From assembly GCF_032854445.1 (NCBI RefSeq), contig NC_088300.1, forward strand, positions 53,356,984 to 53,420,983: 64,000 nt of DNA, read 5' to 3'. This DNA comes from Liolophura sinensis (taxonomy: Eukaryota; Mollusca; Polyplacophora; Chitonida; Chitonidae). The position numbers and the translations under genes are program-made. Shown here in pieces: positions 1 to 64,000 of the stretch (position 1 is the first letter of the stretch; the number at the start of each line of letters is the position of its first letter). The notes beneath the pieces are model-generated. The model saw only the letters and a program-made list of their open reading frames with translations. It searched no databases and was not told the DNA's origin.

Positions 1-3000
1 TGCATGGATTCACACCTGACAATCAGAAAAATAAATATGCATTACAAATACATTCAATTATAGTTCAATTATATTGTTTTAGAATTTTTATTCAAATGAC
101 AACTCAGGAAAAAAGGGGGCAAAATTTACATACATTTATTGTCAACAGAACAGGACTTAATGGATAAAACAAACATGGATCAACCTTTTCAACCACATTT
201 TGAAACATTCTGAAGAAATATCTAGACAAATAATCCGCACAGTTTCATGAAGCTTGCATCTTTTGAGATAAAAACAAATCATTATTAGGACTGTTTTCAT
301 AATAAATGTATGCATAAATTCCACTGAAAAAAAACGCTTTAGTGGATGAAAAGGTTGAAAATTTACAGTAATCAAACATGGAGCAACTAGGTTAAATATA
401 CCAGTACTTCATTACACGGACAAGGTTTCATGAACTGAATTTGACACATAACTGTTATTAGACTGAGGTAGTAGTAGTAGTCAAAGAATACTTGACTTTA
501 AGTTTGAAATCATGTTTGTGGCTGAAGGAAACACAGCAGATCACAGAGAAAATCACTGTGCTTTGGCAAGTACCCGATGACTTCAAAGCCGCAGTTATAC
601 CAGAGGGATCTGGGTTTGGGTCTATAAACTTATTCACGTTATTGGTCTATGGCCAATCGGTTGTAGCGAGAGTGGGCTTTAGTCAATTGAACTATCAAGG
701 GCCTTACAGTAACACGGATCAAAAGAACAAAAACTTGGTTGGGTACGCATCCATGTACTGAAATGGTACTTCTTGGAACATTATCAGAGCTGGACAAAGG
801 AAAAGCAATTTTAAAGTGCAGTGGAACATTCTTACATTCATTCTAATGAACAGAAATAAAGACCTTCTCTGACAACCTAGCTTTCATACACTTTACATTT
901 ATAAGTTTTTTTTTCGTAATTTCACACTGTAAAGAGGTACTCCATGTTCTTACACACAGCACATGTTTACCAGCAAATGTGTCAAATCTGAAAATATTTG
1001 ATTTTTGAGCATTATGTCTTTGCATGAGTGTGGGGAATAAAGCAATCTTAACTGTACACATACATGTATTTTAATGCAGCAACTTGAAGTTAAATTTAAG
1101 CCAGATGTACATGCAGTACTTAAACTTTTACGGGTGCATTAGTACAAACAACAACAAGACATATACAAGGAAACAACAATATTTACACCACATTACATGT
1201 TGTTCATCAGACACCCTCAGGACTTATCACATACATGTATACATGTACATGTAGCACCAACTTTACAGACAAAAACTACTAATACATGTAAGAAAAACAA
1301 CATCAACACAGCTTGTTCCCTCCACCACATCATCCTGTACAGTATATCTGGGGTATGTAAAAGCAAACGTCATATTTCTTTCTCATGCAATTAACAAACA
1401 GCCTAACAGTGCAGCTTGTGGTACATGTACACCATGCCTTGTACACTGCTGCTTGAGTGAATTTTGCTAAATGACAAAAACTTAACCATGAGGGGGGAAA
1501 AGAGCACCAGCAGAGCATTACATCAGTTTACAAAGACACATGTGCACAGGAAAGTAAATTAGAAACGGGGAGGTGGCCACCCTGGGTATCATTAAATGGG
1601 AAACCTATTAACAATCCATATAAAAACATTGGCGTCAAGTGTTATTCCCAGTCACTGGGGGTAAACAGGCTGAGGAAGATGTCAATATGCACATTTCCAG
1701 GACCAAACCAATCTCCAGTGTAGGGCTCAAGTATAAACACAGTGCATTTCACTAGTGTCAAGTTACAGGTAGGGGGGAAAAACTACCAGCAACTGGCAGC
1801 ACACAACATTATACCGGCAAACTGTGCATGCTCAGCTTGGCACTGGGGTGGAACATGAGAGAAGGGGATGTGAACAGCTTGTGTTAAAATAACTGGACCA
1901 GCGACCTGTGTCACCAGTTAATATGTGCAGTACACTAAACCAGGGTCAGAATTTCACACCCATCCAGACAAAAACTGGGTAAATACCTTCAGCATTCCTC
2001 TTGACTGTAAGGAAGCAGGACAAGCATATACTTGGTTATACAATACATAAAACTAAATGTGTTTTATATGCAATAAGAGGAATTGTTGAGAACAAACAGG
2101 ACAAGTTAAACAGTTATACATGGCAAAACACACGTTCAGTTTCATGGTTACAAATAGACATGGGCATGTACATGTACACATTTCAGCCTGAAAATGCAAA
2201 GTATTCACATGAAGGTTGATCATAGGGCTGACAAAATTAACTAATTCAATGTTTGCCTATGTGGATTGATTTCTCCTTGATGGATATGGGGCCAACTTTA
2301 TAAAATTATCATTTATGACGTTCCTACAGAGTGCTGCATATTTGCATTGTTTTTCACTTTTCACTATCCCCCACTATTCTCATCCTGTATACCCATTAAG
2401 ACCACACATTAGTGCATATTTTGTGAATGGATGTACAAGTAAATGTTCAATTATTAATATATCTCACATCTAGCCTCTACAGCAGACAAATCCTCTGTAG
2501 TACAGATAGATAAACACTGGCATCAGCATAAATACATGAGCATGTATGTAATCCGGAATCAATCAAAAAAACACCCATGAAACAATGTTAAGATCAGAAA
2601 CAACATAGCAGCAAATACTACATGTACATGTATTTATATTTGTACACGTATACTGTATTCATTATAGAACTGTAACTTTGCTCTCATGTTTGTAGTGTTC
2701 CCCACTTAGGAATATACATATTTTGAGGGCATATTTTGAAGTTTATGAACTTTTAAAACTTTATTTCTCTTGGGACCCTGCAGATGGTCAACCCAACTTC
2801 AGGCAATGTACACGTAGTTTCTCTATTGTAACCAAAACATACTGATATACATGTAAGCCAACAGAATGCACTCACAGATGCCCTTCTATATGTAAAAAGT
2901 ATGAGGAATTGAGGAACTTTTGTAAACCTGTGTGTCTACCTCTGCCACCCAGCCTTGTAAAAGGTTATTCATGTACTTATCCTGACATTTCAACGGAAGA

Positions 3001-4110
3001 AATAAAACTTGTTAGCATCATTTATCACCCAGATTACAGGTCTTTTTTACTCCAGTAAAGCTGTACAGTGCGGTTCGAGCTGGGCAGATCTAACTCCGAC
3101 TGGTTAGGCATGTTCCTGTCACTGACAGAACACTAGTGTATACAGGTATAATGTAAACCAGCCAGTCTTAAAGAAGTCAGACTCTTGCAAAAGCTATGAG
3201 CAGTTACTCCTCGTGAACACACAACGTGTGGTATGCTCTAAACACATGTGAAAAATAGAGCCTGTCAAAACAGGAGGCATTCCCAAACCAATTAATTAAG
3301 AAAAGCATTTGGTAAATTTGGAAACGGCAGCAACTCTATCCCTGATGGGTGTGCACCATCTTACGCACAGCTTCAGTGTTCAGCAGAGAATTGCTTTTTT
3401 ACACAAGCATCCAAATTTTCTGTGTTTTCTTTTGCTATTTTTCCACTTGACTTGTTACATTCTCAGGAAAGATGTGCTAAGATCATGTCAACCACTTCCT
3501 CCCTTACATCTAACTCCTGCATGGATTCAAGATTGGGAAGACAGATGATGGAGCACAAGCTTGGAGGATTCCATAAGTACATGTACTAATCATACTACAA
3601 TTTGGCTTCAAAGAATTCCCCCAAATGCAAAATTGTTCCATCAAGAGAGATTCTTAAGGTCGTACCATGCACGCACAAAAGAGGGCGAGTTGAAAGGAGA
3701 GGAAGAGTTGTGTAATTGTAAATGTATTGTTTTGGCATATTTCCTGGGTAACCCTGATTTATGATTGAGATAAATATGACAAAACTACACATGCTAGAAA
3801 AACATGGCAGTCATTGGTAGATATTTTGTTTCACGTCAAAGTACATGTAATACCGAAGTGTAATTGAATCAGTTTGGGCAATAAGCACAAAGCAGAAAAT
3901 TTTCAACTGTTATTGTGATAAGATGTGGCATCATTTTAAAATGGCCATCTATATAATTAATCATTGTTTGAGGGAAAATTCAAATCTGCATGTTAGTGGA
4001 ATTAGACAGTTTTCTATGATATAAAGGCATGTATGTGTAAACAGAAGCTAAGCTAATGTTGGGTACTGTTTAGACATAATTTTCCTCTTAACTTAAAATG
4101 AAATACAAAC
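1..4110. other. LRP5/6 intron 3 (or flank), no exon recognised
   Basis: No open reading frame here matches LRP5/6 downstream modules or any other family that I recognise on either strand. The short ORFs at 492-761 and 3309-3764 show no domain and look like chance. The stretch is AT-rich and dotted with TACATGTA-type palindromes, for example around 1235-1255, 2165-2175 and 2617-2632. By inference it is the intron after LRP5/6 coding exon 3. Confidence 0.6.
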
Positions 4111-4511
4111 CTTTTGGTTGTCGAAGAGCACTGTAGACATGTATATCCATGGGAGAAAAAATTTCACTTTGAATAACCTTTCGGTCTTGTCCGGTGACTT
4201 TGTTACAGGAATGGATAGACTGGGTCTGCCAGTCTGTCCAGTAAAGAGTGTCACCCAGCTGTGTCAATGCAAACGGATGTGCCAATTTCCCCTCGATCAC
4301 TGCACGGCGGTCACTCCCATCAAAGTTGCAACTGTTGATATACACCAACTTAGCATCCACCCAAAATATTTTGGAATCTTCATAATCCAGTGTTAATCCG
4401 TTGGGCCAGTGGATATTCGTGTTGACTATTACTTGTCGACTTAACGGGTTGCCGTCCATCCCAGCTCGTTCAATCTTGGGCATCTCTCCCCAATCAGTCC
4501 AATACATATAT
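4111..4511 (-). CDS. LRP6: LRP5/6 coding exon 3 (YWTD propeller 1, second half)
   Basis: The acceptor TTTAAG precedes 4511 and the donor GTTTGT follows 4111; the exon is 401 nt long. It encodes [20 protein letters not shown], then [14 protein letters not shown] and finally [15 protein letters not shown]. This completes propeller 1 up to the point where the family continues with an EGF-like module (NPC...). The intron between exons 2 and 3 is 528 nt and contains nothing that I recognise. Confidence 0.95.
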
Positions 4512-7500
4512 CTTAAACAAAAACCAAATAAAGCATATAAGAAATCAGAACACAAATCATGACATGTAACTTAGCACTTTGTAGCAAATAGAAATGATCA
4601 TGAAAAACTGACACACAAACAAAAAAGAAATGGCAGCTTGCATTGATAACAGAAATATGTGAAGCATTACCAGACACATGTACATGCATGTGGTTAACTT
4701 TCAGAAAGCATCCAATGTCAGATTTATTTCATTTTCGCCTTGCAGAAGAAAGTTTACACATAATGTATGTAATGTAAACATTCAGCAGTGTTGATCACAG
4801 AACAAAAATCAGCTTAAATTTGAATTTTATACAGAGGATCATCACCTTCTTATGTGCTGTCTGAAAATGTCAATCGCTATAAAATAACCATCAGATCTAC
4901 ATGTACTTGTATAGTTGATTTTTCAACTAAATTCCGAGGATAAACAATAAGTGTACTAAATATTGTGTAAATACTGTCTTGTTTTCCACTTAAATCCAAC
5001 ACTGTGTTAAAAATAAGATGTGTGATGGTTTAAGCATACCCATTGAGGGGATCCAGCGCAATGGCTCTGGGCTGGTCCAGATCTTCCCAGAAAAGAACTT
5101 TCCGATGGGATCCATCCAAATTGCTCACTTCAATCCGGTTAGTCTCGGAATCTGTCCAATACAACTTCTTTCCTAGCCAGTCACAGGCCAGTCCATCCGG
5201 AGAGACCAAACCAGTGGTAACAACATCAAGGCTTATTCTTGAGCCATTGATGTAAGTTCTTTTGATCATTTCTAAACTGACTTCTGTCCAGAAAACCATG
5301 CTTTCCTCATAGTAGAAATCCACGGCAGCCGCATCCTCCAGACCCCCAATAATAACAGTGGAATTCCCTTTGCCATTGGATACTTCAATTAGCTGGACAT
5401 CCCGGCGGTTGGCAAATAACAGGGAAGGATTTCCTACAACAGTCAAAGGGAGGAATTCAGATCCTAGTTACATGCACAGACTAATAATGAACATGTAGTC
5501 TAAATTGTAATATATGTAGCAACAAAGTGATATTTTCTTTCTTTGATGGCAAATGTTGACTGTCAAACAAGAAAACCAAAAATCAATAAATAAATAAAAA
5601 TTGAGTAAAAAAGTGTAGTGCTTTTGACAACAATCTACAATGTTGTTCTTTGTAAGCAAAATCAATTAGAGTGGCAAACTTTTCTTTTGCTAAGTACTAT
5701 GTATTTCGATTCAAAGATTTGTCAAAATTAGCCTGAGCCCTTTTTATTTAAATACATGATCCTGCAAATGAACGATACACACACAATGACATCTAAACAG
5801 CATAAGTAATGTACATAAATATTCAGGGTAGGCAAAGTTTCGTATACCTAACCTTACATGTATATATCGTTAATCCAATGGAAAGACAAACAAATTTTCA
5901 CAATATTTCAACACACACCTTAGCATACATGTATAAGAATGTGTGGTACATGTGTACCTTTACACGTCACAGTTCATGTGTTTGTATATCAAATACATAT
6001 GCAAGTATATATTAAAGAACTTTACATGTTAGAGATCTTAAGTATATATACCTTGCAAAAAGCATGTTCAACACTGCTCTATTACACATAGTAAGTCTAT
6101 GGAATACCATAACATGCCAGTTTTGGAGCATTTATTCTATCTAAATAGCATTTCATCAACATGTATACATGTTTTGTATGGGTAGGAAGCAGTACCAAAT
6201 AATAACAGTGACCATGCAGAGCCTCAACCATCGGGATAGAGGAGTGGCAGGAGGTAAATGGTATGCACAAGAGATAGGGAGCTGCCAGTTCCCAGTCTGT
6301 TCTTGAACCTGTCAAATGAAGTATGTCAATCTGCCAGCACCCATCTGCCAGCCAGAAAATCTGACATGTCCTATCAAGATAATGGCAGAGCTGGGCCATC
6401 AGCACAGCCCTGATCCTTACACACTAGGCTGCCTGGGTCAAGCCCACAGTTCTTCAGAGTCCTTTAATTAGCAACATACTCTTCCCATCTTTATCCCAGC
6501 CAAACCAGGAACTAACAGACCCCACTTTGTAAACACAAGAGCATTCATGGACCATCACAAGTTTACTTCAGTATATGGAAGTCAACCCTCGGTGAATTGC
6601 TGAATCCCAATCACTTGATACATGTTCATGTAACATCAAACTACATGTACACTACTCTAGAAGAAGGGTAGAAAGAACATCTTACTTTATCCACAAATAT
6701 AAACAGATCAAGTTCAAAAGTAAAACCTTAATTTTTCTAAACACAATGTTAAACTAAACTGTTCAAAAAATCAGGACTTTAACATATATAGCATACATGT
6801 TGATGTATTGTCTCAGAAGTAGAACTAAAATCGCTAGTCCAATTACCATCCTTACTTATACAATGGAAGTTACATGTAGGATAAAATTTTTTACACAGAT
6901 TGTGGAATCATAATCAAACCATACGTATGGAGAGAATGTAAACAGAGAATGTAAACAGACAACCTAGCAAACTGAAGAGCAGGTAACACATCAAGTCCTG
7001 AGCCATGCCAATCATGGAAACCCAACATGTTATATCCTCTAGTCAGCCGCAATGAATGATGACAGGCACATATAGGCATACTTCATAAAGCTGGGATCTA
7101 CATGCATACATAAAAATAAGCAGGTATTTTTGGCAGACTTAATAATTAAGAATGATGTTGGAAAAGGTGACATGACATTTTAAGCCCGCTAGGTTTTTAA
7201 CACTGTCAGTGTCATATTGCTTATGAAAGAGATGAATTGCTTGCCAGGTGTAACTTATTTCAGCCACAAAAACAATACATAAAACAGATGTAAACTGTTT
7301 AATTTCATTAACCAATTGAAATGATTACAATCTCTTAACTTGTCAAACTTCCACAAAGATATCACACAACAAACTAGAACAATGTTCAACAGTTTAAATA
7401 CATGTTGGTAACAATACATGTAGAAAGTTTCTAATTTCTTTGAACTATGCATTGGCCAAATTACACAACTGGATTCTTTTTATTTCCCACAAATAAATAT

Positions 7501-10500
7501 GGTAATTTTTAAATCAGAGATTTGGATGGACTGCGTTTTACAGGAGTCTTTATTTTGCATAAATGTATTAAAGAGCAATATGACAAGAGCCTGTGTGAGT
7601 GGATTGTGAAGCTTGATCTAAGTAAAGTGTACTCATCTTTACAATGTACAATCAACTGTCACAATGCTGACAGCGGATGCGCATAATCAGAACAGAAATA
7701 CTTCAAATCATACATGTACATCAATACAGAAATTAATCTGCATACATGTTTATGCATGTAAATGCAACAGATGGATGAGACAACTTAACAGATTACCCTA
7801 AGTCCTCAGTCTTTTCGAATATGAAAGATCGACATTCAATGTATGCACATTTTTAATTTCATTTTGAAGTCAAACCTACATTGATTGATCAGTTTCAGGG
7901 CTCCATAAAAAGTATAATTTTATGCATCATACAGCCAGTACATACGATATGGCATATAGTATAATGGGTACATTTCTCATGCATGCACTGTAATTCTTCA
8001 ATCTTTTCGCACATTTGCAAGGTATTTATTCAAGCATATTCTTAAAGCATTACTCTTGTATTGACTGACAAAATCATATTTTTTGTGAAGCCCTGAAATT
8101 GGCCAACCCAATCAAATGTAGTTTTGTTTACAAAATAAAAATTAAAAATGTGCATAAATTGCACTGAAGAGGTTGAGGAATTAGGGTACAATGTACAGCT
8201 AAACACAAAATACCAGAAACCATCAAGAAAACCATGTATGAAGTAAATTTCGTAAGCGCTGTAAGAAATCATCAGGTCATCACATAAAATAAAAGAGTAT
8301 GACATACACAATAAATTAAGTAATATATTTAACATTTTCTGTTAACCTCATCAAAATTTCTGGTCACGTATTCATTACTTGTTTTAAATTCTAACTGGCT
8401 GCGATCAGAATATGACAGTTAATTATCTACTCAACACTGCCTATGTAAGTAGGCAAATCCCACACAAAAAGCTGGGAACCAAGCAAGGTAAAAAAAAAAA
8501 AACTGCCAAAAGGCACAGGCTGAAATTATTTTACATGTATATGTCTTGAATGGTATACCCAGTGAACCAAGATATCAAGGAGCACTCATGCATCACAATT
8601 CCACTTTCACAGCGAACTATGGAAATGACCTGATCAGATTAGGAGGGCAGGGTAGGCTTAACCCGTCAAATTATACCTGATGATGCATCTCAGTGTATGC
8701 ATGGCTGGGATAAATAGGTAGAGCCAGATAAGATACTGATGTCAGATGATATGGCCAACACAATTAAGTTTTCTTTTTAATGCAGGCACAGTACATGTAC
8801 TTGACTCAATGCTAATCGTGTACTATGTGCAGTATGTATAAGTCTTATACAGGTAAAGTAAAGTGTAAATATGCAGTGAGACAAAATGTTTTTTTTTTCA
8901 CAAGCATATTTTGAAAAAGCATAATTCTGTAGCCAGACTCCAGATTATTTTGAAAGTTCAACTCAGTATGTGATGTACAAAAGCAACAGCACACAATATG
9001 TAATTGTTGCAAGCATGCTAACTTGTAACTACATATATTAAATATGAAGTCTGACTTCATAACTGAGGTCAGTCTTTATCAAAGCCTAAAGCACACCTGT
9101 TTTTCTTGCTCATTAAGGTTCACAGCATACATTACCATATTTTAATATCGTAATGCATGTTAATGTATGTCAGCATTCTACATTTTCCAACAGGGCTTTC
9201 AGCTACCACATACAAGTATGTGAAAATAACAATTGTACACATTCTAAAATAATACTGACATGGGCTGAGTGTCTTTGGAACATTGACTATAAACACAGAA
9301 TAACATGCCAACATTATCATGGTGGATTTAACTAGGTTTGTACAAGATTAGCCACTTCTCAAGAAACCGGCTTCTGTCTCAGTTATGATATGTACATGTT
9401 TCCATAAATCATAATTGTTTCCTCTACCTTAGTGTCGATGTGCAAAAGGCTGAGAACACATCACCACCTACACAGATGTAACAATGTACCTCTGGCTTCT
9501 ATGAGTCGCACGTAAGCGCCGCGAGAGTTACAATGTGTTATGGGTTCTAAATTGTTCATCTTGTGATTGAGGACATTTATCAGTAAACATTTTCAGAAAT
9601 AAGCCACGCAGCCATCCCAAAGTTGCACAGAATATCCCTAGCGTAAACGCGGACACCAAAAAATTCCACTGACCAGCTCTCCATTTCCCCGTTTTCGTCC
9701 TTTTTTCCATATTTCACACTGATAGCAGCAACAAAGGTCTCGAGGCTAGTCACGGGACTCAAACTCTCCCCTCTCGTGTCAACTGAAACCTTCACTCAAA
9801 TACGCACCTCCTGAGACCTGTTTTGTATATTGTGGTGTGAAATATGGTAACAAAAAAGGCGAACACGGAAAAAAGGAGAGCTGGTCAGCAGGATTTTTTG
9901 GTGTTGGTAAGTTTGTGTTTACGATAGTGATATTCTGTATAACATTGGGATGGCTGTATGGCCTTTTTTTGAAAATGTTTACTGATAAATGTCCTCAATC
10001 AGTAGATCGACATTTAAGAGCTCGCAACATGCTGTGACTCTCGCGGTACTTGTGTGCCACTCGAAGAGGAGAGAGGTACATTATTGCAACTAATCACCAC
10101 CATGGTTAAGTAAAACTTACTAAGCTGGTTGTCAGGCTCATAGTATCAAAATGCACAGTAAGCACATATTACAACTCAAATGCCTAGAGGCTTCCGGGCC
10201 CTGGTCAGCAAATATTCCAAATACACATGTTTTAAAACTGTCAAATTCATGCAACTTTCCACAAGATATAGAGCACATTACTGTACACGTGCAAGCCAGT
10301 CATAGATCCAGCAGGAGTGTCAGTCTGAATAACTCACAAACTTGTAATTTATCATGCAATTCATTAAAACATACATATACATGTTGCAGTACTAACTATT
10401 GTATTGATATTACTGCTACAGATATAAGAAATATGCCCCACTTTATCATACAAGGTTGTTCACAAATAATTCATACAAACTGGGTGTTGGACACATATAT

Positions 10501-13500
10501 ACCTATTTTTCTCATTGTGAAGCAAATGTATACAAGTAAAATCTGCCAAATATCACGACAGTTGACAACACTTTTGTGTTCACTGCTTAAAACAAAATGG
10601 AATAGCTGAGAGTGCATACATGCATTGCATGTTTGATTCCATTCCACAAACTTTTGATTTGGTTTTAAACATGTTTCGTGCCATGGTTATCCAGGTCTCA
10701 AAAATTTGGACATGGTGAGGTGATGACTAAAAGTAGAAGAGTGTGCTGTTATAAATACATGAAGAGCAATGCACTCTGGCATGTATAGTTAAAGGTGACA
10801 GACGCCAAATATCTCCTATGATGATATGACAACACACATGGAGGTCCACAATCACAACATGTACAAAAGTCAATGTTATTTTCAGCTCCCTGCTTTCCAG
10901 CCATTGACCCAGAAGACTTAAACAGCAGATAAGTAGGTATGTGTTTGCCTTTGAAAACAGGCCTAGAGGAAAGATGAGATTTAGAAATGCGGAGATATCA
11001 ATCTTGACTGGTGACAGCAAGCCCCTGGCTGCAGCAGTAGTCAGAGGCCAAGCTTCTACCCAAATCAGCCAACTGTAACCTTTAGCCAGCAGCTAAAATC
11101 GACACTCACAGATGTACCGCATATATTAACTTCACATGGCTAAAGCCTGATTTCAGTTTTAAGGGATCGGCCATATACAATACTACACATGGAAATACAA
11201 CTTTTAAAATACATTTTCTTTTAGGAGACTGTCAGTCATCTAGAGTTCGACTACTTAATAATGTTTTACAGACTCAAGTAAGTAGTATAAACCATAAGTT
11301 TACAGATGGCATTTCCCCTACTTCTGTCATATTTTAATATTCATTTGCATGTACATGTACTGTGTAGTACAAAGTTTTTCAACAAAGTCGTGTAGAGAGC
11401 CAAAAGTGCACCTTGGAGGATTCTTGCAGAAACCACAAAAATATTTTCAAATCCTGTCTTTCTCTTTTTACAGACTTTCACTCTTTCCTATTTTGTGTGC
11501 CTGTTTTCATCATTCCTTATGAAAAAAAAAAAAAAAGTGACACTAAATTTGTCTCTTTAAGTGATGTCACCAACATGAAGTTAACACCAACAGAGTTAAC
11601 TTGGGGTTGGAATGATAGGTATGGTTACCATAATTGCTTTAGGTAATGGTGTGGGCCAAAAATTTCCAATTAACATCAAAACATCACTGGCCAGCAGGGC
11701 CAATGTCCTTTGAGATATATTGATCCTGCTTCATAATAGCTCTTCCTCTTCCCTGGAAAAGGAATACATAATCGAAGACAACCTGTTCTATGATCATTTA
11801 CTTTCATCTAAATCTACAGTGACTGCATCACTATCTGCATCTAGTAGCAGTTTTGAGAAGATTAATTATTATTTTAATACAGTATCTTTATGGCCATTGA
11901 AAGCCATATAAAAGGCTGATGAATCACAGGTCAGTCAGATAAAAATTCCAAAGGCCTCAAACCATTTAATTTTGAGACCTAACAGGAAGTGACTATATTA
12001 TGATATAAACATCTAATGACAAACTGAGGGGCTTCTTTTATCAGTAATTTTGTGAACACTGGTCAATATCATGTCAAAATCAGCCTAAAATACTTAAAAA
12101 TACTTGTTATTACTTAAATAGATACAATGTCACTGCACTCTCAAAAGGCAATCAGCTACCCCATGCCTTAGTCTTCTGGTAACAGGTGTATTTGTAAGAG
12201 CACTGCCCATGATGACAGCCAGTTTGAAGTTTACTGTTAAGGGTGACATAACAGGGGAGGCACAAAAGGAGAGTCTCTCTTTAATGACCCAGGGAGAGAA
12301 TGATTACATAACAAGAGTGCCCACATGGATAATCACATTACATAACACAGCAGTTACAAACACTTTCAAAGATATATTCAGAGAACACTTTGAGGTAGTA
12401 AAAATATTGCTTATCCTGAGTTAATCCAATTTCGATTAAACAAGAAACTGACATATAACCAACCTACAATGGGAGATGAAAAACACCTGCCTATAAAACA
12501 CTCACCAGTACAAGTAAATCTCATTTAGGACATACAGAGCATGACAACCAATACCTTAAAACCATAAATATATTGAACTAAGGTCCTATGGTAACAGATG
12601 AGGTTGCATTAAATAAAACATTAAATACACGTGTGTGTAATTAATGTACCCAGATATTCAGAAGACGAGACACATATACATGTACATGAAAATGGTAAAG
12701 CTAAAAAAATATATATATATCAATCATATGGAGAGAAAATATAACCATGCCTTCCTCATTAATCAAGTTAATCACCTCTACCTCAGACAGCTATTTTGTT
12801 AGTGAGCAAAATTCCAAAATCAACCCACTGTGGAGAAAATTGAGCAGAGCACTAAGTAACCTTAGTGATGGATCATTCTGGTACTGAAGATTAATGAAAA
12901 TACTAAGTACAAATACATCACGAAACACTGACAAGTCAACAGCTTCGGACATTCCAGCATTTCTCATTAGCTTAGGGTGAAAATTAGTGTGTGGCTTAAT
13001 GGAAAAGATGTTGAATTATAATGAATATTTCATATTTTATCGGAATTCCATGAAATCAATGCATGCATGAACAAGGTAAAACTGGGAGGTACATTTAAGA
13101 ATGTTACATTTTAATCACTGACTGATATTTTCATATATGAGGGCAATTTACAATGTTAGGCTTTGTCTTGCCTAGATTAGATCAGATTTGTTTTCACCTA
13201 TAACCAGTAGGCATTTGATAGGCGTTTGATAGGCCTTGTCCGACAAGAACGTGTATGTTAGGTCATCACAATGAATGAAAAAATGAAAAACAAATTTTTA
13301 ATTCGTAACATTACATACTTGATCATGTGATTACTGCCTTAGCTTAAAAATCTAATTCTGGGGAGATCTCACCGATATCTGCGTAAACTCGCAAGACCCT
13401 TGAAACAGCGATTGGGCTTGTTCTTCCCAATCCACTCTATGACAGACTTAGAGTTTTATGTCAAATGAGAAGAAATTCTTCAGAGAAGTACCACTACCGC

Positions 13501-15141
13501 ATTTCTATTGCAAAAGCAAAGGCAGGTGACGAAGACAATTTCTATGCATAGTCTTTGATGTTAACAAAGAGATATTTCCCCGTTTGAAGGGCTTAAGCAG
13601 GTTTCTCGTTCATAGGAGTTTGCTTCAGTACTAAAACACATATCATAAGTTTGGGGGATAACAAAGCATAGCTATTACTGTTGCAAAATTGTGTCTCACA
13701 ACTTGAAGGAGAGATGTTAGTTACTACATGTATGTAGATTTCATCAGCTTGAGGTACAAGTAAGTGGAGTTCTTATTCAAACCACCACCTGTTTCTCAAC
13801 ATGTCACCATGAGTGCTAGTCACTGGTTGTAGGTTGAGCAGCCATGATTATAGCGTATCCAAATATTACTGAACCAACAGTTTTATTTACAATCAAACAT
13901 TTTTATACATTTTCAAAAAGTCAGGTTGCAAGTCAGTTATTATAATGATGGTCTGTAACATTCAATTTGGTAGCGACAAATAAAGGGAATGTTCAGGGTC
14001 ACATAACCCTTGATTGTGACAAATCATAAAGACATGTATATTGATATACAGTTCAGAATATTTTGTGGATCGTAAGAAATCATCCAGCCTATGGTTACCT
14101 TAGATACATGTTATCCCTAAATTTGCATTTAAAAACTGTAAAATAGATGACTTCAACTACTGGACCAGTTGACTCATGTAACACTGTCGGGTCATTCGGG
14201 ACACCGGGTGGCAGTTGACTTGATACCTTTGACACTGTACCTGGGACAGCTCATTTCCATGTAAACAATTTACAAATCACCACAGTTACAAGTACATGAA
14301 CACTTAAGTGACATTTAATGTCTTAAACCTTGTAACTTAGCTACTAAAATATCACACCACTTTCTTGGTTTTGCTGCCATTATAATAATAATTCCTGAAA
14401 TGTGAAATAATATTTCTCTTTTCTACACAAAAAAAGAGAAAGAACAAATAACAGCAAATGAGATGGTGACATTTACCTCCACATATACTATCACTAACAA
14501 ACTTTAACACATAAATTACGTATTACGATGTGTACAGCAAGTGACAGCACTTTTAGTCGGTCAATCACGTGACAAACTGTATTATAACCTCCATTGCTGA
14601 TAATGCTACGATACAAACTAGACAGTTCATCATAATACTCTGCACACTGACACGGGCTTTAAATTGTGAGTCCAAATCCATTAAAACTTGGATAGAACAA
14701 CGCTCAAATAATGTGTTCACTATAGTAAGAGAAGGGCTGGTCTAAATTTAACTTGGTCACAAGTGGTCAGTGAACTGAGCCAGCCCAAGCCCAAGTGCTA
14801 CACTACAAATAAACTCTGCCATTTCAACATGGCCGACATGTGATAAAAAAATTCTCCTAAACTGCACAAAAACAACCGCATGACGTGAGCTGATCCCAAC
14901 CCTAAATTAGAGAACTGAAGAGGAAGAGAGAACGACAAGGAAAATAACTGTCAACGGACGATGTAATATTGTGTTCTGAAGCCGAGAACCGTGCCTGGTA
15001 CGTCAGTGTTTACAAGTCGGCGAGGAGCAAACAGCACAACATTATGAGCACTGAGTGCGGAACATCCTGCAAATCGTTCTACTTACCCTGTAAAACGTTC
15101 AGTATTGACCAGAAAACGAGTAATCCCAGGCCGAACTGCAT
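4111..15141 (-). CDS. LRP6: LRP5/6-type Wnt co-receptor, 5' part of gene (partial, three coding exons)
   Basis: LRP5/6 (arrow in flies) is a single-pass membrane receptor that binds Wnt together with Frizzled and recruits axin to start beta-catenin signalling. The exons 15087-15141, 5040-5433 and 4111-4511 join with phases 1, 2 and 1 and encode residues 1-283 plus one base of codon 284. Residues 1-19 form a hydrophobic signal peptide. The remainder matches the first beta-propeller of vertebrate LRP5/6, with LFANRRD at the start, [61 protein letters not shown] and SPMDIH. All junctions are GT-AG. The EGF-like module that follows propeller 1 in this family is not seen in 1-4110, so the gene continues past the window edge. 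LRP5 and LRP6 are vertebrate duplicates, so here the name means the common invertebrate orthologue. The family assignment is very secure; the full gene structure is not visible. Confidence 0.95.
5040..5433 (-). CDS. LRP6: LRP5/6 coding exon 2 (YWTD propeller 1, first half)
   Basis: The exon has a TTGTAG acceptor just before 5433 and a GTATGC donor after 5040, and is 394 nt long. It encodes residues 19-150, starting with [17 protein letters not shown] and ending [14 protein letters not shown]. The YWTD-type repeats VFWTEVS and LYWTDSE are visible. The line-up with the start of the mature human LRP6 ectodomain is continuous, with no gaps that I can see by eye. Confidence 0.95.
9478..9717 (-). 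repeat. Inverted duplication, left arm (small ORF, frameshifted)
   Basis: Read on the minus strand, this arm aligns with 9831-10088 from TGTGAAATATGG through a shared stretch that encodes [14 protein letters not shown] in the plus arm, and into shared 3' sequence ending near AGAGGTACATT. This copy lacks 8 bases present in the other arm (after GGTGTC at about 9655), so its reading frame is broken in the middle. The two arms are separated by roughly 110 bp and could fold back on each other. The family is unknown. Confidence 0.75.
9831..10088 (+). repeat. Inverted duplication, right arm (intact 66-codon ORF)
   Basis: This arm carries an uninterrupted reading frame at 9837-10037 that starts with GTG, not ATG. 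It includes a hydrophobic segment ([20 protein letters not shown]) that could span a membrane, followed by [10 protein letters not shown] and a stop codon at the same position as in the left arm. Many differences between the arms change amino acids, so the sequence does not show purifying selection. It may be a piece of an unidentified gene or mobile element. I do not recognise the protein. Confidence 0.6.
15087..15141 (-). CDS. LRP6: LRP5/6 coding exon 1 (signal peptide)
   Basis: The reverse strand reads ATG at 15141 and encodes [18 protein letters not shown] before a GTAAGT donor at 15086-15081. The exon is 55 nt long and leaves one base (G), which joins the GA at the start of exon 2 to make Gly19. 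The -3 base is A, which favours this start. The peptide has a hydrophobic core and a plausible signal cleavage site near residue 19. The match of phase, the perfect donor and the placement upstream of propeller exon 2 make this the likely first coding exon even though it is short. Confidence 0.85.
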
Positions 15142-15400
15142 CCTAAGACGTTAGAAAACGTCCCGTAGAACGAAACAGAAGTACAGAATGCATTAAATTT
15201 TTCATAAACTAATGCCAACTAACGGTGAATGAAAGTTGCTCGAAGCCACAACTTGACGATCGAAGCTTACAACCCCTGGCGGACTACTTCCATAGGTCAC
15301 GGTGTATCCTTGCGCGGTCTGGCGCCCACAAGCATGTCAAACAGAAGGGGAAATAGAGCCATGTAAAGTATGGGCGATCTGATTTGACTTTTTATACGGC
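15142..15400 (-). promoter_or_regulatory. Presumed LRP5/6 5' flank
   Basis: This is the sequence directly upstream of the signal-peptide ATG on the minus strand. It is visibly richer in CpG than the surrounding DNA (for example 15255-15325) and has no clear TATA box. The assignment as promoter or 5' UTR is by position only; no transcription start can be read from the sequence. Confidence 0.3.
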
Positions 15401-15933
15401 TCAAAAATCACATTATTCATTTAGAAAGAGAAAGCATACTCTGAAACTATAGACAGAAAAAGCGTTTCTGGTGAGATCAGTAGGTATATGGGAGCTCCAC
15501 GGGATACTGTCAGTTCCCCAAACCCTTCTCCCCCACTATCACTACATTCCCTAACCAGCTGCCCGTTTCCAAATATAAGCCTGTCATATGCCAAGAATTG
15601 TTCGCTTTCATTGGCTGTTTTCCAGGCTGATTGACAACACAACGCAAATTCTAAACCGTGTCAATTTTGACACGGCGCACAAAAACATGTGTAAACACAC
15701 AGAGTTCAGCCATATAAACCGTAGGCCAACCGAACATTGCATAGCCATCATAGACTCGTTTAATAACGATGGCTGTGTGAAGAAATATATTATTTCTTCT
15801 GTATCGAGTGATATTTTTTAAAATCACAAGTCTTGCTAAGTTGGCTATCAGGACTACAATTGCTTTTTCCCGTACTGAAACACAGACCTAATTAAAAGGT
15901 CAAATTTATTACTGTGCTTTAACTTTTAATATT

Positions 15934-16097
15934 GGGGGCCTCCGTGGCTCAGTTGGTCTGCCAACAACCTGCGGTGGTCGTGGGTTTCCTCCGGACTGTG
16001 CCTGGTTTCCTCCCACAATAATGCTCGCCGCACTCGTATAAGTGAAATATTCCTGAGTACGGCATAAAAGGCCAAATCAAATCAAATAAATAAATAA
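15934..16097 (+). mobile_element. tRNA-derived SINE, partial copy
   Basis: The copy begins with the tRNA-like head (GGCCTCCGTGGCTCAGTTGG, A-box region), jumps to the conserved body (GGTCGTGGGTTTCCTCC, GGTTTCCTCCCACAATAATG, GTATAAGTGAAATATTCCTG) and ends in (AAAT)n. The B-box segment present in the full copy at 58154-58413 is deleted. The family resembles the MetaSINE group known from molluscs and other animals; that name is from memory and not verified here. Confidence 0.85.
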
Positions 16098-16156
16098 CAC
16101 ACTTGGATTACATTGGGAGAAGTTTGATATTGTTCTGTTAAAGTATACCAGCGCCG

Positions 16157-16263
16157 TACATTTTTATTTCCTGTGTTTGTAGGATTGTATGTAAATCTCT
16201 GTTTTCTCGTCCAGGGGGTTGTGAAGCCAGATATAGTGTTTTTTGGTGAAGATTTACCCAGAC
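16157..16263 (+). pseudogene. Displaced copy of sirtuin exon 7 and its acceptor
   Basis: These 107 bases match the reverse complement of 25389-25495 with three differences. The segment includes about 54 bases of the 3' end of sirtuin intron 6, the acceptor (TCGTCCAG) and the first 49 or so bases of exon 7, which encode [16 protein letters not shown]. The exonic part is identical to the gene. Because intron sequence is included, it is a DNA-level copy and not a processed transcript. It sits on the opposite strand from the gene, just downstream of a SINE, and no other sirtuin exon is near it. Confidence 0.9.
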
Positions 16264-19200
16264 AGATAAGTTTTTTTGGATGAATTAATGTTAATAAATT
16301 TTAATAGGCATATTTTCCCATTATTATACAGATAAAACCAGCGTAGTTTATATTGCGAAGTTTACAAATCTGTAACTAAGACAAAATATGTTTTCTTCTA
16401 CATGGAATGATTAAGGTCTCTCACTTCAGTCCGCTCGGGTATACACTGGCTCGAACTGTACCTACAGAGTCTACATCTACATGAATACCAAGATTAAAGC
16501 AGATTAATTTGATAGGGCAAAGTAAAATTCTATGCACGTCATTTAAGAAAATTTCTATACATATTTCTTCATATGCGTGTAAGAATTTTGTATAAAATAT
16601 ATATCTATCCACAAAAAGAAAGAAAGAAAAAAAACAATAGTAATAATAATGAAGAAACATATGTGTATGAAACCCGAAAAAAGGAAATCTATGTGTGTTC
16701 AGTGAAGATTTTGTTGTTTTTATATTGTTTTACTGAAACTGGAAATTCAACACGGCTATAATATATATCAGCGGATAAAGCCTGTTCGTTTATGTTGTTT
16801 TTAATACGTTCTGCCCATCGTCCATCGACACTGGGTGGGAAATAATCTATATCCATTAAGATCACATGTACAAGTGATGGTTCCCGAATCTGCAACAGCG
16901 GGACATAACTCGTTTTGATAGTTAAAGTCTATGGCTGTAAAAGTTACTTCCCTTGAAAAGTGTAAATACGCACCTGGACATAATGATAAAACCTGCTACA
17001 CGAATAATCTCAGCTATATATGGCGATCACACCTAAAAGATCCGATCATAATGGAACTAGCGTTACGATCAAAGCACACCCCAGTCGATCATACATGTAT
17101 GTAAAACTTGACATAATACCGGTACACACTTTCTTGAGTGTCAATGCCATCAGCTGTATAACCAACAACTAAACGAGACCAGCTCAATCGTGACAATCGC
17201 AGTAAATTTGCAATTAATCTATCCAGCAAAACAGACATTTGAAAATCAGCCGCCAATCAAAATGGACGACAATTTATTCCCATTGGGATACCTGTACATT
17301 GTTCATATATAGGGTTTCCGAGAATTTCTCAAATATAATACCTATGGGAAATTCAAGAAACTCAATGAACAGCTAGACATCACATAAATCTTATCCACGG
17401 ATGTAGTGGAAATGAAGTAGGTTTTGTTGCCTTTCTGTCGACTGGGTCTTTATGAAGAATAGAAGTGTAGAGAAATCCGAAGTAGATATGTCCTTATACG
17501 ATACATGTATTTGAGTTAGACGCAAGAGTTGATTTTGAAAATCAAGTGAAGGCATACATTTGTCTGATCTCGAAAGAGTTTAAGCTGTCCAAATAGCCGA
17601 AAACTTGTTCATACAAGACGCGTCTCTAAGAAAATTAAATTGTTGTATATAAGACTATATGGAAATTCAATTTTAACCAGAAGTTTTAAAACAAGTCTTG
17701 CAAATATTTGAGGACACACTGACAATAAAGTGATGCCCAGCATCAATGTTGTAGTAACTTAAAACTGGTGTTATATATACCACGTAGTACCAGGCAAGAT
17801 TAGGAGATTGTATAGTATAATGCAGTTAATTTACTGTTCTTTAGATTAGAACATCGTTGCTATAATTGGCAAGTTAGTTTAGATAATGATCCCCACTCTT
17901 CAAACATCCATATATAGCCAGTTTACCATTCAGTCCAAATGAAATTTAAGGCATATGTGAACGGAAGCAGAGAAATAGGGCCTACATCATAATTGTTTAC
18001 AAACTGTTATGGTATCGAACAGTACACAGGAAAGATTGATACAGCAATAGCATATACCGTAACGAAGTTCTTATCACTAGAGACAATATGCTCCATTGAA
18101 TTAAAGTCAAAGAAAGGTAAAATATGAAGTAAGGTTCATCATGCGGACAACTGAAAACTGACGGTATCTAGGAATCCTGACGTGACATGACCTTTTTTTC
18201 TGATGTTTACCAGAAGAAAGGAATTTTGGGAACGTTATTTCATTAAAATTTTACTCATGGGTAAACAGTGTTATTCCAACATTCAGTGTCGTGATAAAAG
18301 TTGGAAGAACTTCCTGTGACGTCAGAGTTCCTAAACTCTGACAGTATGGTCCAAAAATGCCCAAAGAATTCAAATGTTTGAACGCCTTTAACTCTTGTCA
18401 CAAAAATCTAGAAGAAAATAAATGGAAGTACATTTGTTCCAAGTTTTAAGTGGTCTGTTTAGTGATGCTTACTTTGGTATCTAGAGGTCTTTTCCTTTAA
18501 TTTACAAAGGAATTTACAAGCACATCAATAATATAGTATAAAGCTGTTGTCATATGGGGATAACGCCATCCTGAGGAACGCCATACATGATGACAATCTG
18601 GTGGAACCCATGATCAGAGGATTGATGAACTTATTTAATTCGAGGATTAGGCAAAAGCCTTTAAGATATCAGCACGCCTATAGTCGTCGGCATAAATACC
18701 TCACATCAACTGCCATGCATGCACCTGGCATCCTTGCTGTCACAAGAGGTCAATTAAACCATGTAGCGGGAGCTATGTCTGGATTCGAACACGCAACATC
18801 ACTGGTCAGGGGCAGTTGCATCGTCTGAATTAATCTGTGCAGTCTGTAAACGGACCTTTAATTAATCGGAGGAAAATATGTTGTAATGATTGATGATATG
18901 TACAGCTTTTGAATTATGAAACAAATCTTCTTTCCTTGCAAATTCAGCAATTTTAAAAGAGAGTAAATCTCTAATATAACGATATATCTTCAGTGATACG
19001 CTTCTGTCAATTCTTATCAATGAGCTCTGCAAAAACTCATTGCTGAGGAGTATAAGCAATGTTATATCCATGGGCTATATAGTTAATTCAGGACATAGCC
19101 TCTTGTTGATACTTAAAACCTGACTCAGATAAAAGTTTTGCTGAAGCACACGCACGTAGTGTAAAGAGATGTACACATCCACTTATCATTTATCCAGACT

Positions 19201-19285
19201 ATGGTACATGCACTATTTATGGTACATGCACATTTATTATGACGAGGGAGGAACCAGCAGTTGACACATGTACCAAACAGTTGAG

Positions 19286-19351
19286 TGTCATATGGGACAG
19301 AGTCTCAGTTAAGTGGCATATGGGACAGAGTCCCAATTGAGTGTCATATGG
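19286..19351. repeat. Imperfect tandem repeat, unit about 31 nt
   Basis: The unit GTGTCATATGGGACAGAGTC followed by TCAGTTAAG occurs twice in full and starts a third time. The copies differ at a few positions. Nearby, a 16-nt direct repeat (ATTTTCCACATGGTGT) occurs twice at 19784-19815. Confidence 0.7.
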
Positions 19352-20481
19352 CCAGAAAGTCTCATGAGACTCTTGTCTTAAATTATGGTGCCAAAGCTGA
19401 TATATTCTGGAAAATAGTCTCTGTGGTCCACTTTTGATATCTCAGATAATTTCTACTTGCATGACACTGGAGCTGGATTTTCAGGTATCGTGAGACTGAA
19501 GAGTCCCAGAATTTTGAGAGTGGGAAAGTTCCCTAATTTTTGACACTGTATTCCCGGCTTTCTGGGACTGGTTCCCACCAGGTGTCAACTGTCTCTGAAT
19601 TCTTTAACTGGATCACAAATCACTATTCCGATACCGGGACTGTTTCCCAATTCACGGTACAAGAGCCTTCCCACTCTTAATAAAATAGCTACTTACTGAG
19701 AATGCTTACCAGCAATTTGGTGTCAACTCTCGTCAGATTCCAAGGCCATCTGCAGACGCTGAAAAATCTGCGTATTTATAGATTTTCCACATGGTGTATT
19801 TTCCACATGGTGTGGGCGGAGCAATGAACCAAATCAGGAGACTGATTGGTCAGAAGAGCAATTTTGACAGTTTGTACATAATGATGTACATAATGACAGT
19901 TTTGTAAACACAGATGACACGATGACGTCATCACGATCGCTACCAAGAACTCCAAAATAATGGCTTTGCTTTGAAGCCAAAATGTAAATGCCAATGTCGT
20001 AATTTCTACATTATCATTACTACATTGCTTTAAAATACTTATAATTATCCCAAATATGTAGGAACGCCAATACAACAACAACTGTCCATGAAACAGATAA
20101 ACATAAGTTTAAAACTTCCTGACAAACAATCTTCCTACGAGAATAAATAAACGCTGTACTGGCAAATATTGACTTAACTAGTAAATGAACTAGTATGGCC
20201 TCGAATAACGCTCTTAACCAAACTTCCGTGAAAATTCATTAAAATATGATTGTATGAAACTTCTCTACATTAAATTTATTTCTTTAATCCTACTTCCTTA
20301 AATCCCGCTACAATAGGCATGTATATTGCACGATCAAAAAGGGGGTTCCCTGCATAACGCCACCATTACGACAATTTCAAGAATTTCAGATTTTGCACAG
20401 TAAATTTTCCTAATTTGGAAATTTACACCTGCACGGAAATCTAGTTACGTTTGTAGTGGACTGCATATTGTAATACGCTGT

Positions 20482-20483
<2 letters not shown>

Positions 20484-20558
<75 letters not shown>
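20484..20558. repeat. (TA)n microsatellite
   Basis: About 75 bases of uninterrupted alternating A and T. Such tracts are length-variable and their assembled length is not reliable. Confidence 0.98.
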
Positions 20559-20560
<2 letters not shown>

Positions 20561-22969
20561 AATTGTCATAAGGCGTTCTGAACTTCTCATAGCTTGGATA
20601 AGGAAGTATATATCCTATACACGCCCGACCATGTAAATTACCCACAACTATTCAAACAAAGTGCCGGAATGCTTCTGTATGTTTCCCCATATATTAAATA
20701 TAGGCCTACTGAGCACTGCGTAAATTCGTTTTGGGATTACATGACATTCGCTTCTCGAGGCCGGCGACTGTTTGTGATTATTACCAGATTTCATTTCAAC
20801 AATAAGAAAGGACATACGTAGGGCATGAATAAAGGATGTCTTTAACGTTCACACCGATTTTTGTTTTTTGTTTAGTTCAATTTTTCAAAGCACGCTTTGC
20901 ATGGTTCATCGACTTATACTTTAGTCTGTTTCTTTTAACCAGTCGCCTATATTCAGCTATCTGTATTATCAGACATACTCACTACCGGTGTCGTTGACAC
21001 GTGTGCCTCACAACACACGCTCTACGCATGGATATGTTGGGAGTCCATATTCTTGCACAGAAAGTGAATAAAGTTAGGACACTTTTTCTGATCCATGTTA
21101 AACTGCCTAAGCTCGGTTTAAACGGTAAGAACTCATTGCCGAGTGACGTCATAGTCATGCGGTAAAGAATCAGTGCACAATTTTTTAACTTCCTCGTGCA
21201 AAGCATTTTAATTGTAGCTGTGTTCGAATTTTAAGACTTAAATCTTAAGACGTTTGATATAAATACGGGTTCTGGGGCCGATTCAAAATCTTGAAATTTA
21301 AAAGCATATTACATTGTCCAGCATGCACCTAGTTTTTTAATAAGTATAACGTCACACGAGGCAATGAGTTCTTGGTGTTGAAACCAGGCTTATGGAATTT
21401 AATATTATCAATTTGAAGAAGCATTCTTACTGCATTTTTTTACATGTACAACACTACTTTCTGTAAGAGCCTCTTTTCATGCAAGTTTAATAGCTTGTTT
21501 AAAGGAAAACAGCCATTTACCCCATTACAATATTCCTACATACACCAACCAAAAACATCAACAAACTTCAAGTAAAACCAAACCGTTGAGAATTTAATTA
21601 AGTTAGAGGCGTTTATTTGGCAATGAATGTCATGGGAATATGATCCCTGTCAAATCATATTGAAGACAGTTCCCCCTCCCATACCCTCCTCAGAAACGAA
21701 AGTGTCTTTCTTTGTTTTTCTTAACAAAGTAATACTGTGTAGTTTTAATTATTCACATTTGCACCAAATCAATTCATATGTTTTTTATTATAATAACTTT
21801 TTCATGATTTCCATTTTCTGCAGAAGTGTTTCAGATATGTCCAATAAACAAACACTATTCTGCATAAAGTGGCAGTTCCATCATAACACTTAGTTCCATA
21901 GACATTTTCTTTATGAGAGCCATTGAGAGCAGAAGAGAAAGAAGAACAATGCTATGATGTTACATTACCTATAGACACACTTTTCATACAGGTAGGTACT
22001 TTTACCATAAGAGGTATTTTACACTGCCCAATTTGACATTACCAACAGGAGACATTAAAATTCCCTAAAAATATGCACTCTTTTAATGCCATTTTTTGTA
22101 CTGAGTCTCAGGTATATTAGCTACACACAAGTAGAAATGTTACACAATAAGTTATTGCTGGTTCATTAATGCATGTCTTATGTTCACATTCTGGACCAGC
22201 AGCATAAGATTGTACTATAAAATTATTTATCTAACTGATGTCTGTCTATTTATTTAGGTATCTGTTTAATTATGTTGTAATCAGTTATTATTCACCTAAA
22301 TAAAAGAGACATTAGTTGGGCTTAAGGGTTAGGGAAAACAGGTTTTCCCAAGGAAATGCACACCCAGGTTTCTGACAAACCCCTTTATGTGAAGCTTTAT
22401 CCAAACCAGAGACACATGGAAGAGACCATTTTAAACAGCCTTTTACTTATTATGATGGCAGTCAGTTTTGGGTGGAAGAAGTCAAGCACAGCTTTAACGG
22501 CAGAAACCTGTCTAGAGGTATCTGACGATACTGCAGGCATAAATCCATCAATGATACTGCTTTCTGAGGTGTGGTTTAATTGGCCAACAGCCTCTGGTCT
22601 CCAGCACTACATTATTATATTTTACACCTCAGATCACCCTATGTATAGAATCACCTCATGCTCAGAATATCAGCTTAAAAGATTGAATAGCCTTGCATCT
22701 TGAATGGATATCTATAAATATGGTCAAAATTAAGTAGAATAATTAATTTGAAATTTAAACTACATGAAACAGAGAGAACAAGCCCACTCCTCCCTTGGAG
22801 GATTTTCATGGCATTAGTTAGTCTTCGCCTTGGAATATTTGTAACACTGCCATTATCTGAAGAATACTTCAAATGTCATTACCCAGAAGGATGTCTTTCT
22901 TATTATCTCATGTAAAGTGTTCACTACTAATATGTGCACCTTTGTGAACTATGCTATTCATGTTTTTAC

Positions 22970-23116
22970 TGCGACACACTGTCATTATCCATGTACAGAT
23001 GTCATTAAAGTATACGCAAGTGTCATTGTTAGGTGTTACATTAGAATTGTCATTATGCATGTGTCATTATTTATGTACAATGTATACACATCATTATCTA
23101 TGTGCAACTGTCATTA
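22970..23116. repeat. Degenerate tandem repeat at the sirtuin 3' end
   Basis: Variants of TGTCATTATCTATGTACAA recur about every 20-30 bases (near 22980, 23005, 23022, 23048, 23062, 23088 and 23109). The last one overlaps the TTATCTGG that holds the sirtuin stop codon on the minus strand, so the repeat would lie at the start of the 3' UTR. Confidence 0.7.
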
Positions 23117-23515
23117 TCTGGAATCTTCCTCGGAACTGCTTTCTGATGTCTCCTCAGTACTACTGCTGCTACTGTCCTCTTTCTGGGCTCTGTACCCCTT
23201 CCACTGATACTCTTTACTTTTATGGGAACCTCCAAGCCTCGGCAATAAAGCTGTTCTTGCTCTTCCTGTGCTGGAAATCCGTCTCTGGTTAAAACATACG
23301 TTAGGCTTCTGCCCTTCTGATTTCGCAGAGTTCATTGTGTGGAGATGGCGTCTTGGAGGACTGATATCAGTGGGATTGATTGTGGTTGCAAGGTTACCTC
23401 CCTTGGATGCGCTGGAGCTGTGGTTACTTCCCTTAGGTGAGCTTGTTTCCTGTGTGGAACTGTCCTTCTGATCCTCTGAGGAAGGGTTGTTTTTATTACT
23501 TCCACCTACCCAGCA
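23114..23515 (-). CDS. SIRT3: SIRT3 coding exon 10 (Ser-rich tail, stop codon)
   Basis: The acceptor GTTTTAG precedes 23515 and the frame is open for 133 codons to TAA at 23114-23116. The product is rich in Ser, Asn, Lys and Arg, and ends in a run of Ser with Glu ([19 protein letters not shown]). Such a sequence is probably disordered and offers many acidic-directed kinase sites. Vertebrate SIRT3 has no such tail. The join is supported by phase and a good acceptor. Confidence 0.8.
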   Translation of the reverse strand, partial: CWVGGSNKNNPSSEDQKDSSTQETSSPKGSNHSSSASKGGNLATTINPTDISPPRRHLHTMNSAKSEGQKPNVCFNQRRISSTGRARTALLPRLGGSHKSKEYQWKGYRAQKEDSSSSSTEETSESSSEEDSR

Positions 23516-26500
23516 CTAAAACGTAAAATTACAAACAGAATAACTGCACAGGCAATTCTCACTCTCAGTATGAATTTTGTTAAAGAAAGATGATGCATCA
23601 TGAGATGACCTGAAAGATGTAACACAACACACAGATTTTTGCGTGTGTGCTAACATGGCTTCCTGCCACAACACTCCAAAATTTGAAATCACATCAATAT
23701 GTCCAAGTTGAAACACTCTGTGAAAAGAAAAACATAACAAGCCACAGCTTTTTTTATCCTTAAATATCTTGTCAGAATGAATCTTAAGTTATTCCAAGTA
23801 ACACTACTCATGTAATACATTACTAAAACTAGTTTAGCCTCAACACTGTGTTTCTGACAGAAAAAACACCTCAAAATAAGAAAAGCAGTAACATGAGACA
23901 ATAATGGTACGAACTTTGACATAAGGTACAAACCTTCTGTTGATCTTCACACTTAGAAATCAACTCTGACACTTCTTCCTCCCACTCCAGACGAGAGACA
24001 AATTTACGCACACTTTCTGTCAGGTCACCTATTGGAATATATATATTTTTGCTTTGGTGTTTTAGAGCAGCTTTAAAACATTGTCCTGAATCAAGCAGGA
24101 ATTTTAACCAGCTATAAGTATAGCACTTCAACCAAATGGTTTAATAAAAACAGCTATTACAGACTAGGGTAACCCAAGAAAACCCAAGTCCTGACTGGTT
24201 GGTTACGGTTTCCCATCACTTGCAATATTATCGCCATCATTTCACCATAATTCTTAATGGAAAAACAATGATGGTTGCAAAGCTAATATATACCTCTGCC
24301 TCACAGTAACACCGTACTGAATGCATCACACCTTAACCTCAATTAAAATTAGTTAACACCGTAAGAACCAGACTTATGCTGGTATCCGATCCCACTAATC
24401 CAAGTACCAAACCACTTATTTACTTGTTTGAAAAGGTTTTACACCTTTCTCTAGAATATTTTCATTATAAGATGAAAGGTGAAAAACTGTCAGTCTTTAG
24501 CAAAACTTGCTTCAGGATTTAACTACAAATGTTTAGTGTTCCACTCTGTAACCTCCTGGCCATCACAGTGTGGCCTGAGCTATATAATACACTTTCAAAC
24601 ACAATTTATTTGTTTATTTGATTGGTGTGTTATGCCGTACTCAAGAATATTTCAATTATACGACAGTGGCCAGCATCATGGTGGGAGGAAACCAGGCAGA
24701 GCCCAGGGGAAACACACGACCATCTGCTGGTTGCTGCTGGCAAACATAAGAATGTGTTTTGCTTTCTCTTGTATTTTACCTGTGTTCACAAAGTCATGAG
24801 CTCTTTTGCGGTGTCTGAAGGGTCCGACAGGCTCCATGTTGAACAATATCCTGGGCACATTATACCTTATAAGGTCAATAATGCCAGCAAACGGTTGTAC
24901 CTGTTGGGTGACATGTATGAGCAAGACTTAGTAAAACTGCTCAATGCATTACAAAAATGTGGAAAGCTTGGAACTGGTACTCATTTGCATATTATGGTAT
25001 CAGTGTCTTTCAGCTCATGCTGGGTAATCTTACAAAGAAGGCATCCATAAATCTGAGAATATTCGACGGCATAACATACTGATATCTTACTGTAGCTCAA
25101 CCTGACCCGAAATGATTTATTATTAAAATACTACCAGCAATATGTTAACATGATTGACATTTTACATAATACTCAAGAATATTTCATTTATGTGATAGTC
25201 GTCTAGGGTATGGATAAACGCTTCAACACAACATTAAACATTTGTAACAGGTTTAACATTAATTCATCCCAAAAAACTTATGATACCATGATCATGAAAC
25301 TAAGAACATGTGACAGTTACCTCTAGAGAAGTTCCCATGACAAGGACCAAATCTGCCTGTAGCATGTCCTTGAGGTACAGATAGAACCGTCTGGGTAAAT
25401 CTTCACCAAAAAACACTATATCTGGCTTCACAACCCCCTGGACGAGAAAACAGAGATTTACATACAATACCACAAATACAGGAAATAAAAATGTATATAA
25501 CACTTCAACAGAACTATATCAAACTTTTCCTAATGTAATCCAATTGTGTCAAGGAACATATGAGATAATATTTTGCTATTAGAGTTTTAATAGTTTGAAT
25601 ACATATAATGCTACATAAAAAGTACGTGAAATTCAATCAACTTACATACCGGACAGCCTTTCCGTTTACACTTTGGTATTTTGTTTAAAAATATGGCATC
25701 CTATAAAGAATACAAAGAGTATTTCACACATCTAATAATGGCAACCAGAACTGCTCAGTTTCAGCATTACCATATCATCTGAGGTGGACATTTGGCAGAG
25801 TTATACACAGACAAAAATGACCAATAACAAATACTATTAATTTATTGCACCTGAAACAGATATTACTTCCTTATAGATTCACTCAAAACTAGTCAAAATA
25901 AAGTTTATTATTCCTTTCAGACCAATAAAGTCTAACAAGTTAAAAACTGTGAAGGTGGCTTTGAGACAGGTTTCAGCTTATGGGAAGAGGGGCACTGAAA
26001 CCATTTTATTTGTCCCTGTTGCTAGGTAGCCTGGTGACTGCAGGCTTTAAGAAGATGTCATATATCTTGTGAAGCATGTGATTTGATAAGCAAGCTTCAA
26101 CAGGCACTTTTATGAACCAGTTCACAGTTTAGCTGGTTCAGGCCTATAAGAGTTTATACCATTAATAATGGCGATGCGCATAACCTAATAAATTAATCAG
26201 TTGTTTAGTAGAAACTTTACAAGCTGCAGCGATTGGCATAGATTTGGCATGACTACATTTAGAAATCTCTGACGTAGCTAAAGAATCTGTATAATACGTA
26301 ACTATGCAGTACTTGTGTCAAGCTGATCAATTGGATATACATGTTGTTAGTGGATAAAATATATGAGCACATGTACCTTGATTTCTTCTCCTTCATGCTT
26401 CTGATTACAGATAGTGCAGATTGCTGTAGAGAATGTTCCATGAGCCTCAACAAGTTTATGTGGAGGGATACCAGCCACTGAAACAAAGTATACTGACACA

Positions 26501-28714
26501 TGAAACACTGGGCAGAGATTTAATAGGAACAGGTCCCAAGGTTTGCACTGCCCCTTCAAAAGAATGACTGTAACACTAAGATCAAACTGTAGCGTCTGAT
26601 ACTATTCAACAAATGATTATTTTAACAACTGCTAGATGTATCAATGTGGATACATAACATATGATGCTTCATCTCTTCCATGAAGTTTATCAAAGCATAA
26701 GTGATATTGCTCCTCTCGGAAAATGACACATGTCTAATTAACTCCGTGTACAAAATTTGTTATGTACAGCATGTAAGCAATTATCAGTAGAACGACCATT
26801 CTTTAGTACAAGTATCTTACATCTTTCCAGACCGTCAATGTTCTGTGTGTATATCCGAAGTAGTTGCCCCTTGTCATGTAGCATCCTCATAAAGTAATGC
26901 GTATAATTCGGTCGATATTTGCCGGATGGATACAGCTCTTTGGCTAGACAAAAGAACGGCTTAGGGTCATGGTGAAAGTAGTCAATATCAAAGATGGCTT
27001 CTGGGTACGGGATATTGTATTGCTGTAAATTGTCATATAATCCAGAGCCAGGTGTTCTGTGAACAAAATGATCCACACAAAAATTTAACATTTCTCAATT
27101 TCCCTATCATGTGACTAAAGCTTTGAAGAACATACATGTATTAAAAAGTAAATAAACATAGTGTAGGTTTGCCATGAACTAGCGATATGTGTGATGGTGA
27201 ATGTTACCAGTCAACTTATTGTAGTATTACCAGAGTATAATACACTGCAAGAATTGACGTTATTTGTATGCATGGGGTTTTACAATGTAGTTGACTTTAT
27301 ACATGCAGAAGATAGACAAACACTATCGTACCTGAAATCTGGAATGCCACTGGCTGTACTTATACCAGCCCCTGCACATACCACAATTTTCTGGGCCTGA
27401 CCAAATTTTATGAATTTAACAACATCAAGATCTGATTTGAAGGATGTAATTTTCCCTCCTGTAGAAGAATATGGTCTTTGTCTGAAACAGAAAAAAAAAC
27501 ATTTTAATTATCATACATGATAAATGATCTCCCTCAAACCCTTTTTTCCTTATTTATTTATTTGATTGGTGTTTTACGCCGTACTCAAGAATATTTCACT
27601 GCCGGCCAGCATTATGGTGGGATGAAACCAGGCAGGGAAACCCGCAACCATCCACAAGTTGAAATATTCTATAAGACTTGGCATTATGACAAAACTGAGA
27701 AGTTCCTGAAACCATTTTTTCCACTTGCCTGCCTGATTTGTTTTTGACACTTAGCTTGGCCTCCAATATTCTCCCTTTCTTGTTGTTTAGCGATAGGTTA
27801 CTGACTCCATCAACAAGTGTATTTTCTGGTGCTTTATACACTGGGCTGCTTCCTGTTGTTAACAGCCTTGCTTGTATCTTTCCTGTTCGACCGGGTAATG
27901 TAGATTTGGGTCTTTGAGGAAGGCCGCCTGAAACAATTAATAAAACCTAATTAATGTTAAAACAAGATGATGATCATCTGCAACTAAGTTATCCAGAATG
28001 ATCCGACTATATTTTTCAACTTAAATACTTCACTCACCATCAAGTGGATTGACATATTTAAAAAAATCCAAATACCAAACAAATCAATTAGTTGGACAAC
28101 TGTGGTGTCCAACAGCTGAACATACAGGTAGGTCAACATTAGCCTGAGAATCCAGGCTAAAAGATTTCTGCAATATTTCATATATGTCCCCATCTAGTGA
28201 GGGACTGTAATTACATGGACCAAGAATGTCCAACCCAGCCAGCATCCAGATTAGTAGTGCATGTATTTCCATGTTCACCCTTTTATTAATACAAGTATTA
28301 ATGAGGGAGTGAATGTGACAGTTTCTTATTTGTGCTTAGCATTCACATTTAGTGCATCTCTGGTACTAGAACAGCTTTTTTGCACATTTCCACGTCCGCT
28401 CCTCCAGATAAGGGCAGAATGTTAAATAATGAAGGAGGTCATTTATTTCGCTGAATTATCTTACTGTCAATTTCTATACAAAGTCCCCTTTTACGCATTA
28501 GCCAGAATAAAGAAAATCCCTACCGACCTACCTTATCTTTCTGATAGGGATGGATTAATCCCAACAAACAATTTCAACAAGGCCTTACAGTTACATCAAT
28601 TTCAGCTGACTGGAAATACTAGTGCAACTACACTCTGCTGCCCAAGTGGGAAGCGTGGCCTAGGTTACTGCTAACCATATATACAGGCACTGTACCTTTC
28701 CTTGATGAAGCCAT
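23114..28714 (-). CDS. SIRT3: SIRT3-type NAD-dependent protein deacylase (10 exons, 496 aa)
   Basis: Sirtuins remove acetyl groups from lysine using NAD; SIRT3 acts mainly in mitochondria. Ten exons (28696-28714, 27729-27927, 27332-27481, 26821-27056, 26377-26477, 25650-25700, 25321-25437, 24780-24900, 23934-24028, 23114-23515) join in phase. Visible motifs are [13 protein letters not shown] (residues 110-122), TQNIDGLER (193-201), the catalytic His in VEAHGTF (214), zinc cysteines 222/225 and 246/251, [16 protein letters not shown] (287-291) and the NAD-site Asn in LFNMEP (312). The core is closest to animal SIRT3 (for example LPYPEAIF-, NPKPFF- and KLVEAHGTF-like segments). The first 35 residues are basic with no acidic residue, as in mitochondrial presequences, but targeting is inferred. 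The C-terminal 133 residues are Ser-rich and extend past the usual sirtuin end. The family is certain; SIRT3 over SIRT2 is very likely. Confidence 0.95.
23934..24028 (-). CDS. SIRT3: SIRT3 coding exon 9
   Basis: The acceptor CCAATAG precedes 24028 and the donor GTTTGT follows 23934. It encodes [20 protein letters not shown] followed by [12 protein letters not shown], which matches the helical C-terminal part of the sirtuin domain (GDVVxxxxxLxxxLGWxxE pattern). Confidence 0.93.
24605..24738 (-). mobile_element. SINE 3' fragment in SIRT3 intron 8
   Basis: The (AAAT)-type tail, read as TTTATTTGATTGG, is followed by GCCGTACTCAAGAATATTTC, GTGGGAGGAAACCAGGCAG and the reversed body. The copy is in minus orientation and lacks the tRNA-like head. 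Confidence 0.85.
24780..24900 (-). CDS. SIRT3: SIRT3 coding exon 8 (end of catalytic core)
   Basis: The acceptor CCAACAG precedes 24900 and the donor GTAAAA follows 24780. It encodes [20 protein letters not shown] followed by [20 protein letters not shown]. Asn312 is in the position of the conserved NAD-contacting Asn of the LLIN-type motif. Confidence 0.93.
25160..25218 (-). mobile_element. Short SINE remnant in SIRT3 intron 7
   Basis: The segment TACTCAAGAATATTTCA followed by TTATGTGATAGTCGTC matches the body of the SINE family in reverse. Only about 55 bases remain. Confidence 0.5.
25321..25437 (-). CDS. SIRT3: SIRT3 coding exon 7 ([11 protein letters not shown])
   Basis: The acceptor TCGTCCAG precedes 25437 and the donor GTAACT follows 25321; 39 codons, phase 0-0. 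It encodes [20 protein letters not shown] and ends VLVMGTSLE. Part of this exon with its acceptor is copied at 16157-16263. Confidence 0.95.
25650..25700 (-). CDS. SIRT3: SIRT3 coding exon 6 (second zinc pair)
   Basis: A 51-nt, phase 0-0 exon between TTATAG and GTATGT encodes [17 protein letters not shown]. It supplies the second zinc pair as C-x4-C, two residues longer than the C-x2-C that vertebrate SIRT3 has here. It is too short to find by ORF length, but both splice sites and the flanking phases agree. Confidence 0.9.
26377..26477 (-). CDS. SIRT3: SIRT3 coding exon 5 (catalytic histidine, first zinc pair)
   Basis: The acceptor TTTCAG precedes 26477 and the donor GTACAT follows 26377. 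It encodes [20 protein letters not shown] followed by [13 protein letters not shown]. His214 is the expected general base; Cys222 and Cys225 are the first zinc-ligand pair. Confidence 0.95.
26821..27056 (-). CDS. SIRT3: SIRT3 coding exon 4 (TQNIDGLE motif)
   Basis: The acceptor TTCACAG precedes 27056 and the donor GTAAGA follows 26821. The exon encodes residues 123-202 with [51 protein letters not shown] and [11 protein letters not shown]. It carries the cofactor-binding Gln-Asn-Ile-Asp motif. Confidence 0.95.
27332..27481 (-). CDS. SIRT3: SIRT3 coding exon 3 (GAGIS motif)
   Basis: The acceptor TTTCAG precedes 27481 and the donor GTACGA follows 27332. The exon encodes residues 73-123 and includes [20 protein letters not shown], the start of the NAD-binding Rossmann fold with the flexible loop residues. 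Confidence 0.95.
27550..27661 (-). mobile_element. SINE 3' fragment within the SIRT3 GC-AG intron
   Basis: TATTTATTTATTTGATTGG, GCCGTACTCAAGAATATTTC and CATTATGGTGGGATGAAACC match the SINE body in minus orientation. It fills almost half of the 247-nt intron 27482-27728. Confidence 0.85.
27729..27927 (-). CDS. SIRT3: SIRT3 coding exon 2, ending at a GC donor
   Basis: The acceptor TTTCAG precedes 27927. The frame runs [18 protein letters not shown]... to ...KLSVKNKSG. No GT donor with good consensus gives the phase required by exon 3, but AG|GCAAGT at 27728-27723 matches the GC-AG donor consensus exactly and gives phase 2, making Arg73 across the junction. The exon is basic and probably disordered. 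An alternative weak GT donor (GTTTTG after 27696) is also in phase. Confidence 0.65.
28696..28714 (-). CDS. SIRT3: SIRT3 coding exon 1
   Basis: On the minus strand ATG at 28714 encodes MASSRK and ends with G before the donor GTACAG. The phase (1) fits exon 2, which begins GC after a TTTCAG acceptor, giving Gly7. The exon is only 19 coding bases, so the call rests on phase, donor quality and position. A transcript could show a different first exon. Confidence 0.6.
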
Positions 28715-31700
28715 GAGAAATGCTCTTATCATTATGTCAGTTAAAAGTGTGGTTATCACCCACAAAGTAAGTAACCCATAACTTGATTATCCAAGGGTAA
28801 AGTTAAATGTTTTGTTTACAATCTTCTGATCAATGTCATCTTTGCAATCCACACTTCCTCCCTCCTTTTCTGAAGAGTGAATACAAGCGATTACCGGGTA
28901 GCCTCCCCTGACTTGCGTTTGCCCTCATAAGTTGGTTGAGTAAGGAACTTGGCTCTCCTTCATGCACACTCAGCTACATGAATATCGACTGCATAACAGC
29001 ATATACAAGTGTCTATAAATCAGGAAAAACATGTGGAAATAAATAAATAAATAAATAGACAGCTGAAAAATAAAATTAATTAGAACTGTCTGCGGTTTTC
29101 ACGGCTTCCAAGAGTTGCGCATGAATGGTTTTCAGCTTATGATTTAGTGGCCTACAAACATTCTTATGTCGTTAAGCAACAGAGCAATCCTGGCACACAG
29201 TCTCCTTTGGAAAATCATGTTACCTAGACAGTTCAAGAGCACATACATGTCCCGTTAATACCCTCTAAGTCGAGGTGAAATGAATAGGCTTAAATTTCTA
29301 TTCTTGAAAAAAGATGATGTCACTTCTAGCGAGAAAACTATGGCTTAAATATGTTCAGATACTGCCGAAAATACATACCTTGGTCTACAATTTGATACAA
29401 ATTACACAACTGTAGCCCTCATAGTTTTCGATTTATAGGCCATTGAAATTAAGTAATTTCAAAACACCTTAACTTAGTCTTTTGACTTCGGTATATCTCA
29501 GACAGTTACAAACACACAAAAAACAGAACAGATTCGGAAGCGCTGGTATACATCACAGTTATATCAAAATCCAAAACTTTATAACTTCAAGTATTAGATC
29601 AATGGCAAGCTTTTTTTAACGAATTTTAATGTATTCTTCAAACTTTCTTTAACTAGTATCGGCTCAGATGCATATCAGATTTTATAAGAATCCGTCCAAC
29701 ATAGCTGCCAAACTAGGTGGCCTTGAAGAACAAACTTCAGCACAGTAAAAGGTAACATCTGCCAGAATGTTGCTGCCAAATATCAAACAGCTGCGATTTG
29801 TGGTTATCTTAAAAAATCACAGACCGAAGATAACAATTTTAATATTCCTAGCAAGAACAATAAGCTACCACCTTTCAGCTGGAAGGCCTAAAGTAAATAA
29901 ATATGAAGCTACATTTTTTTTCCGAGTTAACGTGATCTCGGCCAAAATTAGCGGTTTTTCTTACTGAGGAAGCGAGGATAATTTTGAGGTTGGTGTTTAA
30001 TATCTAGACCAAAAGATTACATCTTCCTGAACATTTACGTGACGGGTCAATCCATCACTGAATTCTACTCATGCAGCTATCCAACGTTGAGATAAACGCT
30101 GAGGAAAAGTCAAAATATCCTGTAATTCCACTGAAACCACACCAAAAATACGCTCTTCGGCACTGAACAGGAAAACTGGGATCTTTAATCCCGTTCATTT
30201 CTAGTAAAGATTATTAGTACTGCAAGAACAGAAATTCCCTACTAGACCTTTCGACGATATCTGTGTATGTCGTGTATATCCAAAGAGTCGTCTTTATCAG
30301 ACAGACATGTCTCAGAACACTACTCCAGTTCAAAAAGACAATCCACTCCCGGTATAACAACATACACGAATTTCGTATACTGCTCTATACTAGTAGACCC
30401 CGTCCCTTAAATTATTATGAAAGCTTCAAAAAGGAGTATTTACAAATAGTTTTTTTCTTTTACCAACAATGGCAAAAAGTACAAAATTACAAACTATACA
30501 AATTATAAATAAGTCTGATGTATACATGTACAATCTACATACAATTCCCCTATCTGATGAATTTTGCGCACTTGTGCAGCGTAATGACCCAGGGGCCTCC
30601 CACCAATGTAGTCGCTGTGAGTTCAAGTCCAGCTCATGCTAGCTTCCTCTCCGGCCGTACGTGTGAAGGTCTCGCAGCAACCTGTGGATGGTCGTGGGTT
30701 TCCCCCAAGCTCGGCCCGGTTTCCTCTCACCATAATGCTAGCCGCCATCGCATAAGTGAAATATTCTTGAGTTCTTAAACACCAATCAAATAAATAAATA
30801 AATCATATTTGATCTTATTCCAGTAGGCCCCTATCTTTAAAACTGAGCTTCATGAAATCAATTAAATGTTAGATAATAAAAGTACAGTGTTTGCATATTA
30901 GCGTGTTTGAGACAAAAAGTTATCATCAGTGCAAGTGGTAAACACAGAGAGAGTGCATCATGGGAATGTAAAACGCTGAAATTTAATGATGGATTTAATC
31001 ACTTCTAGCACATGAAATATTCAGTGGAAAAAATGATCACAGCCAAAAAAAACCCATTAAGCTACACGAAAAAGCGGTTATTATGATAACACAATTAGAG
31101 CAAATACAATCTAAACTTGAATACCTCAGTACAAGGCCAAAGGTTACAGGTCTAAATATTTAATGATGGTTTATTTTTATCTAATGTTGAGGTGTTTTAT
31201 AACTTAAAACTATTTACACCCAATAATTTCCGACGGTTACTTGAGGACGTGTTCTCTAGGCTGTAAATGTATAACACATTTGAAGTATTGTTGATCTGTT
31301 TTAACATTTCGGCCAAGTCTGAAGTTACAGCAATGCATTAACACTGTAGTTTGTGAAAAAATATTAAAATAGAACGCTCTCTATCACTGTCAGTTATTTT
31401 TCTTGTTAACAGCATTCACAATCTGTACACTGATTTATCTGCGGCGATATGTGGAATGTTTAGTCATCATTGCTCATAGCTGAACCTGGCTATAAGTAGG
31501 AGACCGTGATAATTAAAATTACCTAACGTATAATTGTCATCGCGATATAATCTATTTGGCTGGTATCTTGTCAGTGAGGGGTTTTGAAAAAGATATCAAT
31601 TCGGAACGGTCTCATTAGCTGAGATAATGAAGATAATCTCCAATCGCAGCTGCAGGAGTCTGGGTGTATGGCATTGTGTCATCATCACACACATTCATCT

Positions 31701-31768
31701 TTCATTAAACCACGACAGAGGGCGTGCAGGTCTAGGCTTTGGATTATGGGAATGTTCACAGAATTAGG
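28715..31768. other. Intergenic region upstream of SIRT3
   Basis: No supported gene. The first few hundred bases must hold the SIRT3 promoter (minus strand), but no TATA box or start is evident. A short palindrome (ATTAATACAAGTATTAAT, 28286-28303) lies just inside SIRT3 intron 1, an (AAAT)n run lies at about 29037-29059, and a SINE lies at 30573-30803. Confidence 0.6.
30573..30803 (+). mobile_element. tRNA-derived SINE, near-complete copy
   Basis: The copy lacks only the first part of the head. It contains GCAGCGTAATGACCCAGG, the B-box-like GTGAGTTCAAGTCCAGC, the conserved body (GGATGGTCGTGGGTTTCCCC, CACCATAATGCTAGCCGCC, AAGTGAAATATTCTTGAG) and an AAATAAATAAATAAAT tail. Confidence 0.9.
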
Positions 31769-31785
31769 TGGGGTATATATCAGAT
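31769..31785 (+). promoter_or_regulatory. Possible TATA box upstream of the Ser-rich ORF
   Basis: GGGTATATATCAG is a good TATA match some 360 bp upstream of the first in-frame ATG of the 32137 ORF. It is isolated from AT repeats. The link to the gene is positional. Confidence 0.3.
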
Positions 31786-32136
31786 GCTAAGGGTGGGTCA
31801 GGGATGTTTGTGTCCAAGTCGTCAAGGGAACCTTTGTGCAGAGTCCTCAATGGCTAGAAATTCCAGGGAATCCCAGGCCTGGTAACAGCACGAGGACCTT
31901 GTACTGTCCAATCGAACAGCAGAGCTCAGAGGGAATGCAATCATCAGACGCGGTGGCGGATAACGGCCTTCTAACACAACTTGACATTTTCCCAATTCTA
32001 GATGCAAGAGGGTTAAAGGTAAATAAGTCCACCAGGCTTATCGGGGAAGAATTCGTCTGGCGTCCGAACAGCGCGTGGAGCGGACTGTGCAAAGAGTGAG
32101 GTGAATGGAACCTACAGCCTTCGCTATGATCGATTG

Positions 32137-33150
32137 ATGGCGAAGACCACAGTGCACGGTTGGAAACACTTCAGCGATACGCCATATTGTGTGTGCAGAA
32201 GGCGATGCCTCCCAGCCATTTACTATAAGCTAGCAGCCATGGACTGGGAACGCCACGGGGTCGGGCCTCCTTCTGCTTCTGATAATAGTCATGCTGCTGA
32301 GAACAGTATACCGAAAATACGAGTGGACAGAATTGATAAGTACGAAGCCAATGCAGGACTGCCGCAATCGAAATCTGACAGCGATCTTGGAGGGCCGACG
32401 GTCAGTATGCCCGATATTACATTCGCCTTGGCTGATTCGGGCCACAATCTTGTGGAAGGGCAACCAGAAGACGGCCAAGGCGGTGTTAAACGGTCGGGCA
32501 GTAAACTGAATGTGTACTGTTCCCCGCGGATGACCAGGAGATCCTTCCAAGACGGAGATACGTCTGGCGACCCGGAGTGCTGGCTCGATGGATTTGAGCC
32601 CTCTCGCTCTCTACTGTCTTTACGGAGTTCCACTCAACTAGGCAGTACTACCTCACTGGATACGAACTTCACAGGCAGGTCTCTGGGTCTTTTATCTGAT
32701 GATTCCGACAGAACATTCCTTTCGGACAAACCTGTTGTGCCCAACAGTCCCACCAGAAAATTACTTCGAAGATTTTTTTCAAATCCAGAAAATTGCCCCG
32801 GAGGTGACGCGACGATTAATCGGAGTTCCAAATCGTGGACAAACCTCAAGGAGGTGCAAATGGCCTGTATTGATATAGAAGAGGTGGAGAAACGCTTGAC
32901 GGAGGAGGGGAACCCGTCAGGACCAAGTGAGATTCAGGCAATCTTAGAGAATCTAAACAGGCCTGGCCGTGACTCCCCCCAGTCTTTTGACCTTCTTTGT
33001 GAGGATTCGATGAGGTCTAATTTCGTGTCCTCCAGACGCACCCAGAAGGCCCTCAGTGAAGGGCGAATTCGCCAGTGGCTGCATGACCTTAGTCAAGAAC
33101 AACAGCAACCAAACACTAACGATGGACAAGATGACGTTGTCAAACACTGA
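32137..33150 (+). CDS. Unrecognised Ser-rich, probably disordered protein (303-337 aa)
   Basis: An uninterrupted frame runs to TGA at 33148-33150. The first in-frame ATG is 32137 (weak context); ATG 32239 (GCCATGG, strong context) would give 303 residues. The frame is open upstream to 32023 with no ATG, so a 5' exon is also possible; AAAG|GTAAATAAG at 32015-32025 is a donor-like site. The product is rich in Ser, Asp, Arg and Pro and has no predicted membrane segment or known domain. Notable segments are SKSDSDLGG, RSLLSLRSSTQLGSTTSLD, PNSPTRKLLRRFFSNPENC, RSSKSWTNLKEVQMACIDIE and, near the C-terminus, KALSEGRIRQWLHDLSQEQ, which could be a short amphipathic helix. The length and composition argue that it is real coding sequence. 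I do not recognise the family and assign no function. Confidence 0.7.
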   Translation: MAKTTVHGWKHFSDTPYCVCRRRCLPAIYYKLAAMDWERHGVGPPSASDNSHAAENSIPKIRVDRIDKYEANAGLPQSKSDSDLGGPTVSMPDITFALADSGHNLVEGQPEDGQGGVKRSGSKLNVYCSPRMTRRSFQDGDTSGDPECWLDGFEPSRSLLSLRSSTQLGSTTSLDTNFTGRSLGLLSDDSDRTFLSDKPVVPNSPTRKLLRRFFSNPENCPGGDATINRSSKSWTNLKEVQMACIDIEEVEKRLTEEGNPSGPSEIQAILENLNRPGRDSPQSFDLLCEDSMRSNFVSSRRTQKALSEGRIRQWLHDLSQEQQQPNTNDGQDDVVKH

Positions 33151-36100
33151 GACTGATTTTGACGTCGTTAAGATGTTTTTCTTATTCTGTAACCTCTCCA
33201 GTGAATAGTAATCAGAAAAGTGTCAAAACGGCATGGTTGACTGGAAAATATTCTGGTTGTTAATTTCCCTTCCTTGGAAACGAATGAATTGACTATCGAA
33301 TAGGAATTGTGTGGGATGGAGATATCCCTCACAACGTCAAAGTAACATTATATGAAAGAATATTTCAATGAATATCGCACAATATGGATGGAATTCGTGT
33401 TATCGTATTAATTGGATTGACAGTCACCGTCAGAGAGTATAAATGCAGCTGTGTTGTGAAGAGACGGCTGCACAAGCGGTACAGAGTGGTTTTGTATAGT
33501 GAAACCAGACAGTGGGTTAACCAGGAGTTGCTGAAATGGCCGTGATAGTTTTATTTGTCACCAGAAAGATAAAATTATGTTTGTTTGTGGCTTTTCTTCA
33601 AATTCTGTCTCTGATCTATTACCGCTCTTGTACCAAAGAAAAACCTGGTGATGCTGTGTTTATTTATGTTAAGGAGACATACACTAAATGCAGATGTGCG
33701 TTCTAGAGGAATCTGTGATATCGGCACGATGGTTGTTACTTTCTTTGTTGGCCCTTCTGTGTACCATATTGTTGTTATGTAACATTTCACGATCTGTTTA
33801 TTAATCATATTACTGATAAAAGAAAAAAATATCAAAGGATTTATTCTGAATATTGTAGGTATTGCTCGTGTATCTTTAATTCTCATATTGTAAGTCGATA
33901 AGTAACATAACCTGTCCAATATTTTATGTGCATGTATAGTAATAATGCTCATGATACCGGCAGAATAAGGCGACTGCTATATACAACATATAAAGTAAAC
34001 CGGTGGCTCTGAGCTTCCATGCAGTGCTTAAGGCATTCATTAGCCTTGGCCGACCGCTGGAATGTAAAGACGTCAGTGGTAAAGCACAGAATACACCCTG
34101 TCCAATTATCTGGACAGGTATAACACGTTGACATTTAAACCAAAGTGCCTGTAGCTCGCCGCTTGCGCCTCGGGAATTATTATATTATTTAAGTCGCTGG
34201 CCAGAAGTGTTCTGGTGATGAACAGAGTACCTGGGTTGGCGCTTTGGTCATGCTTTCATCCCGACTGCCGGGAACAGCCGGGCACTTCGTCTCCGGAGAT
34301 GTCCCGCCTACAGGCAACAGGCAAAGTGATTTTGTACAACAATTGATTACTAAATTATTGAATCTGGATCTACAGGTACTAGTCCAAACTCCTTATGCTA
34401 TTACAGATGCTTCATAGAGCCCCCAGCTGTCGACTGCCATTCCAATCTTGTAATTTCACGACGAGATTGCTCTGGCAATGCATCTTCCACTTCCTTTTTC
34501 TATACAATTACATACAAGACCCAAGTGACGCTGTAAAGGTATTAAAATTTGTGGGAAGCGATGCTGTGCCAAATCAATCTGATCTGTGTTGCGTAGTGAT
34601 GTGCAGAACCAGCTATGCAAATAGTTCCAATTAAGATTTAGTTGCCGAGGGATTCAATGCTTGTGGGAATCAATGGATGGACAACTGTGATTTTGTATGC
34701 AGAGTCGGCGGGTGCCTACAGAAACTGCCTGGGGCATGACACACTTGGAAATTGGCGAGTCTTGGGGACCAATGTCGTGGTCGATATTAAAGCGTTAAGA
34801 AACTGGAACCTGAAAAACGTGAAGGGTAGTTAGATATCGGGGTCAAACACACCCTGCTCTCTATAATCGATTGGAAGGGTTTGAACCAGTAATTTCATCA
34901 AACAGCTTAGCCAAAAAAATAGTGGAATATTTTTTTTTTGTCGAAATGTTTATTTTGCAGGCTTGTGTACATAACCGTTGGACCTCTTTACACGATGAGC
35001 AAGCATCCAGCATACAATAGCCTCTCACTATCAATTACACAGCCCGAGTGTGTATTGTGTGAGTTTATCATACAACACAGTCTGGACTCATTTATCACAA
35101 ATGGGGATTGAGGAATGCCAAATTGTGCTATAAGTATGTTCTTTAAAACAAATCCTGGCACGATACTTTCATGAGCAGTGGACATTTCTTCTTGCCAAGC
35201 TGTCGTATATTTATTATCTTCTATAAATTTGTAATCAAATCCACTCGAAGTTTTACATGTCTTATAGATCATTATAATCATGGCAAAGCGGTCAGCATGG
35301 TGATTTGTTAATATGGTGTGCATTTTGTGGTGTGCGTACATCGTCTAATACACATGTATGCATCTGCAATACTGTTACACTATTAAGGGCTGTATGCAAG
35401 TTAATGACAGAGTTTCATCCTTAAGCGTAAGTATTATGTTTTCTAATCCGCCCTGTCAAATCCAAAGCCAGGAATATATGAGTATTTACTGGATCGCCAC
35501 GTGGCCAGACAACTGTATATATATTTCTGTTAATATTCATGTTTGTCAATGTAACGACTCCTTTCTGCACAGTAGTACGTGAATTCATGTTTATTTTTCG
35601 TGTGCAGTTTCCTTATTACAGGAATATGATACCACCATATGAAATACAACAATGACTGAATAGAAAATATACAATATAAATAACCAAGAAGATATCATAC
35701 TTTGCCCGCGCATGACTGTCTGTTTTGAAGATGACATTCGATTCTCATGATAAAAGCGACAAATGTGGCCAAAGGAAAATAGCCGTAGACTCGGTCGCTT
35801 CATATCCCAATCTCTTTGTTGATTAAGAAGGTGGTATTTTCTGCCCTTGTCGATGATATGCTATTTATTATGTGTTATTTATTATTCATCCACATTTGGA
35901 TTTGCTTTAATATTACGTTGTTTTGTGTAGTAGTTCATGCATGTAAATAAAACGTTCAGATCTGCTGTGCATTGACGGTTAATCTCCGGGGTATGGCTGG
36001 AGGAATCCAGGCAGTCCAGTATAATAGCTGTCTGTGATGACTGGTGTGGATCTGCCGGGGAGTACAGATTGCTGCAATGCACCATGTGGGACCATGGGTG

Positions 36101-39100
36101 CGTAGGTTAGATTAGAGACATTAGCTGATTGCTGGAGCTCGATCGACCATTGTTATCTGGGGTTGTGCTAGTCAGGAGTACTTCCCCATATTGACTGACG
36201 AGTCTGGCGATCTTGGTAAAATATATAAATGATTTCGATCAATGGAACCCATTGGTCCGCCATTGCTCCATCCGTGAGGATGCCCTTGATTCTTACCATG
36301 TTCCAGAGGGTATCTCGATGGTAACAAAAGCATATACAATCCAATGACTGCCTACAATCTATCCGGCTGTTTGGCGCTTCTCTTCTCCTTGTTATTATTG
36401 CTCAACAAGTATTTGTTCGCATTCTTTCCCTATTTGATATATTAAAACCACAACCGTTTGCCAGAAAAAAATTATAGTTAATGATTAATGAGCTGAAAGA
36501 ATAACAAATTTATCTTCATTTGACCGATTCCAGTCTTGACGCAGTATCAGTGTTTCTCCATTAGGGTTATCTGATCAAGACGTGGGCGTTTTTGTGTTAC
36601 TCATAAAGGCTGTGATTTGTGCAGTATGGATGTATGGATACAATGGCTACCAGTGTTCTGCTTATCACTAATCGGCATTTGAATTGAATTCATACAAATA
36701 TAATAGTGATTTGGACGTTGGCTGCTGAAAACTTAACTTTGTAATCTATAATAACAACAAAAATCAAGGGATACATGCATCCTTTCATTAATTTAATACT
36801 TAAACGTTATTTCCGATGAGGCAAAAGAAATCTGGAGATCAACACTTATAAGGATGTGGAACACTTGCAGACGTATGGCAGGCCTGATCAATTATGGTAT
36901 AGCGTACAACTGAGAGTAAACTTAGTACGTAACCTAAGTAAATTGTTATGAAATTAATTTTTGCATAACCCACAATATATCTGATGAATTGCTTGTCAGT
37001 ATTCTGTAAAGATGAACCATAGATATTACGAGATATAGTCCGTAAACGGGAACGTCACTGATTTCACAAATGGCCAATGGCATTCTTAGAACCACATGAC
37101 TGTTCTTAACATTTACGTTGTATACGTAACTCAAGTAGCCCGTAACTCTGTCTGATTATGTCTGAGTGGAGCTTATACTTAAGAGAGGAAAATTGAATCA
37201 ATAATTTAGTGGTGAGTACAGCAATGGTTTAGATGCGGTCTGTATGCTGACAGATCTAGGATATGGTGTGCATGTGTAGGAATGAAACCATTATCTCATG
37301 TTTCAATGCCGGGTCACTGTGCATGGTTTGTTTTCCTCTTCTAAGAAGGCTCTTTTCTTATTTGACGGATTTGCTACTCAGTTTTCCGGCTGAAGAATTC
37401 AGCCATTGCTACTAGGTGCGTGCGTTGTTGGTTCTGCTTTGTTCTTAACATACATACCTTTATTATTCTGGTGAAAATCGATAATGGGTTCATGATGCAT
37501 GGGTGGTGATTTCTCCAACCGCTGGAAATGTTCGAACAATTTTCACCACCAGAATACAGGTTAAGACTTCCAAAGAATACAAGGTAATGTTTTCTAGTTC
37601 GAGGAACAGAAGTTGATTTCACAAAACGTTTTTTTTTACTTAAGTCAATACAACTTAAAACCTCGATATAATACATATTTTCATACGTTTCTGTTAACAT
37701 AATACCTACTTTGTGTGTTCACAATTTTGACGCAAACGATCTAAAAATAAGCTATTAATCACAAAAATCACCACAATTTTGTCTTGATGTTCTGAAAACG
37801 GCTTTTGAGTAACAGATTGTCAAACATTTATTATGTTTGTCCATGTGCAAAAAATACTGAAAGCCTATTACTGAGGTTTGATAAATATTTCTGATAAACA
37901 ATTAAACTGTCACTATTTACTATTCAGGCTTGTGAAGAGATCATTGGAAACACATTGTCAAAGGTTTGTTAGAGTGCCCGATGCAATTTCGTCGCTAACA
38001 GGCTATACCACATGGTTGCTACTGTGAGTCAATGGGAGATTGCAAGCAGCCAATTCCTGAAGTGTTGTTTTTGTCATCCAATAATGGATGGAAAGAAATG
38101 AAATTCCAAGGAGTTGTTCTTGTTGAACCTTAAGAGCTACCAAGGCATTTGCAGACTGTCAAAGACACACCATCGAGGTTCGATAAGTGTCAATCGGTAA
38201 CAACAGATTGCAGGGGACATGTGGTTATCATGATCTGATAAATCTTCGTGAGTAACTCATTCGCTATGGTTTGCCATTGTGCTATGATAAGGAAAGCCTC
38301 CAGCAATTGATTGCCAGATATTTGTCATTACGGCCCAGTAGGGAATCTTGAGGCAAACGCTGCCAAATGTTGATTTTTATGAGCTGAGTTGTGATGTTGT
38401 CAATTTCAATGGAAGGCCTTGAGCTGATTAGCACTGTCGTGTATGGAATGTGATGATTGTGTCTTAGCCGTCTCTGGGGAATAAACAGCATGCAAGCAGG
38501 AACACCGTCTTTAAATGACATCACCCACCCTTCTCTAGCACGGTTCTCTCTCACTTTCTCATTTAATTTTCGATTTTGTTAATTAAATCTCCACTACGGC
38601 TCGGTGGAATCTAAGCCACTTCGTGTTGTTGACATCCAGGCATGGTCCCTATCCACAAATAGCTTCACAGGGTTAGGGCTCAATTAGTCCGAGACCATTT
38701 ATGTCAAGGCTTGGCCGGCGGATCCGACTGAGAGATAGTTAATCACGAGTCGGCACATCGACCCGATTCTTCATCGTAAGAGCGAGGCTGTCCATGTTTC
38801 TTACTTCTCACCGGAACTAGCCCCACTTCACCGCCTTCTCTAACACATTCATTGAAATGTCACTATGCTTTTAAGCCGTTCGCCTTCTATCTCCGACACG
38901 ATTCACCCAGATTGTCTTCAGCATGTTGGAGGAAGTAACATGGCAAGGTCAAAATTTAGAATAATGGATGAGATCACCATTGAATTAAGCACAATTCATT
39001 CCAAATACCCTTTTCAGGATTTTTTGTTTACATTTTTTTATGACGAATATAATGCAAAAAAAAACAACAACAACAACATCACGGCACATCTGTGGACTTT

Positions 39101-41903
39101 CACTGTATAAATGTTATACATGTATTTTCACATCAAACATAGATATAGATGATGAAATACATGTATTTTCATGTTGAACGTAGAAATAAGGCGATCACCC
39201 ATATAAATATTGTGTGTGGCTTTCTACAGTAACTTTGAAGTTGATTTAGTCTCATTAAAGCTCAAAGATGAAAAGAATTATCAAGTACCCCATGGAATAT
39301 AAATTATTCTTTCTGCTGTATATTAATGACAAGTCTAGACCAAAAATGAAATTTAGAATCCTTTAAAGGCAAAGGAAACACTAGAATGAAGTACATGTCA
39401 GATGAAAGACTATTAAATATTGTCCGGGAAAATAGACTGATTTACTTTTTTAGAATATTTTTCCATCTGGTAAAATGCATTAAAAACTTTGAACTCTACT
39501 GTGGCCCTTTCTGATCATAAAGAGATCAGTAATGTCACTTCAGCTTTTTGCCACTTAACACACACAGACTGTTGTATTTCATCCTTCAAAATGCATCTTC
39601 ATTTAGAGCTATGAATGCGTTCAACAAATGGATCTTGAAATGAACTACCAAAATCTTGCTGTAACGTCAATGATACCCCTCTGGGTCCAAACAGACCACC
39701 ATGGAATCCCGTGTTTTAAATGCATTTTAGTCAGGTAGCAAAAAATCTAAACAAATAAATCAAACAATTTTCCTGGACAGTGCTTAATGGCCTTTCATCT
39801 GATAAATACTTTGTCTGAGTGTTTTCTTTACCTTTGTGCCGTCAATAAATACTGCTTCCAGATTATTGGGTTTATAAACAGATGGACGCGAAACTGTCTG
39901 CGAAATCAGGCATCAGGCATTGCAGAACAACCTTGTACTATAGCCGAAGTGTTTGATTCTTCGATTAATTTTTATTTTTTGTTTTGTTTACAACATGCTA
40001 TGTGTGTTATCTTTCATTTTCAAAAAACAAGGACCTTCTGAACATCAAATTACCAAATTCACGTGAGTATATAAAAAGAAACAAAACATTTTTAATAAAA
40101 CCATTGTGTTGAATCTCATTGTTCAGAATAGTCATGAAATGAATTAGCGCTATTATATATTAACGCTGTTCCTGTTCCCGTGGGCGATTCCAAATGCAGC
40201 AGCGTACATGCATCTGCAGAGGATTACAGATCGTTACGTCATTCATTCTCTACTATGGCTCACTTATCAGGCTACCCAGCCCCAAAAAAGACTCCTACTT
40301 CGACTTTTGTGAAGCTGGTTGAAAGAATCGATGAAGCGCCAGCACATTGTCATTTCTAAATAGGTGATTAATAATAATAATAATAATTAATAGTAACTTT
40401 CAGACGGGCGTCATCAAATTCCTTTCAAACACTCCAGTATTCATTTCTTTATGCGCACGTCACTGTTTCTGATAAATTTCAACAAGGGATTTAAGAACGA
40501 ACAAAGAAACAAATATTCGCCCATGGTGCAGACGAATGTTTGAAATAGATAAAGCCGACTAAATCATTTTAACACTTAAAAATATGCTCTTTGGCTAATC
40601 AGACGTCCACTGTTACAGGTAGAGTCTCTCCATCATAAAGTTTGGGGTTGCAAAAAATGCAACAATTTTTCTGGGTTGAGAGAGGGGACGAGTTCTTGAG
40701 TAAAATGACTTGACCAATGCATTTTAACTTTATTCTTGCGATGTATTGCTGTTCATTGCCTACACAAATCTACACACATACCACATGTAGATTCACACAG
40801 TCAGTATATTATAGTCTATGGTAAATTTGTTCCTACCATTTATTTATTGTACATGCATGTCTTGGATATGTTGATGCATGGTGCTATTGCTATCGCTTCT
40901 CATCGTGTAATGGCTTTGTGGTTTGTTGGCATAGCTTTGTAACATTTGTTCGATCGCTTAATCGTGCGATTGCCCACTGACAAAAATTCTCACGTGGCCG
41001 AAGCCCTTTATTATTCACTTTTTTGTTCATTGTTTCCGAATACCGGAGACTGAATACTGTAATGCAAGCTACTCAGTAGCGTAGTTATGTGATAGCTTTT
41101 CTGTAACTCAGTTCATCGCGTCAATTTTAGCATGGAATGGTATAGGCTGCCTTGGTGAACGCTCCGTTTGCCTTTTCCATTGGTATTCAATAAGATATTA
41201 ATAAAGATTCATGGAAGTTATTATTTCGTCAATAAATCAATGTACAGAAAACGTGAACGGGACTTTGTTTACCAACTCTATTTAAGGTATGTGCGCATAT
41301 CGTCCAGGTCTGCTCAGTGGAAATGTACTGCACATTCCCCTCTTCATTTAGGCAATACATCATGCGAATTAATAGCTATGTGAATTCTTTTTGGACCAAA
41401 ATTTTAATTCTGAATCACATGAAACGCAAACTTTGATCACGCCTTTCTAATCTTTTTGCCACTCCCCCTTATTTTCTGCAGCGATTTGTCTAAATAACTG
41501 AGAGCCAATATATGTGGGAGAACGTTGAAAGTTGATGAGCTAGACATGTGAACAGTAGGTCCCAGAAAACGTCGATAACAGAAGAATGTAGAACTTACGG
41601 AAATTCAGCACCTGGACTTTATTATCTAAGCTGCCAATTAGGGAATTGCAGATGGGTCGATATAGGCAGTTAATTCACACCATTTCGGCGTTAAATATTC
41701 CCTTGCCAGTGTATTTCATTTGTAACACAATACGTATAAAATACTCTGCACAGGGGCAAATTGCATGGGGCCGTATATATATGGTGTAGAAATGCGACAT
41801 GGCCGGATTGTCTTAACCAGGAAGTTCTTCATGTGCTCTTAACAGCATTTACATGTCTAAACTTGAGGACGTGTGTTAAACTTTGTTCATTATACCAGAA
41901 CAT

Positions 41904-41905
<2 letters not shown>

Positions 41906-41991
<86 letters not shown>
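41906..41991. repeat. (TA)n microsatellite
   Basis: About 86 bases of uninterrupted alternating A and T. Confidence 0.98.
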
Positions 41992-41995
<4 letters not shown>

Positions 41996-43504
41996 GAAAG
42001 TCCTTCCGTATCCAATAAGGGAACATTAAACAGAGCAAAGCACCTGGTGTGCATATCCTTCAGTGCACTTATGTCATTTGCCCAACCGCATTTAGTTCAT
42101 TATTCATTAATGTGGATCAAGACTAGTGCTTGTTGGGTTGTACAATTTATATAAAACCGTACGGAGTACAATATACACTATAGAAGTCTGTCTGTTTATG
42201 TGCATATATACTATAAACTGTGTGCATATGAAGCTGTTGCGGCGAAAGGAATTTTACACTGAACTAAAAAGGTTTCTTTGCTATGTCTCTGTAGAGAATT
42301 CACCCATAAATTTCCATCTTCTCTTATGAATTGCTAAGCGTAAAAATGTAAGTTGTCGCCACTGTTCACATTTATATACCTATTAACAGCACAATCGTAT
42401 GCTAGCCCATTATACTCCACGGCACAAATTCTTCCGAAATACCGCTAGCTGTCGAGTTTAAAGGTCCTGCTTCGGAAAGAAGAGTTCTAACAAAATAGAC
42501 AGGAAATATGATCCATCGCTTTCCACAGGGTAACTTGTATTTATATCGGGAAAAAATTGCCATACACGTGGACACAAATATAACATTAGCTATCACTCCA
42601 CAATTACGCTGTTGTCTGTTCGCCTTGGTGATACTTGAATGTTCAGTCTAGACACAAAAGTCTCCTGATATAATTTTTATCACTTAGCCCTTGGTCGACA
42701 ATTTTGAAAACCCAATGCTTTATGGAACAATGTGATAATTCTATGCAGTGGTAGTTCATAATTTTCAAACACTATCTGTAATTACATATGTTGTTGATCG
42801 GATGTAATCTCGGATATAAGAAACGCCCGATCAATGATCCCACTGGTAAAAAACAATTCCTGAAGGAATATAATCCACATTCCAAAATGCCATCTTAATT
42901 TAGAACGCTGCTCTGTACAACCCAAGTGTGTTGTCTGTTTGTGCAATGCGCAATGTACATTTACAGATATCACGTATCAGATTGGATTGTTTTCTCAAAA
43001 ACTACACGTGGAGATATTCTCAAATCCCGTGGCTGACAGGTGAGCAGGGTTCCTGGTCAAAAACTAGAATTGATGATCCTGCTAAATCGACTTGTAGAAC
43101 GCCATGCATTAAAATACACACATATAGCTTCTAGAATACAACAGAATAGTAGATCAAGTTTTGTTAAATCCAATGCATTCTTTTGTACTGTCGTTTCAAA
43201 TTTCACTCACTCACTTAAATCTGGAATTAATAAACACAGTTTTGGTTGAAACGAGCCTATACAAAATGACTACATATAATCGGTATGTTCATCACCGAAT
43301 CTTCACAAATCTTTCCCGTCCGTGCTACAAGCAATTGGTAAAACATGTCAAGCTTCTGGCAACAGCACATCTACGTGCACATAAAGAATGAAAACATTAT
43401 TGATTGATTGACTGAGGCATCTTGATTTCCTGTCCATTTAAACCAGCAGAAAAAAAATGCTATATTGTTTCACTCACATGTCTGAATGTAAACATTAGCC
43501 CTTC

Positions 43505-43985
43505 TCTACCTGACGTCCCTTGTCTGGGACAACAACGTTCTTGAGTTATTGTCCGGACAACGTTATAACCAACTTGAAAACAAGATGGCCACTTCTGCAT
43601 TGTAGTTTGTGCGCACACGCATCACTGAATACTAACACAGCAGTTTCGAGCTCGACCTCTTTTACCGCCATACAAAATCCTGCTGTAACATTGGCGTTTC
43701 ACAAAAAGATTTTTAGAGTAAACAAACTCTTAGGGTGTCACTAATTTGCATCCGAAACATGGTGAAACAGGTGATCAGTAAATTAATGCCAACAAACGTT
43801 GCGTAACAATCTGACAAGTCATGATACAGGAGGGCTTTTTATCTCTAGAGACAGAAGAGTTCGGTTTCAAAACTCCCCTATTTGTCCTTTCACTGACGTC
43901 TTACAACTTTCCAAATTTGAAGGTAATCGGTCAAAGAGTTCTCGAGTTATTGTTCTGGCGTAGATGGCGATGGAGTGACGGGCTA
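43505..43985. repeat. Two related dispersed-repeat segments
   Basis: GTTCTTGAGTTATTGTCCGG (about 43540) and GTTCTCGAGTTATTGTTCTG (about 43938), the latter preceded by AATTTGAAGGTAATCGGTCA, are versions of one motif. The motif resembles a dispersed repeat that I recall as common in molluscan genomes. The element type is not known to me. Confidence 0.4.
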
Positions 43986-44944
43986 TGTAAATTCCCACTT
44001 CACGTCACCCTCCACTTCCCGTTGTGGACAAAAAGTCCATCAACATAGCCAGCATACAGATTTCAAGCATCAGGCCTATAACCCAACATGTATTTTTTGA
44101 CTTTGTGTGTTGACCATTCCCCTACCATTCTCTTCCTGAGTAAATAAATCTTACAGAATATTTGTTTTAATTGTCGATTGCTTTAAAAAGCTGTAAGAGT
44201 AAAGTATAAACGGCAGTAAAAAACCAATATACTCATTTATAAATTTATTTGTCAAATACAGAGAATACATGTTTCTAAACTAACCATACTTTGATGACAT
44301 GCCTGTATTATATACACCTATGGGTCTCCATTAAATTATAGGTTTTAAACCTGGAAAGTGTGCTCTAGGAAATTGTGTTCAGTAAATACTTATATAATTT
44401 GACTGAACATGCCATATATACGCAGTCAATAGTTTCAGCCATTAATGAAAACACTTTTCATTACCAGTACATACATGACAGTCGCAAGACTGAATTGCGA
44501 CATGTGTCTTTAAGTCTTCCTGACACAACGGGTGTTCGCTCAGTCTCAGCCTCGGACCTTTCTACATACGGGACTCTAGCTCGATTTTCTATTATGTTTA
44601 CAAATCTCGGGGACGTTAAAGCAATACAGCTCTGGACAGCGTATATCATGGTCTTACATGAAGTTTATGATAAAAAAACTTATTGCAGAGATGTGTCGAC
44701 ATAGATTGCAGCCGATATGAAGGATCGTCAGTGAACGATGCATCCACTTCGAATAGACATTGTGTTATGCACACTGCCAAAAACCAGGAAATGTGACATC
44801 ACACAAATCATGTGACAGACTTGTCATAAAGTATACAACTGATGCAATGAATGGCGCTGTACATCACAATCTGCTAACACACCATTAAACAGAGAAAACA
44901 TGTGCGTTACGTGAGGGAAAGATTGACAGTGATGGCTGCTTTTA

Positions 44945-45047
44945 CTCGTGCTTCTGCCACGCATGACAAGACCGCCGGCGTGTGAGTGAAATATTCATCA
45001 GCACGCCGTTAAATACCAGTCAATTAAATCAAGTCAATCGACAGCTA
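44945..45047 (+). mobile_element. Diverged SINE 3' end
   Basis: GTGAGTGAAATATTCATCAG followed by CACGCCGTTAAATACCAG and AATTAAATCAAGTCAATC is a diverged version of the SINE body and tail. Confidence 0.5.
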
Positions 45048-45147
45048 GAAATCATGTCCAGCCATCCCACTTCCATCAACATCAGAAAACAAAACAACGG
45101 CAAAATCAATTTTACTTTATATGCATAATAGCCTAACCACATTAAGG

Positions 45148-45236
45148 TTAAAAAAAAACGAGTAACGGTTAATATATTTACGTTTCGACATTTCGTCGGA
45201 ACGTAAACATATTAACCGTTACTCGTTTTTTTTTAA
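45148..45236. repeat. Near-perfect palindrome with 43-nt arms
   Basis: The left arm (45148-45190) reads TTAAAAAAAAACGAGTAACG and on through GGTTAATATATTTACG to TTTCGACA. The right arm (45194-45236) is its reverse complement with two or three differences, leaving a loop of only a few bases. It would form a stable hairpin. Confidence 0.9.
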
Positions 45237-45699
45237 AACATTGAATATTAATTAAGTACAATGGAGGTAAAATTACAAAATACGTCAAGCAGGCAGTCGG
45301 TGACATATTTATTAAATGACAGCATTACGCTTATTTGAAATATTGCTTAAGCCAGTTATGCCTGACAACATGTTTGTGTTATTTACTTTCAGAGGAATAT
45401 GCGTCTACAACCCTCGTGCGGTTTGATCCAACAACATTTGGGACCATAGTTTGCGCTTCTATCACTACTCCAAGGAGGTAATTCCTCATTTATCTGTTTG
45501 TAGATAGCCAGAAGGTCTGCATTTTACCTTGTTACCTTTTACCTTAGAGACGTGGGGTTTATCATGTAATGATCGTGGACAGGAATTTTTTAGATCCACC
45601 CACTATGCACTTCTCTCAGAGCCTTCGTCGCAATAAGCCGTCGATGGTGTCTCTTGTGTGGTCCTGTTTGGTTTTCGGTGGCGACAATACACAGTTTTG

Positions 45700-45798
45700 C
45701 TTCCGCCGGTATGGCATGCACAGGTTGGAGAGTACTCCGTTTTCGACCACCACTAAAACTAGCTGCCGTTAAACAATAAATAAATAATAAATAAATCG
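45700..45798 (+). mobile_element. SINE-like tail
   Basis: The segment ends with CTGCCGTTAAACAATAAATA and further AAAT repeats, as SINEs here do. The body upstream (from about 45570) is not clearly alignable to the main family. Confidence 0.35.
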
Positions 45799-47850
45799 GT
45801 AAAAGTAAGTACAGTTCTTACATATTCTATTAGAAGCATGCAGCATCTAATATTAAATTATGAAGAATGGGAAAAGAATAATTAAGTAACGGTTCTTAGG
45901 TTACATCAGCACGGTTTACTCCTCACTTTGTTTCTCTTTCTATTCCATGCACAAACTGCTGCGCAGTAAAGCAGAAACAGAATTTTATATCATGCATTAT
46001 CGGTCAGTCGATATGGTTTATTTATTATACATTTGCATTGTTTGACAGATGCTAAAAGAAAAAAAAAAGGTTTCTGCGAAGACTCTAGAAAACATTCCTC
46101 TGAATGTGTAGGCCTGTATACTATACGCATTACACTTGGTCTCTTACTTCTATAACTGTCTTTAGCCTTTTATTATATGTCGGTCGTTTTATGGATATTC
46201 TTTCCTGATGATGGATTCTGAATGTGATTATTTTCAAACTCCATCTGTGGACAGGCAGCTTAAGACTGGGGCATTTTGTACGCCATACCAGAATTGGAAT
46301 TCTGCTTTGACAGCCGCATACATGCGTTTAACAAATCACTTCTTCTTCGTGGCGATCGATACTTACCCGCTACAGTTTAAGGTTGATGTCCAAGAAAAAT
46401 TATGTTATGTGTGTGAATATGAGGTGTATATGGACGATGTGCATACATGACCTTTACAACGCAAAATATGCGAGCCCCTTTCCTCGGTGCGAATTCATTT
46501 ATACTGACTTGGTACAGCAAAATCGTAAGGTGTAGTCCATAAAGCTTAAGTCCTTGCAACAAATCGTACCACATGTGCAACTTACCCAACTAGATCACGT
46601 ATGACTTGGTGTCTGAATACTGAGTTCAAGTTGTGTGAATCTAAAGTCATTTTAAATGTGGATAGAATAAGTAGCAGGTCATGTTCAAACAGAAATCTCT
46701 TTGCGCACCTTAGCAACAACAAAAATGACTTCAGAAACAAAGAAAAAAGAGTTCAGTTTGCATACCAAACATGTTAACATTGTAATATTGTTAAAAAGAT
46801 TAACACGTTAAGAATTCACACAGCTTGTGAGAGAAGTAAATATGACAAGAGTAAGGAAACAACTACATATAATACGCATTTTTATGTGCTTAAATATTTT
46901 GTTTGTACATTTCAGATTTTCAGTCATGCGCATTTACCCTCATGCGTATTCTGGATAGAGTGAAGAAAACGGTCAAACACTCAACCTGAAACGTAAATAG
47001 AATAAACAGAAAGATTTAGACATGTTTCAATAAAAAGGGAAATGGCTACAGCTATATGCATGTGGGTACGTAATTGAAGTTAGGTAATCACAAAGTCTTT
47101 ATTGACGTTACCAAGTCATTGGAAAATGAGGTACATCAGATCCACAACATTTCTGCAATATGTCGTGTGCACCCTGATGTGCTTTCTAAAGCAGACAAGA
47201 CACAAAAACTGCGATGTCAGATTTCATAAATTTTTGAAGGGAGACGCCACAGGCAAAATGAAGCCAGATTAGGATCACGGCAACACTATAGCGATGATCT
47301 GAGCAGAGGACACAATCTAACTAATAAAAACAGGAACAGAATCCTAAATAATGAACACCGGAATGTTGCAAAAGATGCAGAGTCTCAATGTATCAGCCGA
47401 CCATTGTTGGCGTTCATTTATGTGTCTACATGTATATCAACAATTCCCGGAAAAAGCTGTGGATGGATTTGGTTGAAATTTAAGTCTTTAGGCTATAAGC
47501 CCAACCGGCATTTCAGATGTCTCGGGAGTTCACGTAGATTTAGGCGAGACAGGATGGGGAATCTCGCAAACTACAGCGGATTAAAGACGTGATTTTACCG
47601 TTGGTGTCATTTGATGGCATTCGAGATCACGCGCCTTTCTACGTGATCGAGACAAGGCTCGTGTATAGCTGGCCGCCATCAGCGCAGTGATTTCCCCCCA
47701 AATTTGGGGATAATTGTTGATAGAGGAATATTTTCGGATTCCTTGAGTCTAAATCAGTGTTAATGGTATAAAACCAAGCAGTTACCTGCATCTGAATAAA
47801 TCAAAAACATTCAAAATAAAATTGAGCTAATGAATATTAACTTAATCAAC

Positions 47851-48290
47851 ATGGCGGCGCCAACGAAATACGGCATGAGAAGAGAGTTCGAAGAAGTAAT
47901 CGCGTATTCCAAGGCAAGTGGTAGCGTTTCTGTACAGTTAGAGGCAAAGCAGATCACCACTCTTCATGCAGAATGTGAAAAAAGAGATGTCATTGCAGTT
48001 CAGTCGACTAGGTATTGTAAAAGTCTTGTATATCAGGTTATGCCTTGGGTCATCCAGCGACGAGAACACTGTGAAGAACTCAAGATAACTGTTGTTGTAT
48101 CCCCTGTGAATTCTGTTGTGCAGAATCAAGTGGAAAGTGTGTAAATATATTTAAATTGCCATGGTGCAGCTTGAGCACGGACGGAGCTGATGATAATACC
48201 CAGGATGCCTGTAAATAGGCTTCGATTTCGACATCGCTGTTGTAAAAAGTATGGCGCCCAAGTAATCTCAACGGAGGCAGTAGGTACATC
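47851..48290 (+). pseudogene. RecQ-like DNA helicase fragment, decayed
   Basis: From ATG 47851 (AACATGGCG, good context) the frame runs 98 codons to TAA at 48142-48144. It contains the start of a helicase domain 1: a Q-like region (EAKQITTLHAECEKRDVIAV), a Walker A position reading STRYCKS where the family has a P-T-G-x-G-K-S type motif, LVYQVMP, and a motif Ia-like VVVSPVNSVVQNQVES. After a frameshift, helicase-like sequence continues in another frame to roughly 48290 with at least one stop. Loss of the Walker A glycines, the stop and the missing DEAH and domain 2 mean it cannot be an active helicase. Multicopy RecQ-like ORFs are common in invertebrate genomes. Confidence 0.65.
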
Positions 48291-48329
48291 TCTATTTTAG
48301 AATGATTTTACGGCTCCGCTGAGTCGACG

Positions 48330-48334
<5 letters not shown>

Positions 48335-48375
<41 letters not shown>
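48335..48375. repeat. (TA)n microsatellite
   Basis: About 41 bases of alternating A and T directly after the helicase fragment. Confidence 0.97.
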
Positions 48376-48377
<2 letters not shown>

Positions 48378-50456
48378 CAATCTAGCATCTATTGCAAAAT
48401 CGGTCCGTTTACCTACGTTAGTTTGCGAGAGCCTCCACTTTAATAGTCTGGCTATAGGCCTATCTGCGTGAATTCGCGAAACCCCTGATACTCCTGTTTT
48501 GGTGGTGATCTGGATCAAGACCCGGGTCATTGATTTTTTAATATCTATTCATCGCCAATACGAGATAGTACAGTTCTACATGCTCCACGACCACAAAGCT
48601 ATTTCATCCTAAAGTCGCTCTTAGTCTTAACTTCAAAAAAATTTTCTATGTTAAACTATGACACACCTTGGGACTTTTTACATTAATGATTTTAAATTCT
48701 ATAGACTTTGATGACAAAGCTAAAAGTTGCTGTTGCTGACAGACAAAGAGGCAAGTAATCACCAGCAAAAGTAACACAGGGGTTTAGATGAAATTTTGTG
48801 GACATGTTGGCATTGGGCTAAGGACCAATTATATTTTGGTACTGATCCGGATCAGGATACTGGAATATTTTAATCGATTCGTCGTTGTTATGAGAAAGCG
48901 GGCTGTCCCTTTGTACTCATCGCGAGGATTTGTAAATTTTGCTGGAGCGGAGATTGGACGTGTGAAATTGCAGTATAAAGCGTCAAACGAAGAAGCTAGA
49001 GTAATTTGGTGTTATATAGCAGCTCAGTTCCACAATGGTGGTCAAAAGTAGAACATGAAACCCACTATGCTCCGGTACTGTTTAATCCTGTTTCATTTTA
49101 TTTAGAGAAAACAATGGAGTTAACCAGCAAGCAGAAGGTACTGTCTTTTTATGGGAGGTACATGAGTAACAGAACATTGTCACTTTCCAACCTAGGTGTA
49201 GAAATCGAAAGCTCACCTGAGTGACTCCCAGGAGTAAATAACCCTGCAGGTTTCCAAAGGATTTGATAAAGCGTTTGGTCTGGTGTCCAGTATATAGTAG
49301 ACATTAAAACTGTGTGATTTAGTGGGAGAAACTGCAAAAGCAGGGGACAACCTTTGAGTTACAGGGTGTAGTAAGTACCGGTACTATAATTTCACATCCA
49401 CAAGAGCTTTATGATCTCATGCATGAGATGATGCTTATGACTGGTGTTTAGTCAGATGTTTAAGACTGTCCTCAGTGTCAACCAGAGTTCGGGGATCTTG
49501 GGTCTCCAAAAGCCCATAAAGTGATGCACAGGGCTGAAAACCCATTTCCGAGTTTGCAATGCAAAATTGCATTGAATACTGCATATGGAGTCTCTGAGAG
49601 CCAGTGATGCACGAAAAGGTTCCTGTGGTAAATGAGGAGAAAAACGGTATGCCTGTCCACTATGTGTCAAATAAAGGTTTATTTTCGCTGAAGATTCATG
49701 AAGTCTAGCACAAAACTAGAAATCCTTAATAACCTGTTTTCAGTGTAAAGCACACTTCAAAGACGTGGAATCTCTCAAGACTCATGTACACAAACCTGAG
49801 AGACTTCAGAGGCCTGTTCACTTTGTTCGGGACAGTTTAGACGGGAGAGAGAGTTGTTTGTCCACCAGGTTTTGGATAAAAAACCCCTTTACCTGTCCAC
49901 ATTGTGAGAAAGGGTTAATAGATCTCCACATTATTCCAGGTAATTTTGCATTGCAATAATGGAAAATGGAGGCTCCATGAAACTTGAATTTTAAGAAAGA
50001 TAAACCACACATATTGGTCATTATAAAATACATTTGATTATACATGACGTAAAATGTTTGAAAGGGGACGAACAAGCTTGTGATCTACAATCCTTGAAGG
50101 ACGGGCCGCGTGAATCAAGTGTATTACATGTGTGACAGCTCTGCGAGGATGCTTTTGTAAAGGGAACTAACTCCCTCGGTATTAATTTAGAGGGGGGTAA
50201 CTCTTGTTAGACAGGAAGTCGGCAGGGGGCAAGAGCAGGTTTTGTGTTGTGAAAGGACCACTGTTAATTGTGTTTTCAATGCCGATTTGAACCTGCACGG
50301 CCTAAAGCTAGCTTCGTCGTTATCCAGTGTCCATATTTCATTCAGTTGGCAACCGTCCTAAAAAAATGAACTATATAACATCACCTGTTTAATTTCAAGC
50401 GGACAGTGTGATAATATTACTTAATATCAGCGCCTAGAAAAAAAGTAGCGGCGACA
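48376..50456. other. Region between helicase fragment and retroelement
   Basis: No intact gene. A dispersed-repeat fragment lies at 48459-48500. An ORF near 49735-49958 contains two zinc-finger-like pieces, one lacking a cysteine. No long terminal repeat of the neighbouring retroelement could be found by eye in this stretch. Confidence 0.5.
49735..49958 (+). pseudogene. Possible C2H2 zinc-finger remnant
   Basis: The frame includes FQCKAHFKDVESLKTHVH, a finger pattern lacking its second cysteine, and PFTCPHCEKGLIDLH, a finger start without the terminal histidine. There is no upstream continuation in frame. It may instead be a coincidence. Confidence 0.25.
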
Positions 50457-53200
50457 GTTAGCGGGCCATTCAAGAACGGCCCGCTAACACTGATGCAGCA
50501 AAGCAGGCCGCCTTGCTGGTGTATCAATTTATCCGCCTAAGCACTAATTCCACAACCTCACCGCCATCTGACAATTCTCCGTCAACTAAAGTTTGTCAGA
50601 TTTTGACAGCATTGGAAGTCCAACTGGAGGCACAGGCAAATAAGTTCACAGACATGGACAAGAAGACGGCCGAGTTACAGTTACAGAATCAGGAAACTGT
50701 GCCTGCGGCAAATGTTCGAGCTGCTCAAACACTGCCAGCCCTGTCAACCCTGCCAAATTTGCGGTAAATCTAACCATACTGCCAAGCCCTCTTGCCTGTA
50801 TACACGCGGCCCTCGTGACCAATGTTCCTCTCAACAGCCAACGAAGGTAACCGCAATTGCTTGCGCTTCAGCCAGCCTGATCACCAAGCCCGCAATTGTC
50901 CTGCGCCCGCTCCTTAAAACTGACTGCTTTTGGCCATTATGCTGCGTTTGTCGGAAATGGAAGTAATTTAGCCCCAGTTTCAAATGATACTGATAACAAT
51001 GTTATCAACAGTGAAAACGTCTTACTGAAAAATTTCATACATCTTAGCATTGGTAAGAATACTGTTCATGCTTTTGTTGATAGTGGGGCGGACTTAGGCG
51101 TGGTCAGTACAAAAGTGTTGAATTCATGTGAACCACTCAGTGACAAGAATGTCATAAACCGGATCATCTCACATTTTTATAGCAAATTCTCAGAAAACGT
51201 CAAATGTGGGTATGATACATCTTCAATCTACAGTGTGGAACACGGCTGTACATATCAAGTTTTGTTTAGTAGATGGGCTAAGCCCTGATTACATATTTGG
51301 TTTTGTTTTTATGATAGCGTACAATGTTTTGATTGATTATGGTAAAGGTAAACTTTGCCTTTATCCACGTCGCTACAGTTCTGCGTCAGCTGACTTTGTT
51401 GTACCTACTAAATCAGAATGAGTTGTTGTTGCTAGAATCAGAGGCCCTGCATTATCATGTAGTGGGTACAACAGACCTTCAGCACTCACTCAGTGAAGGT
51501 TTGTTACCAGGGAAAGCTGCGTGTCCTGTAAATACCGATACTGTTAAACATACATCTATCTGAGGAGCCTGTCAAAATCAGAAAAGGTACTGTGTTAGGC
51601 AGATTTGTGTGTTCGTAACCAAATGATGTTTCTTGCTTTGAAAATGACTCTTATAAAAAAGGAAACATCAGTGCTGCTGTGAATCTAGTGAAACTTGAGA
51701 ACTTGTAAATGAGGATGTTAGGAAACCAAATGTTGATAATTCTGTTAACGCTGTTTCACATGTTCCCAAGTCAGCATGGGTGTAGAAAATTCACCTGAAT
51801 CTCTCTGTGGTTTACCCTCTGAGTTACTAGATTTCACAATTAGTGATATCAGTCCTGAGCAATAGGAGAATATCAAAAGCTTAGGTGATGAGTACAGAGA
51901 TGTGTTTAGGACAGATTCTGAGTTAGGAAGGCGTGATATTATCCAGCATAAAGTTGAAATTTCTTCAGATACAAAGCCTATTCGTTTGAATGCTTATGGG
52001 ATACCATCACAGCAAAAGAAAGTTATTCTAGAAAACAGGATCAATGAGCTTGAATTACATGGTGTGATTGAAAACTCTGTGAGCCCGTGGGCTGCGCCCT
52101 ATTTACGTGAGAGAAAAAAAAGAAAGACAACAATTCTTTTTGCCTCGTTGTGGACCATTGTCGCTTAAATCAAGCTGGAATCCATGCATCCTTTACCTAC
52201 GACAGAAGAGTCTTTTCAAGGGCTTGGCGCTCAGAAACCGCATTATTTTAGCTGTTTGGACTTACAAAGTGGTTTTCACCAGTTAGTTATTGATGAACAG
52301 TCTCGCCTATTAACTGCATTCCGTACCCGCCTCGGACTACATGAATACAAAAAACTGTCGATGAGCATGAAAAATAGTCCAGCCACCTTTCAGCGTGTGA
52401 TGGAAGCTGTTATGAGAGGTTTAACATGGACTAATCTTTTGGTTTATATGGACGATTTGATCGTTTTTGGCCGGAACTTTGAAGATCAAATATTACACCT
52501 TGAGGAAGTGTTCGGTAGGCTCCCCTCAGCAAAACTGAAACTGAAACCACAGAAGTGCTTTTTCTTTGAACGGAAAATTCACTACTTAGGACATATTCTG
52601 ACGGTATACTTCCACATACCGCGTAAGTGTTTCCAGTTAGAGACTGTCCTGTACCCACGTGTATTAAAGACGTGTGTGTGGCTTGGCCTCTCCGTGTATT
52701 ACAGACGATTTATTGCTGATTACTCAAAGAATACCCACCCTCTGAACGGGTTCTTACAGAAAGGCACTCTATTTATTTGGATGCCGGAGCACCAGGCCGC
52801 CTTCGACCATCTTAAGGCACGCCTTACGTATGCTCCCATCACGGCATACCCTTATCAAAATTTGCCCTTCCGGTTATATACTGACACTAGTGGATTTGCT
52901 CTTGGGGCCGTTTTAACCCAGGTGCAAAATGGTACTGAACGTGTAACTGGCTACGGTGGAAGCTCGTTGAACGTCGCGGAACAAAACTATGGAATTACAG
53001 AAAAAGAGTGTCTGACACTTGTCTTTCGTGTTAAACATTTGGATTATCTGTTGCGCTGTTGCAAGTTTACGGCCACTGTTGATCACCAGACCATTGTTGA
53101 ATACAGTGGTTTCTCTCTATAAAAGAACCTTCCGGTCGTTTAGCGCGTTGGGTTGTCTTCTTCGAAGGGCCACAACCTTGTTTTTTTCTTGGGCGATACC
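50457..53200 (+). mobile_element. Ty3/gypsy-like retroelement, truncated and frameshifted
   Basis: In order, the segment shows a gag-like region (50513-50767), zinc-knuckle-like cysteines (about 50745-50900, split between frames), an aspartic protease motif with D-S-G-A (about 51076-51108), the start of reverse transcriptase (51902-52168), the main reverse transcriptase part (52184-52500) with the YMDD active site near 52447, and an RNase H region starting around 52870 (LYTDTSGFALGAVL). At least four frame breaks separate these. No integrase follows RNase H and no LTR pair is recognisable. It is an inactive fossil copy of an invertebrate retrotransposon. Confidence 0.88.
52184..53122 (+). pseudogene. 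Reverse transcriptase / RNase H fragment of the retroelement
   Basis: A 312-codon open stretch carries the RT core (FSCLDLQSGFHQ, NSPATFQRVMEAVMRGL, LLVYMDDLIVF, KCFFFERKIHYLGH), the connection region (WLGLSVYYRRFIADYSK) and most of RNase H (LYTDTSGFALGAVL, YGITEKECLTLVF). The upstream part of RT sits in another frame at 51902-52168, and RNase H continues past the 53122 stop in a shifted frame. The local family order RT then RNase H is that of Ty3/gypsy. Confidence 0.9.
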
Positions 53201-53976
53201 GTGCACTTGTACACAGCTTTGAACTGGTCCCTACTACATTGTGGAGGTGCTTTTTGACTGTTAAAGATTACAATATCAAAACTATGAAGCTGTATGCTAT
53301 ATAGAACTCTATTTCAAGCGTTCATATACATTTGTAGTATTGCACGGTAGCCGCACGAATGTGGCTCAACTGATCTAACGATGCACTGATGTGCCCAGTA
53401 GACAGAGCCAGAATGACTTTTGGTATCATACAAGATGTCCAACAGATCTGTGAGCATCGGCAGCAGGACATTAGGTTTTTTAACGATGTTATTTTGTCCT
53501 CATGTGCATAAAATTAGTTTCTGTGAAGACACAACACATAAAGGGATGCTTCAAAACAAACACACACGGTCCCCATTCCGGTATGTACGACAAAATCAAA
53601 CGATTTCGGCGCACAAGTTGCCTCCACTTCAGTAGGTTGGTCGTCATTTTTGGCTGCCGTACTCGTCGTCATGTAACCCGAGATTCTGGTTGGAAACGTC
53701 ATAATCTGTCAAGCTACAGGCCGATTCAGTACTCGGTCAATTGCCGACTGCACATGCGCGAAGTGCAGGTCGCGCAATGCATCATGGGTAGCGGTGGGGG
53801 GTAATCAGTTGGTGAAGGACTGTATTATGACATCTCCAAAACTGTCTTACCGTGAACTGCAGAAAAAACAGCCAAAGATTTAAGGGAGGAGTGTCGTGAA
53901 GGGAACATCGACGACAGTGGCAGGAAAGTCTATAGTTTGTCTCGACTAGTCGATTATTTTTGACGTATGGTACAAT

Positions 53977-54318
53977 GTGGAGGATAATTTTACTGTCCTT
54001 GGACAATCTGTGAGCCGTGAACTGCTCGACTGTTACCGAAGCCTTCGCAAGTTTCAAAGGATTTTAAACGGATGGACGAAAGATATTCGCAAGGTTCCCG
54101 AATTCGACCTGTCTAGACTAAAGAGCTACCTCATTGAGTCGAACAATATAAGCTATGACAGCGACCCACTGACCGCAGATACGAGTCAGACTCGGGATTG
54201 TTCCACTTCTCCCCATTTACAAAAAGAGCAGCGCAGATTAGGCCTCCATCCCCACTCTCTTCCAATAAGCCTATTAAATTGCTTTCTTCGAGAAAGAGGA
54301 AATTTCGGGATTCTGTAA
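53977..54318 (+). pseudogene. ORF fragment, possibly from a mobile element
   Basis: The 113-codon frame opens with GTG and has no good ATG. The segment NGWTKDIRKVPEFDLSRLKS followed by YLIESNN loosely resembles the N-terminus of multicopy invertebrate ORFs that carry SWIM or YqaJ-type domains. That resemblance is from memory and weak. The next frame (54198-54479) is also open, so a frameshift is possible. No domain is identifiable. Confidence 0.25.
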
Positions 54319-56329
54319 TACGCGATGGGTACCTTTCCTCGGACATTACAACATCCAGGAAAACAACGCTTCCTCATGTATTTCTAGCCAAGTGCCATTT
54401 GCAAACATTCGCAATCACCCCAGTTAGAAGTGTTTGTAGTCTCGCGAGAGCGAGATTTGAACGCTATTTGATTAACTGAATCGGCCTATAAGCCTAAAAC
54501 CACGGGGTTTCACGATGTCATTAACATGAAATTGATAATTGCGTGAAATTTAGTCCGAACATGGCTGAAGTATACCGAAGCGAAGACGTTTCGTCAAAAC
54601 ACCAAGGATTTACTCTACTGACCCGTTGACCGGATCATAAAACTGAAAACATTGTTAAATCTGATGTCAGCTTCACTCGTATAGCTATATTGCACGGGAA
54701 TATTTTGTATCTGTAAGTCTCGGGATATTTTGTGAATTGAAATTACGAGAGTCAGTTGTTATTGCATATATGTGGATCCACAGTTAAATTGAGTGAACTA
54801 ATATTTTGAAAAACTGTTTGGAGAGCAAAGTTGTTTTCGTCATAGGAAGTATGTCTCAACCTAAGTGTTTAGCTCAACCTTGTCAATAATATCACGATTT
54901 TCCCCCATTGTGTTTGCTTTTGTCCTTTATTAAGACATTTCTGCTATCTTCAAGTGTTTACTTGAAACTCCAGTACCCCAGTATAATGTGATGCAGCATT
55001 CATTCATTATTATTCATCGCGATCTCCTTCATCGTGAATAGGCTTGTGTCTTGGTTTAGTACGCCCTGTATCTGGATGTTTCAAAAGATAAAATTGTTTT
55101 CTTAGATAAATTTCACAGGATTTCAGGGATTGAGAGATTAGAGCAGCAAACCCGGGTGAATCCGTCCCAAGTCTACAGATTCGTATCATATCTTAGTAGT
55201 GTATTTTCTCGACTTGAGTGGCGATCAGCGTAAGACAGCGTTCCTCTCAGTGTTAAGGCAACTTACTCCATTCAACAAGCTGTATTTTAATTTTCCAAAG
55301 ATACTTTTGCTATGACCACAGAGGTACATATGGACGGAGGAACAACTCAGTCTCTTTACAATCTTAAATGCATCATACCGACATAGCACGACTTTTTAAC
55401 AGGGGATTAACATAACTTCACATATACTGCTATGCTATAACCAACGAATTAATGGAAATAAAAGGAGAGATGGGAAATTAACATTTTTATCATTTTAACT
55501 TTTAAAAAATTGGATTAGTCCAATTAATATATATAGGTCTATATAAAGTACAAATATTTTTTGTACTTCACAATAGCGCATTTACGAACTACATTCAGGT
55601 AGGCCACTTATGCTGCAGTCCCGCAATTTCATACTGCACTGAGTTGACATGAATGCCTTGATATTTCAAACATATATATAGTTGTGTCGGGGGCACCTCG
55701 CTGACGACCAATCGGTGTGTAACTGTAATTAAAGACTAAAAGTACTTGCCCACCAATATCACGTAACTGAATCCACCTTTTACAGGCCGTTTTGTTTACT
55801 TGTTTGATTGTTACTTAACGCAATATGCGAGGTTTTCGCTTAAAACGATGGCAGTTATGTTTATGTTTGTACAAATCTGTAGTGGTATGGGCAAACCAAC
55901 ACCATTTTGCAAGTTACTGACGAACTTTCCCACATCTGGCCATAGGCCCTCGAACCATTTCTTTTGCATCACTAGTGGAACGTTCAGATGAACTATCCGC
56001 TATGGTCGAAATGGTGTATGAAGCACATGGTTCCCGTTGGAAATGTATTTAAATGTGTATTATTTGTTACCAACAGATAACTTAAATATTAATGACCAAG
56101 GTTACGAAAGTATTAGTGAAGTCGTTTAGTTTTTTCATGAAGTATGCAAGAGACCGCTAAAGGTGAGAGTAACCGGCTTTCCCCTTCACAATTTCCTCGT
56201 GTACGCCTGCATGTATGGTGCACAACTCCTATATCAGAACTGAGAGGTTCGAACAAGGACGTCAACGGGACTGGTTGGCCCGGTGTCAGCAATAACCTGA
56301 CTAAGTGCAATGCCGTGTCTGGTGTCTTC

Positions 56330-56476
56330 GGCATAATACTTCAGTGGGAGCAGCTTTTTAGCGGCATGGATTCGCCCTGCATGCCACAAGAAGGCATAGC
56401 TAGTATATATACACATAGCTGGTCTATAATGACTCCCCGTCGTCAAATGACTGAAATATTGTTAAGTACGACGTAA
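56330..56476 (+). mobile_element. Second SINE-type element, 3' part
   Basis: GCGGCATGGATTCGCCCTGC followed by GCCACAAGAAGGCATAGCTA, GACTCCCCGTCGTCAAATGA, CTGAAATATTGTTAAGTACG and ACGTAAAACTC is a recurrent molluscan SINE 3' module. It differs from the main family but shares the GAAATATT...GTACG-CGTAAAAC core. Confidence 0.6.
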
Positions 56477-56951
56477 AACTCAAGCATACGTAGGCCTATA
56501 GGCCCCTACATATATGTAACCGGCCGTTCGCTATAAGCCATGATCCGAGCCACTGCGCGTGCATCTTACGTATACGGCCTACATAGGCCTACATACATGT
56601 AGATGCATACCTTACTGATGGATAATAAATGGTCCTCAATGAATGTTAGACTGCGCGAGCGGTCACATGAGAGTCATACGCCGCTAATTATTGTAACCAA
56701 TTAAGGCCCCACAAACAGTAGGAGCGGGTGAATGTACAAAAACTCCCAGTCAAAGACCGGCCGGCTGTGAACCACGTACCTTAGTGTGTGTACGTGTGAA
56801 TTGAAAGGTGCGAGCACCTCAACCTAGACCATCTATTATATGGCCGCATTCCTCCCCTGATTTTTGTGAATGGTAATTTGTCGGCCTATATGTGGAATTA
56901 GAAAAAAATCCCCTGGTGAGAAGAATTTACATAGGAAAAAAAATAATAAAA

Positions 56952-57124
56952 TGCCTTAACTTTTACATTCTGCTATATTCCAACTGCAGTTTCAAACTTT
57001 ATGTTATTTTCAAGGAATATGACAACTTCATGTTATTTTCAAGGAATATGACTTATTCCTTGAAAATAACGTGAAGTTTGGAACTGCAGTTGGAATATAA
57101 CAGAATGTAGAAAGTTAAGAAGGC
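56952..57124. repeat. Nested fold-back repeat (about 70-nt arms)
   Basis: The left arm, from GCCTTAACTTTTACATTCTG through TATATTCCAACTGCAGTTTC to TTATTTTCAAGGAATATGAC, is the inverse of 57052-57124 with few differences. Between them, a second tandem copy of TGTTATTTTCAAGGAATATG gives an alternative inner hairpin of about 25 bp. The element resembles a miniature fold-back transposon. Confidence 0.9.
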
Positions 57125-57239
57125 GTTTTATCAGATAATTCAAAACATAGGGGCCTACATTCAGGTAAAATTTCTCCAGGTCTTCTGTACATTGAGTGTA
57201 ACTGCTCAAAGCGCCATCTACAGGCCATCCGACTCAAGA

Positions 57240-57325
57240 GAAATATGGCGACACCAAATTGCAGTTTTGGTTGTTAATCGTGGGAAGACGGAGGTCTTTG
57301 TCAGACCCTAGAATTGTCAGTAAGG
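57240..57325 (+). promoter_or_regulatory. Possible start region of the zinc-finger gene
   Basis: GAAATATGGCGACACC resembles the ATGGCG-type initiator/YY1 context found near many animal transcription starts, and TTGTCA|GTAAGG at about 57318 is a good donor that could end a non-coding first exon. The connection to 59107 is inferred from order and strand only. Confidence 0.25.
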
Positions 57326-58153
57326 GTAATTGTCTAAGTAACAGTTTTAGGCTTTCTTTGTTCCATTGATTTTGAAGTGAATATAAGCTCGGATATGCTT
57401 GTCCCGGGTGCTATGGGTCGGGAGAAAGTTGTTGATGTTGTTGTTGGACGGCGTAAAATTTAGGCCACACTTATGAATGTTGAATGTTTTTGTTTTATCG
57501 TTTGGGATAAAGATGGGGAATTGTAAAGTTTAGGTTGCACACGTGGTAGAGAATATGACGAATAATCTGCTTAGCATTTAAACAATGCTCAACCCTGAAG
57601 GGGTTAAACCACAAAGAAAAGTGCAGCCAAAACTTTACAACTCCCTGGTAGATAAACAGAGCAGCCTGTATGAGACCACCGCAGAGTGATTATGGAAAAA
57701 TGTCATCAGATATATGCATTATTGTGAAGATCACTCCACCCCATTTCTGTGGGCCGCGCGGAAAAGTTCATCTGTGACATGCCCAAGGCATATATGGTTT
57801 ACACTAGGGACTCCACTTTCCTCCATTCATAAAACTGCACCAGCATATCAGCCAACAATAAGTCCAGTTGTCTCTCGAGTTCATGCAAATATTGGCCAGA
57901 CAAGTGGAAACTCTTGCAATGAAGCTAACATAGATGACTTGGATGAAAGACGTTATTTTACAGTAGTTGCTGTATTGAATAAACATCGACAGCGCCATTG
58001 GCACCTAACATAAAATCACATCTTTTAGCTGCTGTAGTTTGTGAGAGCTTTTACCTGTCCCCCCGATATCTGCGTGAGCTCGTGAGACCCCTGAAATGCC
58101 AATTGGGCTTATCCGTGAGAGTGACATTAAAACAACAGTCAAATCAAAAAGTA

Positions 58154-58413
58154 AGGGGCCTCTGTGGGTCAGTTGGTTAGAATGCTAGCGCAGCGTAATG
58201 ACCCAGGAGCCTCTTACCAATGTGGTCACTGTAAGTCCAGCTCATGCTGACTTCCTATCTGACCATATGTGGGAAGGTCTGCCAGCAACCTACGGATGGT
58301 CATGGGTTTCCCCCAGGCTGTTCCCGGTTTCCTCCCACCATAATGCTGGTTGCCATCGTATAAATGAAATATTCTTGATAAAAACACCAATCAAATAAAT
58401 AAATAAATCAATC
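58154..58413 (+). mobile_element. tRNA-derived SINE, full-length copy
   Basis: All parts are present: the tRNA-like head with A-box (GGGTCAGTTGGTTAGAATGC), GCGTAATGACCCAGGAGCC, a slightly deleted B-box (CACTGTAAGTCCAGCTC), the body (GGATGGTCATGGGTTTCCCC, TTTCCTCCCACCATAATGCT, GAAATATTCTTGA) and AAATAAATAAATAAAT. It is the reference copy for this window. Confidence 0.93.
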
Positions 58414-58434
58414 AAAAAGTCAAATTTCAGGCTT

Positions 58435-58655
58435 CATTTATTTATTTATTTGATTGGTATTTTATGCCACTCAAGAAAATTTCACATATACGATGGTGGC
58501 CGGGATTAAGATGGGAGGAAACCGGGCATGGTTCGAGGGAAACCCAAGACCATCTGCAGGTTGCTGCAAGACCTTAATTCCCACGCACGGCCGGAGAGGA
58601 AGCTAGCATGAGCTGGACTTGAACTCACAGCGACTGCCTTGGTCAGAGGCACCTC
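58435..58655 (-). mobile_element. tRNA-derived SINE, inverted neighbour copy
   Basis: In minus orientation, the tail, body (GTGGCCGGGATTAAGATGGG, AGGAAACCGGGCATGG) and most of the head (GAGCTGGACTTGAACTCACA) are present. It lies tail to tail with the copy at 58154-58413, about 20 bases apart. Confidence 0.92.
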
Positions 58656-58730
58656 AAACTTCATGTAATAGGCCTACATAAGTTCACTGTACTTTAAAAG
58701 AGGTAATGAGCTGACATATACTTTTAAACA

Positions 58731-58868
58731 AGACCTTGGCTTAGTGGTTAAGCTGCTTGCCTTTCAGTTACTAGGATATGTGAAGTATGGGTTCAAGTCT
58801 GACCTTGGACAGGGGATTTGTGAATCCCCAGTATTGCTGAGATCCTAGTGACAATAAAATAAAAATTC
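58731..58868 (+). mobile_element. SINE with a different tRNA-like head
   Basis: GGCTTAGTGGTTAAGCTGC (A-box) and GTATGGGTTCAAGTCTGAC (B-box) are spaced like a tRNA gene, followed by a short body and CAATAAAATAAAAA. The body of the main SINE family is absent. The two halves of the head do not form a good acceptor stem, so this is a SINE and not a tRNA gene. Confidence 0.6.
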
Positions 58869-59106
58869 ATCAATGCTTGTGTGGATTTTGGTTGAAGGCC
58901 ACTTGTCTTCCTTAATTATGGTGTGCATGTGTGTAAGTCACATGTGGGAAATTTCATCAGTAAGTCACCAAAGGTTGGTCTTCACCTTTGGCACTTGTTG
59001 TACTCCACCAATAAAAATGACCTACGTTGTATCAGTTAAAATTGTTGAGTATCGCATCAATCAAGTAAATAAATATGTTCTATGTATGCTTTTTTTTAAA
59101 TCTCAG

Positions 59107-59690
59107 ATACCCAGCTAAGAAGATGGAGGCTAAGAAAGATGTGGGTCTTCTGGCATCAAATCAAAAGTTCATGCAAGCTCTGATATCCAGCTTGCAGCGG
59201 GTTTGTGTCGAGAGTCTGGATTTCAACATTTCTGTGCTGATAACAGGCAACATCATTGTTAACATTGATGGCAGTCACATTGATGTATTGGAAATCCGTG
59301 AAACTGTCCATAAACCTGAAACAAATAATCCACAGCACCGTCAGAATGGTGCAAGGTGGGAGGGGACGACTGCTCTCAAGCCGAGCCATTCTGATGTAAT
59401 GTGTACCTACCCTCCGGACTACAATGTAAGACCACGCATAGATGCTGAAGTTCAAACAGTTATTTCTCATCATGAACTGGGTTTTCATGGGGAGACAAAA
59501 CCATGCATATTTCTAAATGACCAGTCTACAGAGGAAGGTCCACCACACCCAACAGGTTATGTCATCCCACATGCTTATCCACAAAGTGCGACAGAAACTG
59601 AGAGGATGACACAGCTAACTGGCCTCCAGAAGTTGACAGGGGCTAACAGGAGAAAAAGGATAAAAAATCATCCTGTCAGGATTATTAAAG
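59107..59690 (+). CDS. Zinc-finger gene exon with start codon
   Basis: The acceptor TAAATCTCAG ends at 59106 and the donor GTATAT starts at 59691. Coding begins at 59123 and yields 189 codons plus one base. The sequence MEAKKDVGLLASNQKFMQAL followed by ISSLQRVCVESLDFNISVLI looks like a small folded segment of unknown type; the rest is polar. An upstream in-frame ATG at 59075 lies before the acceptor and is not needed. Confidence 0.85.
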
Positions 59691-61938
59691 GTATATTATT
59701 AAATAAATAGTGGTGTTTTATAACTGAATTTCGTTTCAAACAACAGACTCAGTGAAACTGCTGCCTTGAAAGCAGCAGTGTGTGAATTGACTAAAGACAG
59801 CCACAATCACAGTCAGATATTGCTAATGGGGATAGATCACTGTGTGATTTTCATGCAGTTGAACACCCAGAAAGCTGACTGCCATTGAGTGTGGCTTTAC
59901 ACGAGTCTTGACATTTTTTTTTCAAGGTTGTTGGACTGCACCTCCATTACTTTATAAACACACTTATCTTTTTGCAGTTGTGCTTTCAAATGAGGAGTAT
60001 TTTAGTGCATTGCACAATATTGTTTTTCTTTTGAAGTTAATATATCTTCATTCACTTTAAGATCTCTGGACCTTGATCTTAAGGCAGCATTTTGTGATTG
60101 CAGAGACAAACGTGTACTCAGAAGACACAAGCAAGGTTAAGGATGAACCAACATCCCTAGAAGCAGAGGAACTGTCAGAAGTTGAGCAAGGGGTGAGTGA
60201 TGAAGAAGTGGAGCAGGAGGTGAGTGAGGAAGAAGAGGTGGATGATGTAGAAGATGAGTCTGAAGAGAAGTCTGACAAAGATGACCCAGATTTCAATCCC
60301 GAGGATGAGGTACCTCACATCAAAGACAAAGTACCAAAGAGAGGAAGAAATCCCAGGAGGCATGCAAAGTCCAGGTTTTCAGGAACTCAGAGTCCAGACA
60401 TAGTTAAACACAAGGGAAAAACGAGTAATGTTAAGTCCAAGGCTAAAATTGCAAAAATAGAGGAACAAAAACTGAAGAAGTCACCCAAGAAATACTCTTG
60501 TACAGATTGCAGTCAAGTATTTACAGCCATTAAAAAACTTAGAGCTCATCAGAAAGACACTCATAATAATGGAGGTCTCAAATGCCCAGATTGTGACAAA
60601 GTATACAGTTGTGACATGACACTGCGCCGCCATCGAAGCTCTATCCATTTAGGTGAGAAACATCCCTGCGAAATATGCGGACGTACGTTTACTAGTCCAA
60701 ATACGTTGTATCATCACAAACGTGGAGAGCACAGTGACAAGAAACCCTTCAACTGTGATCAGTGTCAGAGGCCATTCAAGTTTTATCACAGCTATAAGCT
60801 GCACATGTTACAGCACAAAGGGTTGAGACCTCACAAGTGTTCCCAGTGTGACAAAACTTACCTGACTGCTAACCACTTAAAGCAACATGTTCAGGTTGTT
60901 CATGCTAACACGCGGAACTATTCATGTTCTACCTGTGGTAAAAAGTTTGGTTATCTAAATAGTCTTAAGGTGCATGAGAAGTTGCACACATCAGACAGAC
61001 CATACAAGTGTTCAGAATGTAACAAAGGCTTCATCAACCTGGGAGCACTAAAGTCTCATGCAGGGCGACATGTCGTTGGCAGACATTTCAAATGTGACGA
61101 ATGTGGCAAGTTTTACAAGACAGAATTCTTATTAAACATTCACAAACGTCGCCACACTGCAGCAGTGTCACGTTTTATGTGTGACATTTGTGGGTTAACC
61201 TTTATGTTTAAGAGTAACCTAGAAATGCATGCCGCTGTCCATTCTGATGTTAAAAAGTTTCAGTGTTCGGAGTGTGGGAAGGCGTTTAAGACGTATCCCA
61301 CACTGTATTCCCACCAGCAGTGTCACAATCCCGTGGACAGATTCAAGTGCTCTGTTTGTGATAAAATGTTTAAGACAAAGGGCAGGTGCTATGCTCATGA
61401 GAAGAGGCATACAGAACAGAAAAAGTATCAGTGTAACTATTGTCACAAGCTCTTCTCCTCTAAAGGTGACATGTCCAAACACAAGCGCACAGTTCACTCA
61501 GATGCCAAACGATTCTCTTGTCCAATGTGCGGGAAACCCAGTGCTAGATCAGATAATTTGCGTGTTCACCTAATCAGGGTCCATCGTAAAGATCCACAGG
61601 CAGCAAATGCATTGATTTCACACATGATCCAGAGTTCTGGTGCATCTGGTAGTGCTGCTGGAGAACTGTTTCCTCAGAATCAGGGGAACACAGAGTTTTC
61701 ACAGGTACATCCTTTCTCTGTCACTGAGAGTGCTGTTCCCCCTGAACAGACTCGTGTAGCATGTGCTGACCCAGGCAGCATGGCCACCATGGTCCCCCTT
61801 CACTGTAACATGGACCCTAGTGTAACACCTCAGCTGCCTCCGCAACATGCCCCACACATGCAGACAGGGGCCTATCAGCCATATAGCATGAGTATGCAGT
61901 CAACTTCTATGACCGGTTACTGGTATCAAGATTCATAA
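59123..61938 (+). CDS. C2H2 zinc-finger protein, 13 fingers (two coding exons, 800 aa)
   Basis: Exons 59123-59690 and 60104-61938 join across a 413-nt GT-AG intron in phase 1 (Glu190). ATG 59123 (AAGATGG) follows an acceptor at 59106. Residues 1-189 contain no domain that I know (no ZAD, KRAB, BTB or SCAN). Residues about 210-264 are strongly acidic, then a basic stretch with RGRNPRRHAKS and KKSPKK could be a nuclear signal. Thirteen C2H2 fingers span about 320-683, each with the C-x2-C...H-x3/4-H pattern, though the last finger is atypical in its middle (GKPSARSDNL). The final 117 residues are rich in Pro, Gln, Met and Ser. Such arrays usually bind DNA, so a nuclear transcription regulator is likely, but the target cannot be read from the sequence. 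The protein is not assignable to a named orthologue. Confidence 0.92.
60104..61938 (+). CDS. Zinc-finger gene last exon (acidic region and 13 fingers)
   Basis: The acceptor GATTGCAG ends at 60103 and the frame is open for 610 codons to TAA. The phase matches exon 59107-59690. Fingers occupy about 60493-61584. The frame upstream of the acceptor (from 60073) is also open but is intronic by this model. Confidence 0.93.
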
Positions 61939-64000
61939 TTTTTGAAAATTATGCCACAAAATTTATGAAAAATCTTGCATCGGCTGTGTTATAATTATTA
62001 TTTTTTTTTGTAAGCGTGCTTTTTTTCTGATGTCATACATGTACAAAATATGTAGGTTGTTTTGTATGGCAAAGGTGCTAAAATATATACTTTTACTCTT
62101 TATTATATTCATATTTATAATTTCCATTATATATTAAAATAGCTATAGTGCAAGTAGCATGATATGGACTTAAGTTTTATGTGTTGTCTTTTCATTGGTT
62201 AAATTCTGGCATGCTTTGTGTCAGTTTGAGATGTGAGATGCTTTGGCTATGACTTCGTTTGTGTCATGATTTTGTGAACATTTACATATTCATATTATAT
62301 GTAACATTGAGCTAAACAAGGAGATAATGTGATGTGTTAAAGCCAAATTATTTATAACCAAAACACCAGTAGTTTACAGCTTTTGTTTACATTTATATAT
62401 ACACTGTAATTGCTTCTGTTTGTATCATTTTCTTTTTAAGACTGATTTTTTTTTATGATTCTCATTGTCATTACATTGTTTGTTGAAAAAATCCTGTTGA
62501 CATGAGAATGAATCATGTGCATGTACGCAGAATGCATTAACCTTAACTGCTTAATGACGTCTATCTGTGTTGTTGGTCAAAAATGCTAGCTCACTGTGAC
62601 TATACGGCTTTTGACCTGTGAGGTGGAGTGTTCAAATCCAGCTGTTGGAAATTTGGATGTGGTTTTAAGTCAGAGAGTTTGTGAGGTAGACAGGTACCCA
62701 GCTAAGGGCAGTGGTTTACTTCGGACGCTCTTGTGTCTCCACCCACGATAGCATTATACAAGTAGAGAATTTTTGAGTATGGCATTTCAACACCAATCAA
62801 ATAAATAAATAAATCAATCTAGGTTGTAATGAAAATGCCTTATATGTTGTTTTTTTTTATCAGTTACATACATGAATATATACTCTAGTGGAGTCGACAT
62901 ATATGCCTGCCTTCTAAACAAACCTCAGAACCTGCAGATTGTGATGGGCTAAGGGCTGTGGGTGGGTGATGGCTGAACGGTGCTTACTTTTCTTTGGATA
63001 CAGGTGTTGGTTCACTCCCAGCCTCCTGACTGGGAATTTCCAAGGGTAGCCTGCCTCCTCTAGTTTTCAGGTCCTGTGAGGCATCTGGCCATAACAGACT
63101 TGTCTTGTAATGCTCTTATTAGGCATATTGCCTTAACTAGGCTTGTGTTACCAATTGCGTACAGCAATTTCCCTAGATTTCTGTCACCTAGCCTAACAAT
63201 CACGCTACAACAGCTCAGAAATGTTTCACATAACTGCAAATCTAGTTATAGACTAACTATTTGGTGTTTAAGCCAGATTATCTGTTAACAAGGCTGCAGA
63301 CAATCCATAAACAACAGTGTAGAATGTCCTGCACACACACATGCATATACCTGTCATAATAGTACAAGAAGCAACAAAACGTGTAACTTCAGGGCAAATT
63401 TTATTGCATGGAATCAGTTTTAAAAGCCCTTTATAAACAATTTTTGATAAAAATCTGATTTAATATACTTTCGAAATAAGTCATCATAAGGTTGTAGACA
63501 ATGCTGTTCAATAATCTGATATACAATCATAGGCCAACCATTGCGATGATGTGATGCTGCTTATAATGGTTGGACTGACTGACAGGAGGGTAGCATCTGA
63601 CTGTACAAGTTTATCTTGCTTAAGCAATGTATCCTCACAAATATGAAGTACAAAACCATATGTAACAAGTGCATGTATTCAAAATTTAGGAATATGCATG
63701 TACCTCAAGTATTAGAAGAGTGTCTTGAGGAAACATGCAGAAAACAAATGTGGCTTGAGGTACAGGATTTTGCGAGTAAGGTAACAGTTTGTGGGAATGC
63801 CGTTGTGTTGCTCTGGATTTCTTTGTTTGAAACCAGTGTACTCACCTGTTTCGAACCGATGCCAGGAATATAAATCAACCGCTTTCGTTTTGTATGTTTA
63901 TAAGATATTCCGTGCATGTTTAAACTTGCATGTGCTTAAACAATGTCCCTACCAGTTTGAGCCATCAGAATAATTTTACATACATGTCTATCTACATGTA
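61939..64000. other. 3' flank of the zinc-finger gene
   Basis: AT-rich 3' UTR and flank. ATTAAA at 62132-62137 is a possible polyadenylation signal. A SINE lies at 62583-62816. The short ORFs near 63076, 63616 and 63791 have no recognisable features. Confidence 0.5.
62583..62816 (+). mobile_element. SINE, diverged head with shared tail
   Basis: A B-box-like GTGTTCAAATCCAGC and a body unlike the main family (CAGGTACCCAGCTAAGGGCA, TGTCTCCACCCACGATAGCA) lead into GAGTATGGCATTTCAACACC and ATCAAATAAATAAATAAATC, the tail shared with the other SINEs. It is a related subfamily or a mosaic. Confidence 0.7.

Follow-up and report, generated by a model that had tools for sequence, protein, structure and literature searches.

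A SIRT3-like gene fragment joined to a SINE tail inside a direct repeat in Liolophura sinensis

How did a piece of a sirtuin gene that keeps intron sequence come to lie, inverted, about 9 kb from its source locus? We addressed this question within a single stretch of 64,000 nucleotides from one haplotype of Liolophura sinensis, called the window below. The initial annotation of the locus had described a match of 107 bases between 16157-16263 and the reverse complement of 25389-25495, with three mismatches confined to intron and with exonic part and acceptor site identical. Alignment bears this out: the mismatches fall at 16175, 16181, and 16183, all intronic, and neither the acceptor AG (16213-16214) nor the exonic stretch differs from the source. 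The copy had also been placed right after a SINE, and it does follow one directly, the SINE running from 15934 to 16095 or 16096 with its tail complete and the 5' end of the fragment abutting the end of that tail. The copy is longer than had been supposed, however, and the clean end within the exon is not borne out.

The copied fragment and its source gene

BLAST and long-gap alignment extend the copy to 16097-16294, matched to source positions 25549-25253, and the 107-base match is the middle part of this wider one, which greatly exceeds chance (E 1.3e-52, and 2.9e-60 for the long-gap alignment). The copy contains the end of an intron, the acceptor, and the first 49 bases of the exon, where it breaks off and picks up again in the following intron, leaving out about 105 source bases that comprise the rest of the exon, the donor site, and the start of the next intron. 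It stands in gene-sense orientation with intron sequence retained to either side of the exon, and it contains four T-runs of 4-7 bases. Overall, 9 of 184 ungapped sites differ from the source (Jukes-Cantor distance 0.051). Read in the frame of the exon, the copy follows the source for 16 codons and reaches a stop after 22. As it lacks the source donor and meets an early stop in frame, the fragment looks like a dead relic, ordinary in kind though unusual in anatomy, and no function is evident. The parts of the structure, together with the features used for comparison, are collected in Table 1.

Table 1. Features of the insert at 16 kb, of its source, and of related SINE copies, in window positions
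Feature	Position	Strand	Basis or remark
Left target-site-duplication candidate, 12 bp, TAACTTTTAATA	15920-15931	+	11/12 match to 16295-16306
SINE with tRNA-like head (by eye), intact 5' end, and full CAAATAAATAAATA tail	15934-16096	+	
Copied upstream intron, distal part	16097-16144	+	source 25549-25502; 5 mismatches in 48
Indel region	16145-16156	+	9 bases in copy only, 3 in source only (alignment)
Copied proximal intron with acceptor AG	16157-16214	+	source 25495-25438; 3 mismatches
Copied 5' part of sirtuin exon	16215-16263	+	source 25437-25389; 0 mismatches
Deletion junction	16264-16265	+	about 105 source bases missing, roughly 25282-25387 (alignment)
Copied downstream intron	16266-16294	+	source 25281-25253; 1 mismatch in 29
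Right target-site-duplication candidate, TAAATTTTAATA	16295-16306	+	begins at the base following the copy end, 16294
SINE copy within the SIRT3-like gene, gene-sense; comparison copy	24604-24737	-	
Old SINE 3'-end remnant, same family, in source intron, gene-sense	25151-25191	-	about 60 bp beyond copied segment
Source segment in SIRT3-like gene: intron, exon 25321-25437, intron	25253-25549	-	alignment, SIRT3 search
Comparison SINE, intact 5' end, perfect 11-bp direct repeat at ends	58155-58410	+	

The source exon, as read from the sequence, is 117 nt long (39 codons). Minus-strand sirtuin exons lie at about 27.4, 27.0, 26.5, 25.4, 24.9, and 24.0 kb, the one at 24.0 kb being weak (E 0.11). Two translated stretches of the gene find sirtuin-3 as the closest among solved structures, and one stretch matches Pfam SIR2. 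A search of the window with a human SIRT3 catalytic-domain query gave strong matches to the exons of this one minus-strand gene and to 22 aligned residues at 16200-16265 only; the remaining matches had E of 0.11 or more. The possibility that the copy belongs to a second full sirtuin gene at 16 kb therefore finds no support with this query. On the other side of the copy, the nearest recognized gene is of LRP type, on the minus strand at 5033-5467 (Pfam Ldl_recept_b). Its matches with the lowest E-values in the PDB are to LRP4 and LRP2 chains, which contain many such repeats, and the best single-propeller chain is that of LRP6. A further minus-strand stretch, 4091-4570, likewise reads by eye as LDL-receptor-related (YWTD propeller) exon sequence. 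The sense strand of the copy is opposite to that of both flanking genes.

Other features of the window lie apart from this locus. An imperfect palindrome of 618 bp at 9474-10091, which matches its own reverse complement at about 72% identity, is perhaps a foldback or MITE-like element, and smaller self-complementary stretches occur at 45148-45236 and 56955-57119. The plus-strand open frame at 52169-53119 carries Pfam RVT_1 and RT_RNaseH_2 domains and is probably the remnant of an LTR retrotransposon, while the one at 60061-61935 (+) encodes 625 residues with C2H2 zinc fingers. Perfect AT dinucleotide arrays are found at 20484-20558, 41906-41991, and 48335-48375.

The exonic part of the copy had been read as a possible sign of a recent event or of gene conversion, since it is unchanged. 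The unchanged exon calls for neither, and we reject the argument: changed sites number 9 of 134 outside the exon stretch and 0 of 50 within it, where the final G of the acceptor is counted in, and this difference is not significant (Fisher p = 0.116). The longest identical run, counted across the gap, covers 91 of the 184 sites (P = 0.016 by permutation, for a run chosen post hoc). There is no sign of conservation of the exon stretch. As for the missing 105 bp or so, cryptic splicing was rejected as the cause, the junction being without GT-AG. Skipping over an RNA hairpin was rejected as well: folding of the source RNA is no stronger than that of its shuffles (z = 0.03, 48/100), and the edges of the gap are unpaired with each other in the predicted fold.

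The SINE, the direct repeat, and their relative age

Relatives of the SINE occur at 24.6, 27.6, 30.7, 58.3, and 58.5 kb, with shorter partial matches elsewhere in the window, and inverted copies lie near both the copied fragment and its source. The five relatives have the 3' part and tail in common, and one of them the 5' end as well: the start GGGGGCCTCCGTGG seen at 15934 is kept by a single other copy in the window, and 58155-58410 is the only other SINE found with its 5' end intact. Relative to that element, the SINE at 15934 has an internal deletion of about 98 bp at a GGT/GGT microhomology. ARAGORN, and Rfam at its gathering threshold, reported no tRNA or family over the window, and the description of the head as tRNA-like is a reading by eye, as is that of its Pol III boxes. 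Exact patterns of the SINE 3' end had no match in the genome contig set and none in the viral contig set. At 58155-58654, two SINE copies stand side by side in opposite orientation, and the repeat of the first is AATCAAAAAGT.

A direct repeat of 12 bp brackets the SINE and the fragment together, its left version ending two bases before the SINE. The two versions combined read TAA(C/A)TTTTAATA; the repeat is imperfect by one base, and it is AT-rich. Among 63,988 positions on each strand, the 12-mer occurs on the plus strand at 11/12 or better only at 15920 (12/12), 16295, and 55496, and on the minus strand it does not occur at that level. With boundaries movable by 2, an 11/12 repeat was found in 17 of 17,010 AT-matched windows, which overlap and are not independent, and in 74 of 20,000 random AT-matched pairs. 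Under a null with looser positions, 62 of 2,174 AT-matched windows equaled or exceeded the observed score, as did 14 random windows and 25 shuffles in sets of 4,000 each. In a control scan of the five other SINE copies, whose ends are approximate, a perfect 11-base repeat was present only at 58155-58410; the SINEs at 24.6 and 58.5 kb had repeats of 8/9, and those at 27.6 and 30.7 kb had none of note. A second, shorter repeat flanks the fragment alone, AATAAAT at 16089-16095 and 16293-16299. It is a low-complexity 7-mer, and repeats of this type were present in 285 of 8,525 AT-matched windows.

Over the shared 3' part, 17 of 131 sites (13%) in the SINE at 15934 depart from the majority state among the five other copies, a count to which misalignment in the tail may contribute; the corresponding figures for the other copies are 12/125, 13/131, 12/128, 16/133, and 6/81. 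Because this figure stands against 9 of 184 for copy and source, which moreover includes the changes of two lineages, the SINE may predate the fragment, unless it came from a parent that had already diverged.

One insertion or two

The fragment begins where the SINE tail ends, runs in gene-sense orientation, retains intron sequence to either side of its exon, and lies within a direct repeat. Our tentative preference, held at somewhat less than an even chance, is for a single retrotransposition event that inserted the SINE and a fragment of unspliced SIRT3-like pre-mRNA as one unit. A LINE reverse transcriptase would have nicked the target at about 16 kb and copied an RNA made up of a SINE with its natural tail, on the 5' side, and of sense-strand SIRT3 sequence (source 25549-25253), on the 3' side; repair would have left the 12-bp target-site duplication around the whole insert. 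One insertion by a LINE enzyme is the simplest account, and it covers the sense orientation, the retention of introns, the joining of the fragment to the SINE tail, and the displacement of the repeat. The 12-bp repeat starts right after the copy, while the same left flank compared with the end of the SINE tail alone gives a best match of 4 bases; the tail is complete and the fragment adjoins it directly; and the other SINE with an intact 5' end, at 58155-58410, has a perfect 11-bp repeat. On this reading we infer that the repeat is a true target-site duplication, that the two parts came in together, and that the agent was a LINE. The template switch or repair insertion suggested by the initial annotation pointed in the right direction, with retroposition of unspliced pre-mRNA as the best fit. 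Its argument that kept intron rules out a processed retrocopy holds for a copy of spliced mRNA and does not extend to a retroposed pre-mRNA that was never spliced.

The way in which the two RNAs came to be joined could have been a jump of the reverse transcriptase, ligation of RNA, or a read-through transcript (3' transduction), for which a SINE would once have been present in the sirtuin intron and have been transcribed together with the fragment. Jumps within that one reaction, or deletions at a later time, may account for the missing stretches of about 105 bp in the fragment and about 98 bp in the SINE. In this haplotype the sequence from 25550 onward, just upstream of the source, holds no parental SINE, which counts against 3' transduction, as that process would need one. 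The four T-runs count against a read-through SINE transcript, such runs being expected to stop RNA polymerase III. The fragment ends without poly(A) or a SINE-like tail, 16294 running directly into the right-hand repeat, and no LINE or SINE 3' end is present on the priming side of the insert, which ends in SIRT3 intron and then the repeat; both points tell against the single event. The lack of a tail of a kind that LINE enzymes are known to favor counts against a template jump; it is speculation that the old SINE 3' end beyond the source segment drew the enzyme to the RNA.

The divergence of the SINE and the nature of the two repeats also tell against a single event, which has a strong rival. 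Under this alternative, which we consider a serious possibility if a less probable one, the SINE came first with its own target-site duplication, and a SIRT3-derived patch, either reverse-transcribed pre-mRNA or DNA, entered its A/T-rich tail later, for example at a break, in the manner of a templated sequence insertion. The SINE, at 13% from its majority, looks older than the fragment, whereas a single event implies either that its parent had already diverged or that misalignment of the tail inflates the count. The 7-bp repeat surrounds the fragment alone, in keeping with its separate arrival in the tail, the fragment itself joins two separate pieces of the source, and A-rich tails attract insertions. 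The 12-bp repeat is AT-rich and imperfect, and the duplication of a SINE split by a later insert would give the same bracketing pattern. Yet if the 12-bp repeat is the duplication made by the SINE, the patch must lie exactly between tail and duplication, the 7-mer is of low complexity, gene-sense orientation would be chance if the patch was DNA, and two events are required.

An origin through DNA only, in which template switching during replication or break repair between loci 9 kb apart pasted an inverted copy with no RNA involved, perhaps aided by the inverted SINE copies near both places, would suit the shared neighborhood, the inverted orientation, and the joining of two pieces across a skip of about 105 bp. 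The source breakpoints at 25549 and 25253, however, fall outside recognized SINE sequence, and such an event accounts for neither the 12-bp repeat nor the precise joining to the SINE tail; we consider this origin improbable. The copy had also been read as a possible trace of a larger rearrangement, for which we find no support: a comparison of 14500-17500 with 23500-27500 gave no homology past 25549 or 25253 other than the SINEs and short matches at chance level. A larger segmental duplication is rejected on the same ground, the flanks of the copy being without homology to those of the source. An assembly artefact or a misjoined haplotype is very improbable in view of the 9 differing sites in 184, the indel of 9 and 3 bases, the gap of about 105 bp, and the direct repeat that encloses the structure.

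If the single retrotransposition event is the right reading, a scrap of a gene can move while unspliced and with its splice acceptor intact, and kept introns need not mean duplication at the DNA level. Should many SINEs here carry such pieces between tail and target-site duplication, they would repeatedly supply material for exon shuffling.

Relation to known chimeric insertions

Two familiar products of retrotransposition offer a first comparison. Retrotransposons that carry out 3' transduction leave the order element, unique sequence, and target-site duplication, and the order of SINE, unique sequence, and repeat seen here is like it. Unlike such a product, the insert has no parental SINE beside its source, and the T-runs in the fragment are of the kind expected to terminate transcription by RNA polymerase III. 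A processed pseudogene, or retrocopy, is a transcript-sense copy of a gene with introns removed. The fragment is also a transcript-sense copy of gene sequence, but it keeps intron sequence to either side of the exon and amounts to only about 190 bases.

Closer parallels are found among templated sequence insertions (TSIPs) in human, of which class 1, as characterized in PMC5110952, has a target-site duplication and poly(A), and class 2 has neither. Insertion at a TTTT/A-type LINE-1 site is a further mark of class 1. The insert resembles class 1 in having its template elsewhere in the genome, in including intron, in the LINE machinery inferred for it, and in a direct repeat at the junctions, which in that description is at least 5 bp and here is either 12 bp (11/12) around both parts or 7 bp around the fragment (PMC5110952). 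It differs from that description in lacking an added poly(A) after a polyadenylation signal, in being attached to a full SINE tail, and in having its source only 9 kb away (PMC5110952). A class 2 insertion, or break-repair patch, is likewise short and templated elsewhere, and this likeness suits the two-step explanation; class 2, however, is described there without a target-site duplication, and a 7-bp repeat of uncertain meaning flanks the fragment here (PMC5110952).

Chimeric retroelements made by LINE template switching, with one target-site duplication around the joined RNAs, are described for Magnaporthe and for mouse B2-U6-L1 (PMC2104539). Human Alu/L1 and mRNA/L1 chimeras also show a single duplication around joined RNAs, and both template jump and RNA ligation have been proposed for LINE-1 chimeras (PMC13174262). 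The insert is like these in the direct joining of two RNA copies, as we read it, in transcript orientation, and within a bracketing repeat (PMC2104539, PMC13174262), and like mouse B2-U6-L1 it has a SINE at the 5' side (PMC2104539). It is unlike the chimeras described in PMC2104539, which have a LINE or SINE 3' end on the priming side, in having an internal gene fragment there. On the boldest reading, a LINE enzyme would have primed on internal, untailed pre-mRNA and then jumped end to end to SINE RNA, skipping internal stretches of each, and SINE activity could in this way scatter exon-plus-intron pieces with intact acceptors, an exon-shuffling route in an order reversed relative to the fungal and mouse chimeras of PMC2104539; we think this particular course unlikely. 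Set beside these systems, the insert is probably a retrotransposition accident of a known general type and not a working second gene.
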